Of a stretch of 50,468 bases of DNA, positions 1-50,468 are shown piece after piece (within the stretch, counting starts at the first letter, position 1; every line of letters begins with the position of its first letter). The stretch spans positions 1 to 50,468 of the forward strand of contig MWCD01000026.1 in NCBI GenBank assembly GCA_002069885.1. Direction: 5' to 3'. Position numbers and translations under genes: made by a program. Below the pieces are notes generated by a model. The model saw only the letters and a list, made by a program, of their open reading frames with translations. It ran no database searches and had not been told where the DNA came from. Origin of the DNA: a bacterium ADurb.Bin236 (GTDB lineage: Bacteria > UBP15 > UBA6099).

Positions 1-160
1 GGGTGAGGCGGCGATAGCGCTTCGCATTTTCAGTGACGGTATCAAGGGAAGACCGGGAATCACTGATTGTGATAAGCGTCATGTCCGTGGCCACAAAGAT
101 GACTGGGGCGGGTGCGGGTTTTTCAGGGCTTGGGTTCTGAAACAGGTCGAGATAGCTCAT
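1..160 (-). CDS. Partial hypothetical protein of the phage-like element
   Basis: Only the first 53 codons are in the window; the gene runs off the left edge. It starts at ATG 158-160 and reads MSYLDLFQNPSPEKPAPAPV, followed by a stretch rich in Thr, Ile and Ser (VIFVATDMT...). I do not recognise the family. It would be the next gene downstream of the primase on the minus strand, separated from it by the 9-bp repeat array, so its promoter or operator may lie in that array. The short N-terminus and Pro-rich linker resemble small phage replication or accessory proteins, but this is only an impression. Confidence 0.5.
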   Translation of the reverse strand, partial: MSYLDLFQNPSPEKPAPAPVIFVATDMTLITISDSRSSLDTVTENAKRYRRLT

Positions 161-173
161 GGCGACTCCTTTA

Positions 174-499
174 GCCGATGTTAAACATCGGCATGAAATT
201 CATCATCGGCACCAACATCGGCAAGCTAAAACCTGATAAACAAAGTCTTTTTTGCTGTTTTGCCGATGTTGCCGATGTTGAAAGCGAAAAAATCCACCCC
301 CCTTAAGGAATCCGTTTTTTTCTCTTTCAACCATTTGTTCGTTTTGAATAAAAAAAAGGACTATATATACAATGCATTTCTTTTTAACTTCGGCAACATC
401 GGCAAAATGATAAAAAGAAAAGGAATGAAAGCCTTTTTTGATGCCGATGTTGGAAATAACCAACATCGGCGCAACTTCGGCAACATCGGCAACATCGGC
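174..499. repeat. Iteron-like array of the 9-mer AACATCGGC / GCCGATGTT
   Basis: Ten exact copies are present. GCCGATGTT lies at 174-182, 262-270, 271-279 and 443-451. AACATCGGC lies at 184-192, 214-222, 395-403, 462-470, 482-490 and 491-499. Three one-mismatch copies lie at 202-210 (ATCATCGGC), 386-394 and 473-481 (both AACTTCGGC). Some are head-to-tail with no spacer (262-279, 386-403, 473-499), and 174-192 is a perfect inverted pair with one base between. The gap between the primase-helicase and the next minus-strand gene is otherwise AT-rich (300-390). Such tandem 9-mers fit binding sites for an initiator or a repressor; which of the two cannot be told from sequence. Confidence 0.8.
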
Positions 500-512
500 G
501 CTTTTCATATTT

Positions 513-3500
513 TCATTCCTCAAAATCGACATTTGTCTGCACCCTTGAATCAATGGCGGATATCAGAGATGGCGAAACGGACAGTGTGACCGTCAAAAAG
601 CTTTTTCGATTCTTTCCCTGCTTAACTTCGATTCCTGCCTTCTCAATTGTTCCAAGATCGTTTCTGAGCCGCTTGGATAATTGCGCAGCACTCATGTATG
701 GCGGCTTCATGCCTTTTGAGCGTGCATACGTGTTGAATGCGGAAAAGAGGTCACGCGCCTGCGCATCCACGATTGTGTAGTCGCCTGAAAATGATAGGCC
801 GTAAGATTGTTTGAAACGTTCGAGGTAGCCGGTCGACGGCCCGTTGTCGTCTGCGGCGATGGCGAGAAGGCGTTCCTTCACGATGAGCGATACAAACAAT
901 ACGAACGGGTTTGCCTCTATCTCCTGCGCCTCCGACAGTCGCTGCTGGCCGCCCAGAATGGTTTTGAATACCGGATGCACGGTTCCCATGTATTTCTTCA
1001 TGTCGGCCTCATTCATGCCGACAAGCAGCATCAGGTACATGAGAGATAGAAAATCGTTGCATCGCCGTTTTGGATGCTGCCCGAGTTCATCGGCGAACAG
1101 CTTCATGATCACGGGATGCCCGCCATCTCGCAGCAGCCTGAGAATCATCTGTGTTTTTTTGAATATCGCGGAAAGCATGATGTTGCGGGCGTCCATGATG
1201 CGCTGAAGTGTCTCGGAGTCAAGAAAATATCTAACAGTCGAGCATGCGATGTCGAAATCGACGAGAAGCGTGCGGGTCGTAAGTTCCGACAGCCCGGCAA
1301 GAGGCTCGATGCCGGATGTGTTGATGAGACACCGGACGGATTCTCGAACGGTGTCGGTGTCCGTGCCCTGTCTGCGTTTGGTGCGCACGATGCCGGTGAC
1401 TGCGGTGAGCAGGAATTGAACGAATTCATCAGTGGCGTTTTTAAGCTCAATGTTATCTATCACGATGAGAGGCTGTTTCGCGCCCTCGGTGTAGTTGGCC
1501 GCAATGGTGGGATTCTCAAGATTCTCAGCGCCGAAAATAAGCGCGGATATGAGTTTGCTGGCCGTTGATTTGCCGGAATGCGTGGCGCCCTCGAATCGCA
1601 GGAGCGGTCTCGTGCCTGCGAAATCGAGTAGTAGAAAACAGGATATCCACGTGGTAATCAGAACACGCTCCTCCGGCGGGCATGCAAGGTTATCGAAGAT
1701 GAGCAACTTGAAGAGTTGTTCCGCCGCGTCGATGTTCACGTCGGGAAGGTATTCAACCGGGCGCATGGTCGGAGAGTGGTGGAACACGAGATTGTCGTCG
1801 TTGATCCCGTTGTGGATGATCGAGATTCCGTCCGGCGTTATTTTCACAATTTCATTCTCTGCGTTATTGAGATTGAAAAAGACCGTGTGGCACGCCCGGT
1901 CGGTGTAGAGCCAGTAGTGCGGTTCTTTCATGTCGCCGTCGTTGTATGCGATGCTGTCGAAACATTCATGGAAGACGCGGCCTGTCGGGCTCGTCGTGAT
2001 CGGAATCTGCGTATGCTTGTAGAGCATGGACAGATATGCTGGATTCGTATTCTTGTCTGGTTTCATGCTGAAAACTCTCCCTTCAAAATAGACGTAGCGG
2101 TTTTGCTCTGTATCGTGAAAGAAAATCGCGCCATTGTTTTTAAACCATCGGTACACCCCCTCTGATATCGTGTTCCAGTTCGGTTTACCTTCTTCTTCGG
2201 TTGTGTCGAAGAGCATCTGGTCGATGAGCCGCCGGCAGCTTCCTTCCGGCGCGTCGCTGTGGAACTTCTTTCTCTCTTTTGATTTCTCCTCACGGCGCAC
2301 CGCGGCGATGGTGTCCTGGATGGTTTTCTTTGAGAGTCTTTTTCCGAAGTGGGTCTGTATAATGTCGACGTAACGATCCAGATCAATGGGTTTCAGGGCT
2401 GCGAGGCGGCGCATGACCGGATACAGCATGTTGTTTCGTTCATCGTCCGGCATGTCGGGCGGTATTGAAGCGATGGCATAATGGATCGGTGTTTTTGCGG
2501 TTGCGAGTACCGCGAGGAAATCATCCGCCGAGTGGTCCAAAAAATATTCATTGACGTCTATTTTGGTGTCCAGCCGCAGTTGATCGGCAACTTCCTTGGG
2601 CGTGTCCGGTGGCAATTCATCGAGCTTGGTTCGCGCCTCCGTCTGTTTTTTACCCATGGGGAGACTCGACACAAGAACCTTCAGACCGCGCGATTCCAGA
2701 TAATGTGCGGTTTTCATAGCGCCCTTGAATCCCGCCTCACTGGGTTCGTTGTCCTGGCAGATGTAGATGCGGTCATACCGCCGTGTTAAATTGAAAAGTT
2801 TTTCAAGGTCGCTGTCCGAGAATTTGTTCGTCACCGGCGAGAATGCCGTGAAGCCATGTTCCATAAGCGATATACAGTCTGTTACGCCCTCGGTTATGAC
2901 GACAAATTCCGATTTAGCAATGAGCGCATCTTCGTTGTAAAAATACCGATTGTTAACACACGTCGAGACGTATTTGTGCTGGTCGTTCGGCAATTGCAGC
3001 TTTTTGTATTTGGCTCTTTCATATTCACCTTTTTCCGTCCACGGGGACTGACGGGCGATAAGGTAGACGACGCGGCCTTGCTTCCAATAGGGAAAAACAT
3101 ACCGCTGCTTGAAGACAGGAAGGAGGTTCTCTTGATAATCAAAATTGAAGCATCCCGTCTTGGCTATCTCAGACGGCTGATATTTTTCCTTCAGGAATTT
3201 CTGGAGACCGTCATTATCGGAAAAACCGATCTGAAGCGTCTTGATGGTCTCGTCGGAGATTTCATATTGTTTGCGAAACGCATCCTGCACGTCAGCTCTA
3301 TCAAGAAATTTCTTATGATAGAATTCGGCGATGTCTTTCAGGATGCCGAACACAAGTTCCTCTTCGGATCGCCGCGCCTCGGTTTCCACTATCTGTTCCG
3401 GCGAAAGATTCCACTGCGAGAGAGGCGGAATGTTTGCCTTCCGCGCAAGGTAGTCCCGCGCCGCACGATGCGTGTCGGGCATCCTGCCGCTGGCATTTTT

Positions 3501-3752
3501 TGTTACAACACCGGATTGTATGAATTCAACAAGCTGCAGCACATCGCCGCCCACAGTACAGCCGAAGCAATACCAGTTCTGTTTTTTAGTGTCGATGTTT
3601 AATGAGCGGTGATGGATGCTTGCGTGCCGGGGACAGTCAACGTAAAGGACGCCGCCTGACTCATCCGTTATTCTTTCCCCGATGAGTTCCCTTGCGACGT
3701 CGCCGATATCGATATTCGTGATTAGCGAATAATATTCCTTCGGGTTATTCAT
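513..3752 (-). CDS. CHC2 zinc-finger primase with C-terminal P-loop helicase-like domain
   Basis: A large 1079-residue replication protein of the mobile element. The N-terminus carries a CHC2-type primase zinc finger (Cys40, His43, Cys62, Cys65). A Toprim-like segment follows at roughly residues 270-370, with the acidic motif VITEGVTDC and later YICQDNEPS. The C-terminal third has a clear Walker A, GATHSGKST at 722-730, and a Walker B-like LIVIDNIEL about 35 residues later, as in D5-type or phage primase-helicases. It probably lays primers and unwinds DNA at the element's origin. Its start overlaps the last 8 bases of the RecD2-like gene, so the two are co-translated. The repeat array begins just beyond its stop codon. 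Confidence 0.85.
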   Translation of the reverse strand: MNNPKEYYSLITNIDIGDVARELIGERITDESGGVLYVDCPRHASIHHRSLNIDTKKQNWYCFGCTVGGDVLQLVEFIQSGVVTKNASGRMPDTHRAARDYLARKANIPPLSQWNLSPEQIVETEARRSEEELVFGILKDIAEFYHKKFLDRADVQDAFRKQYEISDETIKTLQIGFSDNDGLQKFLKEKYQPSEIAKTGCFNFDYQENLLPVFKQRYVFPYWKQGRVVYLIARQSPWTEKGEYERAKYKKLQLPNDQHKYVSTCVNNRYFYNEDALIAKSEFVVITEGVTDCISLMEHGFTAFSPVTNKFSDSDLEKLFNLTRRYDRIYICQDNEPSEAGFKGAMKTAHYLESRGLKVLVSSLPMGKKQTEARTKLDELPPDTPKEVADQLRLDTKIDVNEYFLDHSADDFLAVLATAKTPIHYAIASIPPDMPDDERNNMLYPVMRRLAALKPIDLDRYVDIIQTHFGKRLSKKTIQDTIAAVRREEKSKERKKFHSDAPEGSCRRLIDQMLFDTTEEEGKPNWNTISEGVYRWFKNNGAIFFHDTEQNRYVYFEGRVFSMKPDKNTNPAYLSMLYKHTQIPITTSPTGRVFHECFDSIAYNDGDMKEPHYWLYTDRACHTVFFNLNNAENEIVKITPDGISIIHNGINDDNLVFHHSPTMRPVEYLPDVNIDAAEQLFKLLIFDNLACPPEERVLITTWISCFLLLDFAGTRPLLRFEGATHSGKSTASKLISALIFGAENLENPTIAANYTEGAKQPLIVIDNIELKNATDEFVQFLLTAVTGIVRTKRRQGTDTDTVRESVRCLINTSGIEPLAGLSELTTRTLLVDFDIACSTVRYFLDSETLQRIMDARNIMLSAIFKKTQMILRLLRDGGHPVIMKLFADELGQHPKRRCNDFLSLMYLMLLVGMNEADMKKYMGTVHPVFKTILGGQQRLSEAQEIEANPFVLFVSLIVKERLLAIAADDNGPSTGYLERFKQSYGLSFSGDYTIVDAQARDLFSAFNTYARSKGMKPPYMSAAQLSKRLRNDLGTIEKAGIEVKQGKNRKSFLTVTLSVSPSLISAIDSRVQTNVDFEE

Positions 3753-5949
3753 TCTTTATGGTACCCGCGAATCCTTCCAGACTGAGGAAGGTTTTTCTTT
3801 TGTCGGAGAACGCGCGCTCAGCGCACGTTTTAATGCCCCAGCGGTCGCCGATAATGATTGCTGTCTTTTTCGCTCGGGTGACCGCTGTATAAAACAGGTT
3901 GCGATGATGCATGAACGACTGCGACTTGTGAACGACCGCGACGACACACTCGCATTCGGAGCCTTGCATTTTGTGAACTGTCGAAGCATATGCGAGAGAG
4001 ATATTCTTCATCGCCTCGTTGTCGAATTGGCGCACTCCATCGTCGAATTCAATGTGATAAACCCCGTTGTCGGAATCGTATCGTTTGATATAGCCAACAG
4101 CGCCGTTCATGACATCGAGTGTATAGTTATTGCGGTTCTGGATGACTTTATCGTTGGGGTAGAGTTTCGGACGTCTGTTGGGGCGCACCGGATCGACGGC
4201 ATATCCGAAACACTTATTCTGAAGAAGCCGCTGCAGCTCGATATTCAGATTGTCCACGCCCAGGACGCCTTTCTTCATGGGAGCGAGAAGCTGAATATCC
4301 CGGATAAGGTCAAACCCGAGTTTCTCGTGCAATACATTCTCGTACAGATAGAGAATGAATTTGAGAATCTCGCCGGGCTCTTTGAATTTGTCGATCACAT
4401 ACCATTCCTTGCGGGTGGATGTGCCCTCGACGTTTTGCGGAACGCGGCCGGAGAGGATGGCGATGCTGTTTTCTTTCAGGATACCAGCCTGCCGCACGAC
4501 TTCGGAAAGAATGGTCGCCGGTATGAGTTTCCGCTGAATCAAATCACGAAGGATGTTGCCCGGCCCCACAGGGGGCAACTGGTTGTGGTCGCCAACCAGA
4601 ACAAGATTCGTGCGGCTGAAATCAATCGCCTGGAACAGATGCCAGCAGAGTGGAACGTCCAGCATGGAAACCTCGTCGAGAATAATAACGTCCGCATCAA
4701 TTGGATTGTCCGGGCCCCGCTGGAACACATTGCCGTCGTATCCGAGCAGACGATGTATCGTGGATGCCGACATGCCCGTGGCCTGTTCCATGCGTTTTGC
4801 GGCCTTGCCTGTAGGCGCTGCGAGAACCACGGTCAGATCGGCGTCGAGGTAAATGTCGACAATGCATGAAACCGTGTAGGTCTTTCCGGTGCCGGCGCCA
4901 CCGGAAATCAGACACATGGCATTTCCAATCGCGGTGCGCACCGCTTCTTTCTGTCCAGGGTTCAGGCTGTCTGGAATACGCGCGAGTGCTCCAGCCGCAT
5001 CGAGCTTTGTGTTCACCCCGGCGCATTTTTCAAATACTCCGGCGATGAAACACTCCATTTCATAAATTGATCTGAGCGCGACAAAGAGCTGGTTCTCGTG
5101 GGCGTTGCAAATTATCCTGCCGGATTCTTTAATCAGTCCATCGAGCTGCTCTTCGATAAGTTCACGGCTGTCGAGCGTGTCGAGGATGAGAATCTTATCG
5201 GCACGGGAGATCAGGTCCCGGTACTCGACATAACAGTTGCCGTCGTCAATGGCGGTCTCGACAACGTAAAGAAGCGCAGACCGGATGCGGGACGGCGACG
5301 ACTTCGGAGCGCCAGCCTTGCGGGCAAGCATATCCGCTTTTTTGAATCCATAACCGGGGATGTCTTCGATAAGCCGGTATGGATTCTCCTCAATAACACG
5401 CGCCGCATTGTTTCCATACTTTCCGATCAGGGACATGATCTGCCGATGCGTCAGATCGTAAGCGGCGAGCCGGGTCATGCATTTGTTGTATTCCTTATGT
5501 TTGACCCACTCCGCATGAAGCGTCATGGCAACATCCAGCGTCACGCCTGGAACGGAGGTAAGACGCTCTGGCTCTTCGGATACAATCCGGTCAAAATCAT
5601 CGCCGCAGAACTGCGCGATTTTAACTGCACGGGCCATTCCGATACCCTTCATCTCCGGGTTGGATGCGATGTAATTCGCAATGCCCTCAACGTCGTAGTC
5701 CGTGTCATACTCGAATCGGTGCGCCGTAAATTGCTTCCCATATTTCTCGTGCATGCCGTGTTCGCCGTAAAGAACCACACGGTCGTTTTCCCGCAAGCCG
5801 CCGAACTTGCCCGCAAAGGATGTTTCCGTGCCGTCTTCAGCCGCGATGCGTCCCGCGGTGAATCTGTCTGAAGTGAAATAAACGTGCGAGATGGTTCCGC
5901 GCAGCGCCGTCGGTTCTTTTGTTTTTTTCAGTGCGTTTGCTCTGCTCAT
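3745..5949 (-). CDS. RecD2-like (RecD/TraA family) DNA helicase
   Basis: A 734-residue superfamily 1B helicase. The N-terminal ~330 residues hold the OB-like start and the helix-hairpin-helix segment typical of RecD2 (YRLIEDIPGYGFKKADMLA near 191-209). Walker A is GGAGTGKT at 350-357, followed by APTGKAAKRM, a Walker B of the form VIILDEVSMLD, and the motif VGDHNQLPPVG. The C-terminus has the UvrD-C type segment ending in YTAVTRAKK. RecD2 proteins are 5'-3' helicases acting in repair and replication. The length is normal for RecD2. It overlaps the preceding 61-residue gene by four bases (ATGA at 5946-5949) and the following primase by eight, so it belongs to the replication operon of the element. 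Confidence 0.9.
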   Translation of the reverse strand: MSRANALKKTKEPTALRGTISHVYFTSDRFTAGRIAAEDGTETSFAGKFGGLRENDRVVLYGEHGMHEKYGKQFTAHRFEYDTDYDVEGIANYIASNPEMKGIGMARAVKIAQFCGDDFDRIVSEEPERLTSVPGVTLDVAMTLHAEWVKHKEYNKCMTRLAAYDLTHRQIMSLIGKYGNNAARVIEENPYRLIEDIPGYGFKKADMLARKAGAPKSSPSRIRSALLYVVETAIDDGNCYVEYRDLISRADKILILDTLDSRELIEEQLDGLIKESGRIICNAHENQLFVALRSIYEMECFIAGVFEKCAGVNTKLDAAGALARIPDSLNPGQKEAVRTAIGNAMCLISGGAGTGKTYTVSCIVDIYLDADLTVVLAAPTGKAAKRMEQATGMSASTIHRLLGYDGNVFQRGPDNPIDADVIILDEVSMLDVPLCWHLFQAIDFSRTNLVLVGDHNQLPPVGPGNILRDLIQRKLIPATILSEVVRQAGILKENSIAILSGRVPQNVEGTSTRKEWYVIDKFKEPGEILKFILYLYENVLHEKLGFDLIRDIQLLAPMKKGVLGVDNLNIELQRLLQNKCFGYAVDPVRPNRRPKLYPNDKVIQNRNNYTLDVMNGAVGYIKRYDSDNGVYHIEFDDGVRQFDNEAMKNISLAYASTVHKMQGSECECVVAVVHKSQSFMHHRNLFYTAVTRAKKTAIIIGDRWGIKTCAERAFSDKRKTFLSLEGFAGTIKNE

Positions 5950-6131
5950 GGTTTCCTCAGAAGTTCCGGATCGGCGCAGTCCCGACAGAACCCGTATTCA
6001 TCGAGGTCTTGTCTCGAATGTTTTTTATTGCATCCCCTGCATCGGTCCGCGCATTCGGGGCACCTGATCGTGCCGTGTTTAAGTGTCACGCACATTTCGG
6101 GGGGATAATGTGGCCAGTGATCACACTTCAT
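5946..6131 (-). CDS. Small cysteine-rich protein (61 aa), likely zinc-binding
   Basis: It encodes 61 residues with Cys/His pairs arranged as zinc-knuckle candidates: IRCPECADRCRGCNKKH and later GFCRDCADP. No family is recognised. Both ends overlap neighbours by four bases (6128-6131 with the ERCC4 gene and 5946-5949 with the RecD2-like gene). This tight coupling is the best evidence that it is translated. A zinc-binding adaptor for the nuclease or helicase is possible but is an inference. Confidence 0.65.
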   Translation of the reverse strand: MKCDHWPHYPPEMCVTLKHGTIRCPECADRCRGCNKKHSRQDLDEYGFCRDCADPELLRKP

Positions 6132-6559
6132 CGAGCGATTCCCCCCTCATGCTTGCTCGCGTATCTCTGAAGAATTGTCAGCGTCACGTGACAGGCGAGT
6201 TGTCTGTTCCCGCAGAAAATGATGGGGACGCGGTACTCGACCATGATGGCGACCGCTGCGCCGATAACGGAAAGGGGAAGAACATCGCTTTTGTAACGAT
6301 GGTCCAGAATGTCTTTCAAGGAGGCTTCAACAACTATCGCCGCAAAATCCATGTGCGCCAGCGCGCACAATTCTTCGTGAAAACGATCCTGATGGTAAAT
6401 GACCGTCCCCACGAAGTCGTCGATGTTCTTGCGCTCGATGGCAATTCGGTCTTCGAGCCCGGCGATGGAATAGTCCCCCGCATCCAGCTTTTGTTTGATC
6501 GTGACGATGTCGCCGAACGTGTATTCGTCTTTCTCTCTGTTGTCGAAAACGATGATCAT
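6128..6559 (-). CDS. ERCC4-type nuclease domain protein
   Basis: A 143-residue stand-alone nuclease of the XPF/MUS81 (ERCC4) fold. Visible catalytic elements are Asp6 and Arg8-Glu9 in the first strand, the GDY motif at 28-30 and the signature Glu42-Arg43-Lys44 (IERK). This family cuts branched or flap DNA structures. There is no helicase or helix-hairpin-helix domain, so partners would have to supply substrate recognition; the RecD2-like helicase two genes away is an obvious candidate. It overlaps both neighbouring genes by four bases. Confidence 0.85.
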   Translation of the reverse strand: MIIVFDNREKDEYTFGDIVTIKQKLDAGDYSIAGLEDRIAIERKNIDDFVGTVIYHQDRFHEELCALAHMDFAAIVVEASLKDILDHRYKSDVLPLSVIGAAVAIMVEYRVPIIFCGNRQLACHVTLTILQRYASKHEGGIAR

Positions 6560-7110
6560 GAAATGCTCTCCCGCTTGTTCGGTTTTGGAATAATCGGGAC
6601 ATCGAGTGACGACGCTATCAGGATGCCAGGATCGGGGGCAAAATAGCGAAGATCGTACCAGATGAAATGCGTCCCATCACGGTTGGATTCATAGCCAAAC
6701 GAAACGCCCGTTTCCCTTCGAGCCATGCTTCTGGTGTCTTCGATAATCAACTGGTGCCGGAAATTATTCAGGTCTATCAGGAACCACGGTTTGATTTCCG
6801 TGACATCTCCGGGAACGGCATGGCCATAGAACATCCAGTCGGCCCAGCCACTCGCAATCTTCGCATACTCAGTTTCGGCTCCGCTGTCGCGGCGCAGCCG
6901 CAGCGTAAATTGATATGGATATTTTTCAGCGTATCCGGGCCTCCTCACTCGGCAGGCAAGCATCTTGTCTCTGCCTTCCATGATGATGAGGTCGCTCGCC
7001 ATTTTTTGATCAACTTTTTCGGGCGCTTCCACTATCAAATACGGAGCGACTATTTCTTTTATTTTCGGGATGTATCTGTCCGACCATCCTCTGTCTTCGC
7101 GGTATCCCAT
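6556..7110 (-). CDS. Hypothetical phage-type protein, possible PD-(D/E)XK fold
   Basis: It encodes 184 residues from ATG 7108-7110, beginning MGYREDRGWSDRYIPKIKEI. This start is chosen because GGAGG lies about nine bases upstream and the ATG overlaps the stop of the ParB/MT-A70 gene (TGATG). A longer reading frame begins 13 codons earlier but would overlap that gene by 40 bases and lacks a good ribosome site. I do not recognise the family with certainty. The arrangement of acidic residues, the segment around GWADWMFYGHA and the following PWFLIDLNNF recall phage proteins with a restriction-endonuclease-like fold, but no complete catalytic motif can be assigned. Confidence 0.7.
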   Translation of the reverse strand: MGYREDRGWSDRYIPKIKEIVAPYLIVEAPEKVDQKMASDLIIMEGRDKMLACRVRRPGYAEKYPYQFTLRLRRDSGAETEYAKIASGWADWMFYGHAVPGDVTEIKPWFLIDLNNFRHQLIIEDTRSMARRETGVSFGYESNRDGTHFIWYDLRYFAPDPGILIASSLDVPIIPKPNKRESIS

Positions 7111-8372
7111 CAGGTGGTACCTCCAAACTTTTCTGTCTCGTTGCCCCATTGATCGAATCCGTAATGTTTTTCACGGCTGAAGATGTCGACTCGCGGTCCG
7201 GGGGACACCCGACGGATGAGATCGTAGAATTCTTCGGGCTTGCGGCTGTGTTCGCGCCTCGGGGCGTTAAAGGCGCAGAAGAAATCCTTTGTGTCGAGGA
7301 AGTCGAGGTTTCCCTTTCTGCCGAAAAGAACAAATTCGCAGTTGTACTGCGGAAGCCCGACAGGCTGGAAGCCACCGGCTTTGTGCCAGACCATGGTGAA
7401 GATGTAATTGAAGCCCCAGGCATTCATGATGTCGAAAGATGCGGGCAGGAACTTCTGTGTCGTCCACAGATACAGATGGCAGTTATCAAGCGCATGGCCA
7501 CTCAGTGGAAACGATTTGATTTCATCAACGCTCATGGTCGGATAATCGAAATCAGCCTGATTGGGACGCACCTCGCGGACAATCTTTTTCATAGGCCATG
7601 GGGGATCGATGACAATAGTTGAATATTTGCCCGGGGCTTTCGATACTGTCCGTTCCATCAGCGCGGCGTTTTTCGCTTTGCTTTCTTCGCGCTTTATATT
7701 CGTGTAAACCGTGTTGATGGTGGTTTCGCCCTTATTGAGTAGTTCTTTTTGTTCGGGCGTGGCATGCTGCTCGATGAGCTTTACTTTCGCAATAGTTGTT
7801 CTACCCATGTCGGCTACTTTTGCCGCCTCTGTGAGAACATCTATGTGCTTGTCCTTAACGGTATTCTCGGTTTGTACCACATGGTACAAATCGATAGAAT
7901 CTTTATGAATTGGGTCTGGCTTTCCACCTGGCGCTCTTTTAGGTTCGCATGATACTGATTGTTCTATTTCTTTCAGTCCCGGATTTTTCTCGTACAGAGA
8001 TCTCTTGGATTTATCTTCATTGATATTGCGCATCTCTGCGGCTTTTCTTTTTTGCGCTTCCACGCCAAGATACTCTGTGAGTTTAAGCGCCAGCACAGAC
8101 CGTTGGTACGCACTCAGATTCCTGCGTGCGAATTGGTTTCGAATGATCCAGCACCGTGCCTCATTCTCGCCGTCGAATATTTTCTCAACCGTATTGAACG
8201 CAACGCCGTGCCTCTCGCATATCTCATACCGGTTGTGCCCGTCCACGATGGTATCGTTCCAAGTGACGATGGCGTCCCGGCATCCATCGGCAAGGATGCT
8301 TCTTTCGAGCGCGTCAAATTCCTCTTTCGTCAGCGCCGGAATGAGATTTTTAAATTCAGCGTTTACTTTCAC
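7110..8372 (-). CDS. ParB-like N-terminal domain fused to MT-A70 adenine-N6 methyltransferase
   Basis: A 420-residue protein with a GTG start (8370-8372). Residues 1-100 form a ParB/Srx-like domain with the motif DGHNRYE at 44-50. A basic, helix-rich linker (about 100-245) resembles the helix-turn-helix part of ParB-like proteins. The C-terminus is an MT-A70 methyltransferase with the catalytic DPPW at 256-259 and an aromatic LYLWTT segment downstream. MT-A70 enzymes methylate adenine N6, and phage versions usually modify the element's own DNA against host restriction or mark regulatory sites. The ParB-like part probably directs DNA binding or activity. No restriction enzyme lies next to it, which favours a self-protection or regulatory role. 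Confidence 0.88.
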   Translation of the reverse strand: MKVNAEFKNLIPALTKEEFDALERSILADGCRDAIVTWNDTIVDGHNRYEICERHGVAFNTVEKIFDGENEARCWIIRNQFARRNLSAYQRSVLALKLTEYLGVEAQKRKAAEMRNINEDKSKRSLYEKNPGLKEIEQSVSCEPKRAPGGKPDPIHKDSIDLYHVVQTENTVKDKHIDVLTEAAKVADMGRTTIAKVKLIEQHATPEQKELLNKGETTINTVYTNIKREESKAKNAALMERTVSKAPGKYSTIVIDPPWPMKKIVREVRPNQADFDYPTMSVDEIKSFPLSGHALDNCHLYLWTTQKFLPASFDIMNAWGFNYIFTMVWHKAGGFQPVGLPQYNCEFVLFGRKGNLDFLDTKDFFCAFNAPRREHSRKPEEFYDLIRRVSPGPRVDIFSREKHYGFDQWGNETEKFGGTT

Positions 8373-8449
8373 TTCTCTGCACCTGTGTCTGTGCCGCCAA
8401 TGAGAATAGGCACGCGAGCCGGATTACATTCAGTCGGGAGCAAATACGG

Positions 8450-9001
8450 TTAATTTAATATGGCCTCGATGGCCATTCTTGCGGATTCACAAGGCGGATC
8501 GATCACTCGGGAACATGTAACACCGTCTTTGAATGCGAACATCTTGAGAGACAGCATTTCAGCCAAATCAGACGGAATGACGAAGCCCCGGCTCGTCGCC
8601 GTTTGGAGCAGTACGACATTTTTCCAAAGGTGAAGATTTCTTTCCATAAACGAGATGATTCTGCGAAGAGACTTCTTACCGAAGATGAAAAAGAGTTTGT
8701 GGTTTCCGATGCCGTAGAGCCACGAGCCGTTGTCCCTGAAAAGCGTTGACCTGAACAGGAACGGCAGCGGCGGCACTTCCATGAAATGCGTTTCGATATA
8801 GATGCCGCCCCTCTGTTCCATCCGGGTGTCATATATGATGTCGAGGCCGAGAAGGTTGCCGCATCTGCGTTCCGCTGGCCGATTACCTATTGGTTGCAAA
8901 CTGATCCCGTCTTCGAGCAATCTCTCGCATATAAAAGACTCGTATTTATCCTGGTCATGGCGATCAGATACGATGCCGCCATTTTCATCAACAATAAACA
9001 T
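8450..9001 (-). CDS. Hypothetical protein of the phage-like element
   Basis: It encodes 183 residues beginning MFIVDENGGIVSDRHDQDKY. I do not recognise a family. The middle part, with LLGLDIIYDTRMEQRGGIYIET and then ILFIFGKKSLRRI-like strands, suggests an alpha/beta fold; the Asp, Glu and Lys spacing loosely recalls a nuclease, but nothing decisive is present. It sits in the minus-strand replication operon, 77 bases before the ParB/MT-A70 gene and 101 bases after the DUF669-like gene. No transmembrane segment or signal peptide is visible. Confidence 0.6.
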   Translation of the reverse strand: MFIVDENGGIVSDRHDQDKYESFICERLLEDGISLQPIGNRPAERRCGNLLGLDIIYDTRMEQRGGIYIETHFMEVPPLPFLFRSTLFRDNGSWLYGIGNHKLFFIFGKKSLRRIISFMERNLHLWKNVVLLQTATSRGFVIPSDLAEMLSLKMFAFKDGVTCSRVIDPPCESARMAIEAILN

Positions 9002-9102
9002 GATGCGTCCCGCCTTTCATCCTTGTTTGTTTGTGCCGGATAGCACCCTGAAAGAGCGGGGGACGGGGAACCGTTGCCGGTTCTCCATCCCCCGATCATG
9101 TT

Positions 9103-9606
9103 TCAGAAGACTTTCGCGGCCTCCTCCTGAAGCTGTTTGTCTATATCCGGTCCGCCGCCGGCGGCGTCGTTGATGATCCTGCGGTTGAAGTAGATATTCT
9201 CGTTTTCGCCTTTGGTTTTTTTGGTGACCTCGAGCATGACATCGAGCAGTTTCTCCAGCTTGCCGGGAAGTTCCGACAGTTTCTCAAGATCAAGTCCGCA
9301 CACGTGAAGATCGTTCTTGAGCCACTGGACGTTGCCCTTGCTGCCGATGACGTTGTTGCGCCAGATGATCGCTCCCTCGTGCTTCGGGCCGAGCACTTTG
9401 AGTTTCCATTTCAACATCGGATTTCCCGACGACTGGGATTTCGTCAGCTCCACCCGGTCCACGACGACCTGATATTTCCCGTCAGGCACGGACTCGAATT
9501 CCCGCTCCTCGACGGGCGCGTTGACGTATTCCTCGTCCCATTGCGCGAGATCGAATTCATCGACCGCGCCAGTTTCTGCTCCGTTTTCATTCCGTTCCTC
9601 GTTCAT
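9103..9606 (-). CDS. DUF669-like phage protein (probable single-strand DNA-binding accessory)
   Basis: It encodes 167 residues. The segment around residues 38-80 (VPDGKYQVVVDRVELTKSQ, then GNPMLKWKLKVLG) matches the pattern of DUF669 proteins, which phages encode next to Sak4-type recombinases and which are thought to bind single-stranded DNA. The N-terminus is very acidic. The start ATG at 9604-9606 follows GGAGG by eight bases, and the gene begins just after the stop of the Sak4-like gene, so the two are translationally coupled. The pairing with a Sak4-like ATPase and a Cas4-like nuclease supports a recombination module. Confidence 0.75.
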   Translation of the reverse strand: MNEERNENGAETGAVDEFDLAQWDEEYVNAPVEEREFESVPDGKYQVVVDRVELTKSQSSGNPMLKWKLKVLGPKHEGAIIWRNNVIGSKGNVQWLKNDLHVCGLDLEKLSELPGKLEKLLDVMLEVTKKTKGENENIYFNRRIINDAAGGGPDIDKQLQEEAAKVF

Positions 9607-9609
9607 TGT

Positions 9610-10380
9610 TTATGCCTCCTTTTTTTCAGATTTGGATTTCGCCGCATCGGGCTTTGCCGGGGTGCTCACCGTCTGCGATGCGGTTTTCTTTTCACCGAAC
9701 GCTTCCACGTATTTGCTGTAATCAAGATCAAAAACTTCCGGCAATCGTCCCGTGCGGTCTCCCGCCTCGTAATAGAGAGACGGCTTGGTGCGGATGACGC
9801 GCCGCTGCGTGAATGTGCCGTCCGTGTTTTTCACGACATCAAGATCGCAGTAGAGGATCATGTCCACCATGCCGAGGACGATCTTCCGCGCCTTTTCCGG
9901 CAATGTCGGCATCATCTTGGTGTATTTGCCAGTGCGCGACTCGATCTCCTTTTCCTGCGCGTGCGAGATCATGAACAGCCCGTATGGCAGCAACGCCAGT
10001 TTGTTCAGCACGCGGTAAAACTCGCTGTTGATCAGTGCCCATCCTTTTCCGTAACCGAGGTCGGACTCATGCTCGATCTTGTGCTTTGTGCAGATGTACT
10101 GGGCGCAGAATCGGTAGGCGTTGTCCACCGTGTCAACGACGATTGTTTTGAAGGGATGCTTTCCTTCTGCTATTTCAGCGCACGCCTGTAGAAATTCATC
10201 CCAATTGCTGATCGGCGTCTGGTACACATTGAGCGAGTTGAGTCCGGCCTCGGTGGCCAGAAATAGCGCGTCCTCCGCGTGAGAACAGAATGAAGATTTC
10301 CCGATTTTCTGCTGCCCCCAGGCGAGGACCGTCAGGTCGCTAAGCAATGTGCGGGGCGGCGTCTTGGTTGTGGGTAACAT
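9610..10380 (-). CDS. Sak4-like RecA-fold ATPase (phage recombinase)
   Basis: A 256-residue P-loop NTPase. Walker A is WGQQKIGKSSF near residues 21-31, and Walker B is TIVVDTVDNAYRF near 85-97. The remainder follows the AAA_24/Sak4 pattern, including the sensor-like LPYGLFMISHAQE. Sak4 proteins are shortened RecA relatives that promote annealing or strand exchange together with a single-strand DNA-binding protein. The last ~30 residues form a Lys/Ala-rich tail. It lies directly before the DUF669-like gene and after the PD-(D/E)XK nuclease, the order common in phage recombination cassettes. Confidence 0.82.
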   Translation of the reverse strand: MLPTTKTPPRTLLSDLTVLAWGQQKIGKSSFCSHAEDALFLATEAGLNSLNVYQTPISNWDEFLQACAEIAEGKHPFKTIVVDTVDNAYRFCAQYICTKHKIEHESDLGYGKGWALINSEFYRVLNKLALLPYGLFMISHAQEKEIESRTGKYTKMMPTLPEKARKIVLGMVDMILYCDLDVVKNTDGTFTQRRVIRTKPSLYYEAGDRTGRLPEVFDLDYSKYVEAFGEKKTASQTVSTPAKPDAAKSKSEKKEA

Positions 10381-10409
10381 GCGTTTTTATCCTTTCTGGC
10401 CACACAGGC

Positions 10410-11456
10410 CTAAAAAACTGGTTTCGTCTCCACGCCAGAGCCGCTCAATTCGGAATGAGGCGGCGCGACGCGATAGAGATTTTCAATGACGTTGGGGTTC
10501 TCGCCCGAGCGGCAGATGGGGAAAAATCTACAGGGGCGATGATAGTTGAAACAGTAATCCGGGTTCAGATACCATTTCCCCGTGCGCCGCGCAAGAAGCA
10601 ACTGCTGGCACAACTCCCAAATCTCAGAATTGAGCACATCGAACTGTTCGCGGGAAATGATGAGAAGCTCGCGATGGAACATATCGTCTTCGGCATATTT
10701 CGCAGCGAGCCGCGTTTGAAAATCATCGTCGGACTCCGGCAACTGCTGCTTTGCGGATGATTTGCCGGTTTTGGATTTTGCTATAAGCGCCGCCCGGCGC
10801 TCTTCGAATTCGGCCTCGGTTTCGCCCTTGCTTTGCTTGATCTGCGCTTTGCCGACGACGTTGTACATAATGCCCGCGATGCGGATGTTCAGGAATTTCT
10901 CTATGTAGTGGGAATACAAAACAATTTGAAAATCCATTGGCAACCGCTCGATGTAATTACCGTCGATGGCCGATGCGCTCTTGTGCTCGATGAGATAGTG
11001 CTTGCCGTCCTTTAGAATGATGCCGTCTACCTTGCCGCGCATGATGAATGTCCGGCTCGGACAGTCGGTGTCGGGGTTGATGATCTGGCTTTCAAATTCT
11101 TTCTCAACCGCGACGACGTCGAAACCTTCCGAGGGATACCGCTTCACATACCCCAGAAACATCGCACGGGCGAGATGCCACATCTTCCGCTGACGGTCAT
11201 CATGAACCCTGCCGGGGCAGGCGCCGTCGATGTATTCGAGGACGCTGTTTACGGCTTGCTCCACGGGGACGGACATGTCGCGCCCGTACCACCGCTCCAT
11301 GCTCCCGTGAAAAATGGTTCCGAGAGCCTGTGCTTCCGAGTCCTCGTCAATCGGCGCAAGATGCCGGTTATATCTCAGGTCGTACATTCTCCGGCAGTTG
11401 CGAAACGTCTTGATGCTCGAGTAGGTGAGAACTTCCCGGTCTCTGTCGTTTTGCAT
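10410..11456 (-). CDS. PD-(D/E)XK exonuclease, Cas4/RecB-like, with probable Fe-S cluster
   Basis: A 348-residue nuclease. The N-terminus has the RecB-family opening YSSIKTFRNCRRMYDLRY; the catalytic core shows GTIFHGSMERW, then MRGKVDGIIL and YLIEHKSAS (motifs D and E-x-K). The C-terminus has spaced cysteines in DYCFNYHRPCRFFPICRSG that, with the N-terminal Cys of NCRRM, match the four-cysteine iron-sulfur binding pattern of Cas4/AddB-type nucleases. It likely makes recombinogenic ends for the Sak4/DUF669 pair. AGGAGGG precedes the ATG at 11456. Confidence 0.85.
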   Translation of the reverse strand: MQNDRDREVLTYSSIKTFRNCRRMYDLRYNRHLAPIDEDSEAQALGTIFHGSMERWYGRDMSVPVEQAVNSVLEYIDGACPGRVHDDRQRKMWHLARAMFLGYVKRYPSEGFDVVAVEKEFESQIINPDTDCPSRTFIMRGKVDGIILKDGKHYLIEHKSASAIDGNYIERLPMDFQIVLYSHYIEKFLNIRIAGIMYNVVGKAQIKQSKGETEAEFEERRAALIAKSKTGKSSAKQQLPESDDDFQTRLAAKYAEDDMFHRELLIISREQFDVLNSEIWELCQQLLLARRTGKWYLNPDYCFNYHRPCRFFPICRSGENPNVIENLYRVAPPHSELSGSGVETKPVF

Positions 11457-11475
11457 CTTCCAACCCTCCTTTCTT

Positions 11476-11760
11476 TCAGTCGTTGATGTAAATTTGAAGA
11501 TTGCGCTGTGTGAAAATGCGTCTGATTCTTACGATGTCGCGCAGGAACGTCGTGTGGCTTATTCCCGCCTGTTCGTAGATTTCATGCTTGGGCGCGCCCT
11601 GCGCGATGAGGCGGCATATCAGCATGAGCCGCGGAGGAAGCGCGCGAACCGCCTTGTCGACGTCGATTCGCATCTGGATGTCGTTTTCTGTGGGGAAAGG
11701 ACAGGTGCCGTAGATTCCACCGGCGTCTTCGTTTGTCAGGATTTCTGCTGTCTTGTTCAT
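11476..11760 (-). CDS. Small helix-turn-helix regulator, sigma-70 region 4-like
   Basis: A 94-residue protein from ATG 11758-11760 (MNKTAEILTNEDAGG). The C-terminal half reads like sigma region 4 or a related HTH: ALPPRLMLICRLIAQGAPKH, then a recognition-helix segment (AGISHTTFLRDIVRIRRIF). A longer frame reaching 11838 would run into the inverted-repeat block and has no ribosome site, so the shorter start is preferred. As the first gene of the minus-strand operon, it may control transcription of the whole module. It lacks region 2 and so could not replace a full sigma factor. Confidence 0.7.
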   Translation of the reverse strand: MNKTAEILTNEDAGGIYGTCPFPTENDIQMRIDVDKAVRALPPRLMLICRLIAQGAPKHEIYEQAGISHTTFLRDIVRIRRIFTQRNLQIYIND

Positions 11761-12165
11761 TGATCCGCTCGCCTCGTTTTTTTGTGCCTCTATCTGGTAA
11801 AGGCCCTTTTGGGGGTGCCCAAGGCGACAGGTTTTCAAAATAAATATTTCGGGGGTGGGAAAAGCCCGGATTCGGGGTGGTTGGGGATATTAAAGGTTCG
11901 CGCGTGTACCTTAATAAAAGAAAAAGCGCAGACCGGGACACGGCATCATCCCGACCGGCGCTCAATAATATTTTTTCAAAAGTTGTCGCCTCAGGCCATA
12001 TCAAAAGGGCCTTTACCAGATAGAAGGTGTTTTTCGGAACGCCCGGATATGATCCCGCATATCGGTAGGGACACCGGGGCCAGACATCTGAAATTAACTG
12101 AAAATTGGCTTGAGGTTAATCCGGTTCAGAGGCAACCTCACCCCTGACAAAAAAGGGGGGATTGC
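11761..12165. other. Divergent intergenic region between HTH gene and integrase
   Basis: These 405 bases separate the minus-strand operon from the plus-strand integrase. They contain the 232-bp inverted-repeat block (11791-12022), two internal hairpin candidates (around 11886-11915 and 11934-11959), and a small inverted repeat GATATG-N6-CATATC at 12046-12063 that could be an operator. A GGGGGG run lies eight bases before the integrase ATG. No reading frame is convincing. Promoters for both operons must lie here, though no consensus pair stands out. Confidence 0.6.
11791..12022. repeat. 232-bp block bounded by perfect 20-bp inverted repeats (MITE-like)
   Basis: The left arm TATCTGGTAAAGGCCCTTTT (11791-11810) is repeated exactly, inverted, at 12003-12022. 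Similarity continues imperfectly inward: GGCGACA is shared in both arms about 30 bases from the ends, followed by an A/T-rich stretch. Both ends begin with TA, so the outer TA could be a target duplication of the kind made by IS630/Tc1-mariner transposases. No transposase is encoded inside. The alternative is a symmetric regulatory region with one operator half for each divergent operon. Confidence 0.7.
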
Positions 12166-13290
12166 ATGGAACCGGAAAAGCACAAAATCGTGGCATACAA
12201 CATCGTCAAAATCGGGCATTACGCGCACGGCCATCAGTACGCCGTCCGGCTCAAGCTGGACAACGGCGAGCTGATTACGAAACGCCTGCCCGGACTGTTC
12301 CCGACAAAAAACAATTTTAATGAAGAACCGATGGAACTCCAGAACAAGGCGCATCTGGCCGTATTCAATCTTCTCCAGAGCCTCCATGACGAGGGCCCGC
12401 GCCCAAGTGGGAAATATAAGACGTGCCGAGAGGCCATGTCGGCATACGAGGAATGGCACGGGCTGAATCGGAGATGCGACAAGAGGAAATTTCATTACCT
12501 GTGCAAGAAGTTCTACGACCACTACGGCGACTCCCCAATCACAGATATCAACGATGTCACCGCGCAGGAATTCATCGAGAAGCTGATCGACCACCCATAC
12601 GGATACGACACCGTCCGGCTCGTCATCACGACGGCGTCAGGGATGATTGCGTGGCTGAAGGATGAGCGGCTCTGGCCGGGACTGAATCCGTTCAGCACGC
12701 TTTTGAAACGATACGCGAACCGATTCCTGCCGGAGGAGCCGGAGAATCCCCGATTCGAGGAGATGGAATGGGAGGTAATCATGCGGGCGGCGTCCGCGCC
12801 GGAATATAGGACTGCGAGGATTTTTATTGAAGTGGCCAGATGCACGGGGTTGAGACCGTCAGAGATTTGTCGCCTCGATATGAAACACATCGACCGCCAG
12901 AAGTGCTCATGGACGGTGTTCGTTACGAAAAAGGCGGGACGCCCGATGTACCGGAAAATCGCGGTGCCCCAGCACATAATCACTTTCCTCGACAACGAGG
13001 AGATAACAGGTGCGCTACCGTTGGTTGAAATAACGGTCGCACGACAGATACGCAAACTGAGCGCCGAGACGAGCATCAAGTTCACGGCAAAGACCTTCCG
13101 CAAGGATTTTGCCTGCCGCATGGAAGAGGCCGGAGCGGACGAGAGCATCATCAACGTCCACCAGTGGCGCGGACAGACCGGAACGCTGTACAAGAACTAC
13201 ATCAAGTTCCCGGACAGGGCGGTGAAGCTGTGCAGGCCGTATATCAATCTGATGTTCGGAGAAAAGACGCGGCTGGTGCGGGCGATATAA
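12166..13290 (+). CDS. Tyrosine recombinase / phage integrase
   Basis: A 374-residue site-specific recombinase. The first ~90 residues resemble an arm-binding region, a SAM-like core-binding domain follows (about 85-190), and the catalytic domain occupies the C-terminal half. The first catalytic Arg is in CTGLRPSEIC; the second box is AKTFRKDFACRM, where Lys replaces the usual His of HxxR; the later His/Trp box is VHQWRGQTG, and the nucleophile is the Tyr of LYKNYIKF. The His-to-Lys change is known among active family members. It probably integrates and excises the element. It points right, toward the AT-rich island, but no duplicated attachment core is visible in the window. Confidence 0.9.
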   Translation: MEPEKHKIVAYNIVKIGHYAHGHQYAVRLKLDNGELITKRLPGLFPTKNNFNEEPMELQNKAHLAVFNLLQSLHDEGPRPSGKYKTCREAMSAYEEWHGLNRRCDKRKFHYLCKKFYDHYGDSPITDINDVTAQEFIEKLIDHPYGYDTVRLVITTASGMIAWLKDERLWPGLNPFSTLLKRYANRFLPEEPENPRFEEMEWEVIMRAASAPEYRTARIFIEVARCTGLRPSEICRLDMKHIDRQKCSWTVFVTKKAGRPMYRKIAVPQHIITFLDNEEITGALPLVEITVARQIRKLSAETSIKFTAKTFRKDFACRMEEAGADESIINVHQWRGQTGTLYKNYIKFPDRAVKLCRPYINLMFGEKTRLVRAI

Positions 13291-13299
13291 ACCTAATCC

Positions 13300-13530
13300 C
13301 TACAACCGATTGCTGGATTGCTTATCCTTGAGTTGTTGGTCGTTTGCAACATAATTCTTCTCCCATGTATCAGGATATTCTTTTATAGCACCACACTTCG
13401 TACATTTAAAAAATGTTGTGGATACTGTCTCTTCGCGATCTTTACCACGGCTGTTAGTGGTTCTGATTTTAACATTCCAACTACCCTTTTTAGCGGTAGC
13501 CACATATTTGTGCGTACATTGTTTTTTCAT
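13300..13530 (-). CDS. Small possible zinc-ribbon protein (76 aa)
   Basis: It encodes 76 residues starting MKKQCTHKYVATAKKGSW. A CTKC pair at about 43-46 and Cys5/His7 near the start could make a four-ligand zinc ribbon. The protein is basic and ends in a Gln/Lys/Ser-rich tail. No family is recognised. AAGGAAA lies about 12 bases before the ATG. The stop is only 10 bases from the integrase stop (convergent), so it may belong to either the element or the island; its lower G+C is like the island. Confidence 0.5.
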   Translation of the reverse strand: MKKQCTHKYVATAKKGSWNVKIRTTNSRGKDREETVSTTFFKCTKCGAIKEYPDTWEKNYVANDQQLKDKQSSNRL

Positions 13531-13560
13531 TCATATTGTTTCCTTTGACGATGTTCCAAT

Positions 13561-14112
13561 TCATATATGCTTGTCGTCATTCAAATTATTATGTATTTTT
13601 CCAATCTCAAGCAAAGAATCAACACCTAACGTACCTGCACCCATGTATTGAACAAGACTTTCGAGCGCCTCAGTTATTCGTTTTTGTTCACTCTCCGACA
13701 TTTTGCCCAGCGCCGTATTCAGCGGGCGTTTCAAGGGATAAGGCATTTTTTCAGCGAGTTCCCTGCCTTTTTCAGTAGGTACGATATGTATAAATCTACG
13801 ATCATTTTTATCGCGATGACGTTGAAGAAGTTCTTTACTCTCAAGTCGATCCACTATACCGATGATTGTGCTTGCGTCCAATGATATCCGGTTTGCTATT
13901 TCTGTTGCCGTAATGGATTCTTTTTCAACAACAGCAAGAAGACAGGCAAGTTGAGGCCCCGTTATGCCATACTCGGCAGCAAGCAATCTTGAATGAATGT
14001 CAACGGCACGTATTATTCGCCTGAGAGCAAAGAGGATTCTTCTGCCAAAATCACTTTCAACCTGATAGCTTTCCGAGGCGCTCTTAATATTTGCGATGCT
14101 TTGCTTTTTCAT
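13561..14112 (-). CDS. MarR-family transcriptional regulator
   Basis: A winged-helix regulator of 183 residues from ATG 14110-14112; GGGAG lies about 12 bases upstream. The winged helix reads ITGPQLACLLAVVEKESITA, then the recognition helix LDASTIIGIVDRLESKEL and the wing RDKNDRRFIHIVPTEKG. MarR proteins bind palindromes as dimers and usually release DNA on binding a small molecule. It is divergent from the island operon, and an inverted repeat overlaps the island promoter, so it is the likely local regulator. A TTGAAA / TATAGA pair with a 19-base gap on the minus strand may be its own promoter. Confidence 0.88.
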   Translation of the reverse strand: MKKQSIANIKSASESYQVESDFGRRILFALRRIIRAVDIHSRLLAAEYGITGPQLACLLAVVEKESITATEIANRISLDASTIIGIVDRLESKELLQRHRDKNDRRFIHIVPTEKGRELAEKMPYPLKRPLNTALGKMSESEQKRITEALESLVQYMGAGTLGVDSLLEIGKIHNNLNDDKHI

Positions 14113-14203
14113 TGTTTTTATTTCTCCCAACCTAAAATTCAAATTCTATAGGTTCAGCTTACACTTTTTTTTCAATGCGAATCATACATTCCGCGATTCA
14201 ACA

Positions 14204-14245
14204 TTGACGACTGCCACTCCAATGATTATAATTACTACTATTGGA
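14204..14245 (+). promoter_or_regulatory. Near-consensus sigma-70 promoter with overlapping inverted repeat
   Basis: TTGACG (14204-14209) and TATAAT (14227-14232) are separated by exactly 17 bases. An inverted repeat TCCAAT (14218-14223) and ATTGGA (14240-14245) brackets the -10 box and predicted start, where a bound repressor would block RNA polymerase. The predicted start near 14239 leaves a leader of about 96 bases before the receiver-like gene. The divergent MarR gene makes MarR the probable ligand of the repeat. Confidence 0.7.
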
Positions 14246-14334
14246 ATAGCAATAGGTTGTGAAGGATTGCTTGCCCAAAAAGTCATAAATGAAGACTTTT
14301 AAGTTCGAATACCTTCACGAAAAAAGAGAGCTAC

Positions 14335-14751
14335 ATGAATATGGACTCAGACAATATATTGGTCCTTCAGAATAAATGTGAGACAAGCGATTCAATTTGC
14401 ATTGAGCTTGAAAATGCCGGTTTTACTGTTATTTCGGCGACCGATATGGGGAAGGCATTACAACAGGTTGTTGATGTTAAACCTGATGTTGTAATCTTAC
14501 ACGTGGATCACCCCAAAACAGGAGGGATTGAAATCTGTAGGGCTATTGTCCAAGACAATAGTGTACATAGCCATGTCATAGTTATATCCAGCAAAAACGA
14601 CCTCCAAACAATGCTTTCATACTTTATTGCTGGGGCTAATAGATTTCTTTCAAAGCCTTTCCATGTTAATGACTTACTTTGCGAGATCAATAATGCTATA
14701 CGTAAAAAGAAGATGTCATCAGTTCAAATGTATAACGCCGCGCACGATTGA
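14335..14751 (+). CDS. Degenerate response-regulator receiver protein
   Basis: A 138-residue protein with the receiver fold (CheY-like) and no output domain. The phosphorylation site is broken: the position of the acceptor Asp is His56 (VVILHVDHP), and the acidic pair expected after the first strand is Gln12-Asn13 (LVLQNK). The conserved Lys of the last loop remains (LSKPF, Lys107). It cannot be phosphorylated in the usual way and probably acts as a constitutive or ligand-sensing adaptor. It is the first gene after the island promoter, 27 bases before the PRC-barrel gene. An AAAGAGAG element lies upstream of the start. Confidence 0.82.
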   Translation: MNMDSDNILVLQNKCETSDSICIELENAGFTVISATDMGKALQQVVDVKPDVVILHVDHPKTGGIEICRAIVQDNSVHSHVIVISSKNDLQTMLSYFIAGANRFLSKPFHVNDLLCEINNAIRKKKMSSVQMYNAAHD

Positions 14752-14778
14752 GAATTATATAGGAAAAAGAGGTGAACC

Positions 14779-15420
14779 ATGCTTATCAGCCTGAAAAGCA
14801 TTCTGAATTATACCATTAACGCAACCGATGGAATGATTGGTCGAATAAGAGATATCTATTTCTACGACGACTCTTGGTTTGTGAAGTTTTTTGTGGTGGA
14901 AATCGGGACTATTTTCCGAAGCCACAAAGTGTTGATACCACCGGCGCAGTCTGATCGAGTGGATCACATGGAAAAAACTGTTAATGTTGAACTGAACAAG
15001 GACGACATTAGACAATCTCCAAAAGCAATTTTGCATAAACCTGTTTCAGTTGCATTGAAGGAACAATTTACCGCTTACAATAAAAAACTCCACCTCAGGG
15101 GTTACCATGGCGCAACCGTGGATAATATTGTCTCATTTCCTTCATTCCAGACCGATCCGAATCTTCGAAGCGTTCGGGAAGTTATCGGATATCATGTTCA
15201 ATCATTTAGCGGCCCTGCCGGGCGTCTTTTGGATTTGTCTGCTTACGAAGAAGGTTGGAATATTAGGTATCTTGTGATTGGTATAAATAGATTTTTTCAT
15301 AACAGAAAAGTGATGATTGCTCCCCAGATGGCACAACGCATTATATGGGAAGGAAAAAGGATAGAGATCGAAGCGGGAAGTGATGAAATTTACAACAGCC
15401 CTGAACGTGACAATAATTGA
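14779..15420 (+). CDS. Double PRC-barrel domain protein
   Basis: It encodes 213 residues with two PRC-barrel units. The first is residues 1-90 (LISLKSILNYTINATDGMIG, then YFYDDSWFVKFFVVE), the second about 110-200 (EVIGYHVQSFSGPAGRLLDL, then WNIRYLVIGI). PRC barrels occur in photosynthetic reaction centre H subunits, RimM and many stress proteins of unknown role. There is no signal peptide or membrane segment. It lies between the receiver-like gene and citrate synthase, with an AAAAGAGGTG ribosome site. Confidence 0.85.
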   Translation: MLISLKSILNYTINATDGMIGRIRDIYFYDDSWFVKFFVVEIGTIFRSHKVLIPPAQSDRVDHMEKTVNVELNKDDIRQSPKAILHKPVSVALKEQFTAYNKKLHLRGYHGATVDNIVSFPSFQTDPNLRSVREVIGYHVQSFSGPAGRLLDLSAYEEGWNIRYLVIGINRFFHNRKVMIAPQMAQRIIWEGKRIEIEAGSDEIYNSPERDNN

Positions 15421-15478
15421 TAACTACATGGAAACGAATCGCAAATTCAAAATATCGCGCTGTTAAAGGAGATAATTT

Positions 15479-16894
15479 ATGAGCGATAGAACAGATAAAA
15501 TATCAATTCTTATACGAGACGCAGCTAAGAAAGCAATGGAGGACAATGACTCATCAATAGACCAAGTGAAAACAACCACGGTCGAATGGCCTGTAAGTTG
15601 TACTGTCGGGCCCGGACTTGAGGGAGCAATAGCCTGTGAGACAAAAATTGGTTACGTGAACGGCTCGAAAGGTCAGTTGATATATCGTGGATATGATATT
15701 TTCGACCTTTGTGAAAATTCTTCATTCGAGGAGGTCACATACCTGCTTCTTTATGGAAGAATGCCGTCCGAGAAGCAAACAATCAAATTCAAGAATAAGC
15801 TGTTCAAGTACATGTATATTCCTGAAACTACACGACTTCTGACTAGTTTCCAAATTGAAGAAATGGACACGATGGCTTCACTACGGTTTGGCATCAGTTT
15901 GCTTAGACTCACAAACATACGCAAGAAAAAAACTGACGGATTTCCAGAAACATCAGTTCTGATAGGAACTGACGAAGATTCAATCCCCATGGAAACGCCA
16001 CCGATAGGAGAAGAGCATGCCATTTATGAATTTGATGAGATGTCGACGGATTCTGGAAAAAATGACGCTGTGCGGCATAAGTCGGAACGCGCAGAAACAT
16101 GCTGCAGACTGATATCCGGTGTCGCTTCTCTGACAGCGGCAATAGCGAGAATAAGAAGTGGGCATCTACCCCTTGAACCGATCCCTGAACTGAGTCATGC
16201 GGGAAACTTGATTTACATGATGACTGGAAAAAAGCCGACTCCTGACGAAGAGCGCGTCATGGATGTTTGTCTGATACTCCATGCGGATCATGGTATGAAC
16301 GCGAGCACTTTCGCCGCACTAGTTGTGGCCTCAACGCTTGCAGACATATATTTTTCTGTCGGGTCTGGAATAGGTGCGCTAAGCGGGCAGTTGCACGGAG
16401 GCGCCAATCAAAAGGCATACGCAATGTTGAAGGAAATCGGCGGACCAGACAATGTCAAATCCTGGTATAAAAAAGCTTGTTCGGAAAAGAGAAAAATCAT
16501 GGGTGTCGGACACAGGGTTTATAAAACACATGATCCGAGAGCGCTTATACTTGACCCGCTTGCTGGTTATTTGGCGAAAAAAGATAAGAAAATTAACGTA
16601 TTGTACGAAACATCAAAGATTCTTGAAAAACATGTATGTTGCACGCTCGGAGCCGAAAAGGGACATTTTCCTAACGTGGACTATTATTCAGGTCTTGTCT
16701 ACAAATCTCTTGGAATTCCCAATGATCTTTTTACTCCCATATTCGCGGTCAGCAGAGTTTCAGGCTGGACAGCGAGAGTAATGGAATATCTTGAAAATAA
16801 CCGCATATTCCGGCCGCGTGCAATTTATACAGGCCCCTTTTGCAAAAGAATAATAAAAACAAGGGGATTTAATGGAGGCGTGAATGAAAAGTGA
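15479..16894 (+). CDS. Citrate synthase with an unusual internal insertion
   Basis: A 471-residue citrate/2-methylcitrate synthase; most bacterial single-subunit relatives have about 370-430 residues. It condenses acetyl-CoA with oxaloacetate. Catalytic residues are present: His306 (QLHGGAN), His345 (GVGHRVY) and Asp401 (NVDYYSG), with LHADHGMNAST at 268-277. Residues ~150-205 form a charged, Asp/Glu/Lys-rich insertion not seen in ordinary enzymes, and the first ~40 residues are an extra hydrophilic tail. Its location among ion transporters, not with other TCA genes, is odd. It could supply 2-oxoglutarate for glutamate. The stop overlaps the MscS start by 11 bases. Confidence 0.9.
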   Translation: MSDRTDKISILIRDAAKKAMEDNDSSIDQVKTTTVEWPVSCTVGPGLEGAIACETKIGYVNGSKGQLIYRGYDIFDLCENSSFEEVTYLLLYGRMPSEKQTIKFKNKLFKYMYIPETTRLLTSFQIEEMDTMASLRFGISLLRLTNIRKKKTDGFPETSVLIGTDEDSIPMETPPIGEEHAIYEFDEMSTDSGKNDAVRHKSERAETCCRLISGVASLTAAIARIRSGHLPLEPIPELSHAGNLIYMMTGKKPTPDEERVMDVCLILHADHGMNASTFAALVVASTLADIYFSVGSGIGALSGQLHGGANQKAYAMLKEIGGPDNVKSWYKKACSEKRKIMGVGHRVYKTHDPRALILDPLAGYLAKKDKKINVLYETSKILEKHVCCTLGAEKGHFPNVDYYSGLVYKSLGIPNDLFTPIFAVSRVSGWTARVMEYLENNRIFRPRAIYTGPFCKRIIKTRGFNGGVNEK

Positions 16895-17933
16895 GTTAAC
16901 CCGGGTGCTTTTGCCTTTTGCAATTACCGCAGCTGTTTCAATAGCACTTTTCGCAATCAGAAAAATCGCGTTAAGACAAATGGGGAAATATGTAAAGAAA
17001 ACTGAAGGCCAACTTGACGACCTTGTTCTGAAGGCTCTCAGCGTGCCATCCATTTACTGGTGCCTTGCAATAGGCATATACATAGGCGTTACATTTTCAG
17101 AACTGCCAGACAAACATGTCCATTACATTGGAAAAGCAATAAACGTTCTCATTCTTCTTTCCGTCACATTTGCAGCAGCAAATCTCGCTGGAATTATGAT
17201 TAACAGTTTCATGCACAAGATTAGTCTTAATGTTCCAGCAACAGGAATTGCTTTTGGTGTTATTAAAGGAACGATTATTGTAATAGGCATTTTGGTCATT
17301 CTCAACACAATTGGAATTTCTGTAACACCACTTATCACCGCTCTTGGTGTCGGCGGTCTCGCAGTTGCTCTGGCTTTAAAGGACACTCTGGCAAATCTTT
17401 TCTCCGGGATACAAATACTCATGGAGAAATCAATACGGATAGGCGATTTCATAAGGCTTGAATCCGGGCAGGAGGGTTATGTGGAGGATATTACCTGGAG
17501 AACGGCCAGGATAAGAATGCTTCCCAATAACATGGCGATAATTCCCAACAGCATACTATCACAAAGCGTGATCACTAATTACAACCTACCGGAAAAAAGA
17601 ATGTCCTTGCCAATCCCTATAAGCGTAAGCTATTCCTCTGACCCCGAAAAAGTGGAAAGAGTTCTTATCGAAGAGACAAGAAAAGCAATCGGCGTGATTC
17701 CCGGTTTGCTTGGAGTCCCCGAACCATTGGTAAGGTTCATGCCCGGATTTGGTGATAGCAGCCTCGACTTTACTCTTATCTGTCAAATTGAGCAATATTC
17801 TGACCAATACATTGCACAGCATGAATTGAGAAAGAGAATACTTCGAAGATTTCAAGAAGAGAATATCGAGATACCCTTTCCTCACAGGGTTGTTATTATG
17901 GACCGGGAAAGGGTGGCGAATGAAAAAGCATAA
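16884..17933 (+). CDS. Small-conductance mechanosensitive channel (MscS family)
   Basis: It encodes 349 residues. Four or so hydrophobic segments occupy the first 170 residues, followed by the pore helix and beta domain: ALGVGGLAVALALKDTLANL, then SGIQILMEKSIRIGDFIRL and GYVEDITWRTARIRM. The C-terminal alpha/beta part ends with FPHRVVIMD. MscS channels open under membrane tension and release solutes on hypo-osmotic shock. GGAGG lies five bases before the ATG, which overlaps the citrate synthase gene, indicating coupled translation. In this island it would be the release valve for accumulated solutes. Confidence 0.92.
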   Translation: MKSELTRVLLPFAITAAVSIALFAIRKIALRQMGKYVKKTEGQLDDLVLKALSVPSIYWCLAIGIYIGVTFSELPDKHVHYIGKAINVLILLSVTFAAANLAGIMINSFMHKISLNVPATGIAFGVIKGTIIVIGILVILNTIGISVTPLITALGVGGLAVALALKDTLANLFSGIQILMEKSIRIGDFIRLESGQEGYVEDITWRTARIRMLPNNMAIIPNSILSQSVITNYNLPEKRMSLPIPISVSYSSDPEKVERVLIEETRKAIGVIPGLLGVPEPLVRFMPGFGDSSLDFTLICQIEQYSDQYIAQHELRKRILRRFQEENIEIPFPHRVVIMDRERVANEKA

Positions 17934-19335
17934 TATTGCTTTTCATAACAAGAGGCACATTGTAGGACGACCGAGCATCATTTTTACATTATTTGGTATG
18001 TCCCTGCTGTTATTTGTTCTGACAACCCCTTCCATTTGTTGGGCGGCAGGAACGACACCACATAAAGGCGTAGCGCCTCCACTGTGGTCTGTCATCCCGT
18101 TCATTGGTATTCTATTGTCTATTGCTATCATTCCTCTTGTTTCTCACGATTGGTGGCACAAGCACTTCCCTAAGATCGCGTTGATCTGGGCATGTCCTGT
18201 TGCAGTGTGGGCATTGTTTTATAAAACAGAATGGCTATTCCACACTTCGATTGAATATGCAGCATTTATTTCTCTTATTGGCTCTCTCTTCGTTATCTGC
18301 GGTGGGATATACATAAAAGGCAATCTCCGGGGTTCTCCTCTTGTAAACACCGCAATTCTGGCTATTGGCTGCGTGCTTGCAAACTTTATTGGCACGACCG
18401 GAGCATCAATGATTCTGGTTCGACCGCTAATCCGAGCAAATTCAAACCGGAAGCACCGCGTTCACATGCTTGTGTTTTTGGTATTTCTTGTAAGCAACAT
18501 AGGTGGTTCTCTTACACCTCTCGCTGATCCGCCTCTTTATCTCGGCCTCTTGAAGGGGGTGCCTTTCTACTGGACGTTAAAATTACTCCCTGAATGGTTG
18601 TTTGCCTGTGGAATACTGCTTGCAGTATTTTTTGTTATTGATTTATATTACTATCATCGAAAAGAAGAAATTGTCCGCGAAACAACTCCTGTTCGTATAG
18701 TAATTGATGGAAAAAGAAATGTTTTCTTCCTTGCCGGAATACTTGGGGCGGTCCTGCTTTATTCACAATTACCAGTAGCCATGGGTTTTTGTCGTGAAAT
18801 CATTCAGATCGCGATTATGGGCATTATGGCGTTCCTGTCTTATAGATACACCCCTAATATCGTTCATATAGAAAATGAATTTAACTGGTTGCCAATACGC
18901 GAGGTGACAATTCTATTCGCCGGAATATTTGCATGCATGATTCCTGTGCTTAAGGTACTTGAAATGCGCGGTGGGGAACTTGGTGTCGTTGAGCCATGGC
19001 AATTTTTCTGGGCGACAGGACTCTTGTCCGGATTCCTTGATAATGCTCCAACATACCTTTCTTTCCTTTCACTGGGAATACCAGTCAGTCACAACGCGAC
19101 TGATGTTGTTCGACTTTTCAATGGCACAATCGAGGCGTCCATCTTAAAAGCCATCTCAATTGGCGCGGTATACATGGGTGCATTGACCTACATCGGCAAC
19201 GGCCCAAATTTTATGGTTAAATCCATTGCAGCGCATCAAGGTGTAAAAATGCCGAGCTTTTTCGGATACATGGCCTGGTCTTTTGCGATTCTTATTCCGC
19301 TATTTTTTCTTATGACATTTATTTTTATCAAATGA
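17920..19335 (+). CDS. Sodium:proton antiporter, NhaD/ArsB-like
   Basis: An integral membrane protein of the ion-transporter superfamily (about 11-12 hydrophobic segments, 471 residues). The start ATG 17920 follows GGGAAAGGGTGG; an upstream ATG at 17890 would only extend it into MscS. Typical features are the segment NFIGTTGASMILVRPLI, then FLVSNIGGSLTPLADPP, and near the C-terminus SGFLDNAPTY with ALTYIGNGPNFMVKS, as in NhaD/citrate-type antiporters. It probably exchanges Na+ for H+, though an organic anion substrate cannot be excluded from sequence. The N-terminus contains a signal-like hydrophobic segment ending in CWAAG. Confidence 0.85.
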   Translation: MKKHNIAFHNKRHIVGRPSIIFTLFGMSLLLFVLTTPSICWAAGTTPHKGVAPPLWSVIPFIGILLSIAIIPLVSHDWWHKHFPKIALIWACPVAVWALFYKTEWLFHTSIEYAAFISLIGSLFVICGGIYIKGNLRGSPLVNTAILAIGCVLANFIGTTGASMILVRPLIRANSNRKHRVHMLVFLVFLVSNIGGSLTPLADPPLYLGLLKGVPFYWTLKLLPEWLFACGILLAVFFVIDLYYYHRKEEIVRETTPVRIVIDGKRNVFFLAGILGAVLLYSQLPVAMGFCREIIQIAIMGIMAFLSYRYTPNIVHIENEFNWLPIREVTILFAGIFACMIPVLKVLEMRGGELGVVEPWQFFWATGLLSGFLDNAPTYLSFLSLGIPVSHNATDVVRLFNGTIEASILKAISIGAVYMGALTYIGNGPNFMVKSIAAHQGVKMPSFFGYMAWSFAILIPLFFLMTFIFIK

Positions 19336-19352
19336 GGAAGGCTTTCTAAAGA

Positions 19353-20720
19353 ATGGGAACACGGCAAGTTGGTCAAAGAGTCGCTGAGGAGACAGTATTA
19401 TTTGTAAGCGTTCTGAAATGGGTGGTGCTTGGTAGCACTGTAGGTGTTATCGTTGGATTCTCAACAACGATATTTCTTAAAGCATTAAACTGGGGCATAT
19501 CCCTGACGGGACGGTTTTCTTACTATTACCTTCTCTTGCCGATAGGATTTCTCTTAAGTTCCTTGTTGGTTAAATACCTTGCTCCTGATGCAAAAGGACA
19601 CGGCACCGAAAAAGTCATTGAGGCGATTCACAAACATCAGGGTAAAATAAAAACATCTGTTGTGCCGATTAAGTTACTTGCAACTGTCGTCACGATTGCC
19701 GTGGGTGGCTCAGCGGGAAAGGAAGGGCCATGCGCTCAAATCGGCGCTGGTCTTGCCGCCATGCTGTCGCGGTTGTTGCGGTTTGACGCTACGGATCGCA
19801 AGAAACTGGTTATTTGCGGTATCAGCGCGGGGTTCGCTTCTGTTTTCGGAACACCCATATCCGGGGCGATATTTGGGGTGGAAGTTCTTTTTGTTGGAAA
19901 CCTTCTCTATGATTCGCTCTTACCTTCGTTTATTGCAGGAATTACAGCTTATCAGGTTTCAAGCCTTCTTGGTGTGAACTATTTTCACCATCCTTTGAAT
20001 TTCATCCCCGTTTTCAGTAGCGCTTTTTTTATCAAAGTGCTCATCGCCGGAGTTTATTTCGGCTTTTGCGCTATTCTCTTTATAGAGATTATGAGATTGG
20101 GAGAGAAACTGTCTGGCAGGTTGAAATTAGGAGCTCCACTAAGAGGAATCATTGGCGGATGCGTGCTTGTGGTTTTAGTTCTCGTTTTTTCAAAAAGATA
20201 CCTCGGGCTGGGGTTGGACACGATTCAGGGTGGTCTTCAGGGGAGGGATATAATCTGGTATGCGTTTATAATAAAGATCATTTTTACCAGCATAACTCTC
20301 AACTTCGAAGGTAGCGGCGGGATCGTTACGCCGATTTTTTTCGTGGGTGTAACTTCCGGATGCCTGTTCGCAAAATTATTCGGACTCGATACCGCAACGT
20401 TCGCGGCGATTGGCATGGTAGGTCTCCTTGCAGGCGCGGCTAACACTCCCATTGCCGCAAGCATCATGGCGGTGGAGTTGTTCGGGGCAAAAGTCGCCCC
20501 ATATGCAACCGTAGCATGCATAATAAGTTTTCTGATAACCGGCCATAGAAGTGTCTATCCATCACAAATACTTGGTATCATAAAATCTTCATCGATCAAC
20601 GTCGAAATCGGAAGTGAAATGGACGATTTGGAAGTCCGGTATCAACCGAGAGATAAAAGTATCGTCGGTAAGCTTTCTTATTTATATGACCGAATTACAT
20701 CTTGGCTGGCGAAGAAATAG
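19353..20720 (+). CDS. ClC-family chloride channel/antiporter
   Basis: A 455-residue ClC protein. The anion-filter segments are GHGTE (82-86), where most have GSGIP, and GKEGP at 122-126, so the gating glutamate (Glu124) that couples Cl- to H+ is kept. GTPISGAIFGVE and the late motif FEGSGGIVTPIFFVG are typical. Retention of the glutamate suggests a 2Cl-/H+ exchanger, as used in acid resistance. The C-terminal ~40 residues are soluble and lack CBS domains. It sits 17 bases after the NhaD-like gene, in the same operon. Confidence 0.9.
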   Translation: MGTRQVGQRVAEETVLFVSVLKWVVLGSTVGVIVGFSTTIFLKALNWGISLTGRFSYYYLLLPIGFLLSSLLVKYLAPDAKGHGTEKVIEAIHKHQGKIKTSVVPIKLLATVVTIAVGGSAGKEGPCAQIGAGLAAMLSRLLRFDATDRKKLVICGISAGFASVFGTPISGAIFGVEVLFVGNLLYDSLLPSFIAGITAYQVSSLLGVNYFHHPLNFIPVFSSAFFIKVLIAGVYFGFCAILFIEIMRLGEKLSGRLKLGAPLRGIIGGCVLVVLVLVFSKRYLGLGLDTIQGGLQGRDIIWYAFIIKIIFTSITLNFEGSGGIVTPIFFVGVTSGCLFAKLFGLDTATFAAIGMVGLLAGAANTPIAASIMAVELFGAKVAPYATVACIISFLITGHRSVYPSQILGIIKSSSINVEIGSEMDDLEVRYQPRDKSIVGKLSYLYDRITSWLAKK

Positions 20721-20754
20721 GTCGTATAAATGAAGCATCAATACTGGAGAACAT

Positions 20755-22551
20755 ATGAAAATACGTAGAGTTGATACAGAACGATACACAAAGGAAGCGC
20801 TGAAAAAAGAAGCTGCTCCCTTTATGAGGGTTCTCGCTAAGTGCAAAGATTTAAAATCAGCTCGAAGGCGTTTATACAATACCATATCATCCGCTCAGTA
20901 CGAACTGGCCGATAGCGACAATCACGAGCATGTATACAGTGTCATAAGAGACTGTGCGCGCGCATTGAGATCGATGATTCCAGAACGTTCTGAAGATCGC
21001 GCCGGATATAGTGTGCTGCAGGCAATTTGGGACATTGCGTGCGCCCGTCCACGTCCCGATTTGTCTCCGGCATTTTTTGCGGACGTAATTCATCTTTTTA
21101 ATGGACTTCAGGGTAAAGTGGAACTCGGATGGCATCCGTGGAATGGAAAAGCAGAAAACCTCGAAGGCCGGGAAGCCGCTATTGCCCGCTCTGACTATCT
21201 GGACTCATTATGGGCTGAAATAGAATCCCTTATGAGACACAGCACCGATGGAATGACGGAGGCGGCCCAGGTATGCCACAGACAACGAAAGACAGAAATA
21301 CAAGCTATTCTTGGATGCTCCGAGGCCGAATGGGATGATTGGAAGTGGCAGATTAGAAATATTGTCCGTGACCCTGAAACTCTACGTCGCATCGTTAACC
21401 TTACTCCAGATGAACTTGAACGCTGTAGCCGAACACATGCGGCTCGGCTGCCGTTCGGGATTACTCCCTATTACGCCTCTCTTATGGACGCTGACCCGGA
21501 ATCCGGCAAGGACCGCGCAATACGCGCTCAGGTAATCCCGCCTTCAGATTACCTTGACGAAATGATTGCCCACCACCACGAGCGAGAGCGGGCTTTTGAT
21601 TTCATGCTTGAGCGCGATACATCTCCTATAAACCTTGTAACGAGACGATATCCAGCGATAGCAATTCTTAAGCCTTTCAATACTTGCCCCCAGATATGCG
21701 TATATTGCCAACGCAACTGGGAAATCGAGGCGGCAATGTCGCCAGACGCGCTCGCGCCGTGGGATGAGATAGAAAATGCCTGTCGATGGATCGAATCACA
21801 CCCCGCGATAAGAGAAGTGCTTATTACAGGCGGCGATCCTCTCGCGCTTGAAGACACACAATTGAAAAATATTCTTGAGCGCGTGGCAAACATCCGCAGC
21901 GTCGATTTGATACGCGTCGGAACACGCACGCCAGCCACCATGCCTATGAGAATCACAGATGAATTGGCGGACTTGCTTGGGTCCCTCCGCAGCCCTGGAA
22001 AACGTGAGGTGTGCATTGTAACTCACGTTGAGCATCCTTATGAAGTTACGCCAAATCTTGTAAGCGCAGTGGATCGATTGCGCCGACAAGGGATTGGAGT
22101 CTACAACCAACTGGTTTACACTTTTTATGTCTCACGACGATTCGAAGCGGCGCATTTACGACTGCTTCTTCGGCGAGCGGGTATCGATCCTTATTACACG
22201 TTCGTGCCAAAAGGGAAGGAAGAAACGCGCTCATACAGAGTTCCCATTGCCCGCATACTGCAAGAGCAAAAAGAAGAGGCACGACTGCTGCCGGGGACTC
22301 GACGTACTGACGAGACCGTATACAATCTGCCCGGACTGGGAAAGAATTATTTGCGAGCTATCCAACACAGGGATCTGATTTCCATACTTCCCGATGGCTC
22401 TCGTGTATATGTGTATCATCCATGGGAAAAGAATATCACCCGGTGTAATGCATATATCAGCGCTGATGTTCCGATTCTCGAATATCTTGACAGGCTATTA
22501 AAGATTGGAGAGGACAAGGAAGACTATGAGAGTATTTGGTATTATTTTTGA
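20755..22551 (+). CDS. KamA-family radical SAM 2,3-aminomutase, probably acting on glutamate
   Basis: It encodes 598 residues, about 180 more than lysine 2,3-aminomutase, mostly as an N-terminal alpha-helical extension. The radical SAM cluster motif is Cys311, Cys315, Cys318 (CPQICVYC). The PLP lysine is Lys530 in LPGLGKN. In lysine 2,3-aminomutase, Asp293 (in YVCD) and Asp330 (seven before the PLP Lys) hold the lysine side chain; here these positions are Lys486 (FVPK) and Asn524. Glutamate 2,3-aminomutase of Clostridium has Lys and Asn at the same places. I infer conversion of L-glutamate to beta-glutamate, an osmolyte. Family assignment is firm; the substrate is inferred. Confidence 0.85.
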   Translation: MKIRRVDTERYTKEALKKEAAPFMRVLAKCKDLKSARRRLYNTISSAQYELADSDNHEHVYSVIRDCARALRSMIPERSEDRAGYSVLQAIWDIACARPRPDLSPAFFADVIHLFNGLQGKVELGWHPWNGKAENLEGREAAIARSDYLDSLWAEIESLMRHSTDGMTEAAQVCHRQRKTEIQAILGCSEAEWDDWKWQIRNIVRDPETLRRIVNLTPDELERCSRTHAARLPFGITPYYASLMDADPESGKDRAIRAQVIPPSDYLDEMIAHHHERERAFDFMLERDTSPINLVTRRYPAIAILKPFNTCPQICVYCQRNWEIEAAMSPDALAPWDEIENACRWIESHPAIREVLITGGDPLALEDTQLKNILERVANIRSVDLIRVGTRTPATMPMRITDELADLLGSLRSPGKREVCIVTHVEHPYEVTPNLVSAVDRLRRQGIGVYNQLVYTFYVSRRFEAAHLRLLLRRAGIDPYYTFVPKGKEETRSYRVPIARILQEQKEEARLLPGTRRTDETVYNLPGLGKNYLRAIQHRDLISILPDGSRVYVYHPWEKNITRCNAYISADVPILEYLDRLLKIGEDKEDYESIWYYF

Positions 22552-22614
22552 TTTCTTGGATTTCGCTGTTTGAGATTTTGAATAAAAAACGTTTAACGCG
22601 ATATATCTCCAGTC

Positions 22615-22630
22615 TTGATATTATTATCAA
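22615..22630. promoter_or_regulatory. Inverted repeat upstream of the Kef-type gene
   Basis: TTGATA (22615-22620) and TATCAA (22625-22630) form a perfect palindrome around TTAT. It lies in the 130-base gap before the Kef-type gene, the largest gap in the island operon, and could be an operator or part of a separate promoter for that gene. It is not the same sequence as the repeat at 14218-14245, so a different regulator may be involved. Confidence 0.35.
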
Positions 22631-22681
22631 AGGATTTTCATGATAGTTGAATTCGCAACGTCAAATTGAGACAATATTTAT

Positions 22682-24580
22682 ATGGAGCATAACATCTCTT
22701 TCCTTCCTTTGCTGATTGTTACCCTACTGGCGCTCATCGTTCCATTTCTCATTTACAGAATCAGGGTGATTCGTATTCCCGTCGTTGTTGGCGAGATAAT
22801 CTGTGGCATATTGGTGGGGAAAAGCGGCTTAAAGCTTATAACAAGCGATCCGACACTCGGATTTTTGTCGCTGCTCGGGTTCACATACTTGATGTTCCTT
22901 GGCGGGATGGAAATTGATTTCCATTCGTTGAGAACGAACAGAATTACTACAGATAAAACAAGATTCTCGGTCCTAAAGAATCCTGTGTTGGTTTCTTTTA
23001 TTGTTTTAGTCCTTACCCTTATCCTCGGTTATATTTCTGTCCATCTGCTGGTCTTGCACGGCATCCTTCCAGATAAGACAAACAAAGTGATGCTCGCACT
23101 GCTTATAAGCACAACTTCAGTCGGAGTTGTGCTTCCGGCTATTAAAGAGGCGGGAATAATCGAAGATAAATATGGACAGACACTGTTGTTGAGTGCTGTT
23201 TTTATTGATTTTGCCACAATCGTTCTAGCGACAATTTCACTTGTACTTTTAAGAGGAAATAAAGGCGGTTCTCTTAAACTTGCGGAGCTTATCGGGTTGG
23301 GATTGGTGTTTTACCTTGTTTTCGTTTCAATAAAACGCCTCTCTTCAAAACCATTCATAAAGAAGATTTATGAAGACCTAAGCAATACATCATCACAACT
23401 CAGAGTTAGAACAGCATTTGCCCTTATGGTTTTGTTTGCATTTCTCAGTCAGTCGGTTGGTGTTGAGTTGATACTCGGTGCATTTGTAGCCGGTATGCTC
23501 TTTAGCCTTTTCTTTAAGAGCACCTCGGCGGAAAGCGCTGCGAAATTCGACGCAATAGGATTCGGTTTTCTGATACCAGTATTTTTTATAATGGTTGGAG
23601 CAAAATTAGACTTGGGTGAGGTGATTAGAAACCCAGGGCTGATATGGACAGCTTTCATTTTATTGGGAGTCGCTTTCCTAATAAAAATAATCCCGCTGTT
23701 GCCATTTTCATTTCTTTTTGGAGTTCGTAACGCTACCGCCGGAGGCATTCTTCTCGCCGGACAGCTTAGCCTCACAATAGCTTTTGCGGAAGTTGCTGTC
23801 GCCGAGAAACTGCTGGCTCCCTCAATGAGAGTTTCCGCCATCATTATTGCCATAGGCACTTGTCTAATCGCGCCTCTTCTTTTTGGCAAGATTCACAAAA
23901 AAAGGAACTCCCTTTCAAAAAAAGGAATAATAATTCTCGGTGCTGGTAAAATGGGGCGCCTGCTCGCAAAACGATTTCAAGAACGACAACACAATGTCTG
24001 TCTAATGGATACGGATATTAATGCGGTTGAAAAAGCAAAAAGCGATGATCTTGCCGTATTTCATTATGAGAAACTTGAAAAAAGTGCTTTCATAAAGGCT
24101 GGTGTGGAGCGTTCAAACGTTTTTGTTGCAGTGACGAATGACGACAAAATCAACCTTAATGCCTGTATATTTGTCCGTGACTCGTTTGGTATTGTTGAAC
24201 TTGCGGCAAGAGTTGGAAATCCAGCTAATACACATTTGTTCATAGAACAAAAAATACGCCCTATGAATACAACACTCGCCTCTGCGGTTGCGCTTGAGAA
24301 TATTATTTATCGCCCCAATGTTTTCAGCGTGTTGTCACATGAAGAGACTGGCACGGAAGTTATAGAGGTAAATGTCAGAAACCCTTTAGTTGCTGGAAAA
24401 CGCTTAATGGATATCACAATACCGGGCAACGGACTCATACTGATTATTGAGCGAAACGGTGTTTCCAGCATCCCTCACGGCAAAACCATATTGGAACAAA
24501 ATGATACCGTGACAATTTTTCTTAATAGTGAGACAATTCTCGAAATCGCACGTTTGTTTGATCCCGAATCGAATCTTTGA
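22682..24580 (+). CDS. Kef-type K+/H+ (cation:proton) antiporter with TrkA domains
   Basis: A 632-residue CPA2-family protein. The first ~390 residues hold about 12 membrane helices (for example VVGEIICGILVGKSGLKL and LILGAFVAGML). A TrkA-N/RCK nucleotide-binding domain follows from ~415, opening with IIILGAGKMGRLLAKRF, and a TrkA-C domain ends the chain (~545-625, TEVIEVNVRNPLVAGKRL). RCK domains sense NAD(H), glutathione adducts or ions and gate K+ efflux. There is no ancillary KefF/G gene nearby. It closes the island, 115 bases before tRNA-Ala, which reads on the other strand. Confidence 0.9.
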   Translation: MEHNISFLPLLIVTLLALIVPFLIYRIRVIRIPVVVGEIICGILVGKSGLKLITSDPTLGFLSLLGFTYLMFLGGMEIDFHSLRTNRITTDKTRFSVLKNPVLVSFIVLVLTLILGYISVHLLVLHGILPDKTNKVMLALLISTTSVGVVLPAIKEAGIIEDKYGQTLLLSAVFIDFATIVLATISLVLLRGNKGGSLKLAELIGLGLVFYLVFVSIKRLSSKPFIKKIYEDLSNTSSQLRVRTAFALMVLFAFLSQSVGVELILGAFVAGMLFSLFFKSTSAESAAKFDAIGFGFLIPVFFIMVGAKLDLGEVIRNPGLIWTAFILLGVAFLIKIIPLLPFSFLFGVRNATAGGILLAGQLSLTIAFAEVAVAEKLLAPSMRVSAIIIAIGTCLIAPLLFGKIHKKRNSLSKKGIIILGAGKMGRLLAKRFQERQHNVCLMDTDINAVEKAKSDDLAVFHYEKLEKSAFIKAGVERSNVFVAVTNDDKINLNACIFVRDSFGIVELAARVGNPANTHLFIEQKIRPMNTTLASAVALENIIYRPNVFSVLSHEETGTEVIEVNVRNPLVAGKRLMDITIPGNGLILIIERNGVSSIPHGKTILEQNDTVTIFLNSETILEIARLFDPESNL

Positions 24581-24695
24581 TGCATAAAAATAAACAGATG
24601 TGAAATTGCCAAATGTTACAGCTATGTTACGGGGTTATTCCGGGTTTGCGAAATAGAAGATTCTAAAAAACCTTGTGTTTATGCGGCTATTTTAG

Positions 24696-24768
24696 TGGAG
24701 CTAGGGGGATTCGAACCCCCGACCTTCTGACTGCCAGTCAGACGCGCTCCCAACTGCGCTATAGCCCC
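24696..24768 (-). tRNA. tRNA-Ala (GGC)
   Basis: A 73-nucleotide cloverleaf with acceptor GGGGCTA / TAGCTCC, which includes the G3-U70 wobble pair that identifies alanine tRNAs. The anticodon loop is CTGGCAG and the T-loop TTCGAAT. CCA is not encoded. It is the last gene of the tRNA/rpsU operon; its 3' end faces the AT-rich island. Confidence 0.95.
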
Positions 24769-24939
24769 GTGTGTTGTGTTGCCGGACGGCCGCATGTGTG
24801 GCGTGTGCGCGGTGTGGTGTCCGGTGGCGTTTCTGTATGGTTCGGGCCGGTGGTCTAGGGGGTGGTTTGGGATGATGGTCCGGCCGTCGCGTTGTTTGTT
24901 CGGTTGTGCCCGGTTTGCGTGTCGCGCGGACCGGGGTTT

Positions 24940-25012
24940 TGCCGAGAGACGGATTTGAACCGCCGACGCAGGGATTTTCAGTCCCTCGCTCTACCGACTG
25001 AGCTATCTCGGC
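24940..25012 (-). tRNA. tRNA-Phe (GAA)
   Basis: A 73-nucleotide cloverleaf with acceptor GCCGAGA / TCTCGGC, discriminator A, and anticodon loop CTGAAAA (GAA). CCA is not encoded. A 171-base spacer rich in C and A on the transcribed strand separates it from tRNA-Ala; nothing else is visible there. Confidence 0.95.
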
Positions 25013-25133
25013 TCCTGCTTTGTGTTGACGTTGCGCCTGACGCTGGCTGCGGCTGCGTGGTCTCCTGCTGGGAGGCCTTTGAGGGTCTCCGCGTGTGGCA
25101 GGGGAGCGGGCCGGGCCTTGCGGGGGCGGGGCG

Positions 25134-25319
25134 TCAGAATTTCTTTTTTCTGCTTTTGCGCACGCGTTCTTTGATTTTGCGGCGGCGCTTGTCGCTTGGT
25201 TTTTCGTAAACCTGCGAGCGTTTGTAGTCTTCCTGAATTCTGGCGTCGCGGCAAACGCTTCTGAAGCGTCTGAGAGCGCTTTCTATCGATTCGCCTTCAT
25301 GAACTTTTACTCCCGGCAA
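25134..25319 (-). CDS. rpsU: 30S ribosomal protein S21
   Basis: A 61-residue basic protein with the S21 pattern: VKVHEGESIESALRRFRSVC, then RRHARI-type helix and a Lys/Arg-rich end (RRKIKERVRKSRKKKF). It binds the 30S subunit near the anti-Shine-Dalgarno region of 16S rRNA and helps initiation. The start is TTG (25317-25319), with GAGAGGGTG about 12 bases upstream. It is embedded between tRNA-Asp and tRNA-Phe and shares their transcript, so tRNA processing must release its mRNA. Confidence 0.95.
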   Translation of the reverse strand: MPGVKVHEGESIESALRRFRSVCRDARIQEDYKRSQVYEKPSDKRRRKIKERVRKSRKKKF

Positions 25320-25357
25320 CTTTTACACACCCTCTCTAAATTTCAGTTTTTCACCTA

Positions 25358-25430
25358 CGGAGCCGACGAGGATTGAACTCGCGATCTCCGGCTTGACAGG
25401 CCGGCATGTTAACCGCTACACCACGGCTCC
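25358..25430 (-). tRNA. tRNA-Asp (GTC)
   Basis: Acceptor GGAGCCG / CGGCTCC with discriminator G, as required for aspartate. Anticodon loop CTGTCAA (GTC). It lies 39 bases before the S21 start codon in the same operon, so its 3' processing sets the 5' end of the rpsU message. Confidence 0.95.
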
Positions 25431-25446
25431 TTGCTACGGGCTTGCT

Positions 25447-25518
25447 TGGGCGGAGTGGGTTTCGAACCCACGGCCTCTTGCGTGTGAAGCAAGCGCTCTC
25501 CCGCTGAGCTACCCGCCC
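25447..25518 (-). tRNA. tRNA-Val (CAC)
   Basis: A 72-nucleotide cloverleaf with acceptor GGGCGGG / TCCGCCC, discriminator A and anticodon loop TTCACAC (CAC), reading GTG codons. CCA is not encoded. It is 16 bases before tRNA-Asp. Confidence 0.93.
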
Positions 25519-25527
25519 TTGTTTTGT

Positions 25528-25599
25528 TGCCCCCAAGGGGACTCGAACCCCTGCCGCCGCCTTGAAAGAGCGGTGTCCTAACCACTAGACGATGAGGGC
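25528..25599 (-). tRNA. tRNA-Glu (TTC)
   Basis: A 72-nucleotide cloverleaf with acceptor GCCCTCA / TGGGGGC, discriminator A and anticodon loop CTTTCAA (TTC). It is nine bases before tRNA-Val. Confidence 0.95.
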
Positions 25600-25607
25600 G
25601 GCTTTGA

Positions 25608-25680
25608 TGAGCCGTCCGGGGTTCGAACCCGGGACACCCGGATTAAAAGTCCGGTACTCTACCACCTGAGTTAACGGCCC
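25608..25680 (-). tRNA. tRNA-Lys (TTT)
   Basis: A 73-nucleotide cloverleaf with acceptor GGGCCGT / ACGGCTC, discriminator A and anticodon loop CTTTTAA (TTT). It is the first gene of the operon, about 78 bases after the predicted transcription start. Confidence 0.95.
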
Positions 25681-25764
25681 GATGCGTTCCTTACAGGCCT
25701 GTTCCGGCCTTCCGGATTGTTTCTCCGGGTTGGGTAAGCCCTTTTCAAAGTTCACAAACTCTAA

Positions 25765-25793
25765 ATTTTAACGTCCCGCTTTGCCGCTGTCAA
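25765..25793 (-). promoter_or_regulatory. Sigma-70 promoter of the tRNA/rpsU operon
   Basis: On the minus strand TTGACA (25788-25793) and TAAAAT (25765-25770) are separated by 17 bases. It lies between the purA stop codon and tRNA-Lys, the right place to drive the six tRNAs and rpsU. Confidence 0.75.
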
Positions 25794-25853
25794 TATGCGG
25801 GGCGGCAAATGTGGCGGGTTTTTTTGTCGTTTCCGGTTGTTTTCCGGCGCGCC

Positions 25854-27137
25854 TCACACGAACTTGCGGAGTATGACGGTCTGCGCGCGGCGCGGGCCGA
25901 CTGATATGATCGAGATCGGGGCTTTGATGATCCGCTCGATGTTTTTGATGTATTCTTTTGCTCCCTGCGGCAGGTCGCGGTAGTCTTTGACTCCGCTGGT
26001 GTCTTCTTTCCAGCCGGGCATTTCTTCGTAAATGGGCGCGCCTTCGCGGAGTTTTCTGAAGTCGGTGGTGAATTCGGTGATGGTTTCTTTGCCGACTTTG
26101 TATCCGACGCAGATTTTGATGGTGTCGAGTTCGTCGAGGACGTCGAGCTTGGTCATGGCGAGGGCGCTCATGCCGTTGATGCGGACGCTGTAGCGGAGCA
26201 GGAGGGCGTCTAGCCAGCCGCAGCGGCGGGGGCGTCCGGTGGTCGTGCCGAATTCGCCGCCTTTTTTCTGTATGTGCGCGCCGATCTCGTCCTGAAGTTC
26301 GGTGGGGAAGGGGCCTTCGCCGACGCGGGTGGTGTAGGCTTTGGTGATGCCGAGCACGCGGTCGATTTTGGTGGGGCCGATGCCGGCTCCGACGCAGGCT
26401 CCGCCGGCCACGGGGTGGGACGAGGTGACGTACGGGTATGTGCCGTGGGTGACGTCGAGCAGGGTTCCCTGCGCGCCTTCGAACAGCACGATTTTCTCTT
26501 CTCTGAGCGCGTTGTGGATTATAAGCGATGTGTCGCCGACGTATTGTTTGATGGCTTGGCCGTACGCGAAGTATTCGTCGCAGATGGCGTCGGCCTCGAA
26601 TCCTTTGTCCTTGAATATTTCGCGCAGGATGAGGTTCTTGTATTTGAGGGAGTGACCGAGGCGGCCTTCGAACTCTTCTCGGTCGAAGAGGTCGCTGACG
26701 CGCAGTCCGGTGCGGGCCATTTTATCGACGTAGGCGGGGCCGATGCCGCGCCCGGTGGTGCCGAGCTTGTGTTTGCCTTTGAGTCCTTCCTCGTACTGGT
26801 CGAGCGTTTTGTGGTATGGCATGACGAGGTGGGCGTTGCCGCTGATCCTGAGGTTGGAGAGGCTGACGCCGCGCGCTTTGAGGTTTTCAATTTCTTTGAT
26901 GAGGGTGGCAGGGTCAATCACGACGTCGTCGCCGATGATGCAGATTTTGTCTTCGTATAAGATGCCGGAGGGGATGAGGTGGAGTTTGTATTCTTCGTTG
27001 TCGACGACGACGGTGTGGCCGGCGTTGCTGCCGCCTTGATAGCGGACGACGAGGTCGACGCCCTCTGCGAGCATGTCTGTGACTTTACCTTTGCCTTCGT
27101 CGCCCCACTGGGCGCCGACTAGAACTATTGCGGGCAT
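25854..27137 (-). CDS. purA: Adenylosuccinate synthetase
   Basis: A 427-residue enzyme that joins IMP and aspartate using GTP, the first step from IMP to AMP. The N-terminus is MPAIVLVGAQWGDEGKGKVT, with the P-loop GDEGKGK and catalytic Asp. Other family motifs are RYQGGSNAGHTVV, GTTGRGIGPAYVDKMAR, GAQGTLLDVTHGTYP and GRPRRCGWLD. The start ATG 27135-27137 follows GGAGGCAATC. The frame stays open further upstream, but that extension lies before a good promoter and terminator-like hairpin and has no family similarity, so it is not coding. The leader suggests attenuation. Confidence 0.97.
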   Translation of the reverse strand: MPAIVLVGAQWGDEGKGKVTDMLAEGVDLVVRYQGGSNAGHTVVVDNEEYKLHLIPSGILYEDKICIIGDDVVIDPATLIKEIENLKARGVSLSNLRISGNAHLVMPYHKTLDQYEEGLKGKHKLGTTGRGIGPAYVDKMARTGLRVSDLFDREEFEGRLGHSLKYKNLILREIFKDKGFEADAICDEYFAYGQAIKQYVGDTSLIIHNALREEKIVLFEGAQGTLLDVTHGTYPYVTSSHPVAGGACVGAGIGPTKIDRVLGITKAYTTRVGEGPFPTELQDEIGAHIQKKGGEFGTTTGRPRRCGWLDALLLRYSVRINGMSALAMTKLDVLDELDTIKICVGYKVGKETITEFTTDFRKLREGAPIYEEMPGWKEDTSGVKDYRDLPQGAKEYIKNIERIIKAPISIISVGPRRAQTVILRKFV

Positions 27138-27184
27138 GATTGCCTCCAGATGACTGCCGCCGCATCGCGCCGGACCGTAACAAC

Positions 27185-27226
27185 AAAAAAAACTCAAACG
27201 GCGCAATCTCCGTTTGAGCAGATTGC
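27185..27226 (-). terminator. Intrinsic terminator in the purA leader with overlapping alternative stem
   Basis: On the minus strand CTCAAACGG (27210-27218) pairs with CCGTTTGAG (27193-27201), followed by eight T residues (27185-27192): a complete rho-independent terminator. It stands about 48 bases before the purA start and immediately after the predicted transcription start. A second possible stem, GCAATCT (27220-27226) with AGATTGC (27203-27209), would use the terminator loop and exclude the terminator. This is the arrangement of a transcription attenuator. Confidence 0.75.
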
Positions 27227-27231
27227 AACAA

Positions 27232-27260
27232 ATGTTAGCACGGGGGGTTGGGGGTGTCAA
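27232..27260 (-). promoter_or_regulatory. Sigma-70 promoter of purA
   Basis: TTGACA (27255-27260) and TAACAT (27232-27237) on the minus strand with a 17-base gap. The expected start is at about 27224-27226, exactly at the GCAATCT that could form the alternative stem in the leader. Confidence 0.65.
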
Positions 27261-27819
27261 ATCTTTTCTGCTTTGTTTTTTCTTGTTTTGAGGCGGAATC
27301 CGGGCGCGGTTTGCGGAGGAAAAAACGCCGGATTGCCGGGCGGCTCCCGTCTGTTTTGCCGACCCCGCTTTTAGCTCGGATTTTTCACGAGAAAAACCGG
27401 GAAATCGAATAAAAGGCGATCTACGTTGTTGAATCATCGACTCAAACTCGGTCACATAAGAAACAATATGCTCCCTCGTTCTCGCTCGATTCGCCTCGTA
27501 TCTCATCCCTTTCTTCGATTTCAGCCAGCATTGGTGAAAAATGCGGGCTAGATGGAAATACAATGTCTTTTGGCGCTGCTTAATTTCGGATTCGTCGATA
27601 GAGCCGGCAAATCCGGGGCGATTTGTTACGCAACGCCCGCATGCGCCGGTATTCGATTGAATCTGCTCTGAGCGACAGCGAATAATCCTAACAAAGGTCG
27701 TCTGGATTGCAGAAATTATCCGCATTTATCCGCCTTGCGGCGGGGGTTCTGTCCCCGAAGACTCAACACGGTGATTTTCCTGATTATTCTAACCGAACGA
27801 ATAGCCCCGATAATCCGAA
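27261..27819. other. Long non-coding gap between purA and the TMEM43 operon
   Basis: More than 500 bases without a credible gene. The minus-strand frame that joins purA (27138-27725) has no ribosome site or recognisable family. Parts of it encode Arg/Lys-rich text such as MRYEANRARTREHIVSYVTE that could be a decayed gene, but this is not convincing. No repeat or RNA family was recognised. Confidence 0.5.
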
Positions 27820-27849
27820 TTGACATTCACAATCCGCTTGTAATAGTAT
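27820..27849 (+). promoter_or_regulatory. Sigma-70 promoter of the TMEM43 operon
   Basis: TTGACA (27820-27825) and TAGTAT (27844-27849) with an 18-base gap. A start near 27856 gives a short leader containing AAAAGGAGA before the TMEM43 start codon. Confidence 0.6.
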
Positions 27850-27886
27850 CTTTTCGATATCGAGCGCATAAAAGGAGACTACGGCT

Positions 27887-29029
27887 ATGTCAAAGCATAG
27901 GGAAATGAAACGCCGTAAAGCTAGAAGTGAAAAAATAGTGGGCGGGACGGCATGCTTTGTGATGGGTCTGGCCATGTTCTCTGGTTCATTATATATGATT
28001 TATTGGAACGAAAGCCGAAAGGACGTGTCAGTTGTTGCCAAAACGAGTGTGGTGATTGATGCCGGGAACCCGGCGGCAAACCGAGTGGAGAACGAAAAAC
28101 TTGTCTCGGCAACAGGGCAGTTAACATCCGGCAAGACTATTGGCGACGGGCTTTATCTCAAGCCGGACAATTACATTGCCACGCAGAGAGTAGTTGAAAT
28201 GTACGCATGGAAGCAGGTGAAGCGAGAAAAGAAAAACAGTAGCGATGAATCGTCTGGAAAGAAAACGACATACTCATATTCAAAGAAATGGATGAGAGAA
28301 CCGGATATGAGCGATCGTTTTAAATATGCCGAGGGGCATCATAATCCGCCGAAAGCCATAGATGACGCAGAAACGCGGGCTGAGGACGCAAAGGTTGGAG
28401 CATACAGTTTTGATATGGCAGTCGTTGAGCTTCCTAGCTATAAAAAACTTACTCTCACGAATGAAAACACAACGATTAAAGGCGGCGCGGCGCTAGCTGA
28501 TTCGGATTACATCTTCAAAGGCGAAGGGTCTCTTTCTTCTCCAGAGATCGGCGATTTGAGAATAGGCTATAAAATCATCGAATCCGGGCGCATGGCGACA
28601 ATTATGGGAAAACTTGATAACGACAGGGTAACATCGTATGACGCAGGGGAGTACGGGAAAATTTTCAGGATATTCGACGGGACAAAGGAAAGCGCTGTTG
28701 GCGCGTTGCACAAGGAATTCTTGCTACGGTTGTGGGGATTTCGCGCCGGCGCTTTGGCCCTGATGTGGATGGGGATATCTTTGATGATCGGGCCGCTTAC
28801 GGTGTCGATGAATATAATGCCGGCAGACGGCGCAAAGGGGCGAGTAGTGATAGGATTCGCGGCTTTCATCATCTCGCTTGTGCTTTCCGCCGCGGCAATC
28901 ATCGTTTCGGGGGGTGTCCACAGCCTGACGGCGCTTATTCCCGTTTTAGCCGGCGGCATTGCGCTTGTTCTCCTGACGTTCGCATTATTCAAGATCGCCA
29001 GTTCGAAAAGAAAAGCGACGCCGGCATAA
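27887..29029 (+). CDS. TMEM43 (LUMA/DUF1625) family membrane protein
   Basis: A 380-residue homologue of the eukaryotic inner nuclear membrane protein TMEM43. There is an N-terminal membrane segment (~25-45, ACFVMGLAMFSGSLYMIYW, followed by NESR), a long extracytoplasmic loop with family hallmarks (ENEKLVSATGQL, VVEMYAWKQV, a TYSYSKKW segment and HHNPP) and three or four helices at the C-terminus (~290-370). The function in bacteria is not established; links to membrane-associated stress and conflict genes have been proposed. It starts a run of four genes (zf-TFIIB, LemA, M48 protease) with little spacing after the first. Confidence 0.85.
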   Translation: MSKHREMKRRKARSEKIVGGTACFVMGLAMFSGSLYMIYWNESRKDVSVVAKTSVVIDAGNPAANRVENEKLVSATGQLTSGKTIGDGLYLKPDNYIATQRVVEMYAWKQVKREKKNSSDESSGKKTTYSYSKKWMREPDMSDRFKYAEGHHNPPKAIDDAETRAEDAKVGAYSFDMAVVELPSYKKLTLTNENTTIKGGAALADSDYIFKGEGSLSSPEIGDLRIGYKIIESGRMATIMGKLDNDRVTSYDAGEYGKIFRIFDGTKESAVGALHKEFLLRLWGFRAGALALMWMGISLMIGPLTVSMNIMPADGAKGRVVIGFAAFIISLVLSAAAIIVSGGVHSLTALIPVLAGGIALVLLTFALFKIASSKRKATPA

Positions 29030-29146
29030 GTTGTCTTCACGCTTGTTTCAGCAATGTTTTTAATGGGTTCGGAATCAAGGAGTTATGAATTAATGGTATA
29101 CTCAATCGGAATGTTTTGAGAAAAAGAAATCTTGGTATAAAGACTT

Positions 29147-29560
29147 ATGATTTGTCCTGTCTGCAATGTGGAGATGCTGATAATCGAGCATAAGGGCGTC
29201 GAGCTCGATTATTGCGGTCATTGTCGCGGAGTTTGGTTTGACAGGGACGAACTGGACTACCTGCTTTCGTTCGCAAATGCGGACATCAATTCGTTGGAGA
29301 TAAGGCCGTTGAAAAAGAGGGCGTCGGAAAAGGGCGAGAAGAAGAGGCGATGCCCTATGTGCGGAAAAAGAATGTCAAAAGTAATGGCGGGCGGCGACAC
29401 GTCAGTTGTGTTGGATTACTGCGTGAAGCACGGAGGCCTGTGGTTTGACGGCGGAGAACTCAATGAAGTAATAAAACATAACGTGTCGCAACAGGAATGG
29501 GGAAGGGTTCTGGGATTCGTTTCGGAATTATTCCCTGCGGGCGGCGCAAAGGAGGACTGA
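29147..29560 (+). CDS. Protein with two zf-TFIIB zinc-ribbon domains
   Basis: It encodes 137 residues. The first ribbon is MICPVCNVEML with DYCGHCRGVWFDRDEL; the second is RRCPMCGKRM with DYCVKHGGLWFDGGEL, where one Cys is replaced by His. This TFIIB-type ribbon with the GVWFD/GLWFD motif is common in small bacterial proteins next to LemA and membrane proteases. It is soluble. Whether it binds nucleic acid or works as an adaptor is unknown. The stop lies four bases before the LemA start, so the genes are co-translated. Confidence 0.88.
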   Translation: MICPVCNVEMLIIEHKGVELDYCGHCRGVWFDRDELDYLLSFANADINSLEIRPLKKRASEKGEKKRRCPMCGKRMSKVMAGGDTSVVLDYCVKHGGLWFDGGELNEVIKHNVSQQEWGRVLGFVSELFPAGGAKED

Positions 29561-29563
29561 GAA

Positions 29564-30115
29564 ATGACAGGGATAATCGTCATTGGTGTCGCGGCGCTGG
29601 CGGCGCTTTTAGTAATTGGCCTGTACAACAGTTTTATAAAACTGAGGAACGAGGTAAAGAACGCATGGGCGCAGATCGACGTGCAGCTCAAGAGGCGGCA
29701 TGACCTGATCCCCAACCTTATGGAAACCGCGAAAGGCTATATGAAACATGAGCGGGAGACCCTAGAGGCGATAACGAAGGCGAGGAATCTCGCGCAGTCC
29801 GCCGGAGATGTCCCGACGCGCGGGGCCGCCGAATCTCAACTCGGCTCCGCGCTGATGAAATTCTTCGCCGTCGCAGAGCAGTATCCGGATCTGAAGGCAA
29901 ACCAGAACTTTCTGTCTCTTCAGGAGGAACTGGCGGCCACGGAGAACAAGATCGCTTTCGCGCGGCAGTTCTTCAACGACTCGGCAATGAAATACAACAC
30001 GAAGATACAGTCAGCGCCGGCGAACATTTTTGCGGGCATGTTCGGTTTCAGGGAAGAAAAGATGTTCGAGCTCGACAGCCCTGCCGAGAGAGAAGTTCCG
30101 AAAGTAGGCTTCTGA
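29564..30115 (+). CDS. LemA family protein
   Basis: A 183-residue protein with an N-terminal membrane anchor (IIVIGVAALAALLVIGLYNS) followed by a helical, coiled-coil-like domain: LRNEVKNAWAQIDVQLKRRH, DLIPNLMETAKGYM and the typical AVAEQYPDLKANQNFLSLQE. The end contains FGFREEKMFELDSPAE. LemA proteins are membrane-bound with an extracytoplasmic or cytoplasmic helical bundle and often neighbour HtpX-like M48 proteases; the exact role is not settled. It precedes the M48 gene by two bases. Confidence 0.95.
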   Translation: MTGIIVIGVAALAALLVIGLYNSFIKLRNEVKNAWAQIDVQLKRRHDLIPNLMETAKGYMKHERETLEAITKARNLAQSAGDVPTRGAAESQLGSALMKFFAVAEQYPDLKANQNFLSLQEELAATENKIAFARQFFNDSAMKYNTKIQSAPANIFAGMFGFREEKMFELDSPAEREVPKVGF

Positions 30116-30117
30116 GT

Positions 30118-31356
30118 ATGTGGCGGCAAATAGCGTCCAACAGGCGAAAGTCTGTCGTCCTAGTTTTTCTGATGACGGCGATGCTAGTGGCAGTGGGGTC
30201 GGCCGCATCGTTTTATTATTTCGGCGACTATGGAATTATTGGAGGAGTGGCAGCGCTGGCGATCGCCATCGTCATGGCGGCGGCGAGCTATTATTCAGGG
30301 GACAAGATTTTTCTTTCAATCAGCGGCGCAAAAAAAATTGGGCACGATGATTTTCCCGAACTGTTCAACGTGGTTGAGGAAATGAAAATAGCGTCTGGGT
30401 TCTCCCGAATGCCGGATGTGTACGTTATTTATGACCCGTCGCCCAACGCGTTCGCAACGGGACGAAAACCGGAGAGCGCGTCTATAGCCGTCACGACCGG
30501 GCTCCTCGAAAGGGTAAATCGCGAGGAACTCCAAGGCGTTGTCGCGCACGAGATGGCCCATATAGTCAACCGGGACGTGCTGCTCATTATGATGCTCGGC
30601 ATCTTGCTCGGCGTGGTGGCGATGATATCGGACGGTTTTTTCCGGTCGATGAGATTTGGCTCGGGCGGGACCAGACGAAGGTCTTCTTCGGGGGGAGGCG
30701 GGCAACTGGCGATTATAATGCTAGTCGTGTCGATTATTCTGCTCATACTCGCTCCCATAATGACGCAACTAATCTATTTTGCGATATCGCGAAAGAGGGA
30801 ATATCTTGCCGACGCATGCGGCGTGCAGTTTACAAGGTATCCGACGGGCCTCGCGGACGCCTTGGAAAAGATAGCAGCTACGCCTCAGCAGGTGCGGAGG
30901 GCGAACCGCGTTACTTCGCCAATGTACATAGTGAACCCGCTTGCGGGGAAAAAGAAACTTTCAGACCTAACGAGCACGCATCCGCCCGCGCTCGAAAGAA
31001 TAAGGATACTTCGGGCAATGGCCGGCGAGCATTCGTTTGAATCCTATCAGGCGGCGTATCAGGCCGCCGGAACAAGATCCTCGGGCCGGAAACTGTTTTC
31101 CACGGAAGATATGAAAAAAAACTGGTTCTCCTCGGCGAAGCCGGTTGGAATAATGGATGTTCCGGCGATGCCGGCCGCAGCGCAGGCTCCGATAGCCGAC
31201 AGATCTAGAATCAATGATGTGCTATGGAAGAAGGAAGGGTACGCGATGATAGATTGCGAATGCGGAGTTCGCCTGAAAGCGCCGCCGAAATACCATGCGA
31301 GCATGATTCAATGCCCTAAGTGCAAAAGGGAATACGAAGTTAATGCCGCTGTCTGA
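30118..31356 (+). CDS. M48 (HtpX-like) membrane metalloprotease with C-terminal zinc ribbon
   Basis: It encodes 412 residues. Two N-terminal helices (~12-60) are followed by the protease domain with HEMAH at 144-148 and the distal zinc-binding Glu in REYLADACG. Two more helices lie between (~153-225). The last ~35 residues add a ribbon with Cys380, Cys382, Cys399 and Cys402 that ordinary HtpX lacks. HtpX degrades damaged membrane proteins. With LemA, TMEM43 and the zf-TFIIB protein it probably forms a membrane quality-control unit. The extra ribbon may bind the zf-TFIIB partner or a substrate; this is inference. Confidence 0.92.
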   Translation: MWRQIASNRRKSVVLVFLMTAMLVAVGSAASFYYFGDYGIIGGVAALAIAIVMAAASYYSGDKIFLSISGAKKIGHDDFPELFNVVEEMKIASGFSRMPDVYVIYDPSPNAFATGRKPESASIAVTTGLLERVNREELQGVVAHEMAHIVNRDVLLIMMLGILLGVVAMISDGFFRSMRFGSGGTRRRSSSGGGGQLAIIMLVVSIILLILAPIMTQLIYFAISRKREYLADACGVQFTRYPTGLADALEKIAATPQQVRRANRVTSPMYIVNPLAGKKKLSDLTSTHPPALERIRILRAMAGEHSFESYQAAYQAAGTRSSGRKLFSTEDMKKNWFSSAKPVGIMDVPAMPAAAQAPIADRSRINDVLWKKEGYAMIDCECGVRLKAPPKYHASMIQCPKCKREYEVNAAV

Positions 31357-31551
31357 TAACGGCGAAAACACGCTTATTCAAATATTTCAACCCTTACAAA
31401 ATACGGAAGCGATCCCTGTGTTCCCTCTTTTTCGTTTTGGGATCCGTGTCCCATGATTCATTAACCCGGGATTGTCATTATAGTCGACGAACCGGGGCGA
31501 TTTTCGTAGTGGCGAAGCGTTGTGTTTTCGTCGAGCGGCGCGCGGCGGGGG

Positions 31552-33720
31552 TCAGTCCGCGTTGATGGTAAACTCTACTTTTATCACCGGGCAGTAGAGA
31601 ATGTAGAACCGGGCGACGGCTGTGTACTCGCCGGGGGGGACGGGCGCGCCGGTTTCGTCCCGCTGATCCCATTCCGCGTTATATTCGAAGACGGTTTTAT
31701 ATGTCGGGGAGCCGGACGAGAACAGGGCCGACGGTGTGCAGTCGGTGTTCCTGAAGGTTTTGACAAGTTCCTGTTCGGAGTTATAGATGAACATGTCGGC
31801 GCAAACGTCGAGCGTTCCCCTGTACTGGCCTTCGCGCAGGAGGGCGGCGAAGTTTACGTTTATTGTGTCTGCCGCGGAATAATGGTCGCAGTCTGTGGCG
31901 AGGCGGGCGATTGTGAGGTTGTCCGTCCATGTTGCGGCGTTTGCTGTTTCGGCGCAGTGATTCAGAGGCGCGGAGTCCCAGATTTCGAGAGTGGCGAAGT
32001 TGCTGACGCTGCCGTTGTATTTTGCGAAGATGGCGGTCGAGCCTATGGAGCGGCCTGTGAATAGCGCGGTGTCGCGGTCGAATGAGCCGACGCTTCTTGA
32101 GCCTATCGTCCAATCCGCCGATGCGGTTACTTTCCGCGCTTCGAAGACGCCGTCTGTCACGTAGTTCATATAAACGTAGTACGGGGGGTGGACGCCTTGG
32201 CCGGGGATGCGCGTGTAATAGGTGGCGTTGACGGTTATTCCTTCTCCGACGCGCGCGATAGAGGCTTGGTTCGATAGTTCCAGAAGGAGGAAATCCTCTG
32301 TGGAGTCGTCGACGACCTGAACCTGAGACCACTCGCTCCATACGCCGTCTAGGTAAGCGCGGACGCCTGTGCGGCCTTTTTTGAGGGCCGCCACGGAGCC
32401 GTTGTCGCCGATAAGCAACACGCTTTCGTCCTCGACGTCCCATTTTTCGATGTCTTTGACGGAGTCGTAGCGGTATGTCCCGTTGTTGTATTCGGCGACG
32501 GCCCTGTACGCGCCCTGTTTGCCGGCCTCGATGTAGTTGTTGTCGTAGCAATACATGTATCCGTAGTTCGGCGGGCACGGAAGCGGTTTGAGGTTCGAGG
32601 AGCTTTCCGGGTAGATGCCAAGCCATATCAGTTGTTTTTCGTACACCGAAAGGGTGACGGGGGAACTTACGAGTCCGCCGTAAGACGCGGTGAAAACCAC
32701 GTCGCCGATTCGAGCGGGGGAGAAGACGCCGCTCGGTTCGAGCCTTCCGGCTGCGGGATCGAAGCTCCAAGATGCGGAGGCGGTCGCGTTGACCAGCGCG
32801 CCGGACGCGAGCCGGGCTTGCGCAAGGAGCGTGGCGGTCTGGTGTATCTGTATCAAGGCGGGTTTCAGGGAGACGATCAGTTCGACGGGTTTAAGCGGGT
32901 CGATAACCGAGATAGACACCGGGTCGCTCGTCATGCCGCCGAAGGTTGCCGTCAGGATTGCCGTTCCTTCGCTTTCGGCTGTGAAAACGCCGTCTGACAC
33001 CGAGCCGGAAGACGCCTGAAATTGCGCCTCGGCGGTGACTTCGCGGGATTCGGAGTTCGAATAAATCGCGGAGACTGTCAGCGCGGTTGTTTCGCCGACG
33101 TTCAACGAATTCTTCACGGCTGAAAGCTGAATCGACACGAGTTCCGGCGGGATGTCGCAGATGTTGCTGGTTTCGCAGTCCGCGTTGTGCGGGATGACCA
33201 CCGGGGAATATGCGTACACCCACACGGCGTTCCACGGCTGGACGACATCCATCTTGGAGATGCTTTCGTAGCCGGCGCCGGTGAGTTTGAAGACCTGATC
33301 GGCGAATATGTGGTCGAAGCCGTTCATGATGAAGTGGACGCGCATGGCGCGTTTGTACGGGTTGCCGATGAGGTTCCATCCCGCGGGGAGCCTGACGGCG
33401 AGAGGGTCTTCGTCGTTGGAGTCCGCGCAAAGCCCGGCGGCTCCTATGGAGCGGTTGCTGTCTGCGGCGTAGCCGATGCCCCGCTTGAGCGTGTCGGACG
33501 CCGCGTACCTTTCGCCGTTCCATTCGAATATATTGAGACTGTCGAACCCGGTATTATCCAGAATGTCCTGAACGGAAACGTCGCATGGGGCGGAAACAAG
33601 GCTCCATCCAGCCGTCATGGCTGGAGGCTCGATGTCCGCGAGCGCAAAAGTTCCGAGGGCTATCGCGACTAAGGCCGACAGAACGACCGCCGCGCATCTT
33701 CCCGTTCTGCGCGTTTTCAT
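31552..33720 (-). CDS. Secreted protein with bacterial Ig-like domains and FlgD/BsuPI-like C-terminus
   Basis: It encodes 722 residues. A Sec signal peptide occupies 1-28 (AALVAIALGTFALA core). Residues ~35-190 contain repeats of the form AGWSLVSAP and AGWNLIGNP, seen in exported proteins of environmental bacteria. Two or three Ig-like (Big_2) domains follow (~198-275, 278-355 and later), with the typical LNVGETTALTVSA and GVFTAESEGTAILTA. The last ~100 residues resemble the BsuPI / FlgD Ig-like module (YNAEWDQRDETGAPVPPGEY). It is probably a cell-surface or matrix protein. It stands alone, convergent with the M48 gene. Confidence 0.82.
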   Translation of the reverse strand: MKTRRTGRCAAVVLSALVAIALGTFALADIEPPAMTAGWSLVSAPCDVSVQDILDNTGFDSLNIFEWNGERYAASDTLKRGIGYAADSNRSIGAAGLCADSNDEDPLAVRLPAGWNLIGNPYKRAMRVHFIMNGFDHIFADQVFKLTGAGYESISKMDVVQPWNAVWVYAYSPVVIPHNADCETSNICDIPPELVSIQLSAVKNSLNVGETTALTVSAIYSNSESREVTAEAQFQASSGSVSDGVFTAESEGTAILTATFGGMTSDPVSISVIDPLKPVELIVSLKPALIQIHQTATLLAQARLASGALVNATASASWSFDPAAGRLEPSGVFSPARIGDVVFTASYGGLVSSPVTLSVYEKQLIWLGIYPESSSNLKPLPCPPNYGYMYCYDNNYIEAGKQGAYRAVAEYNNGTYRYDSVKDIEKWDVEDESVLLIGDNGSVAALKKGRTGVRAYLDGVWSEWSQVQVVDDSTEDFLLLELSNQASIARVGEGITVNATYYTRIPGQGVHPPYYVYMNYVTDGVFEARKVTASADWTIGSRSVGSFDRDTALFTGRSIGSTAIFAKYNGSVSNFATLEIWDSAPLNHCAETANAATWTDNLTIARLATDCDHYSAADTINVNFAALLREGQYRGTLDVCADMFIYNSEQELVKTFRNTDCTPSALFSSGSPTYKTVFEYNAEWDQRDETGAPVPPGEYTAVARFYILYCPVIKVEFTINAD

Positions 33721-34101
33721 GTCCGACCACCTCTTTCAATAGTAACCAATCAATATTTTATCACGAAACGGGGCGGCTGCCCCCGCCATGCCAGAAAAAG
33801 CCCCGCTAATAACATGTATATGACTTTAAGGATTGACGAGGGGTTCTGGGAAAAGGGCATCTGTTTTTCTGACGACGACGACATACTATACGAAGAACTA
33901 AATGAAAGCTCCCATTTACTATTTGGTGAAAAGCATCATGCGCAAAAGAAAAAGTTTTGCGCATGGCACACTTGGTAGTGGGTAGAATCATCTAATAGCA
34001 TGTATAAGCGTCTGCATGATGCTCGGGGAGCGCACACATCAATCGCTATGAGAAATCGTCTCGAAGACTTAGCTTACGCCGTTCCGCCCCCAGCGAGGGG
34101 G
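33721..34101. other. Intergenic region with short repeats and a doubtful 54-residue frame
   Basis: It is AT-richer than its neighbours. CTAATAACATGTATA (33806-33820) recurs with one change at 33992-34006. A plus-strand frame of 54 codons runs from ATG 33814 to TAG 33976-33978 (MYMTLRIDEGFWEKGICFSD...), but there is no ribosome site and no known relative, so it is not called as a gene. A strong hairpin lies at its end (33937-33965). Confidence 0.5.
33937..33965 (-). terminator. Hairpin, possible terminator of the FecR gene
   Basis: CATGCGCAAAA (33937-33947) and TTTTGCGCATG (33955-33965) form a perfect 11-bp stem around seven bases. It lies ~140 bases downstream of the minus-strand FecR gene. 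The T-run after the stem on that strand is weak (ATGCTTTTC), so the terminator call is tentative. Confidence 0.35.
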
Positions 34102-34851
34102 TCAGTAACTGGAGTCTTCCCTGCGCGGGTATTCGGAGTCGTGTCCGGTTTCCTTTTTCAGCGCTTTTCTGAGAGCCTCTATTTCGTAGTCATCGTGTCC
34201 GATCAGCCCTGCGGGATTGAATATTTCATTATTTCCGTCGCCCGGAGCGTTGATTATGTAAGCCGTGTGCTTGCTGACATTTTTTGTTATTGCTAGGCCG
34301 GGATTTGCCGCCGGAGTGAATGTGACTTCTTTGTAACAAGCGCAGATATATGTTTTTTCGGGAGACATGTGTTCGACATAAAACGTTGTGCCGCGCACGC
34401 CGGCGGTCGCCACTGGGGTTCTCACCACAAAAGGATATTCTTCCGCTTTGTCGAATTTGCGCGTTTGCGCCAAGACAGAGCCGGAAACCAGATTCAGCTC
34501 AAGCCCTTTAAGCGAATTTGCTTCGGGCGGAATGTTGCCATGAATAGAGACAAGCGTGTTCTGGTTGAACTGCGCTGCGATAGCGTTGTCGAGAATCGCC
34601 CATGCCTGAGATTTGTTGCCGGTTGTTAATATGTCTTTATCAAAAACCTCAATCCCGGCTTTGATAGGGTTTCCATTTACCCGTATGTCGCCTTTGATTT
34701 TAATGATTTTTCCCGCTAAACGATTTTTTAATTCGGGCTCCGCCGGAAACGCGCGAGAACCTACGATTATACCGGCGGCAGACATCGCGCCAGCGGTCAT
34801 TGCGACTGACAAAAAGTCTCTGCGCGACAATAACCCGTCAACGATACGCAT
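34102..34851 (-). CDS. FecR domain protein with twin-arginine-type signal
   Basis: A 249-residue exported protein. ATG 34849-34851 is chosen as start because GGAGG precedes it by six bases; it then begins MRIVDGLLSRRDFLSVAMTA, whose SRRDFL matches the twin-arginine signal, followed by a hydrophobic stretch and cleavage near AFPAEP. The FecR domain follows (~75-185): GDIRVNGNPIKAG, ILTTGNKSQAWAIL, LVSIHGN and the typical FVVRTPVATAGVRGTTFYVE. Stand-alone FecR proteins are usually Sec-exported; Tat export suggests folding before transport. No sigma/anti-sigma partner (FecI) lies next to it. Confidence 0.85.
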   Translation of the reverse strand: MRIVDGLLSRRDFLSVAMTAGAMSAAGIIVGSRAFPAEPELKNRLAGKIIKIKGDIRVNGNPIKAGIEVFDKDILTTGNKSQAWAILDNAIAAQFNQNTLVSIHGNIPPEANSLKGLELNLVSGSVLAQTRKFDKAEEYPFVVRTPVATAGVRGTTFYVEHMSPEKTYICACYKEVTFTPAANPGLAITKNVSKHTAYIINAPGDGNNEIFNPAGLIGHDDYEIEALRKALKKETGHDSEYPRREDSSY

Positions 34852-35115
34852 TCGAACCTCCGTATGTGTCGGTCTGATAAGCCTTTTCCGCCATGTTTTT
34901 CGCATCAAATCATTTTTATGACTCCAACCGACTTGAAAGTGTCTGGAATCGCATGTCTGAGCGGGCCGGATTGCAAAACTGATAATTCTCCCTTGTATAT
35001 TATATCAAATTTTTTCTTGCGCACATGAATATGCCGGAAACAAAACCCTCAAGGAGGAGTTTATACATTGAAAAAAACCGCCTGAACAGGTGTTTTACTT
35101 ATCGTCGGAAATGTA

Positions 35116-35143
35116 TTGAAATGGTAGAGTGTTAATATATAAT
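35116..35143 (+). promoter_or_regulatory. Sigma-70 promoter of the Nfn-fusion gene
   Basis: TTGAAA (35116-35121) and a perfect TATAAT (35138-35143) with a 16-base gap, about 55 bases before the start codon. Confidence 0.6.
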
Positions 35144-35196
35144 ATCACGGGCAATGAACGCTGCTTTGCTAAAAATTATTCAAGGGGAGCAAACAT

Positions 35197-37500
35197 ATGA
35201 GTCAGGCAACAGAGAAGGCGCACGATGGAAGCTGTCTCGAAGCAGGAACGCTTGAAAGGAACAATGTGATATTGGAAAAAGAGGAGATTTCTCCCACAAT
35301 TTTCCATTTCCTGTTCAAGACGCCGGAGATAGCCAAGCAGGCGAAGGCGGGCCAGTTCGTGGTGGTCCGGGTTGACGAGCAGGGCGAGAGAGTTCCGCTG
35401 ACGATAGCGGATTTCGACCGCGAGAAGGGAACGCTCACGCTGATCGCTCAGGTTGTGGGAGCCTCGACGCTGAAAATGTCCAAACTGAACGTCGGCGACA
35501 CTGTGGCGGACATAGTAGGCCCGCTCGGCAGGGAAAGCCACATCGAGAAGTTCGGCACGGTGGTGTGCGTCGGCGGCGGCGTGGGAGTGGCGCCGGTATT
35601 CCCGATAGCCCGCGAGTTGTTCAAAGCCGGCAACAGGGTGCTGTCAATCATAGGCGCCCGCAGCAAAGACCTCCTCATATGGGAAGACAAGATGAAAGAG
35701 GTCAGCACAGAGCTGTTCGTCACCACTGACGATGGCACATACGGACGCCACGGCTTTGTGACGGACCAGTTGAAGGACATCATCGAGAGCGAAAAAGTGG
35801 ATCTCGTGCTGGCCATCGGCCCGGTCGTCATGATGCGCGCCGTCACCAACCTGACGAAACAATATAATCTTAAGACGATAGTCAGCCTCAACTCGATAAT
35901 GATCGACGGGACCGGAATGTGCGGCGGATGCAGGATCGGTTACGGCGAAGGCGGAACGAAGTTTGTATGCGTCGACGGCCCGGAATTCGACGCCCACCAG
36001 GTCGATTTCAAGAGCCTCATGGACAGGCAGGCCACGTATACCGGCGACGAGAAGTCGGCGTATGAGGGCGAAAAGGAAAAGTTCGCCGAACTGGAGAACC
36101 TTAAAGAGCTGCGCAAGAAAAAGACCCCGATGCCGGAGCAGCCGGCGGACATCCGCCGCCGCAACTTCGAGGAAGTCCCCTACGGGTACACCGAGATGAT
36201 GGCGTACCGCGAGTCGTTGCGCTGCTTGCAGTGCAAGAACAAACCGTGCGTCGAAGGATGCCCGGTGAACATTGATATACCGACGTTCATCTCGCAGATA
36301 GCCAAGAAGGATTATCTCGGCGCGGTGCAGACGATAAAGAAGACGAACGCTCTGCCGGCGGTGTGCGGAAGGGTGTGCCCGCAGGAGTCGCAGTGTGAAT
36401 CGCTATGCGTGCTCGGCAAGAAGAACGAGCCGGTGGCGATAGGCCGCCTCGAACGCTTCGTGGCGGACTACGAAGCGGCGATGGGGAAAGTGACGATCCC
36501 GGAGATTCCCGCGGCTACAGGTTTCAAAATCGCAGTCGTCGGCGCAGGCCCCGCGGGGCTGACAGTCGCCGCCGATATGCGCATGCTCGGACACGAAGTG
36601 CATGTCTTCGAGGCCCTTCACAAGTCCGGCGGCGTGCTCGTTTACGGCATTCCCGAATTCAGGCTTCCCAAGAGCATCGTCGAGCGCGAGGTCGATTACC
36701 TGCGCAAGCTCGGCGTGCATGTGCATGAAAGCTACGTGGTCGGCAAGACCCGCACCGTCCAGCAGATGTTCAGCGACGACGGATTCCACGCGATGTTCAT
36801 CGCGTCCGGAGCCGGTCTGCCCATGTTTATGAATATCCCCGGAGAGAACCTCAACGGCGTGTACTCGGCCAACGAGTTCCTGACGCGCGCCAACCTGATG
36901 AAGGCCTACAGGTTCCCGGAATACGACACCCCGATAAAGGTCGGCAAGAAAGTGGCCATAATCGGAGGCGGAAACGTCGCTATGGACTCCGCCAGAGTCG
37001 CTCTGCGGCTCGGAGCGGACGAAGTGCATCTGGTGTACCGCCGCTCGATGGACGAGTTGCCGGCCCGCGCCGAGGAAGTCCACCACGCGAAAGAGGAAGG
37101 CATTATCTTCGACCTCCTTCAGGCTCCCGTCAAAATCGACGGCGACGAAAAAGGCTGGGTCAAATCGATGGAAGTGCTCAAGATGGAGCTTGGCGAGCCG
37201 GACGCCTCCGGACGCCGCCGCCCCGTGCCCGTCAAAGGTTCGAACTATAGCATAGACGTGGACGTGGTCGTGGTCGCCATCGGCACAAGCCCCAACCCGC
37301 TCCTGCTCTCGACCCTCCCCGAACTGAAACTCTCGAAGTGGGGAACCATCGAGGCGGACGAGGAAACCGGACAGACCTCAATGAAGGGCGTTTACGCAGG
37401 CGGAGACATCGTCACCGGAGCCGCCACTGTCATATCGGCTATGGGCGCGGGCAAGAAAGCCGCCGCCGCAATGAACGAATATCTCAAGACCCTGAAATAA
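35197..37500 (+). CDS. Fused NfnA/NfnB-type NADH-dependent ferredoxin:NADP+ oxidoreductase
   Basis: A 767-residue fusion. Residues ~15-290 are the FAD/NAD-binding subunit related to dihydroorotate dehydrogenase B (PyrK) and NfnA: RVPLTIADFD for FAD, CVGGGVGVAPVFPIA for NAD, and a [2Fe-2S] site in MIDGTGMCGGCRIGYG plus FVCVDGP. Residues ~310-767 are the glutamate synthase small-subunit-like NfnB part with two [4Fe-4S] sites (LRCLQCKNKPCVEGCPVN, VCGRVCPQESQCESLC) and dinucleotide folds (VVGAGPAGLTVAADM, IIGGGNVAMDSARVA). In anaerobes Nfn bifurcates electrons between NADPH, NAD+ and ferredoxin. No glutamate synthase large subunit is present, favouring Nfn. AGGGGAG precedes the ATG. Confidence 0.9.
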   Translation: MSQATEKAHDGSCLEAGTLERNNVILEKEEISPTIFHFLFKTPEIAKQAKAGQFVVVRVDEQGERVPLTIADFDREKGTLTLIAQVVGASTLKMSKLNVGDTVADIVGPLGRESHIEKFGTVVCVGGGVGVAPVFPIARELFKAGNRVLSIIGARSKDLLIWEDKMKEVSTELFVTTDDGTYGRHGFVTDQLKDIIESEKVDLVLAIGPVVMMRAVTNLTKQYNLKTIVSLNSIMIDGTGMCGGCRIGYGEGGTKFVCVDGPEFDAHQVDFKSLMDRQATYTGDEKSAYEGEKEKFAELENLKELRKKKTPMPEQPADIRRRNFEEVPYGYTEMMAYRESLRCLQCKNKPCVEGCPVNIDIPTFISQIAKKDYLGAVQTIKKTNALPAVCGRVCPQESQCESLCVLGKKNEPVAIGRLERFVADYEAAMGKVTIPEIPAATGFKIAVVGAGPAGLTVAADMRMLGHEVHVFEALHKSGGVLVYGIPEFRLPKSIVEREVDYLRKLGVHVHESYVVGKTRTVQQMFSDDGFHAMFIASGAGLPMFMNIPGENLNGVYSANEFLTRANLMKAYRFPEYDTPIKVGKKVAIIGGGNVAMDSARVALRLGADEVHLVYRRSMDELPARAEEVHHAKEEGIIFDLLQAPVKIDGDEKGWVKSMEVLKMELGEPDASGRRRPVPVKGSNYSIDVDVVVVAIGTSPNPLLLSTLPELKLSKWGTIEADEETGQTSMKGVYAGGDIVTGAATVISAMGAGKKAAAAMNEYLKTLK

Positions 37501-37531
37501 GCGGACGCCGACCGCTCGATAAATGCAAATC

Positions 37532-37565
37532 AAAAGCGCCGCGCTCCACAGCGCGGCGCTTTTTT
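37532..37565 (+). terminator. Rho-independent terminator after the Nfn-fusion gene
   Basis: An 11-bp G+C-rich stem, AGCGCCGCGCT (37535-37545) with AGCGCGGCGCT (37550-37560), followed by T residues and preceded by A residues. It can act in both directions and so may also serve the convergent minus-strand gene ending at 37711. Confidence 0.9.
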
Positions 37566-37710
37566 AATTGTTGCTGATAAATGATTTTGTGGGGTTTGCA
37601 GGGCAGCCGTTTTTGCGTTGCAAAATATGTAAAACCGAAAACAACGAAGGATGAGTCTATCGCAGGATTGCATTGGATGATGCTGAGACGTCTTTATCTT
37701 CGGCGTGCCG

Positions 37711-38535
37711 TCATTCCTCTTTCGGCAATGGGACTTTGTAAAGTCCCGAGCCTGTTAGGGAAGTGATGTAGAGTGAGCCGTCTTTGAAGACGGGGGTGGC
37801 GGGCGTCTTAAGGCCGGAGGCGATTATCTCAGGGTCGGCTCCTTTGACGGCTTTCGCGATTTCTCCTGAGGAGAACAGGCAGGCGTATATTGTTCCGTCG
37901 ACTGTCCCTGTTATGCCGTCGGCCATTTTAAGTTTGGAGGCGAATGTGATTTTCTTGCCCCGGTTCGGGCCGTCGAGAGGGGCGGCGACAATCTTTCCGG
38001 CGGTGGTCTGCGCGATATAGAGCATTTTGCCGTCGGGGCTGATAAGCAACCCATTGGCGAACGACACGCCTTCCAGAAGCCTCTCCGCTTTGCCGTCCGG
38101 GGATATCTCGTGGACGATGCCGGATGTGGAGTCGGACATGTAAACTGTTCCGTCCGCCGAAACGGCTATTCCGTTCGGCGTTTTAAACCCGCCAGCTAAA
38201 ACTTTTTTATCCTTGCCGTCCGCCGAGACGACGGATACTGTTCCGGAGCCGTAATCGGCCACAAAGATGTCGCCGGCAGGGCCGCAGGCGATGCCGGCGG
38301 CGCGCGCGTGTCCTTCCGAAAACAGCGACACGTTTTCATCGTCGATGACTTGGAATATTTTGCCGCTGCCGTTCTCGACGGCGAACAGTTTTCCGTCCGG
38401 GCAGAGGGCAATTCCTTCGGAGCCTGAAATTTTGTCCTCAAGGATGAGTTGAGCGCCTGTCTGGGCGAATGCGCTGATTGAGGCGAAAAGGAATGCCGCC
38501 GTGATGGCAAGAATCGAAAGGGCCGTGTTTTTCAT
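37711..38535 (-). CDS. Exported SMP-30/NHL-type beta-propeller protein
   Basis: A 274-residue secreted protein. The start at ATG 38533-38535 follows GGAGAAACGATT and gives a clear Sec signal (MKNTALSILAITAAFLFASI, cleaved near AFAQ); an upstream in-frame ATG adds a hydrophilic tail and is not used. Repeated blades such as GIALCPDGKLFAVENGSGKI and GIAVSADGTVYMSDSTSG are those of gluconolactonase/SMP-30 and NHL propellers. The substrate is unknown; a periplasmic lactonase or binding role is possible. Confidence 0.85.
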   Translation of the reverse strand: MKNTALSILAITAAFLFASISAFAQTGAQLILEDKISGSEGIALCPDGKLFAVENGSGKIFQVIDDENVSLFSEGHARAAGIACGPAGDIFVADYGSGTVSVVSADGKDKKVLAGGFKTPNGIAVSADGTVYMSDSTSGIVHEISPDGKAERLLEGVSFANGLLISPDGKMLYIAQTTAGKIVAAPLDGPNRGKKITFASKLKMADGITGTVDGTIYACLFSSGEIAKAVKGADPEIIASGLKTPATPVFKDGSLYITSLTGSGLYKVPLPKEE

Positions 38536-38710
38536 AATCGTTTCTCCTGTCGGCTGCCGGGGCAGAGATATATCCGGCAGTCCCTTTTTATTCAAAGGGA
38601 ATTATAACTCTGAAAAGCGGAGACGAAAGCGGACCGGAGCGAAAAAGCGGACGCGCCGCGTCGTGGACTGCCGGGAATTTGTTGTGCTATATTATTTCCA
38701 GTTATTCGAT

Positions 38711-38742
38711 TTCAGCCCGCAACGTTGAAAAAGCGGGCTGAA
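38711..38742 (+). promoter_or_regulatory. Hairpin in the leader of the TGS GTPase gene
   Basis: TTCAGCCCGC (38711-38720) and GCGGGCTGAA (38733-38742) form a perfect 10-bp stem with a 12-base loop, ending three bases before the ribosome site. A TATATT about 20 bases before it could be the -10 box. It may protect the mRNA 5' end or regulate translation. Confidence 0.5.
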
Positions 38743-38755
38743 AAGAGGAAATGAA

Positions 38756-39742
38756 ATGCCGGCGAATCTCACACCGGAATACAAGAAGGCGGAAGAGGCG
38801 TTCAGACAGGCGAAAACCGTCGAGGAGAAGATAGCCTGCCTAGAGCGCATGTTGGCCGTGATACCCAAGCACAAGGGGACGGACCACATGCAGGGCGACC
38901 TCAAGAAGCGGCTCAGCAAGCTGAGGGACGCCGAGGACCGCACAGGCGGCAAGAGGACGGACCCCTACGCCATAAAAGTCGAGGGAGCGGGCAGAGCGGT
39001 AATCGTCGGCCCGCCGAACACAGGCAAGTCTTCTCTGCTCGCGGCGCTAACAAACGCCAAACCTGAGATAGCCGATTTTCCTTTTTCATCCACGCGCCCG
39101 ATGCCCGGCATGATGCCCTTTGAGGATATCCAGATTCAGTTGATAGACACGCCTCCGGTGACGTCAGACAGGGTGGAGACATATCATTCCAACTTGTCGC
39201 GCGCTGCGGACCTGCTGTTGTGCGTGGTGGACATCTCCGCCGCCGATCCCGTGGCGCAGCTTGTCGAGACGGGGGCGATTTTCGAGAATATCAGGATTAA
39301 GTTTTCCTCCGTCAAGCCTGACACGCCGCAGCTTATGGGGATGGCGGAAAAGTTGACTTTTGTGGCGGTGAACAAGACGGACGCCGACGAGGACGACATA
39401 CTGCTGGGCGAGTTCACGCGCGCGGCGCGGACGGAGTTGCGGGTTTTTCCGGTATCGGCGGCGACCGGGGCGGGATTGGAAGAGCTTAAGAGGGAGATTT
39501 TTAAGGCGCTCGGCGTGTTGCGCGTCTATTCGAAAGTTCCCGGCAAAAAGGCGGACTTGAGCGCGCCGTTCGTGCTGCCTGTGGGAAGCTCTGTAATGGA
39601 TGTCGCCCGGATGGTTCACAACGATTTTGCTGACAACCTGAAATTCGCCCGAATCTGGGGTTCTCAGAAATTTGAAGGCCAGAAAGTTCAGCGCGACTAT
39701 GTCGTTCAGGACAAAGACATAATCGAATTTCACTCGGAATAG
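38756..39742 (+). CDS. DRG/Obg-related GTPase with C-terminal TGS domain
   Basis: A 328-residue GTPase. A helical N-terminus (1-70) precedes the G domain: GPPNTGKSSLLAALTNA (G1), PFSSTRPMPGMM with the switch I Thr, DTPPV (G3), NKTDAD (G4) and VSAATG (G5). The TGS domain (~255-328) ends KVQRDYVVQDKDIIEFH, close to that of archaeal and eukaryotic DRG. Such proteins bind ribosomes or RNA. Bacteria of the PVC group and several candidate phyla carry this form besides ObgE. Confidence 0.88.
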   Translation: MPANLTPEYKKAEEAFRQAKTVEEKIACLERMLAVIPKHKGTDHMQGDLKKRLSKLRDAEDRTGGKRTDPYAIKVEGAGRAVIVGPPNTGKSSLLAALTNAKPEIADFPFSSTRPMPGMMPFEDIQIQLIDTPPVTSDRVETYHSNLSRAADLLLCVVDISAADPVAQLVETGAIFENIRIKFSSVKPDTPQLMGMAEKLTFVAVNKTDADEDDILLGEFTRAARTELRVFPVSAATGAGLEELKREIFKALGVLRVYSKVPGKKADLSAPFVLPVGSSVMDVARMVHNDFADNLKFARIWGSQKFEGQKVQRDYVVQDKDIIEFHSE

Positions 39743-39944
39743 GAATGATATTAAAAAATCGTGTTGTGATACGGATTATTAACAACATCCAACTTGCGTG
39801 TCGTAATAAAAAAAATTACTGCGAGCGAAGAATGGCAACCGGTTGAATTTGGCTCGCTGATCCGCTGATTATCTCGTAAATTCTTCAAGTTCCTCTATAT
39901 ATTAAATTTTAATATCTCACATCTATTAAGGATACTATATCATT

Positions 39945-40760
39945 ATGAGCACAAGTATTGATGCATATGCGCGCGTGGATTCCGGGGCTGAACTGGGAGG
40001 CGGGGTTGTCGTCGGTGCGTTCGCGATAGTCGAAGGCGGGGTTGTAATCGGAGAAGGCTCGAAGATACATCCGCATGCGGTTATCCGGCGCGGAACGAAG
40101 ATGGGGAAGGGTTGCGAAGTTCATTCCGGATCAGTTCTCGGCGGCGAGCCTCAGGACACCAAGTTCAAAGGAGAGGAAAGCTTTCTTGAGATAGGGGACA
40201 ACACGGTGGTGCGCGAGCACGCTACGCTGCACCGGGCGAGCGGAGAGGGATGCGTCACGCGAGTGGGTTCGTGCTGCATGTTGATGGCCGGAACGCATGT
40301 GGGTCACAACGGGAAAGTGGGAGACAGGGTGGTGATGGCGAATCTGGCGACGTTGGGCGGATTCGTGGAGGTTGGCGAGAATGCGTTCATAGGGGGCATG
40401 GCCGGGGCGCATCAGTTCGTGAGGATAGGCGCATACGTGATGGCGGGCGGAGGCTCGGTGATACTTGAAGACATACCGCCGTACATGATGGTGACGGGCG
40501 GATACAGGCCGCCGGTGTGCGGGCTTAACAGAATTGGCCTGATGAGGGCCGGTTTCAGCGCGGAAGCCCGGCAGGCCATACACAAAGCATACAGGATTTT
40601 ATATAGGGAGGCCGAATCGACGCAGGAGGCGGTGGCTCTGATGAAGGAGCGGCTTGGCGGTTCGGCGGAAGTTCAAAAACTGGTCGCGTTTCTCGAAGCG
40701 GGGACAGGCAGGGGTTTTGCCTCGTGCCGAAGACGCGACTGCGGGGAGACGCGGTCATGA
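39945..40760 (+). CDS. lpxA: UDP-N-acetylglucosamine acyltransferase
   Basis: It encodes 271 residues; E. coli LpxA has 262. It transfers a hydroxyacyl chain from ACP to UDP-GlcNAc (or to its 3-amino analogue), starting lipid A synthesis. The N-terminal two thirds are hexapeptide repeats of a left-handed beta-helix; GTHVGHNGKVGDRVVMANLA contains the catalytic His, and HQFVRIGAYVMAGGGS and PPYMMVTGGYRP are typical. The C-terminal helices follow. The stop TGA overlaps the next ATG (ATGA, 40757-40760), so the two enzymes are coupled. The last ~15 residues are Arg/Cys-rich and atypical. Confidence 0.95.
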   Translation: MSTSIDAYARVDSGAELGGGVVVGAFAIVEGGVVIGEGSKIHPHAVIRRGTKMGKGCEVHSGSVLGGEPQDTKFKGEESFLEIGDNTVVREHATLHRASGEGCVTRVGSCCMLMAGTHVGHNGKVGDRVVMANLATLGGFVEVGENAFIGGMAGAHQFVRIGAYVMAGGGSVILEDIPPYMMVTGGYRPPVCGLNRIGLMRAGFSAEARQAIHKAYRILYREAESTQEAVALMKERLGGSAEVQKLVAFLEAGTGRGFASCRRRDCGETRS

Positions 40761-41752
40761 GATTAGGCGTAATCGGCGTCGGCAAGATGGGGATCAATCA
40801 CGTCAAGATATTCAGCCAGATGCGGGATGTCAGTCTGGTCGGGATAGCGGACGTAAACGAGACGATGGTCAAAGACGTCGCGGGCGAATACGGAACCACT
40901 CCGTACGTCGACTACCGCGATCTGCTTGATCAGAACTTGGACGCGGTGAGCATAGTCGTGCCTACGACGCTGCACAGGCGCGTCGCGGTGGACTCGCTGA
41001 ACGCGAACTGCCACGTGCTGGTGGAGAAACCGGTGGCGGCGACGCTCGAAGAAGGCAAGGAGATGATCGCGCTCGCCCGCAAGCTGAACAAGAAACTTCT
41101 GGTCGGGCATGTCGAGCGGTTCAACCCGGCGGTGGGGATTCTCAAAGAGCTTATAGACGACGGGGTGCTGGGCAACATCGTTTCGGTGTCGTCCAAGCGC
41201 GTAGGCCCGTACTGTCCGAGAATAACCGACTGCGGGATAATCCTCGACCTGTCTCCGCACGACATAGACGTTATTTCGTACCTGTACAATGACCGGGTGC
41301 GCGAGGTATATTCCGTGGCCGGCGCGACGTTTCACTCTCAGGAAGACCACGCGATGCTGATGTTGAAGTTCAGGCGAGGAAACGCGGGGGTCATAGAGAC
41401 AAGCTGGCTTCCGCCGCACAGGGTGCGCCGCCTCAACGTGGTGGGCGACTCCGGCGTGGCGACTCTCGATTTCATTGAGCAGAAAGTAATGGTGTACGAC
41501 AAGAACTGGGCGCGGGAGGCGAACGTGGACCGCAAGGAGCCTCTGCGCAACGAGTTGAGATATTTCGTTAATCTCATAGCCAACAACGAACAGCCGTTCG
41601 TCAGCGGAGAGGACAGCCTGCACGCGCTGTCAGTGGCGCTGACCGCCATCGAGTCTTACAAGTCCGGCCGGGTGCTGAGAGTGCCGTTGCCGGACATAGC
41701 GGAGACCGAAACCGGCAAAGTGGTGAATCCGTTCCGGGTGGTCGGCGGTTGA
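40757..41752 (+). CDS. Gfo/Idh/MocA oxidoreductase, GnnA-like UDP-GlcNAc 3-dehydrogenase
   Basis: It encodes 331 residues from ATG 40757-40759. The Rossmann N-terminus is MRLGVIGVGKMGINHVKIF; the EKPVAAT motif contains the catalytic Lys. VGHVERFNPAV and GIILDLSPHDIDVISYL match archaeal and bacterial UDP-GlcNAc 3-dehydrogenases (GnnA). GnnA oxidises the 3-hydroxyl before transamination by GnnB, giving a diamino sugar for amide-linked lipid A chains. Its place between lpxA and lpxB supports this. No gnnB-type aminotransferase is in the window, so the pathway would need one elsewhere. Confidence 0.88.
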   Translation: MRLGVIGVGKMGINHVKIFSQMRDVSLVGIADVNETMVKDVAGEYGTTPYVDYRDLLDQNLDAVSIVVPTTLHRRVAVDSLNANCHVLVEKPVAATLEEGKEMIALARKLNKKLLVGHVERFNPAVGILKELIDDGVLGNIVSVSSKRVGPYCPRITDCGIILDLSPHDIDVISYLYNDRVREVYSVAGATFHSQEDHAMLMLKFRRGNAGVIETSWLPPHRVRRLNVVGDSGVATLDFIEQKVMVYDKNWAREANVDRKEPLRNELRYFVNLIANNEQPFVSGEDSLHALSVALTAIESYKSGRVLRVPLPDIAETETGKVVNPFRVVGG

Positions 41753-41861
41753 CCCGCGCGGGTCGGCTTCCGGCATATCCGGCGTTAAAACAGAAACGCT
41801 CCGCCGCGGGTCCCGCAAGATATTGCCGGGGCCCGTTTTTATTGCGCGGGGGCGGCGGCAG

Positions 41862-43031
41862 ATGACTAAAAAAATATTTATGATAGCGGGCGAAGTGTCG
41901 GGCGACGTGAACGCTTCGCATCTGGCGCGCGCCATGCGCAGGCTGGATCCGTCGCTGGAATTCGTGGGCATAGGCGGGGGCAACATGAGGGACGCGGGCG
42001 TGAGGCTGCTCGCGGACAGCACGACATGGGGCAGCATCGGCTTCTTCGAGGGGTTTGTGAAGGGGCTGGTCATATATCCGGTAGCACGGCGGCTGAAGGC
42101 GATGTTCAAGTCGGAAAAACCCGACCTATTCATACCTGTGGACTACAGGGTGTTCAACATGAGGGCGGCGCGCATCGCCAAAAGTCTCGGAATCCCGGTG
42201 GTGTATTTTTTTGCTCCCGTGAGCTGGTTCGGTTCCGGCGGGAAGAGATTTCAGGCGCTGGCCGAGACGGTCGACCTTTCGCTGCTGGCGTTGCCGATGT
42301 CGCTGGACGACTACAAGGCGGCGGGGGCGCGTCACGAATACATAGGGCATCCGCTGGTGGACGCCGCGAAGCCTTCCATGACACGCGAGCAGGCGCGCGA
42401 GTTCTTCGGGGTGGAGCCGGACGCCCCGCTGGTCGGGCTTATGCCCGGAAGCAGGGGGCAGGAAGTCAAGCGGCTCATGCCGGTGTTCGCGCGGGCGGCG
42501 GAAATAGTGGCGGACCGCGTTCCGGGCGCGCGCTTCATCGCGTTCCGCGCGGCTCCGCAGCTAGACGCTGTGATGCGCAAACATATCCGGAACGCCCCCG
42601 TCGATGTAGCGTCCGAGAAAGTGTACGACTTCATGAACGCCTGCGACGTTCTGGCGCTCTGCTCCGGCACGGCGACACACGAGGCCGCGCTGATGGGAAA
42701 ACCGATGATTATCTCCTACAAGCTTCATCCGGTCACCGCGTGGATCGCGCGCCGTACGGTGAACCCGCCGATGATCGGCCTGCCGAATATCATCGCGGGG
42801 GAGTTCGTCGCTCCGGAGCTTGTGCAGGAGGAGTGCGTGCCGGAACGCGTCGCCGAAAAAATCATTGAGATATTATCATCGCGGGAAATAAGGGATAGAA
42901 TGACGGCTCAAATCAAGCTGGTTGCCGGGAAGCTCGGCTCTCCGGGAGTTCTGGACAGGGCGGCGCGGCTCGCGGCGGGCGTGGCGGGAATCGCTGGCGG
43001 ACAGCCCGGCCGGGAACGGACGAAACTATGA
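41862..43031 (+). CDS. lpxB: Lipid-A-disaccharide synthase
   Basis: A 389-residue GT19 glycosyltransferase that joins UDP-2,3-diacylglucosamine to lipid X. The start at ATG 41862 gives MTKKIFMIAGEVSGDVNASH, with the family motif AGEVSGD; the frame is open further upstream but unrelated. Other motifs are IGFFEGFVKGL, YFFAPVSWFGSG (usually PQVWAW), LMPGSRGQEVKRLMP and SGTATHEAALMGKPM. The change of the usual PSVWAW box to APVSWF is mild. The stop overlaps the next ATG (43028-43031). Confidence 0.95.
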   Translation: MTKKIFMIAGEVSGDVNASHLARAMRRLDPSLEFVGIGGGNMRDAGVRLLADSTTWGSIGFFEGFVKGLVIYPVARRLKAMFKSEKPDLFIPVDYRVFNMRAARIAKSLGIPVVYFFAPVSWFGSGGKRFQALAETVDLSLLALPMSLDDYKAAGARHEYIGHPLVDAAKPSMTREQAREFFGVEPDAPLVGLMPGSRGQEVKRLMPVFARAAEIVADRVPGARFIAFRAAPQLDAVMRKHIRNAPVDVASEKVYDFMNACDVLALCSGTATHEAALMGKPMIISYKLHPVTAWIARRTVNPPMIGLPNIIAGEFVAPELVQEECVPERVAEKIIEILSSREIRDRMTAQIKLVAGKLGSPGVLDRAARLAAGVAGIAGGQPGRERTKL

Positions 43032-44857
43032 TCAGGGACATCCTGCTTACGGAAAAGAAGCCTGTGACGGACAGCTCCCGCAAAGCGGGCAAGCGTCTGA
43101 TGGCTCAGACGTGGACCCACAAAAAGCCGGTAATCGTCGGCATCGTCTGCTCGGTTATCGCCACCGCGCTTTACAGCTCGACGCCTCTTTTTATAAAGCT
43201 TATTATCGACGCGATCGAAAACCGGGACTTGAAGAGATCCGGGCTGATCGCCGCTCTCATAGTGATAGTGTTCGCTGTCAGGTGGCTCATAGCGTATCTG
43301 AACAGCTACATGATAACCCTCGGCGGAGTGAGGCTGGTCGAGGACCTGCGCAACATGGCGTACAGGAAGATCCAGTCGATGTCCTTCGGGTTCTTCGAGA
43401 AGAGGCAGGCAGGGGAGCTGATGTCCAGAATCCAGAACGACACGACAGTTGTGCAGATGTTCGTGACATCGGGGATAAGCGAGATGGTCAGGGTTCCCAT
43501 AGGGGTGATTGCAGCTCTATCCATCGTGATCTACCTGAGCGCGACTCTAACCATTCTTTCGCTGCTGCTACTGCCGCTGATAGCTGTGGTGATAACTCTT
43601 GGAGGCAAACGGATGAAGAAACACAGCCTTTTGCTTCAGGAGAAGGTGGCGGACTTCAACGCGAGCATATATGAAACCATCGGCCTCGCGCATGTCGTCA
43701 AGATGTTTTCGATGGAAGAGCACGAGATGCGCAAGTACGCTAAAGAAAACAGGGACACCGTCAACGCCACAATGAGGCAGGTCAAGGTGAGAGCGTCTTA
43801 CTCTCCGATGGTGGAATTTCTTGGAGCCGCGTGTCTAGCCATAATGCTATATATTGGCGCTTATTTTATCGTCCACAACATCCATGACCCAATAACAGGA
43901 AAGCTTCTTACCCTCGGCTCTGTGATGGCGCTGTTCGTGGGGCTTCAACAGATATTCACCCAGATCAACCACGTTAATTCGCTGAATCTTACCCTGCAGC
44001 ACGCGTTTGCCGCCGCCGAGAGAATATACGAAGTCATCGATATGCCCGTTGACATCGAAGAAAAGCCGGACGCGGTAGATATGCCCGAAATAAGGGGCGA
44101 CATATCTTTTGAGAACGTCTGCTTTCACTATAAACCCGGAGAGCCTGTGCTGCGCGGGGTGAACCTGAAAATCGAGCCGGGATCGGTAGTGGCGATAGTC
44201 GGCCCAAGCGGCTCAGGGAAAAGCACCATCGCAAAGCTGCTGCCTCGCTTCTACGATGTCGTGGAAGGAAGAATCGCTATCGAGGGCGTTGACATCAGAG
44301 ACGCAAAGATAGCCTCGTACAGGAAACACATCGGCATAGTTCCGCAGGAGACATTGCTGTTCAGGGATACCATAAAGAACAACATCGCGTACGGCAGGAT
44401 GGGGGCGACCGACGAGGAGATAATCGAAGCTGCCACCGCAGCTTACGCGCACGATTTCATAATGGAAATGCCGGACGGATACGACACCATGGTAGGCGAG
44501 AGGGGGGTAACCCTCAGCGGAGGTCAGCGGCAGCGCGTCGCCATCGCCCGCGCAATCCTCATGGACCCGAAGATACTCATCCTCGACGAGGCGACCTCAA
44601 GCGTGGACAACGTTTCCGAGGTTTATATCCAGCGCGCCCTTGAAAAACTTATGAAGACGCGCACCACGATAGTCATCGCGCACCGCCTGTCCACTATCAG
44701 GAACGCTGACAGCATTGCCGTGCTCGAAGCCGGTAGAATAGTGGAGATAGGCAGGCACGACGAACTGTACGAGGCAGGCGGGGCGTACAGGCGTCTGTAC
44801 GACCTGACTCTGGCGGCTTCGGGAGCCGCCGGCGGCGAAATCTCTCCGGAGGCATAG
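43028..44857 (+). CDS. msbA: Lipid A export ABC transporter, MsbA-type
   Basis: A 609-residue half-transporter: six membrane helices (~30-330) fused to an ATPase domain. Walker A is GPSGSGKST, the signature is LSGGQRQR, and Walker B is ILILDEATSSVD, followed by the H-loop IAHRLST. It flips lipid A core across the inner membrane. Position between lpxB and kdsB and the start overlap support the assignment over a drug exporter. Confidence 0.92.
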   Translation: MIRDILLTEKKPVTDSSRKAGKRLMAQTWTHKKPVIVGIVCSVIATALYSSTPLFIKLIIDAIENRDLKRSGLIAALIVIVFAVRWLIAYLNSYMITLGGVRLVEDLRNMAYRKIQSMSFGFFEKRQAGELMSRIQNDTTVVQMFVTSGISEMVRVPIGVIAALSIVIYLSATLTILSLLLLPLIAVVITLGGKRMKKHSLLLQEKVADFNASIYETIGLAHVVKMFSMEEHEMRKYAKENRDTVNATMRQVKVRASYSPMVEFLGAACLAIMLYIGAYFIVHNIHDPITGKLLTLGSVMALFVGLQQIFTQINHVNSLNLTLQHAFAAAERIYEVIDMPVDIEEKPDAVDMPEIRGDISFENVCFHYKPGEPVLRGVNLKIEPGSVVAIVGPSGSGKSTIAKLLPRFYDVVEGRIAIEGVDIRDAKIASYRKHIGIVPQETLLFRDTIKNNIAYGRMGATDEEIIEAATAAYAHDFIMEMPDGYDTMVGERGVTLSGGQRQRVAIARAILMDPKILILDEATSSVDNVSEVYIQRALEKLMKTRTTIVIAHRLSTIRNADSIAVLEAGRIVEIGRHDELYEAGGAYRRLYDLTLAASGAAGGEISPEA

Positions 44858-44859
44858 CT

Positions 44860-45603
44860 ATGAGCGGAGCGGCAGCGGCGGGGGTGATCCCCGCAAGATT
44901 CGGTTCGACACGGTTTCCGGGAAAACCCCTCCACGTCATAGCGGGCAAGCCCCTGATCCAGTGGGTGTACGAGCGCGCCTCCGCAGCGGAACTGCTCGAC
45001 TCCGTCGTGGTGGCCACGGACGACGAGCGCATATTCCAAGCCGTCCTCTCCTTCGGTGGCCGCGCCGTAATGACCCGCTCCGACCACCCCACCGGCACGG
45101 ACAGAATCGCCGAAGTCGTCGAAGGACTCGACTGCCATATCGTCGTCAACATTCAGGGCGACGAGCCGCTGATCGAACCCGCGCTAATCGACCGCGCCGT
45201 CTCCCATTTCACATCTCTTCCCGGCTTCAGGTTCGGCAGCGCCATGACCCCGCTCTCAAGCGAGGACGACATTAACAACCCCAATATAGTGAAGGTAGTC
45301 GCCGCGTCGGACGGGCGCGCGCTGTACTTTTCCCGCTCCCCCATACCTTACTGCCGCGCGAAAACTCCTTTGCCCGTGTATCAGCATATCGGGTTTTACG
45401 TTTACAGCCGGGAGTTCCTGCTGGCGTTCCCCAAGATGCAGCCCTCTCCGCTGGAACAAGCCGAATGTCTCGAACAACTCCGCGCGTTGGAAAACGGAAT
45501 CAGGATAGACATGATAGAGACCGACTACCGTGGCGCCGGAGTGGACACCCCCGAAGACGCCGCCCGCGTGGAAAAAGTCCTCTCCCCCCGCGAACAAACT
45601 TAA
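44860..45603 (+). CDS. kdsB: 3-deoxy-manno-octulosonate (Kdo) cytidylyltransferase
   Basis: A 247-residue enzyme that activates Kdo with CTP to CMP-Kdo for lipopolysaccharide. Motifs: GVIPARFGSTRFPGKPL, VVATDDERI, MTRSDHPTGTDRIAE, NIQGDEPLI and RSPIPYCR. Length equals the E. coli enzyme. It is two bases after msbA and ends the operon. Confidence 0.96.
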   Translation: MSGAAAAGVIPARFGSTRFPGKPLHVIAGKPLIQWVYERASAAELLDSVVVATDDERIFQAVLSFGGRAVMTRSDHPTGTDRIAEVVEGLDCHIVVNIQGDEPLIEPALIDRAVSHFTSLPGFRFGSAMTPLSSEDDINNPNIVKVVAASDGRALYFSRSPIPYCRAKTPLPVYQHIGFYVYSREFLLAFPKMQPSPLEQAECLEQLRALENGIRIDMIETDYRGAGVDTPEDAARVEKVLSPREQT

Positions 45604-45672
45604 TAGCCATATTGCCATACAGCAATCAACATGATTGTCTCGATTATGATTCGGGCGGGTTTGTTCGCCGCG

Positions 45673-47025
45673 TCAGCCGGCTTGGGCTTTTCTGTTTCTG
45701 AAGTCGGCGACGGTTTTTTCCAAGTCGCGCGGGAAGAAGAAGAAAGCGGCCATGCCGAGCAGGGCGAAGACGCCGCCGACGGGGCCGGTGAGCTGCACCC
45801 CCAGAGGCTCGGCGGCGCTGTTGCCGAATTTTTCAAACATAAGCGTCATCAGGTATGTGGATATTCCGAGAGTCACTTTCAGGCAGAAGCCCTGCGCGCC
45901 GAAGTACATCGCCTCCCGCCTCTGCCCGGTGTTCATCTCGTCGTAGTCCGTCAGGTCCGCGATAATGGCGTTCGGGATAACGAACAGCCCGGCGAGCGGG
46001 ATTCCTGCGAAGAACATAACGATGTAGGCGAATGTCATGTTTGATATCGGAAGCGATTGCGAGTTCATCAGGTATATGAACGGCAGGTCGAGCGCGAATA
46101 TGAGCAGCAGGATAATCATTATGTTGCGCTTGGTGGCGAAACGCGAAAAGAAGTTTATGACGGGGATGAACACTAGGGCGACGCCGAGGGCGATTCCCAT
46201 GAACACGGCGGTGTCCGCCACCGGGCGGCCGAGCAGCGAGGTGACGTAATAGCTCACGCCCGACGAGATGATGTTGAACCCGAACCAGAACGTCAGGTTG
46301 CCGATGAGATATATGACGAAGGGTTTGTTCTTGAAGGTGGCCTTGAGGGAGGAAAAGAGGTCCAGCGAGGACGGGTTGGAGGCGCAGTAGACTTTTTCGT
46401 TGACGGAGACGACGGGCAGATAAAGGAAGACGAGCGAGGCCGCGCCGAGAATGAGGGCCATCGCCCTGAATCCGAGGGCGGACGCCAGCGGCATGCAGGC
46501 CACGGACGCGGCTATCACTCCGAACAGCATGAATATGCCCTGCATCGAGGTTATGTTGATGCGCTCTTTGTGTGTCGTGCCCAGTTCGGGTATCAGGGCG
46601 AGGTAAGGGCAGACATAGTATGTGAAGAAGAAAAAGTACGAGCCGAGGAGCAACGCGAGCGTGACCGCGTTCCAGTTCGACATCCCCGCGACGGGCGGGA
46701 AGAACAGCGCCACCAAACATGCGGCAAGAGGCAGCCCGCCGAAAAACATGAACGGGACGCGCCGCCCGCGCGGCGATTTGCTGTTGTCCGTCCAGTAGCT
46801 CACCAGCGGGTCCGCTATCGAGTCTATCACGCGCCCGAAAATGAATATGTAGCCGAACACCACCTTGGGCACAAGCTGGGGCAGGGACTCCTCGGCGGGC
46901 GGCAGATAAAAGTATATGACCGCCGCCACCATCAGCCTGTCGAGCAGCGAGTATCCGAGCGCGCCCGACGCGTATCCCATCATTCTGCCCATCGGTAGTT
47001 TCGGCATTGTCGTTTGAGGTCTCAT
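45673..47025 (-). CDS. GPH-family (MFS) sugar:cation symporter
   Basis: A 450-residue transporter with 12 hydrophobic segments. DSIADPLVSYWTDNSKSPRG and the following RRVPFMFFGG are the GPH/MelB signature, which includes the cation-site Asp of the DPLVSYWTD helix. The second half repeats the fold (ALGVALVFIPVINFFSRFAT). The substrate, likely a glycoside or other sugar, cannot be read from sequence. The start may be the Met at codon 7 or 12 instead, since AAGG abuts the first ATG. It is convergent with kdsB. Confidence 0.88.
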   Translation of the reverse strand: MRPQTTMPKLPMGRMMGYASGALGYSLLDRLMVAAVIYFYLPPAEESLPQLVPKVVFGYIFIFGRVIDSIADPLVSYWTDNSKSPRGRRVPFMFFGGLPLAACLVALFFPPVAGMSNWNAVTLALLLGSYFFFFTYYVCPYLALIPELGTTHKERINITSMQGIFMLFGVIAASVACMPLASALGFRAMALILGAASLVFLYLPVVSVNEKVYCASNPSSLDLFSSLKATFKNKPFVIYLIGNLTFWFGFNIISSGVSYYVTSLLGRPVADTAVFMGIALGVALVFIPVINFFSRFATKRNIMIILLLIFALDLPFIYLMNSQSLPISNMTFAYIVMFFAGIPLAGLFVIPNAIIADLTDYDEMNTGQRREAMYFGAQGFCLKVTLGISTYLMTLMFEKFGNSAAEPLGVQLTGPVGGVFALLGMAAFFFFPRDLEKTVADFRNRKAQAG

Positions 47026-47076
47026 CCTTTCGGCTGGCGGAATTCTATCACTTAAGCGATGCGCATGGAAAGGACG

Positions 47077-47103
47077 TTTTAAAAAAGGGCCGCCGCGGCG
47101 GCC
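47077..47103 (-). terminator. Terminator-like palindrome upstream of the symporter gene
   Basis: GGCCGCCGCGGCGGCC (47088-47103) is a perfect 16-base palindrome followed on the minus strand by TTTTTTAAAA (47077-47086). It stands ~50 bases before the symporter start and could terminate or attenuate leftward transcripts; no minus-strand gene precedes it. Confidence 0.4.
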
Positions 47104-47179
47104 TCCGGGTCTCCATAGGTTGATGCGGACGGCTCTCAGGCGTTATTATTTGGTTAACATCTTTGGAAAGGCGGCTTTT

Positions 47180-48319
47180 ATGAGCGATGAATCTTATGTG
47201 CTGAGAACGATGCTCGAACTTATCAGGATTGACAGCGAGTCCCTCAACGAGCGGGAGGCGGCGGACTACGTGGCGTCCCGGCTGCGGGAGATGGGCGTGG
47301 AAACGGCGGAGGACGGCGCGGGGGCGGCGCTCGGCGGCAACGCCGGAAACCTTACAGCTCTTTTGAAAGGCTCCGTCCCGGGCGCTCCGACCATCATGCT
47401 GAACGCTCATCTGGATACCGTCAAGCCCGGCAAGGGCGTCCGGCCTGTGGTCGAAGACGGCGTGGTCAGGGCGTCGGGAGACACCATCCTCGGCTCGGAC
47501 GACAAGGCGGGCGTCGCGGCGATTATCGACACCGTCAGGCGGCTGAAAGAGGAGTGCGCGCCTCACGGCGACATCCTTCTGGTTTTTACCGTCGCAGAGG
47601 AACTCGGCATTAAGGGCGCGGCGAAGCTCGACCCCGCCGTTCTCAAAGCTGATTTCGGATACGCGCTCGACAGCTCCGGCGGTCCCGGCGAGATTATCAT
47701 CGGCTCTCCGACGCACGATAAAATAACGGCGGTCATCACGGGCCGCGCGGCGCACGCGGGCATTGAGCCGGAAAAGGGCGTCAGCGCCATCCGCGTCGCG
47801 GCGGATGCTATCGCGTCGATGAAGCTCGGGCGCATAGACGATGAGACGACCGCCAACGTGGGCGTCATCAGGGGCGGCCTTGCGACCAATATCATTCCTG
47901 AATCGGTGACCATCGAGGCGGAGGCAAGGAGCAGGAACGCGGACAAGCTGACAGCTCAGATAGGCCACATGCGCGAGGCTCTGGAGCGAGCCGCCGCCAA
48001 CGCTGACGCCCGCATCGATATTCGCATTAACAGGGAATACAGCGCTTACATGCTCGGCGAAGACTGCCCGGCGGTGAAGACGGCTGTGGAAGCCGCGCGC
48101 GCGGCGGGCATCGAGCCTTCGCTCAGAACGAGCGGCGGCGGCAGCGACGCCAACGTATTCAACCACATCGGGCTTCCAACCGCCACCCTCGGCATCGGCA
48201 TGAGAAATTGCCACTCGACAAAGGAACACATCTACATTTCGGACTTGAAGGCTGTCGCCCGGTTCGTATATGAAATAGTCATGCGGGCCGCGGCCGTCGC
48301 GAAGGAGGCCGGAGCATGA
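47180..48319 (+). CDS. M20 family metallopeptidase (PepT-like)
   Basis: It encodes 379 residues from ATG 47180 (MSDESYVLRTMLELIRIDSE), chosen for GGAAAGG upstream. Zinc-site motifs are LNAHLDTVKPGKG, GSDDKAGVAAIID, VFTVAEELGIKGA (catalytic EE), DSSGGPG and CHSTKEHI. A lid domain (~175-290) interrupts the catalytic domain, as in peptidase T and similar exopeptidases or deacylases. It likely acts on di- or tripeptides in the cytoplasm. Its stop overlaps the next start by four bases. Confidence 0.92.
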   Translation: MSDESYVLRTMLELIRIDSESLNEREAADYVASRLREMGVETAEDGAGAALGGNAGNLTALLKGSVPGAPTIMLNAHLDTVKPGKGVRPVVEDGVVRASGDTILGSDDKAGVAAIIDTVRRLKEECAPHGDILLVFTVAEELGIKGAAKLDPAVLKADFGYALDSSGGPGEIIIGSPTHDKITAVITGRAAHAGIEPEKGVSAIRVAADAIASMKLGRIDDETTANVGVIRGGLATNIIPESVTIEAEARSRNADKLTAQIGHMREALERAAANADARIDIRINREYSAYMLGEDCPAVKTAVEAARAAGIEPSLRTSGGGSDANVFNHIGLPTATLGIGMRNCHSTKEHIYISDLKAVARFVYEIVMRAAAVAKEAGA

Positions 48320-49242
48320 AGATAGCCGTTATCGGGCCCGGCTCTATGGGCTGCCTCTTCGCCGCGCTGCTTGCGGAGGGCGGAAACGACGTCGTCCTCG
48401 TCGATTACAAGCCTGAGCGGGCGGCGATGATATCGGAGAGCGGAATTACTATCGAAGACGGCGGGCGGGAGCGCACAGCGCGTGTCGCGGCGAGCGCCGA
48501 CCCCGACTCGGTTTCAGACCGCGACGGAGTCATCTTTATGGTGAAGGCAGGCTCGACGCGCGCCGCCGCCGAAAGGCTCGCCCCGGCTGCCGCTCCCGGA
48601 GCGTGGGCGATGACCATGCAGAACGGGCTTGGCAACGCGGAACTGCTCGCCGGGCTATTCGGCGCGGAGCGCGTCCTTGCGGGCACGACGGCTCAAGGCG
48701 CTAACCCAGTCGGAGCCGCCCGCATACGCCGCGCGGGCAGGGGCGACACTTTCGTCGGCGAATTCTCTGGACAAGCCACTTCCCGCGCGGAACGGATAGC
48801 CGCCATGCTGTCCGGGGCTGGGATTCCCGCCGAGGTCGCTCCCGGAGGCGTGTCCGCGCTGCTGTGGAAAAAGGCCGTGATAAACGCCGGCATCAACCCG
48901 CTCACCGCCGTTCTAAGGGTGCGGAACGGCGAATTGTTAGAGAGACTGTCCGCGCTATCGACAATGCGCGCCGCGGCTGCCGAGGCTGCCGCCGCCGCCC
49001 GCTCGGCGGGCGTGGACATTTCGGACGCCGACGCCGTCGAGCTGGTCGAAACAGTCGCTCGCCGCACCGCCGCAAACATCTCTTCCATGCATCAGGATGT
49101 CGCCGCGGGGCGGCCCACCGAGATAGACTTCATCTGCGGCGCTATCGCCGCTCAGGCGGACAAGCATTCCATCCCGGTTCCCGTGAACAAGACCCTGCTC
49201 AACCTGATAAAGGCGATGAGCGAAGGCGGTCTTCAGGATTGA
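48316..49242 (+). CDS. 2-dehydropantoate 2-reductase family protein (PanE/ApbA)
   Basis: It encodes 308 residues. The NADP Rossmann motif is VIGPGSMGCLFAALLAEGGN; MVKAGST and TMQNGLGNAELL are family motifs, and LLWKKAVINAGINPLTAVL carries the catalytic Lys. It reduces ketopantoate to pantoate for CoA, or another 2-oxo acid. The family has many non-PanE members, and no other pantothenate genes are nearby, so the substrate is open. It begins within the M20 stop codon (ATGA). Confidence 0.9.
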   Translation: MKIAVIGPGSMGCLFAALLAEGGNDVVLVDYKPERAAMISESGITIEDGGRERTARVAASADPDSVSDRDGVIFMVKAGSTRAAAERLAPAAAPGAWAMTMQNGLGNAELLAGLFGAERVLAGTTAQGANPVGAARIRRAGRGDTFVGEFSGQATSRAERIAAMLSGAGIPAEVAPGGVSALLWKKAVINAGINPLTAVLRVRNGELLERLSALSTMRAAAAEAAAAARSAGVDISDADAVELVETVARRTAANISSMHQDVAAGRPTEIDFICGAIAAQADKHSIPVPVNKTLLNLIKAMSEGGLQD

Positions 49243-49245
49243 GCG

Positions 49246-49941
49246 ATGGATAAAAGGAACGCTCTTGAATCTGCGGCGGAAGACATCGCCACAGCGGCAA
49301 GGGCTATTGACATTCAGCGAAAGGTAAGCCGGAGGGGCGGGCGGGATTCGTTCTCCATTCTGGACTGCCCGGTCGCGGCCGGCGCGGTGGCGGACCCGAA
49401 ACGGCTTGAGCGCGCCGTCAACAGGGCGCTTCGGGTTGGCGCGGTGTTCGGACTACTAAACTCCTGCCTCTCGCGCTCCGTCGTCCTCTGCCGCCTGCTC
49501 AGGGAAAACGGCGTGGACGCCCGCGTAGCGTTCGGACTTAACAAAGACGACGACCGGCTCGCGGGCCACTGCTGGGTGGTCTGGGAGGGCAACCCCCTCT
49601 GGCGCTACTACTTCTGGCAGACCTTCTTCGGCGTGGTGCTCACCCCGGTGTTCGGCATCGGGCTGCTGCTGCTACTGGGGGTGTGGATCCGCCGGATCAC
49701 CTACAAGTACCAGGTGACCGGATCGCACATCATCGCACGGATCGGCATCTTCTCCGTGAACACCATCCAGATCGCGGTGAAGGACATCCGCAGCATCGAG
49801 ATCCGGGCCTCCTTCTTCCACCGGCTTCTGGGTGTTCGGGAGATTCTCATCTCCACAGCGGGCAATGCGGGCGTTGAACTCACCATGCACGGCATCCCGG
49901 ACGAGGTCGCCGACACCATCCAGAAACTCCAGCGGAAGTAG
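49246..49941 (+). CDS. Hybrid frame: lasso-B2-like transglutaminase fold joined to a bacterial PH domain
   Basis: The first ~115 codons resemble lasso peptide B2 proteins: Cys in NSCLSRSVVLCRLLRENGVD and His in LAGHCWVVWEG form the Cys-His pair of that fold. From about codon 115 (NPLWRYYFWQTFFGVVLTPV) the frame is a standard bPH2 membrane-linked PH protein through VADTIQKL. The WEGNP at the joint occurs naturally in both families, so a false assembly join through a short shared sequence is likely; codon use also shifts to CTG/ATC/GTG-rich around 49590. A natural fusion is possible but less likely. Confidence 0.6.
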   Translation: MDKRNALESAAEDIATAARAIDIQRKVSRRGGRDSFSILDCPVAAGAVADPKRLERAVNRALRVGAVFGLLNSCLSRSVVLCRLLRENGVDARVAFGLNKDDDRLAGHCWVVWEGNPLWRYYFWQTFFGVVLTPVFGIGLLLLLGVWIRRITYKYQVTGSHIIARIGIFSVNTIQIAVKDIRSIEIRASFFHRLLGVREILISTAGNAGVELTMHGIPDEVADTIQKLQRK

Positions 49942-49987
49942 CACGCCGCCGCGCTTCCGCGCGATGGAGGACTTGCCGTCCGCGCCT

Positions 49988-50005
49988 GCCAAGCTGGAGC
50001 TTGGC
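49988..50005. repeat. Short palindrome GCCAAGCT-GG-AGCTTGGC
   Basis: A perfect 8-bp inverted repeat around GG just after the PH-domain frame, followed by GATCCCAGGGGG. It looks like a REP-type palindromic unit or an end-of-gene hairpin without T-run. Similar palindromes recur in some genomes; here there is one copy only. Confidence 0.5.
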
Positions 50006-50135
50006 GATCCCAGGGGGCGGCGGGTTGGGGTGTCTTATTCCCGACCTGTGCGTTGAATCCTTTGTTGCCGCTCGCCTAGACTGGGCGCGGACGGGACGCT
50101 TGGGGCGTTCCGCAGGAGGATGAACGGCGGTTTTC

Positions 50136-50468
50136 TTGGAGACGGTCCCCCTCACAGAACTGGTGCCCGCCCTGTCCGCGCTGGACGGGGCGGTGCGTGC
50201 GGCGGCCTCGGAGCGTCCTTCGCCGGGGCGTCTGGTGCGGGTGGAGGTGCCCGCGCCGCCGGTGTGCCCGCTGGAATGGCTGGCGGCGCAGTCCGGCGTG
50301 ACACGCTACTACTGGCGCGACCGTGCGGGGCTATTCGAGAACGCCGCTAACAAGCCCAAATCTGAGGAACCAGACAACAACGCCTTTTTCTTACGAAACA
50401 GACGCAACTGCAAGCGCTTTAACCGAGAACACTTTTCCACTAATACAAACAAAACAAGCCTTGAAATA
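50136..50468 (+). CDS. Partial isochorismate-synthase-like N-terminus, corrupted at the window end
   Basis: The frame starts at TTG 50136 (AGGAGG lies 17 bases upstream) and runs 111 codons to the window edge without a stop. LRVEVP-like strands and CPLEWLAAQSGVTRYYWRDR match the N-terminal part of MenF/EntC proteins. After about 50340, where an acidic-Gly segment should follow, the sequence becomes AT-rich and reads as unrelated, Asn/Lys-rich residues. I take this as a second false join or a contig-end artefact. Confidence 0.4.
   Translation, partial: METVPLTELVPALSALDGAVRAAASERPSPGRLVRVEVPAPPVCPLEWLAAQSGVTRYYWRDRAGLFENAANKPKSEEPDNNAFFLRNRRNCKRFNREHFSTNTNKTSLEI

Follow-up and report, generated by a model that had tools for sequence, protein, structure and literature searches.

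A candidate osmotic and ion-stress island with a long-form KamA aminomutase in bacterium ADurb.Bin236

Background

Beta-glutamate is known as an osmolyte chiefly from methanogens. It behaves as a near-static compatible-solute pool and has been reported in just a few bacteria (PMC1224877). In methanogens, early NMR evidence spoke against a glutamate aminomutase route to this compound, and the ablA/ablB genes are expressed in a salt-dependent manner (PMC1224877). Published work links both Na+ riboswitches and antiporters for Na+/H+ to the bacterial beta-glutamate gene eam and to ablA (PMC9337991).

We analysed a window of 50,468 nucleotides (the whole of contig MWCD01000026.1) in which a reading of the sequence alone had proposed an osmotic/ion homeostasis island built around beta-glutamate. 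On balance, we lean towards a horizontally acquired, modular osmotic/ion-stress island that combines transport and solute modules, and in which KamA most likely makes beta-glutamate.

Results and discussion

Organization of the locus

Eight genes, from a receiver domain to a Kef-type antiporter, follow one another on the forward strand at positions 14335-24580, in the order given in Table 1. Gaps within this run are -11 to +58 bp, except for 130 bp upstream of the last gene. This spacing suggests a single transcription unit for the seven genes from receiver to KamA, with a possible separate promoter for Kef. The promoter-like site that precedes the operon has the top score in the region and begins exactly at 14204, the position given by the sequence-only reading. 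That reading's AT-rich operon of eight genes holds up, in that all of the genes are present, ordered, tightly packed and low in GC3 (GC content at third codon positions).

A divergent MarR-family gene is likely the local regulator of the operon, and locus L046, which combines KamA, ClC and antiporter genes, likewise contains a MarR gene. Neither the divergent gene nor the neighbouring integrase and phage genes were in the earlier list.

Table 1 Features of the locus and the evidence for each
Feature	Positions	Strand	Evidence and remarks
Tyrosine recombinase (phage integrase family)	12166..13290	+	Pfam PF00589 3e-11; left island edge; GC3 0.73
MarR-family regulator	13561..14142	-	Pfam PF01047 3e-13; divergent from operon; GC3 0.35
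Promoter-like site TTGACG-17-TATAAT	14204..14232	+	11/12 sigma70-like consensus matches; consensus match only
Stand-alone degenerate receiver domain	14335..14751	+	Pfam PF00072 1e-16
Tandem PRC-barrel protein	14779..15420	+	Pfam PF05239 sub-threshold; AlphaFold; PDB matches to PRC-barrel proteins
Si-type citrate synthase with internal insertion	15479..16894	+	Pfam PF00285 5e-118
MscS-family mechanosensitive channel	16884..17933	+	Pfam PF00924, PF21082, PF21088
NhaD/CitMHS_2-type ion transporter	~17917..19335	+	Pfam PF16980 1e-155; start in ORF list 17890 (TTG), likelier start 17917-17920
ClC-family chloride channel/antiporter	19353..20720	+	Pfam PF00654 1e-74; gating-Glu motif GGSAGKEGP
Long-form KamA radical-SAM/PLP aminomutase, 598 aa	20755..22551	+	TIGR00238 316 bits
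CPA2 monovalent cation:proton antiporter, Kef-like	22682..24580	+	Pfam PF00999 3e-54, PF02254 (TrkA_N), PF02080 (TrkA_C)

Composition and origin

The nine genes from MarR through Kef have a uniform GC3 of 0.35-0.45. The remaining genes sampled in the window lie at 0.54-0.78, with the exception of a small ORF (13300-13530, GC3 0.38) that may be part of the island. Because the GC3 of the block is far under that of most flanking genes, the block appears to have been acquired horizontally. The tyrosine recombinase, by its own GC3, belongs to the flank and not to the island. Prophage-like genes adjoin it, and the contig terminates inside this prophage-like flank. The contrast in GC3 and the adjacent integrase together match what is expected of a genomic island, namely distinct composition beside a mobile element.

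In a search for att direct repeats, neither the tRNA-side edge (24560-25760) nor the left edge (13200-14340) shared an exact 15-mer with other parts of the window; a tRNA-Ala insertion site at the right edge was rejected, there being no att repeat within the window. Carriage by phages or plasmids was also rejected: KamA and the citrate synthase were not found on IMG/VR contigs, phage records hold only ordinary citrate synthases, and plasmids hold only distant relatives of KamA.

The host genome is a draft of 169 contigs (93% complete), and there is an abrupt shift in composition at each edge of the block, as might be seen if AT-rich DNA from another organism of the sample had been mis-assembled here. 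However, the block lies inside the contig between stretches of host-like GC, and the nearest relatives of its citrate synthase (G006) and Kef protein (G005) among 290 genomes come from the same order as the host, making mis-assembly extremely unlikely.

The KamA aminomutase

KamA exceeds the TIGR00238 cut-off (199 bits) and is thus a member of this family. Its CxxxCxxC motif occupies residues 311-318, and Cys311, Cys315, Cys318 and Lys530 are invariant across 45 aligned relatives; judging by position, Lys530 is the putative PLP-binding residue. The AlphaFold model (pLDDT 91) has lysine aminomutase (2a5h) as its top PDB match. At the two sites where lysine 2,3-aminomutase uses aspartates to bind lysine, KamA has Lys486 and Asn524. 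Both residues are conserved over the long-form family, with the Lys found in every scored member but one. We take this Lys/Asn pair to be the specificity signature of the characterised glutamate 2,3-aminomutase (Lys332/Asn369). KamA scores 225-226 bits with the glutamate 2,3-aminomutase equivalog TIGR04368, whose cut-off is 650.

From these residues, we predict that KamA is of the glutamate 2,3-aminomutase type, converting L-glutamate to beta-glutamate. The "glutamate-type aminomutase" of the sequence-only reading agrees with the presumed signature at both substrate sites, but not with the equivalog model, whose cut-off is far above the score.

In a KamA tree, the window's protein and the KamA paralogue native to the lineage belong to separate supported clades; in this genome, that paralogue adjoins an aldehyde ferredoxin oxidoreductase gene. 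Proteins of the ~600-aa KamA family occur in many bacterial phyla and in some archaea. As a tentative proposal, to which we give clearly less than even chances, this family could be a second, undescribed glutamate 2,3-aminomutase, one that supplies beta-glutamate as compatible solute and is interchangeable with trehalose synthesis in mobile osmoadaptation islands.

Recurrence of the genes and linkage to compatible-solute synthesis

The exact eight-gene set did not recur around 43 long KamA genes or around relatives of PRC, ClC, NhaD, Kef and MscS from 290 genomes, and at most three of the eight families lay close together in any locus examined. The block thus does not represent a conserved named system. 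The sequence-only reading had held that failure of the set to recur would tell against its island; in this neighbourhood search, the set as a whole did fail to recur, whereas its modules did not.

The osmotic/ion theme fared better, since relatives of MscS, ClC, KamA and Kef each independently adjoin genes of the trehalose module DUF5752-TreT-OtsBA in other bacteria. A single operon in genome G266 (locus L113) contains MscS, ClC, DUF5752, TreT, OtsBA and two CPA2 antiporters, as well as an MscS-like transmembrane protein and two GpgS-like glycosyltransferases that are probably for glucosylglycerate synthesis. The window's MscS and ClC are 64-67% and 63% identical, respectively, to G266 proteins whose genes adjoin trehalose genes. 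Besides L113, MscS relatives are beside OtsBA/TreT in 4 more of 14 loci, one of which has the arrangement MscS-ClC-OtsBA. OtsBA also adjoins a Kef relative (L127) and a ClC relative (L115).

In Myxococcota, long KamA genes themselves adjoin ClC/antiporters and TreT-OtsBA. Among the individual loci, long KamA occurs beside ClC-DUF5752-TreT-OtsBA (L044), antiporters-ClC-MarR-DUF5752-TreT-OtsBA (L046) and DUF5752-TreT (L026). Other neighbours are a Na+/H+ exchanger (L059), MscS (L072), TrkA-GNAT, with the GNAT gene preceding KamA (L035), and an aminotransferase (L025). Of the 43 long-KamA genomes, 8 have TreT, 3 of them inside the fetched KamA flank (0.044 expected), and 14 have OtsBA, 4 of them inside that flank (0.058 expected), although these counts come from few lineages (Myxococcota and Acidobacteriota) and from gene families picked after L113 was seen. 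One further locus (L063), a 27% tblastn match, was dropped as OtsBA-linked under a stricter threshold and is not in the latter count. Around KamA, panel genes reach a density of 28.6 per Mb. In 60 regions chosen arbitrarily from these genomes, their density was 1.4 per Mb and no trehalose genes were seen. Counting against the reading we favour, roughly 35 of the 43 long KamA loci have no osmotic or ion gene nearby. No gene family recurs across phyla as a general neighbour of KamA.

These distributions bear on two other explanations. The first is that ClC, NhaD, Kef and MscS form an ion/pH-homeostasis cassette for alkaline, acid or metal stress, with KamA acting on another acidic amino acid or making a beta-amino acid used otherwise (a conjugate, a cell-surface component or a natural-product block). 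Five of the eight genes are for ion transport or its control, KamA is under the glutamate 2,3-aminomutase cut-off, and most long KamA genes, such as the own-genome paralogue and that of L025, are without osmotic neighbours. However, the proximity of KamA, MscS, ClC and Kef relatives to compatible-solute genes would be unexpected for a pure pH cassette, and the Lys/Asn pair suits a side-chain carboxylate. We regard this explanation as unlikely, though a serious possibility. More improbable is that the genes are cargo from separate donors that accumulated by accident and have no joint function. Such an origin would fit the bordering integrase and prophage-like genes, the lack of exact recurrence and the fact that several of the genes are unlinked to one another elsewhere, but the uniform GC3 of nine genes, their overlapping or close spacing and the one leading promoter-like site point to a single unit, and MscS and ClC occur together in both L113 and L141.

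The remaining genes

The receiver was called degenerate in the sequence-only reading, and its residues agree: the phospho-acceptor Asp is replaced by His (PDVVILHVDHPKTGG). The PRC protein falls just short of the Pfam cut-off (20.7 versus 21.2 bits), and its AlphaFold model (pLDDT 82) has two tandem barrels. The citrate synthase retains the HGGANQ, GVGHRVY and VDYYSG motifs and is the sole Si-type match in its own, 93%-complete genome. For the PRC, NhaD, receiver and citrate synthase genes, no recurrent linkage was found in the loci examined, and we infer their functions in the island.

The Pfam name of PF16980 is "Putative citrate transport", and only MscS separates this gene from that of citrate synthase, so the two might form a unit for citrate export or uptake, with the other genes balancing charge. 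This is very unlikely, as the window's type of citrate synthase is in none of the fetched NhaD-type loci (L121-L125, L130), and its one close relative among the 290 genomes (G006 of the same order, 59% identity) adjoins TerC and not a CitMHS gene. Moreover, the NhaD/CitMHS group includes Na+/H+ antiporters.

Proposed function

In the osmotic/ion-stress island that we favour, MscS would release solutes upon osmotic down-shock, while ClC and the two cation:proton antiporters would set Cl-, Na+, K+ and pH. Beside the relatives of these genes elsewhere, the solute module is trehalose synthesis (DUF5752-TreT-OtsBA), in one case with probable glucosylglycerate synthesis; here it would be the long KamA, most likely converting L-glutamate to beta-glutamate. 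Beta-glutamate is anionic, pairs with K+ and is poorly metabolised; it could serve as the osmolyte here if KamA indeed acts on glutamate and its product accumulates. Citrate synthase might supply 2-oxoglutarate and hence glutamate, and the MarR, receiver and PRC proteins might regulate the operon.

The long KamA family, with its glutamate-type residues and its linkage to trehalose and ion-channel genes, is a candidate source of beta-glutamate in bacteria that can be tested directly. Judging by the loci in G266 and Myxococcota, such islands seem to mix solute and transport modules freely. In the osmotic loci that we examined, DUF5752 adjoins TreT, which makes a tie to trehalose metabolism likely.

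Comparison with known systems

KamA resembles lysine 2,3-aminomutase 2a5h in fold (TM 0.75 over the target), in its CxxxCxxC motif and in its putative PLP lysine, but is only 28% identical, and both lysine-binding aspartates are replaced. With eam, it shares the predicted reaction and the presumed Lys/Asn specificity pair, and the known genetic association of eam with Na+ biology (PMC9337991) is a further likeness to the island. Unlike eam, KamA reaches only 226 of 650 bits with TIGR04368 and has an extra N-terminal helical domain, and neither the window nor 23 related loci gave an Rfam match for a Na+ or c-di-AMP riboswitch. The methanogen ablA/ablB system, which makes N-epsilon-acetyl-beta-lysine, also uses a 2,3-aminomutase of the KamA superfamily for a beta-amino acid solute, as predicted here. 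However, the window has no acetyltransferase, and its ~600-aa KamA has Lys/Asn, rather than Asp/Asp, at the substrate site.

The island has a predicted solute gene in one unit with channel and antiporter genes, as is typical of an osmoadaptation operon, and loci analogous in combining solute synthesis with channels/antiporters are L044, L046, L113, L139 and L141. The trehalose operon of G266 (L113) has trehalose and probable glucosylglycerate synthases in place of KamA and is without the citrate synthase, PRC and receiver genes. Like the island, it unites MscS (67%), ClC (63%), CPA2/Kef antiporters and solute synthesis in a single operon.

A compact, imported gene block

The window is one entire contig (50,468 bases) of a draft genome, and it contains eight consecutive genes that form the island (see table). 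The first seven overlap or are spaced by at most 58 bp, and a gap of 130 bp precedes the last, a CPA2 antiporter (Kef) with TrkA_N/TrkA_C domains. All genes from MarR through Kef have a GC3 of 0.35-0.45. The remaining sampled genes of the window lie at 0.54-0.78, with the exception of one small ORF, possibly part of the island. To the left are an integrase and then phage-like primase, helicase, methyltransferase and nuclease genes, and to the right is a cluster of six tRNA genes. Given the gene packing, GC3 contrast and these neighbours, the MarR-to-Kef block is a single imported unit. The tight run and its composition also fit the sequence-only reading of a single AT-rich operon. No att repeat was found when the island edges were searched against the window. 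The contig starts inside the prophage-like left flank.

Coordinates of the island, its flanks and related loci
Feature	Sequence	Position	Strand
Degenerate receiver, tandem PRC barrel, citrate synthase, MscS, NhaD/CitMHS_2 transporter, ClC, 598-aa KamA, CPA2 antiporter	window	14335-24580	+
Promoter-like TTGACG-17-TATAAT	window	14204-14232	
MarR gene	window	13561-14142	divergent
Small ORF	window	13300-13530	
Prophage-like flank: DnaG-type primase, RecD2-like helicase, MT-A70 methyltransferase, AAA_24, PD-(D/E)XK nuclease, integrase	window	513-13290	
Second long KamA	same genome	G000:C18:13527-15230 (L069 8932-10734)	
733-aa KamA-like protein	L018	1093-3291	
TrkA, GNAT, long KamA	L035 (Zixibacteria CP070839.1)	5666-10001	
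Citrate synthase relative	L152	G006:C100:304-2745	
DUF5752	L113	4795-5460	
DUF5752	L044	13675-14214	
DUF5752	L026	9548-10174	
DUF5752	L046	18365-18991	

The aminomutase

The window KamA scores 316 bits with the KamA family model (cut-off 199) and 226 bits with the glutamate 2,3-aminomutase model, below its cut-off of 650. Lysine 2,3-aminomutase 2a5h is its only PDB sequence match and also the best structural match of its AlphaFold model (pLDDT 91; TM-score 0.75 over the target). Lys486 occupies the position of Asp293 in 2a5h, and Asn524 replaces the second conserved Asp of lysine-type sequences, which is Asp330 in 2a5h. Nearly all long-form relatives retain the Lys/Asn pair; in the fetched sequences of lysine type, both residues are Asp. 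The Lys/Asn pair presumably also marks the characterised enzyme of C. difficile, a point not found in the literature searched. A different KamA-like protein (L018) likewise has Lys/Asn at these positions, and a Polyangiaceae relative (L068) is apparently frameshifted or fragmented.

A second long KamA in this genome is 51% identical to the window copy and is directly followed by an aldehyde ferredoxin oxidoreductase gene. In a quick tree the two copies fall into separate clades (SH-aLRT 99-100), which is consistent with a foreign origin of the window KamA. Two other sampled genomes (G001, G003) hold close relatives of the second copy.

Recurrence in other genomes

Scanning genome contigs for long KamA yielded 43 loci, in Myxococcota, Acidobacteriota, Zixibacteria, Planctomycetota, Omnitrophota, Sumerlaeota, Altarchaeota and others. 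The full eight-gene set, whose recurrence had been proposed as support for a named system of this kind, is absent from all 43, from the surroundings of PRC relatives (just six other genomes among 290) and from the neighbourhoods retrieved with relatives of ClC, NhaD, Kef and MscS.

Modules of the island do recur. In a complete genome (G266), locus L113 encodes MscS and ClC proteins 67% and 63% identical to those of the window within one gene run: GpgS-like - SH3 - M23 - MscS - DUF5752 - TreT - OtsBA - ClC - second GpgS-like glycosyltransferase - MscS-like TM protein - CPA2 - KefC. We applied its TreT, OtsBA and DUF5752 as probes to loci obtained with each window gene. Matches occur in 4/14 MscS loci (L139, L141, L143, L145; Fisher p = 0.0009 against arbitrary regions) and 4/43 KamA loci (L023, L026, L044, L046; p = 0.03), and in 1/9 ClC (L115) and 1/4 Kef (L127) loci, numbers too small for a test. 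None occur in six NhaD loci, seven PRC loci, three loci of own-lineage KamA paralogues or the control of 60 arbitrary regions of KamA genomes. L044 has the order KamA-ClC-DUF5752-TreT-OtsBA; L046 has KamA-CPA2 on one strand and MarR-TrkA/Usp-CPA2-ClC on the other, then DUF5752-TreT-OtsBA. Elsewhere, a Na+/H+ exchanger lies immediately upstream of KamA (L059, Altarchaeum), MscS lies near it (L072), and TrkA and a GNAT acetyltransferase precede it (L035). DUF5752 (PF19027), which adjoins TreT in the osmotic loci examined and is not mentioned in the literature searched, is a candidate trehalose-metabolism partner.

Genome-wide, TreT is present in 8/43 KamA genomes and inside the fetched KamA flank in three of the eight (expected 0.044); OtsBA is linked in four of the 14 genomes that carry it (expected 0.058). 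A wider panel that also covered channels and antiporters gave densities of 28.6 per Mb around KamA and 1.4 in controls, but some of its queries had been drawn from KamA loci themselves, so TreT and OtsBA give the cleaner comparison. The association of KamA with osmotic genes is real but partial, since linked loci occur in few lineages and about 35 of the 43 lack such linkage.

Proposed function and relation to known systems

Judging by their families, MscS opens upon hypo-osmotic shock, ClC transports Cl- (the island protein retains the gating-Glu motif), the CPA2 and NhaD-type proteins are antiporters of H+ against Na+ or K+, and TreT and OtsBA produce trehalose. The degenerate receiver, PRC and MarR proteins are presumed to be regulatory. 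The citrate synthase may well supply 2-oxoglutarate and hence glutamate, as it is the sole match in a Si-type search of this 93%-complete genome. Its closest relative (L152, same order; 59%) shares an internal insertion and adjoins a TerC membrane protein gene. Beta-glutamate, an anionic compatible solute, has a near-static pool (PMC1224877). KamA would make it as a K+ counter-ion, and its synthesis would fill the place held by trehalose synthesis in the sister islands.

Both aminomutase osmolyte operons (ablA/ablB) and an association between eam and Na+ biology have been described before (PMC1224877, PMC9337991). The Zixibacteria locus is reminiscent of ablA/ablB, and by analogy its product could be N-acetyl-beta-glutamate. 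The novel features are the long KamA branch bearing the Lys/Asn pair, the linkage of that branch to trehalose and ion-channel modules, and the island's particular gene combination.
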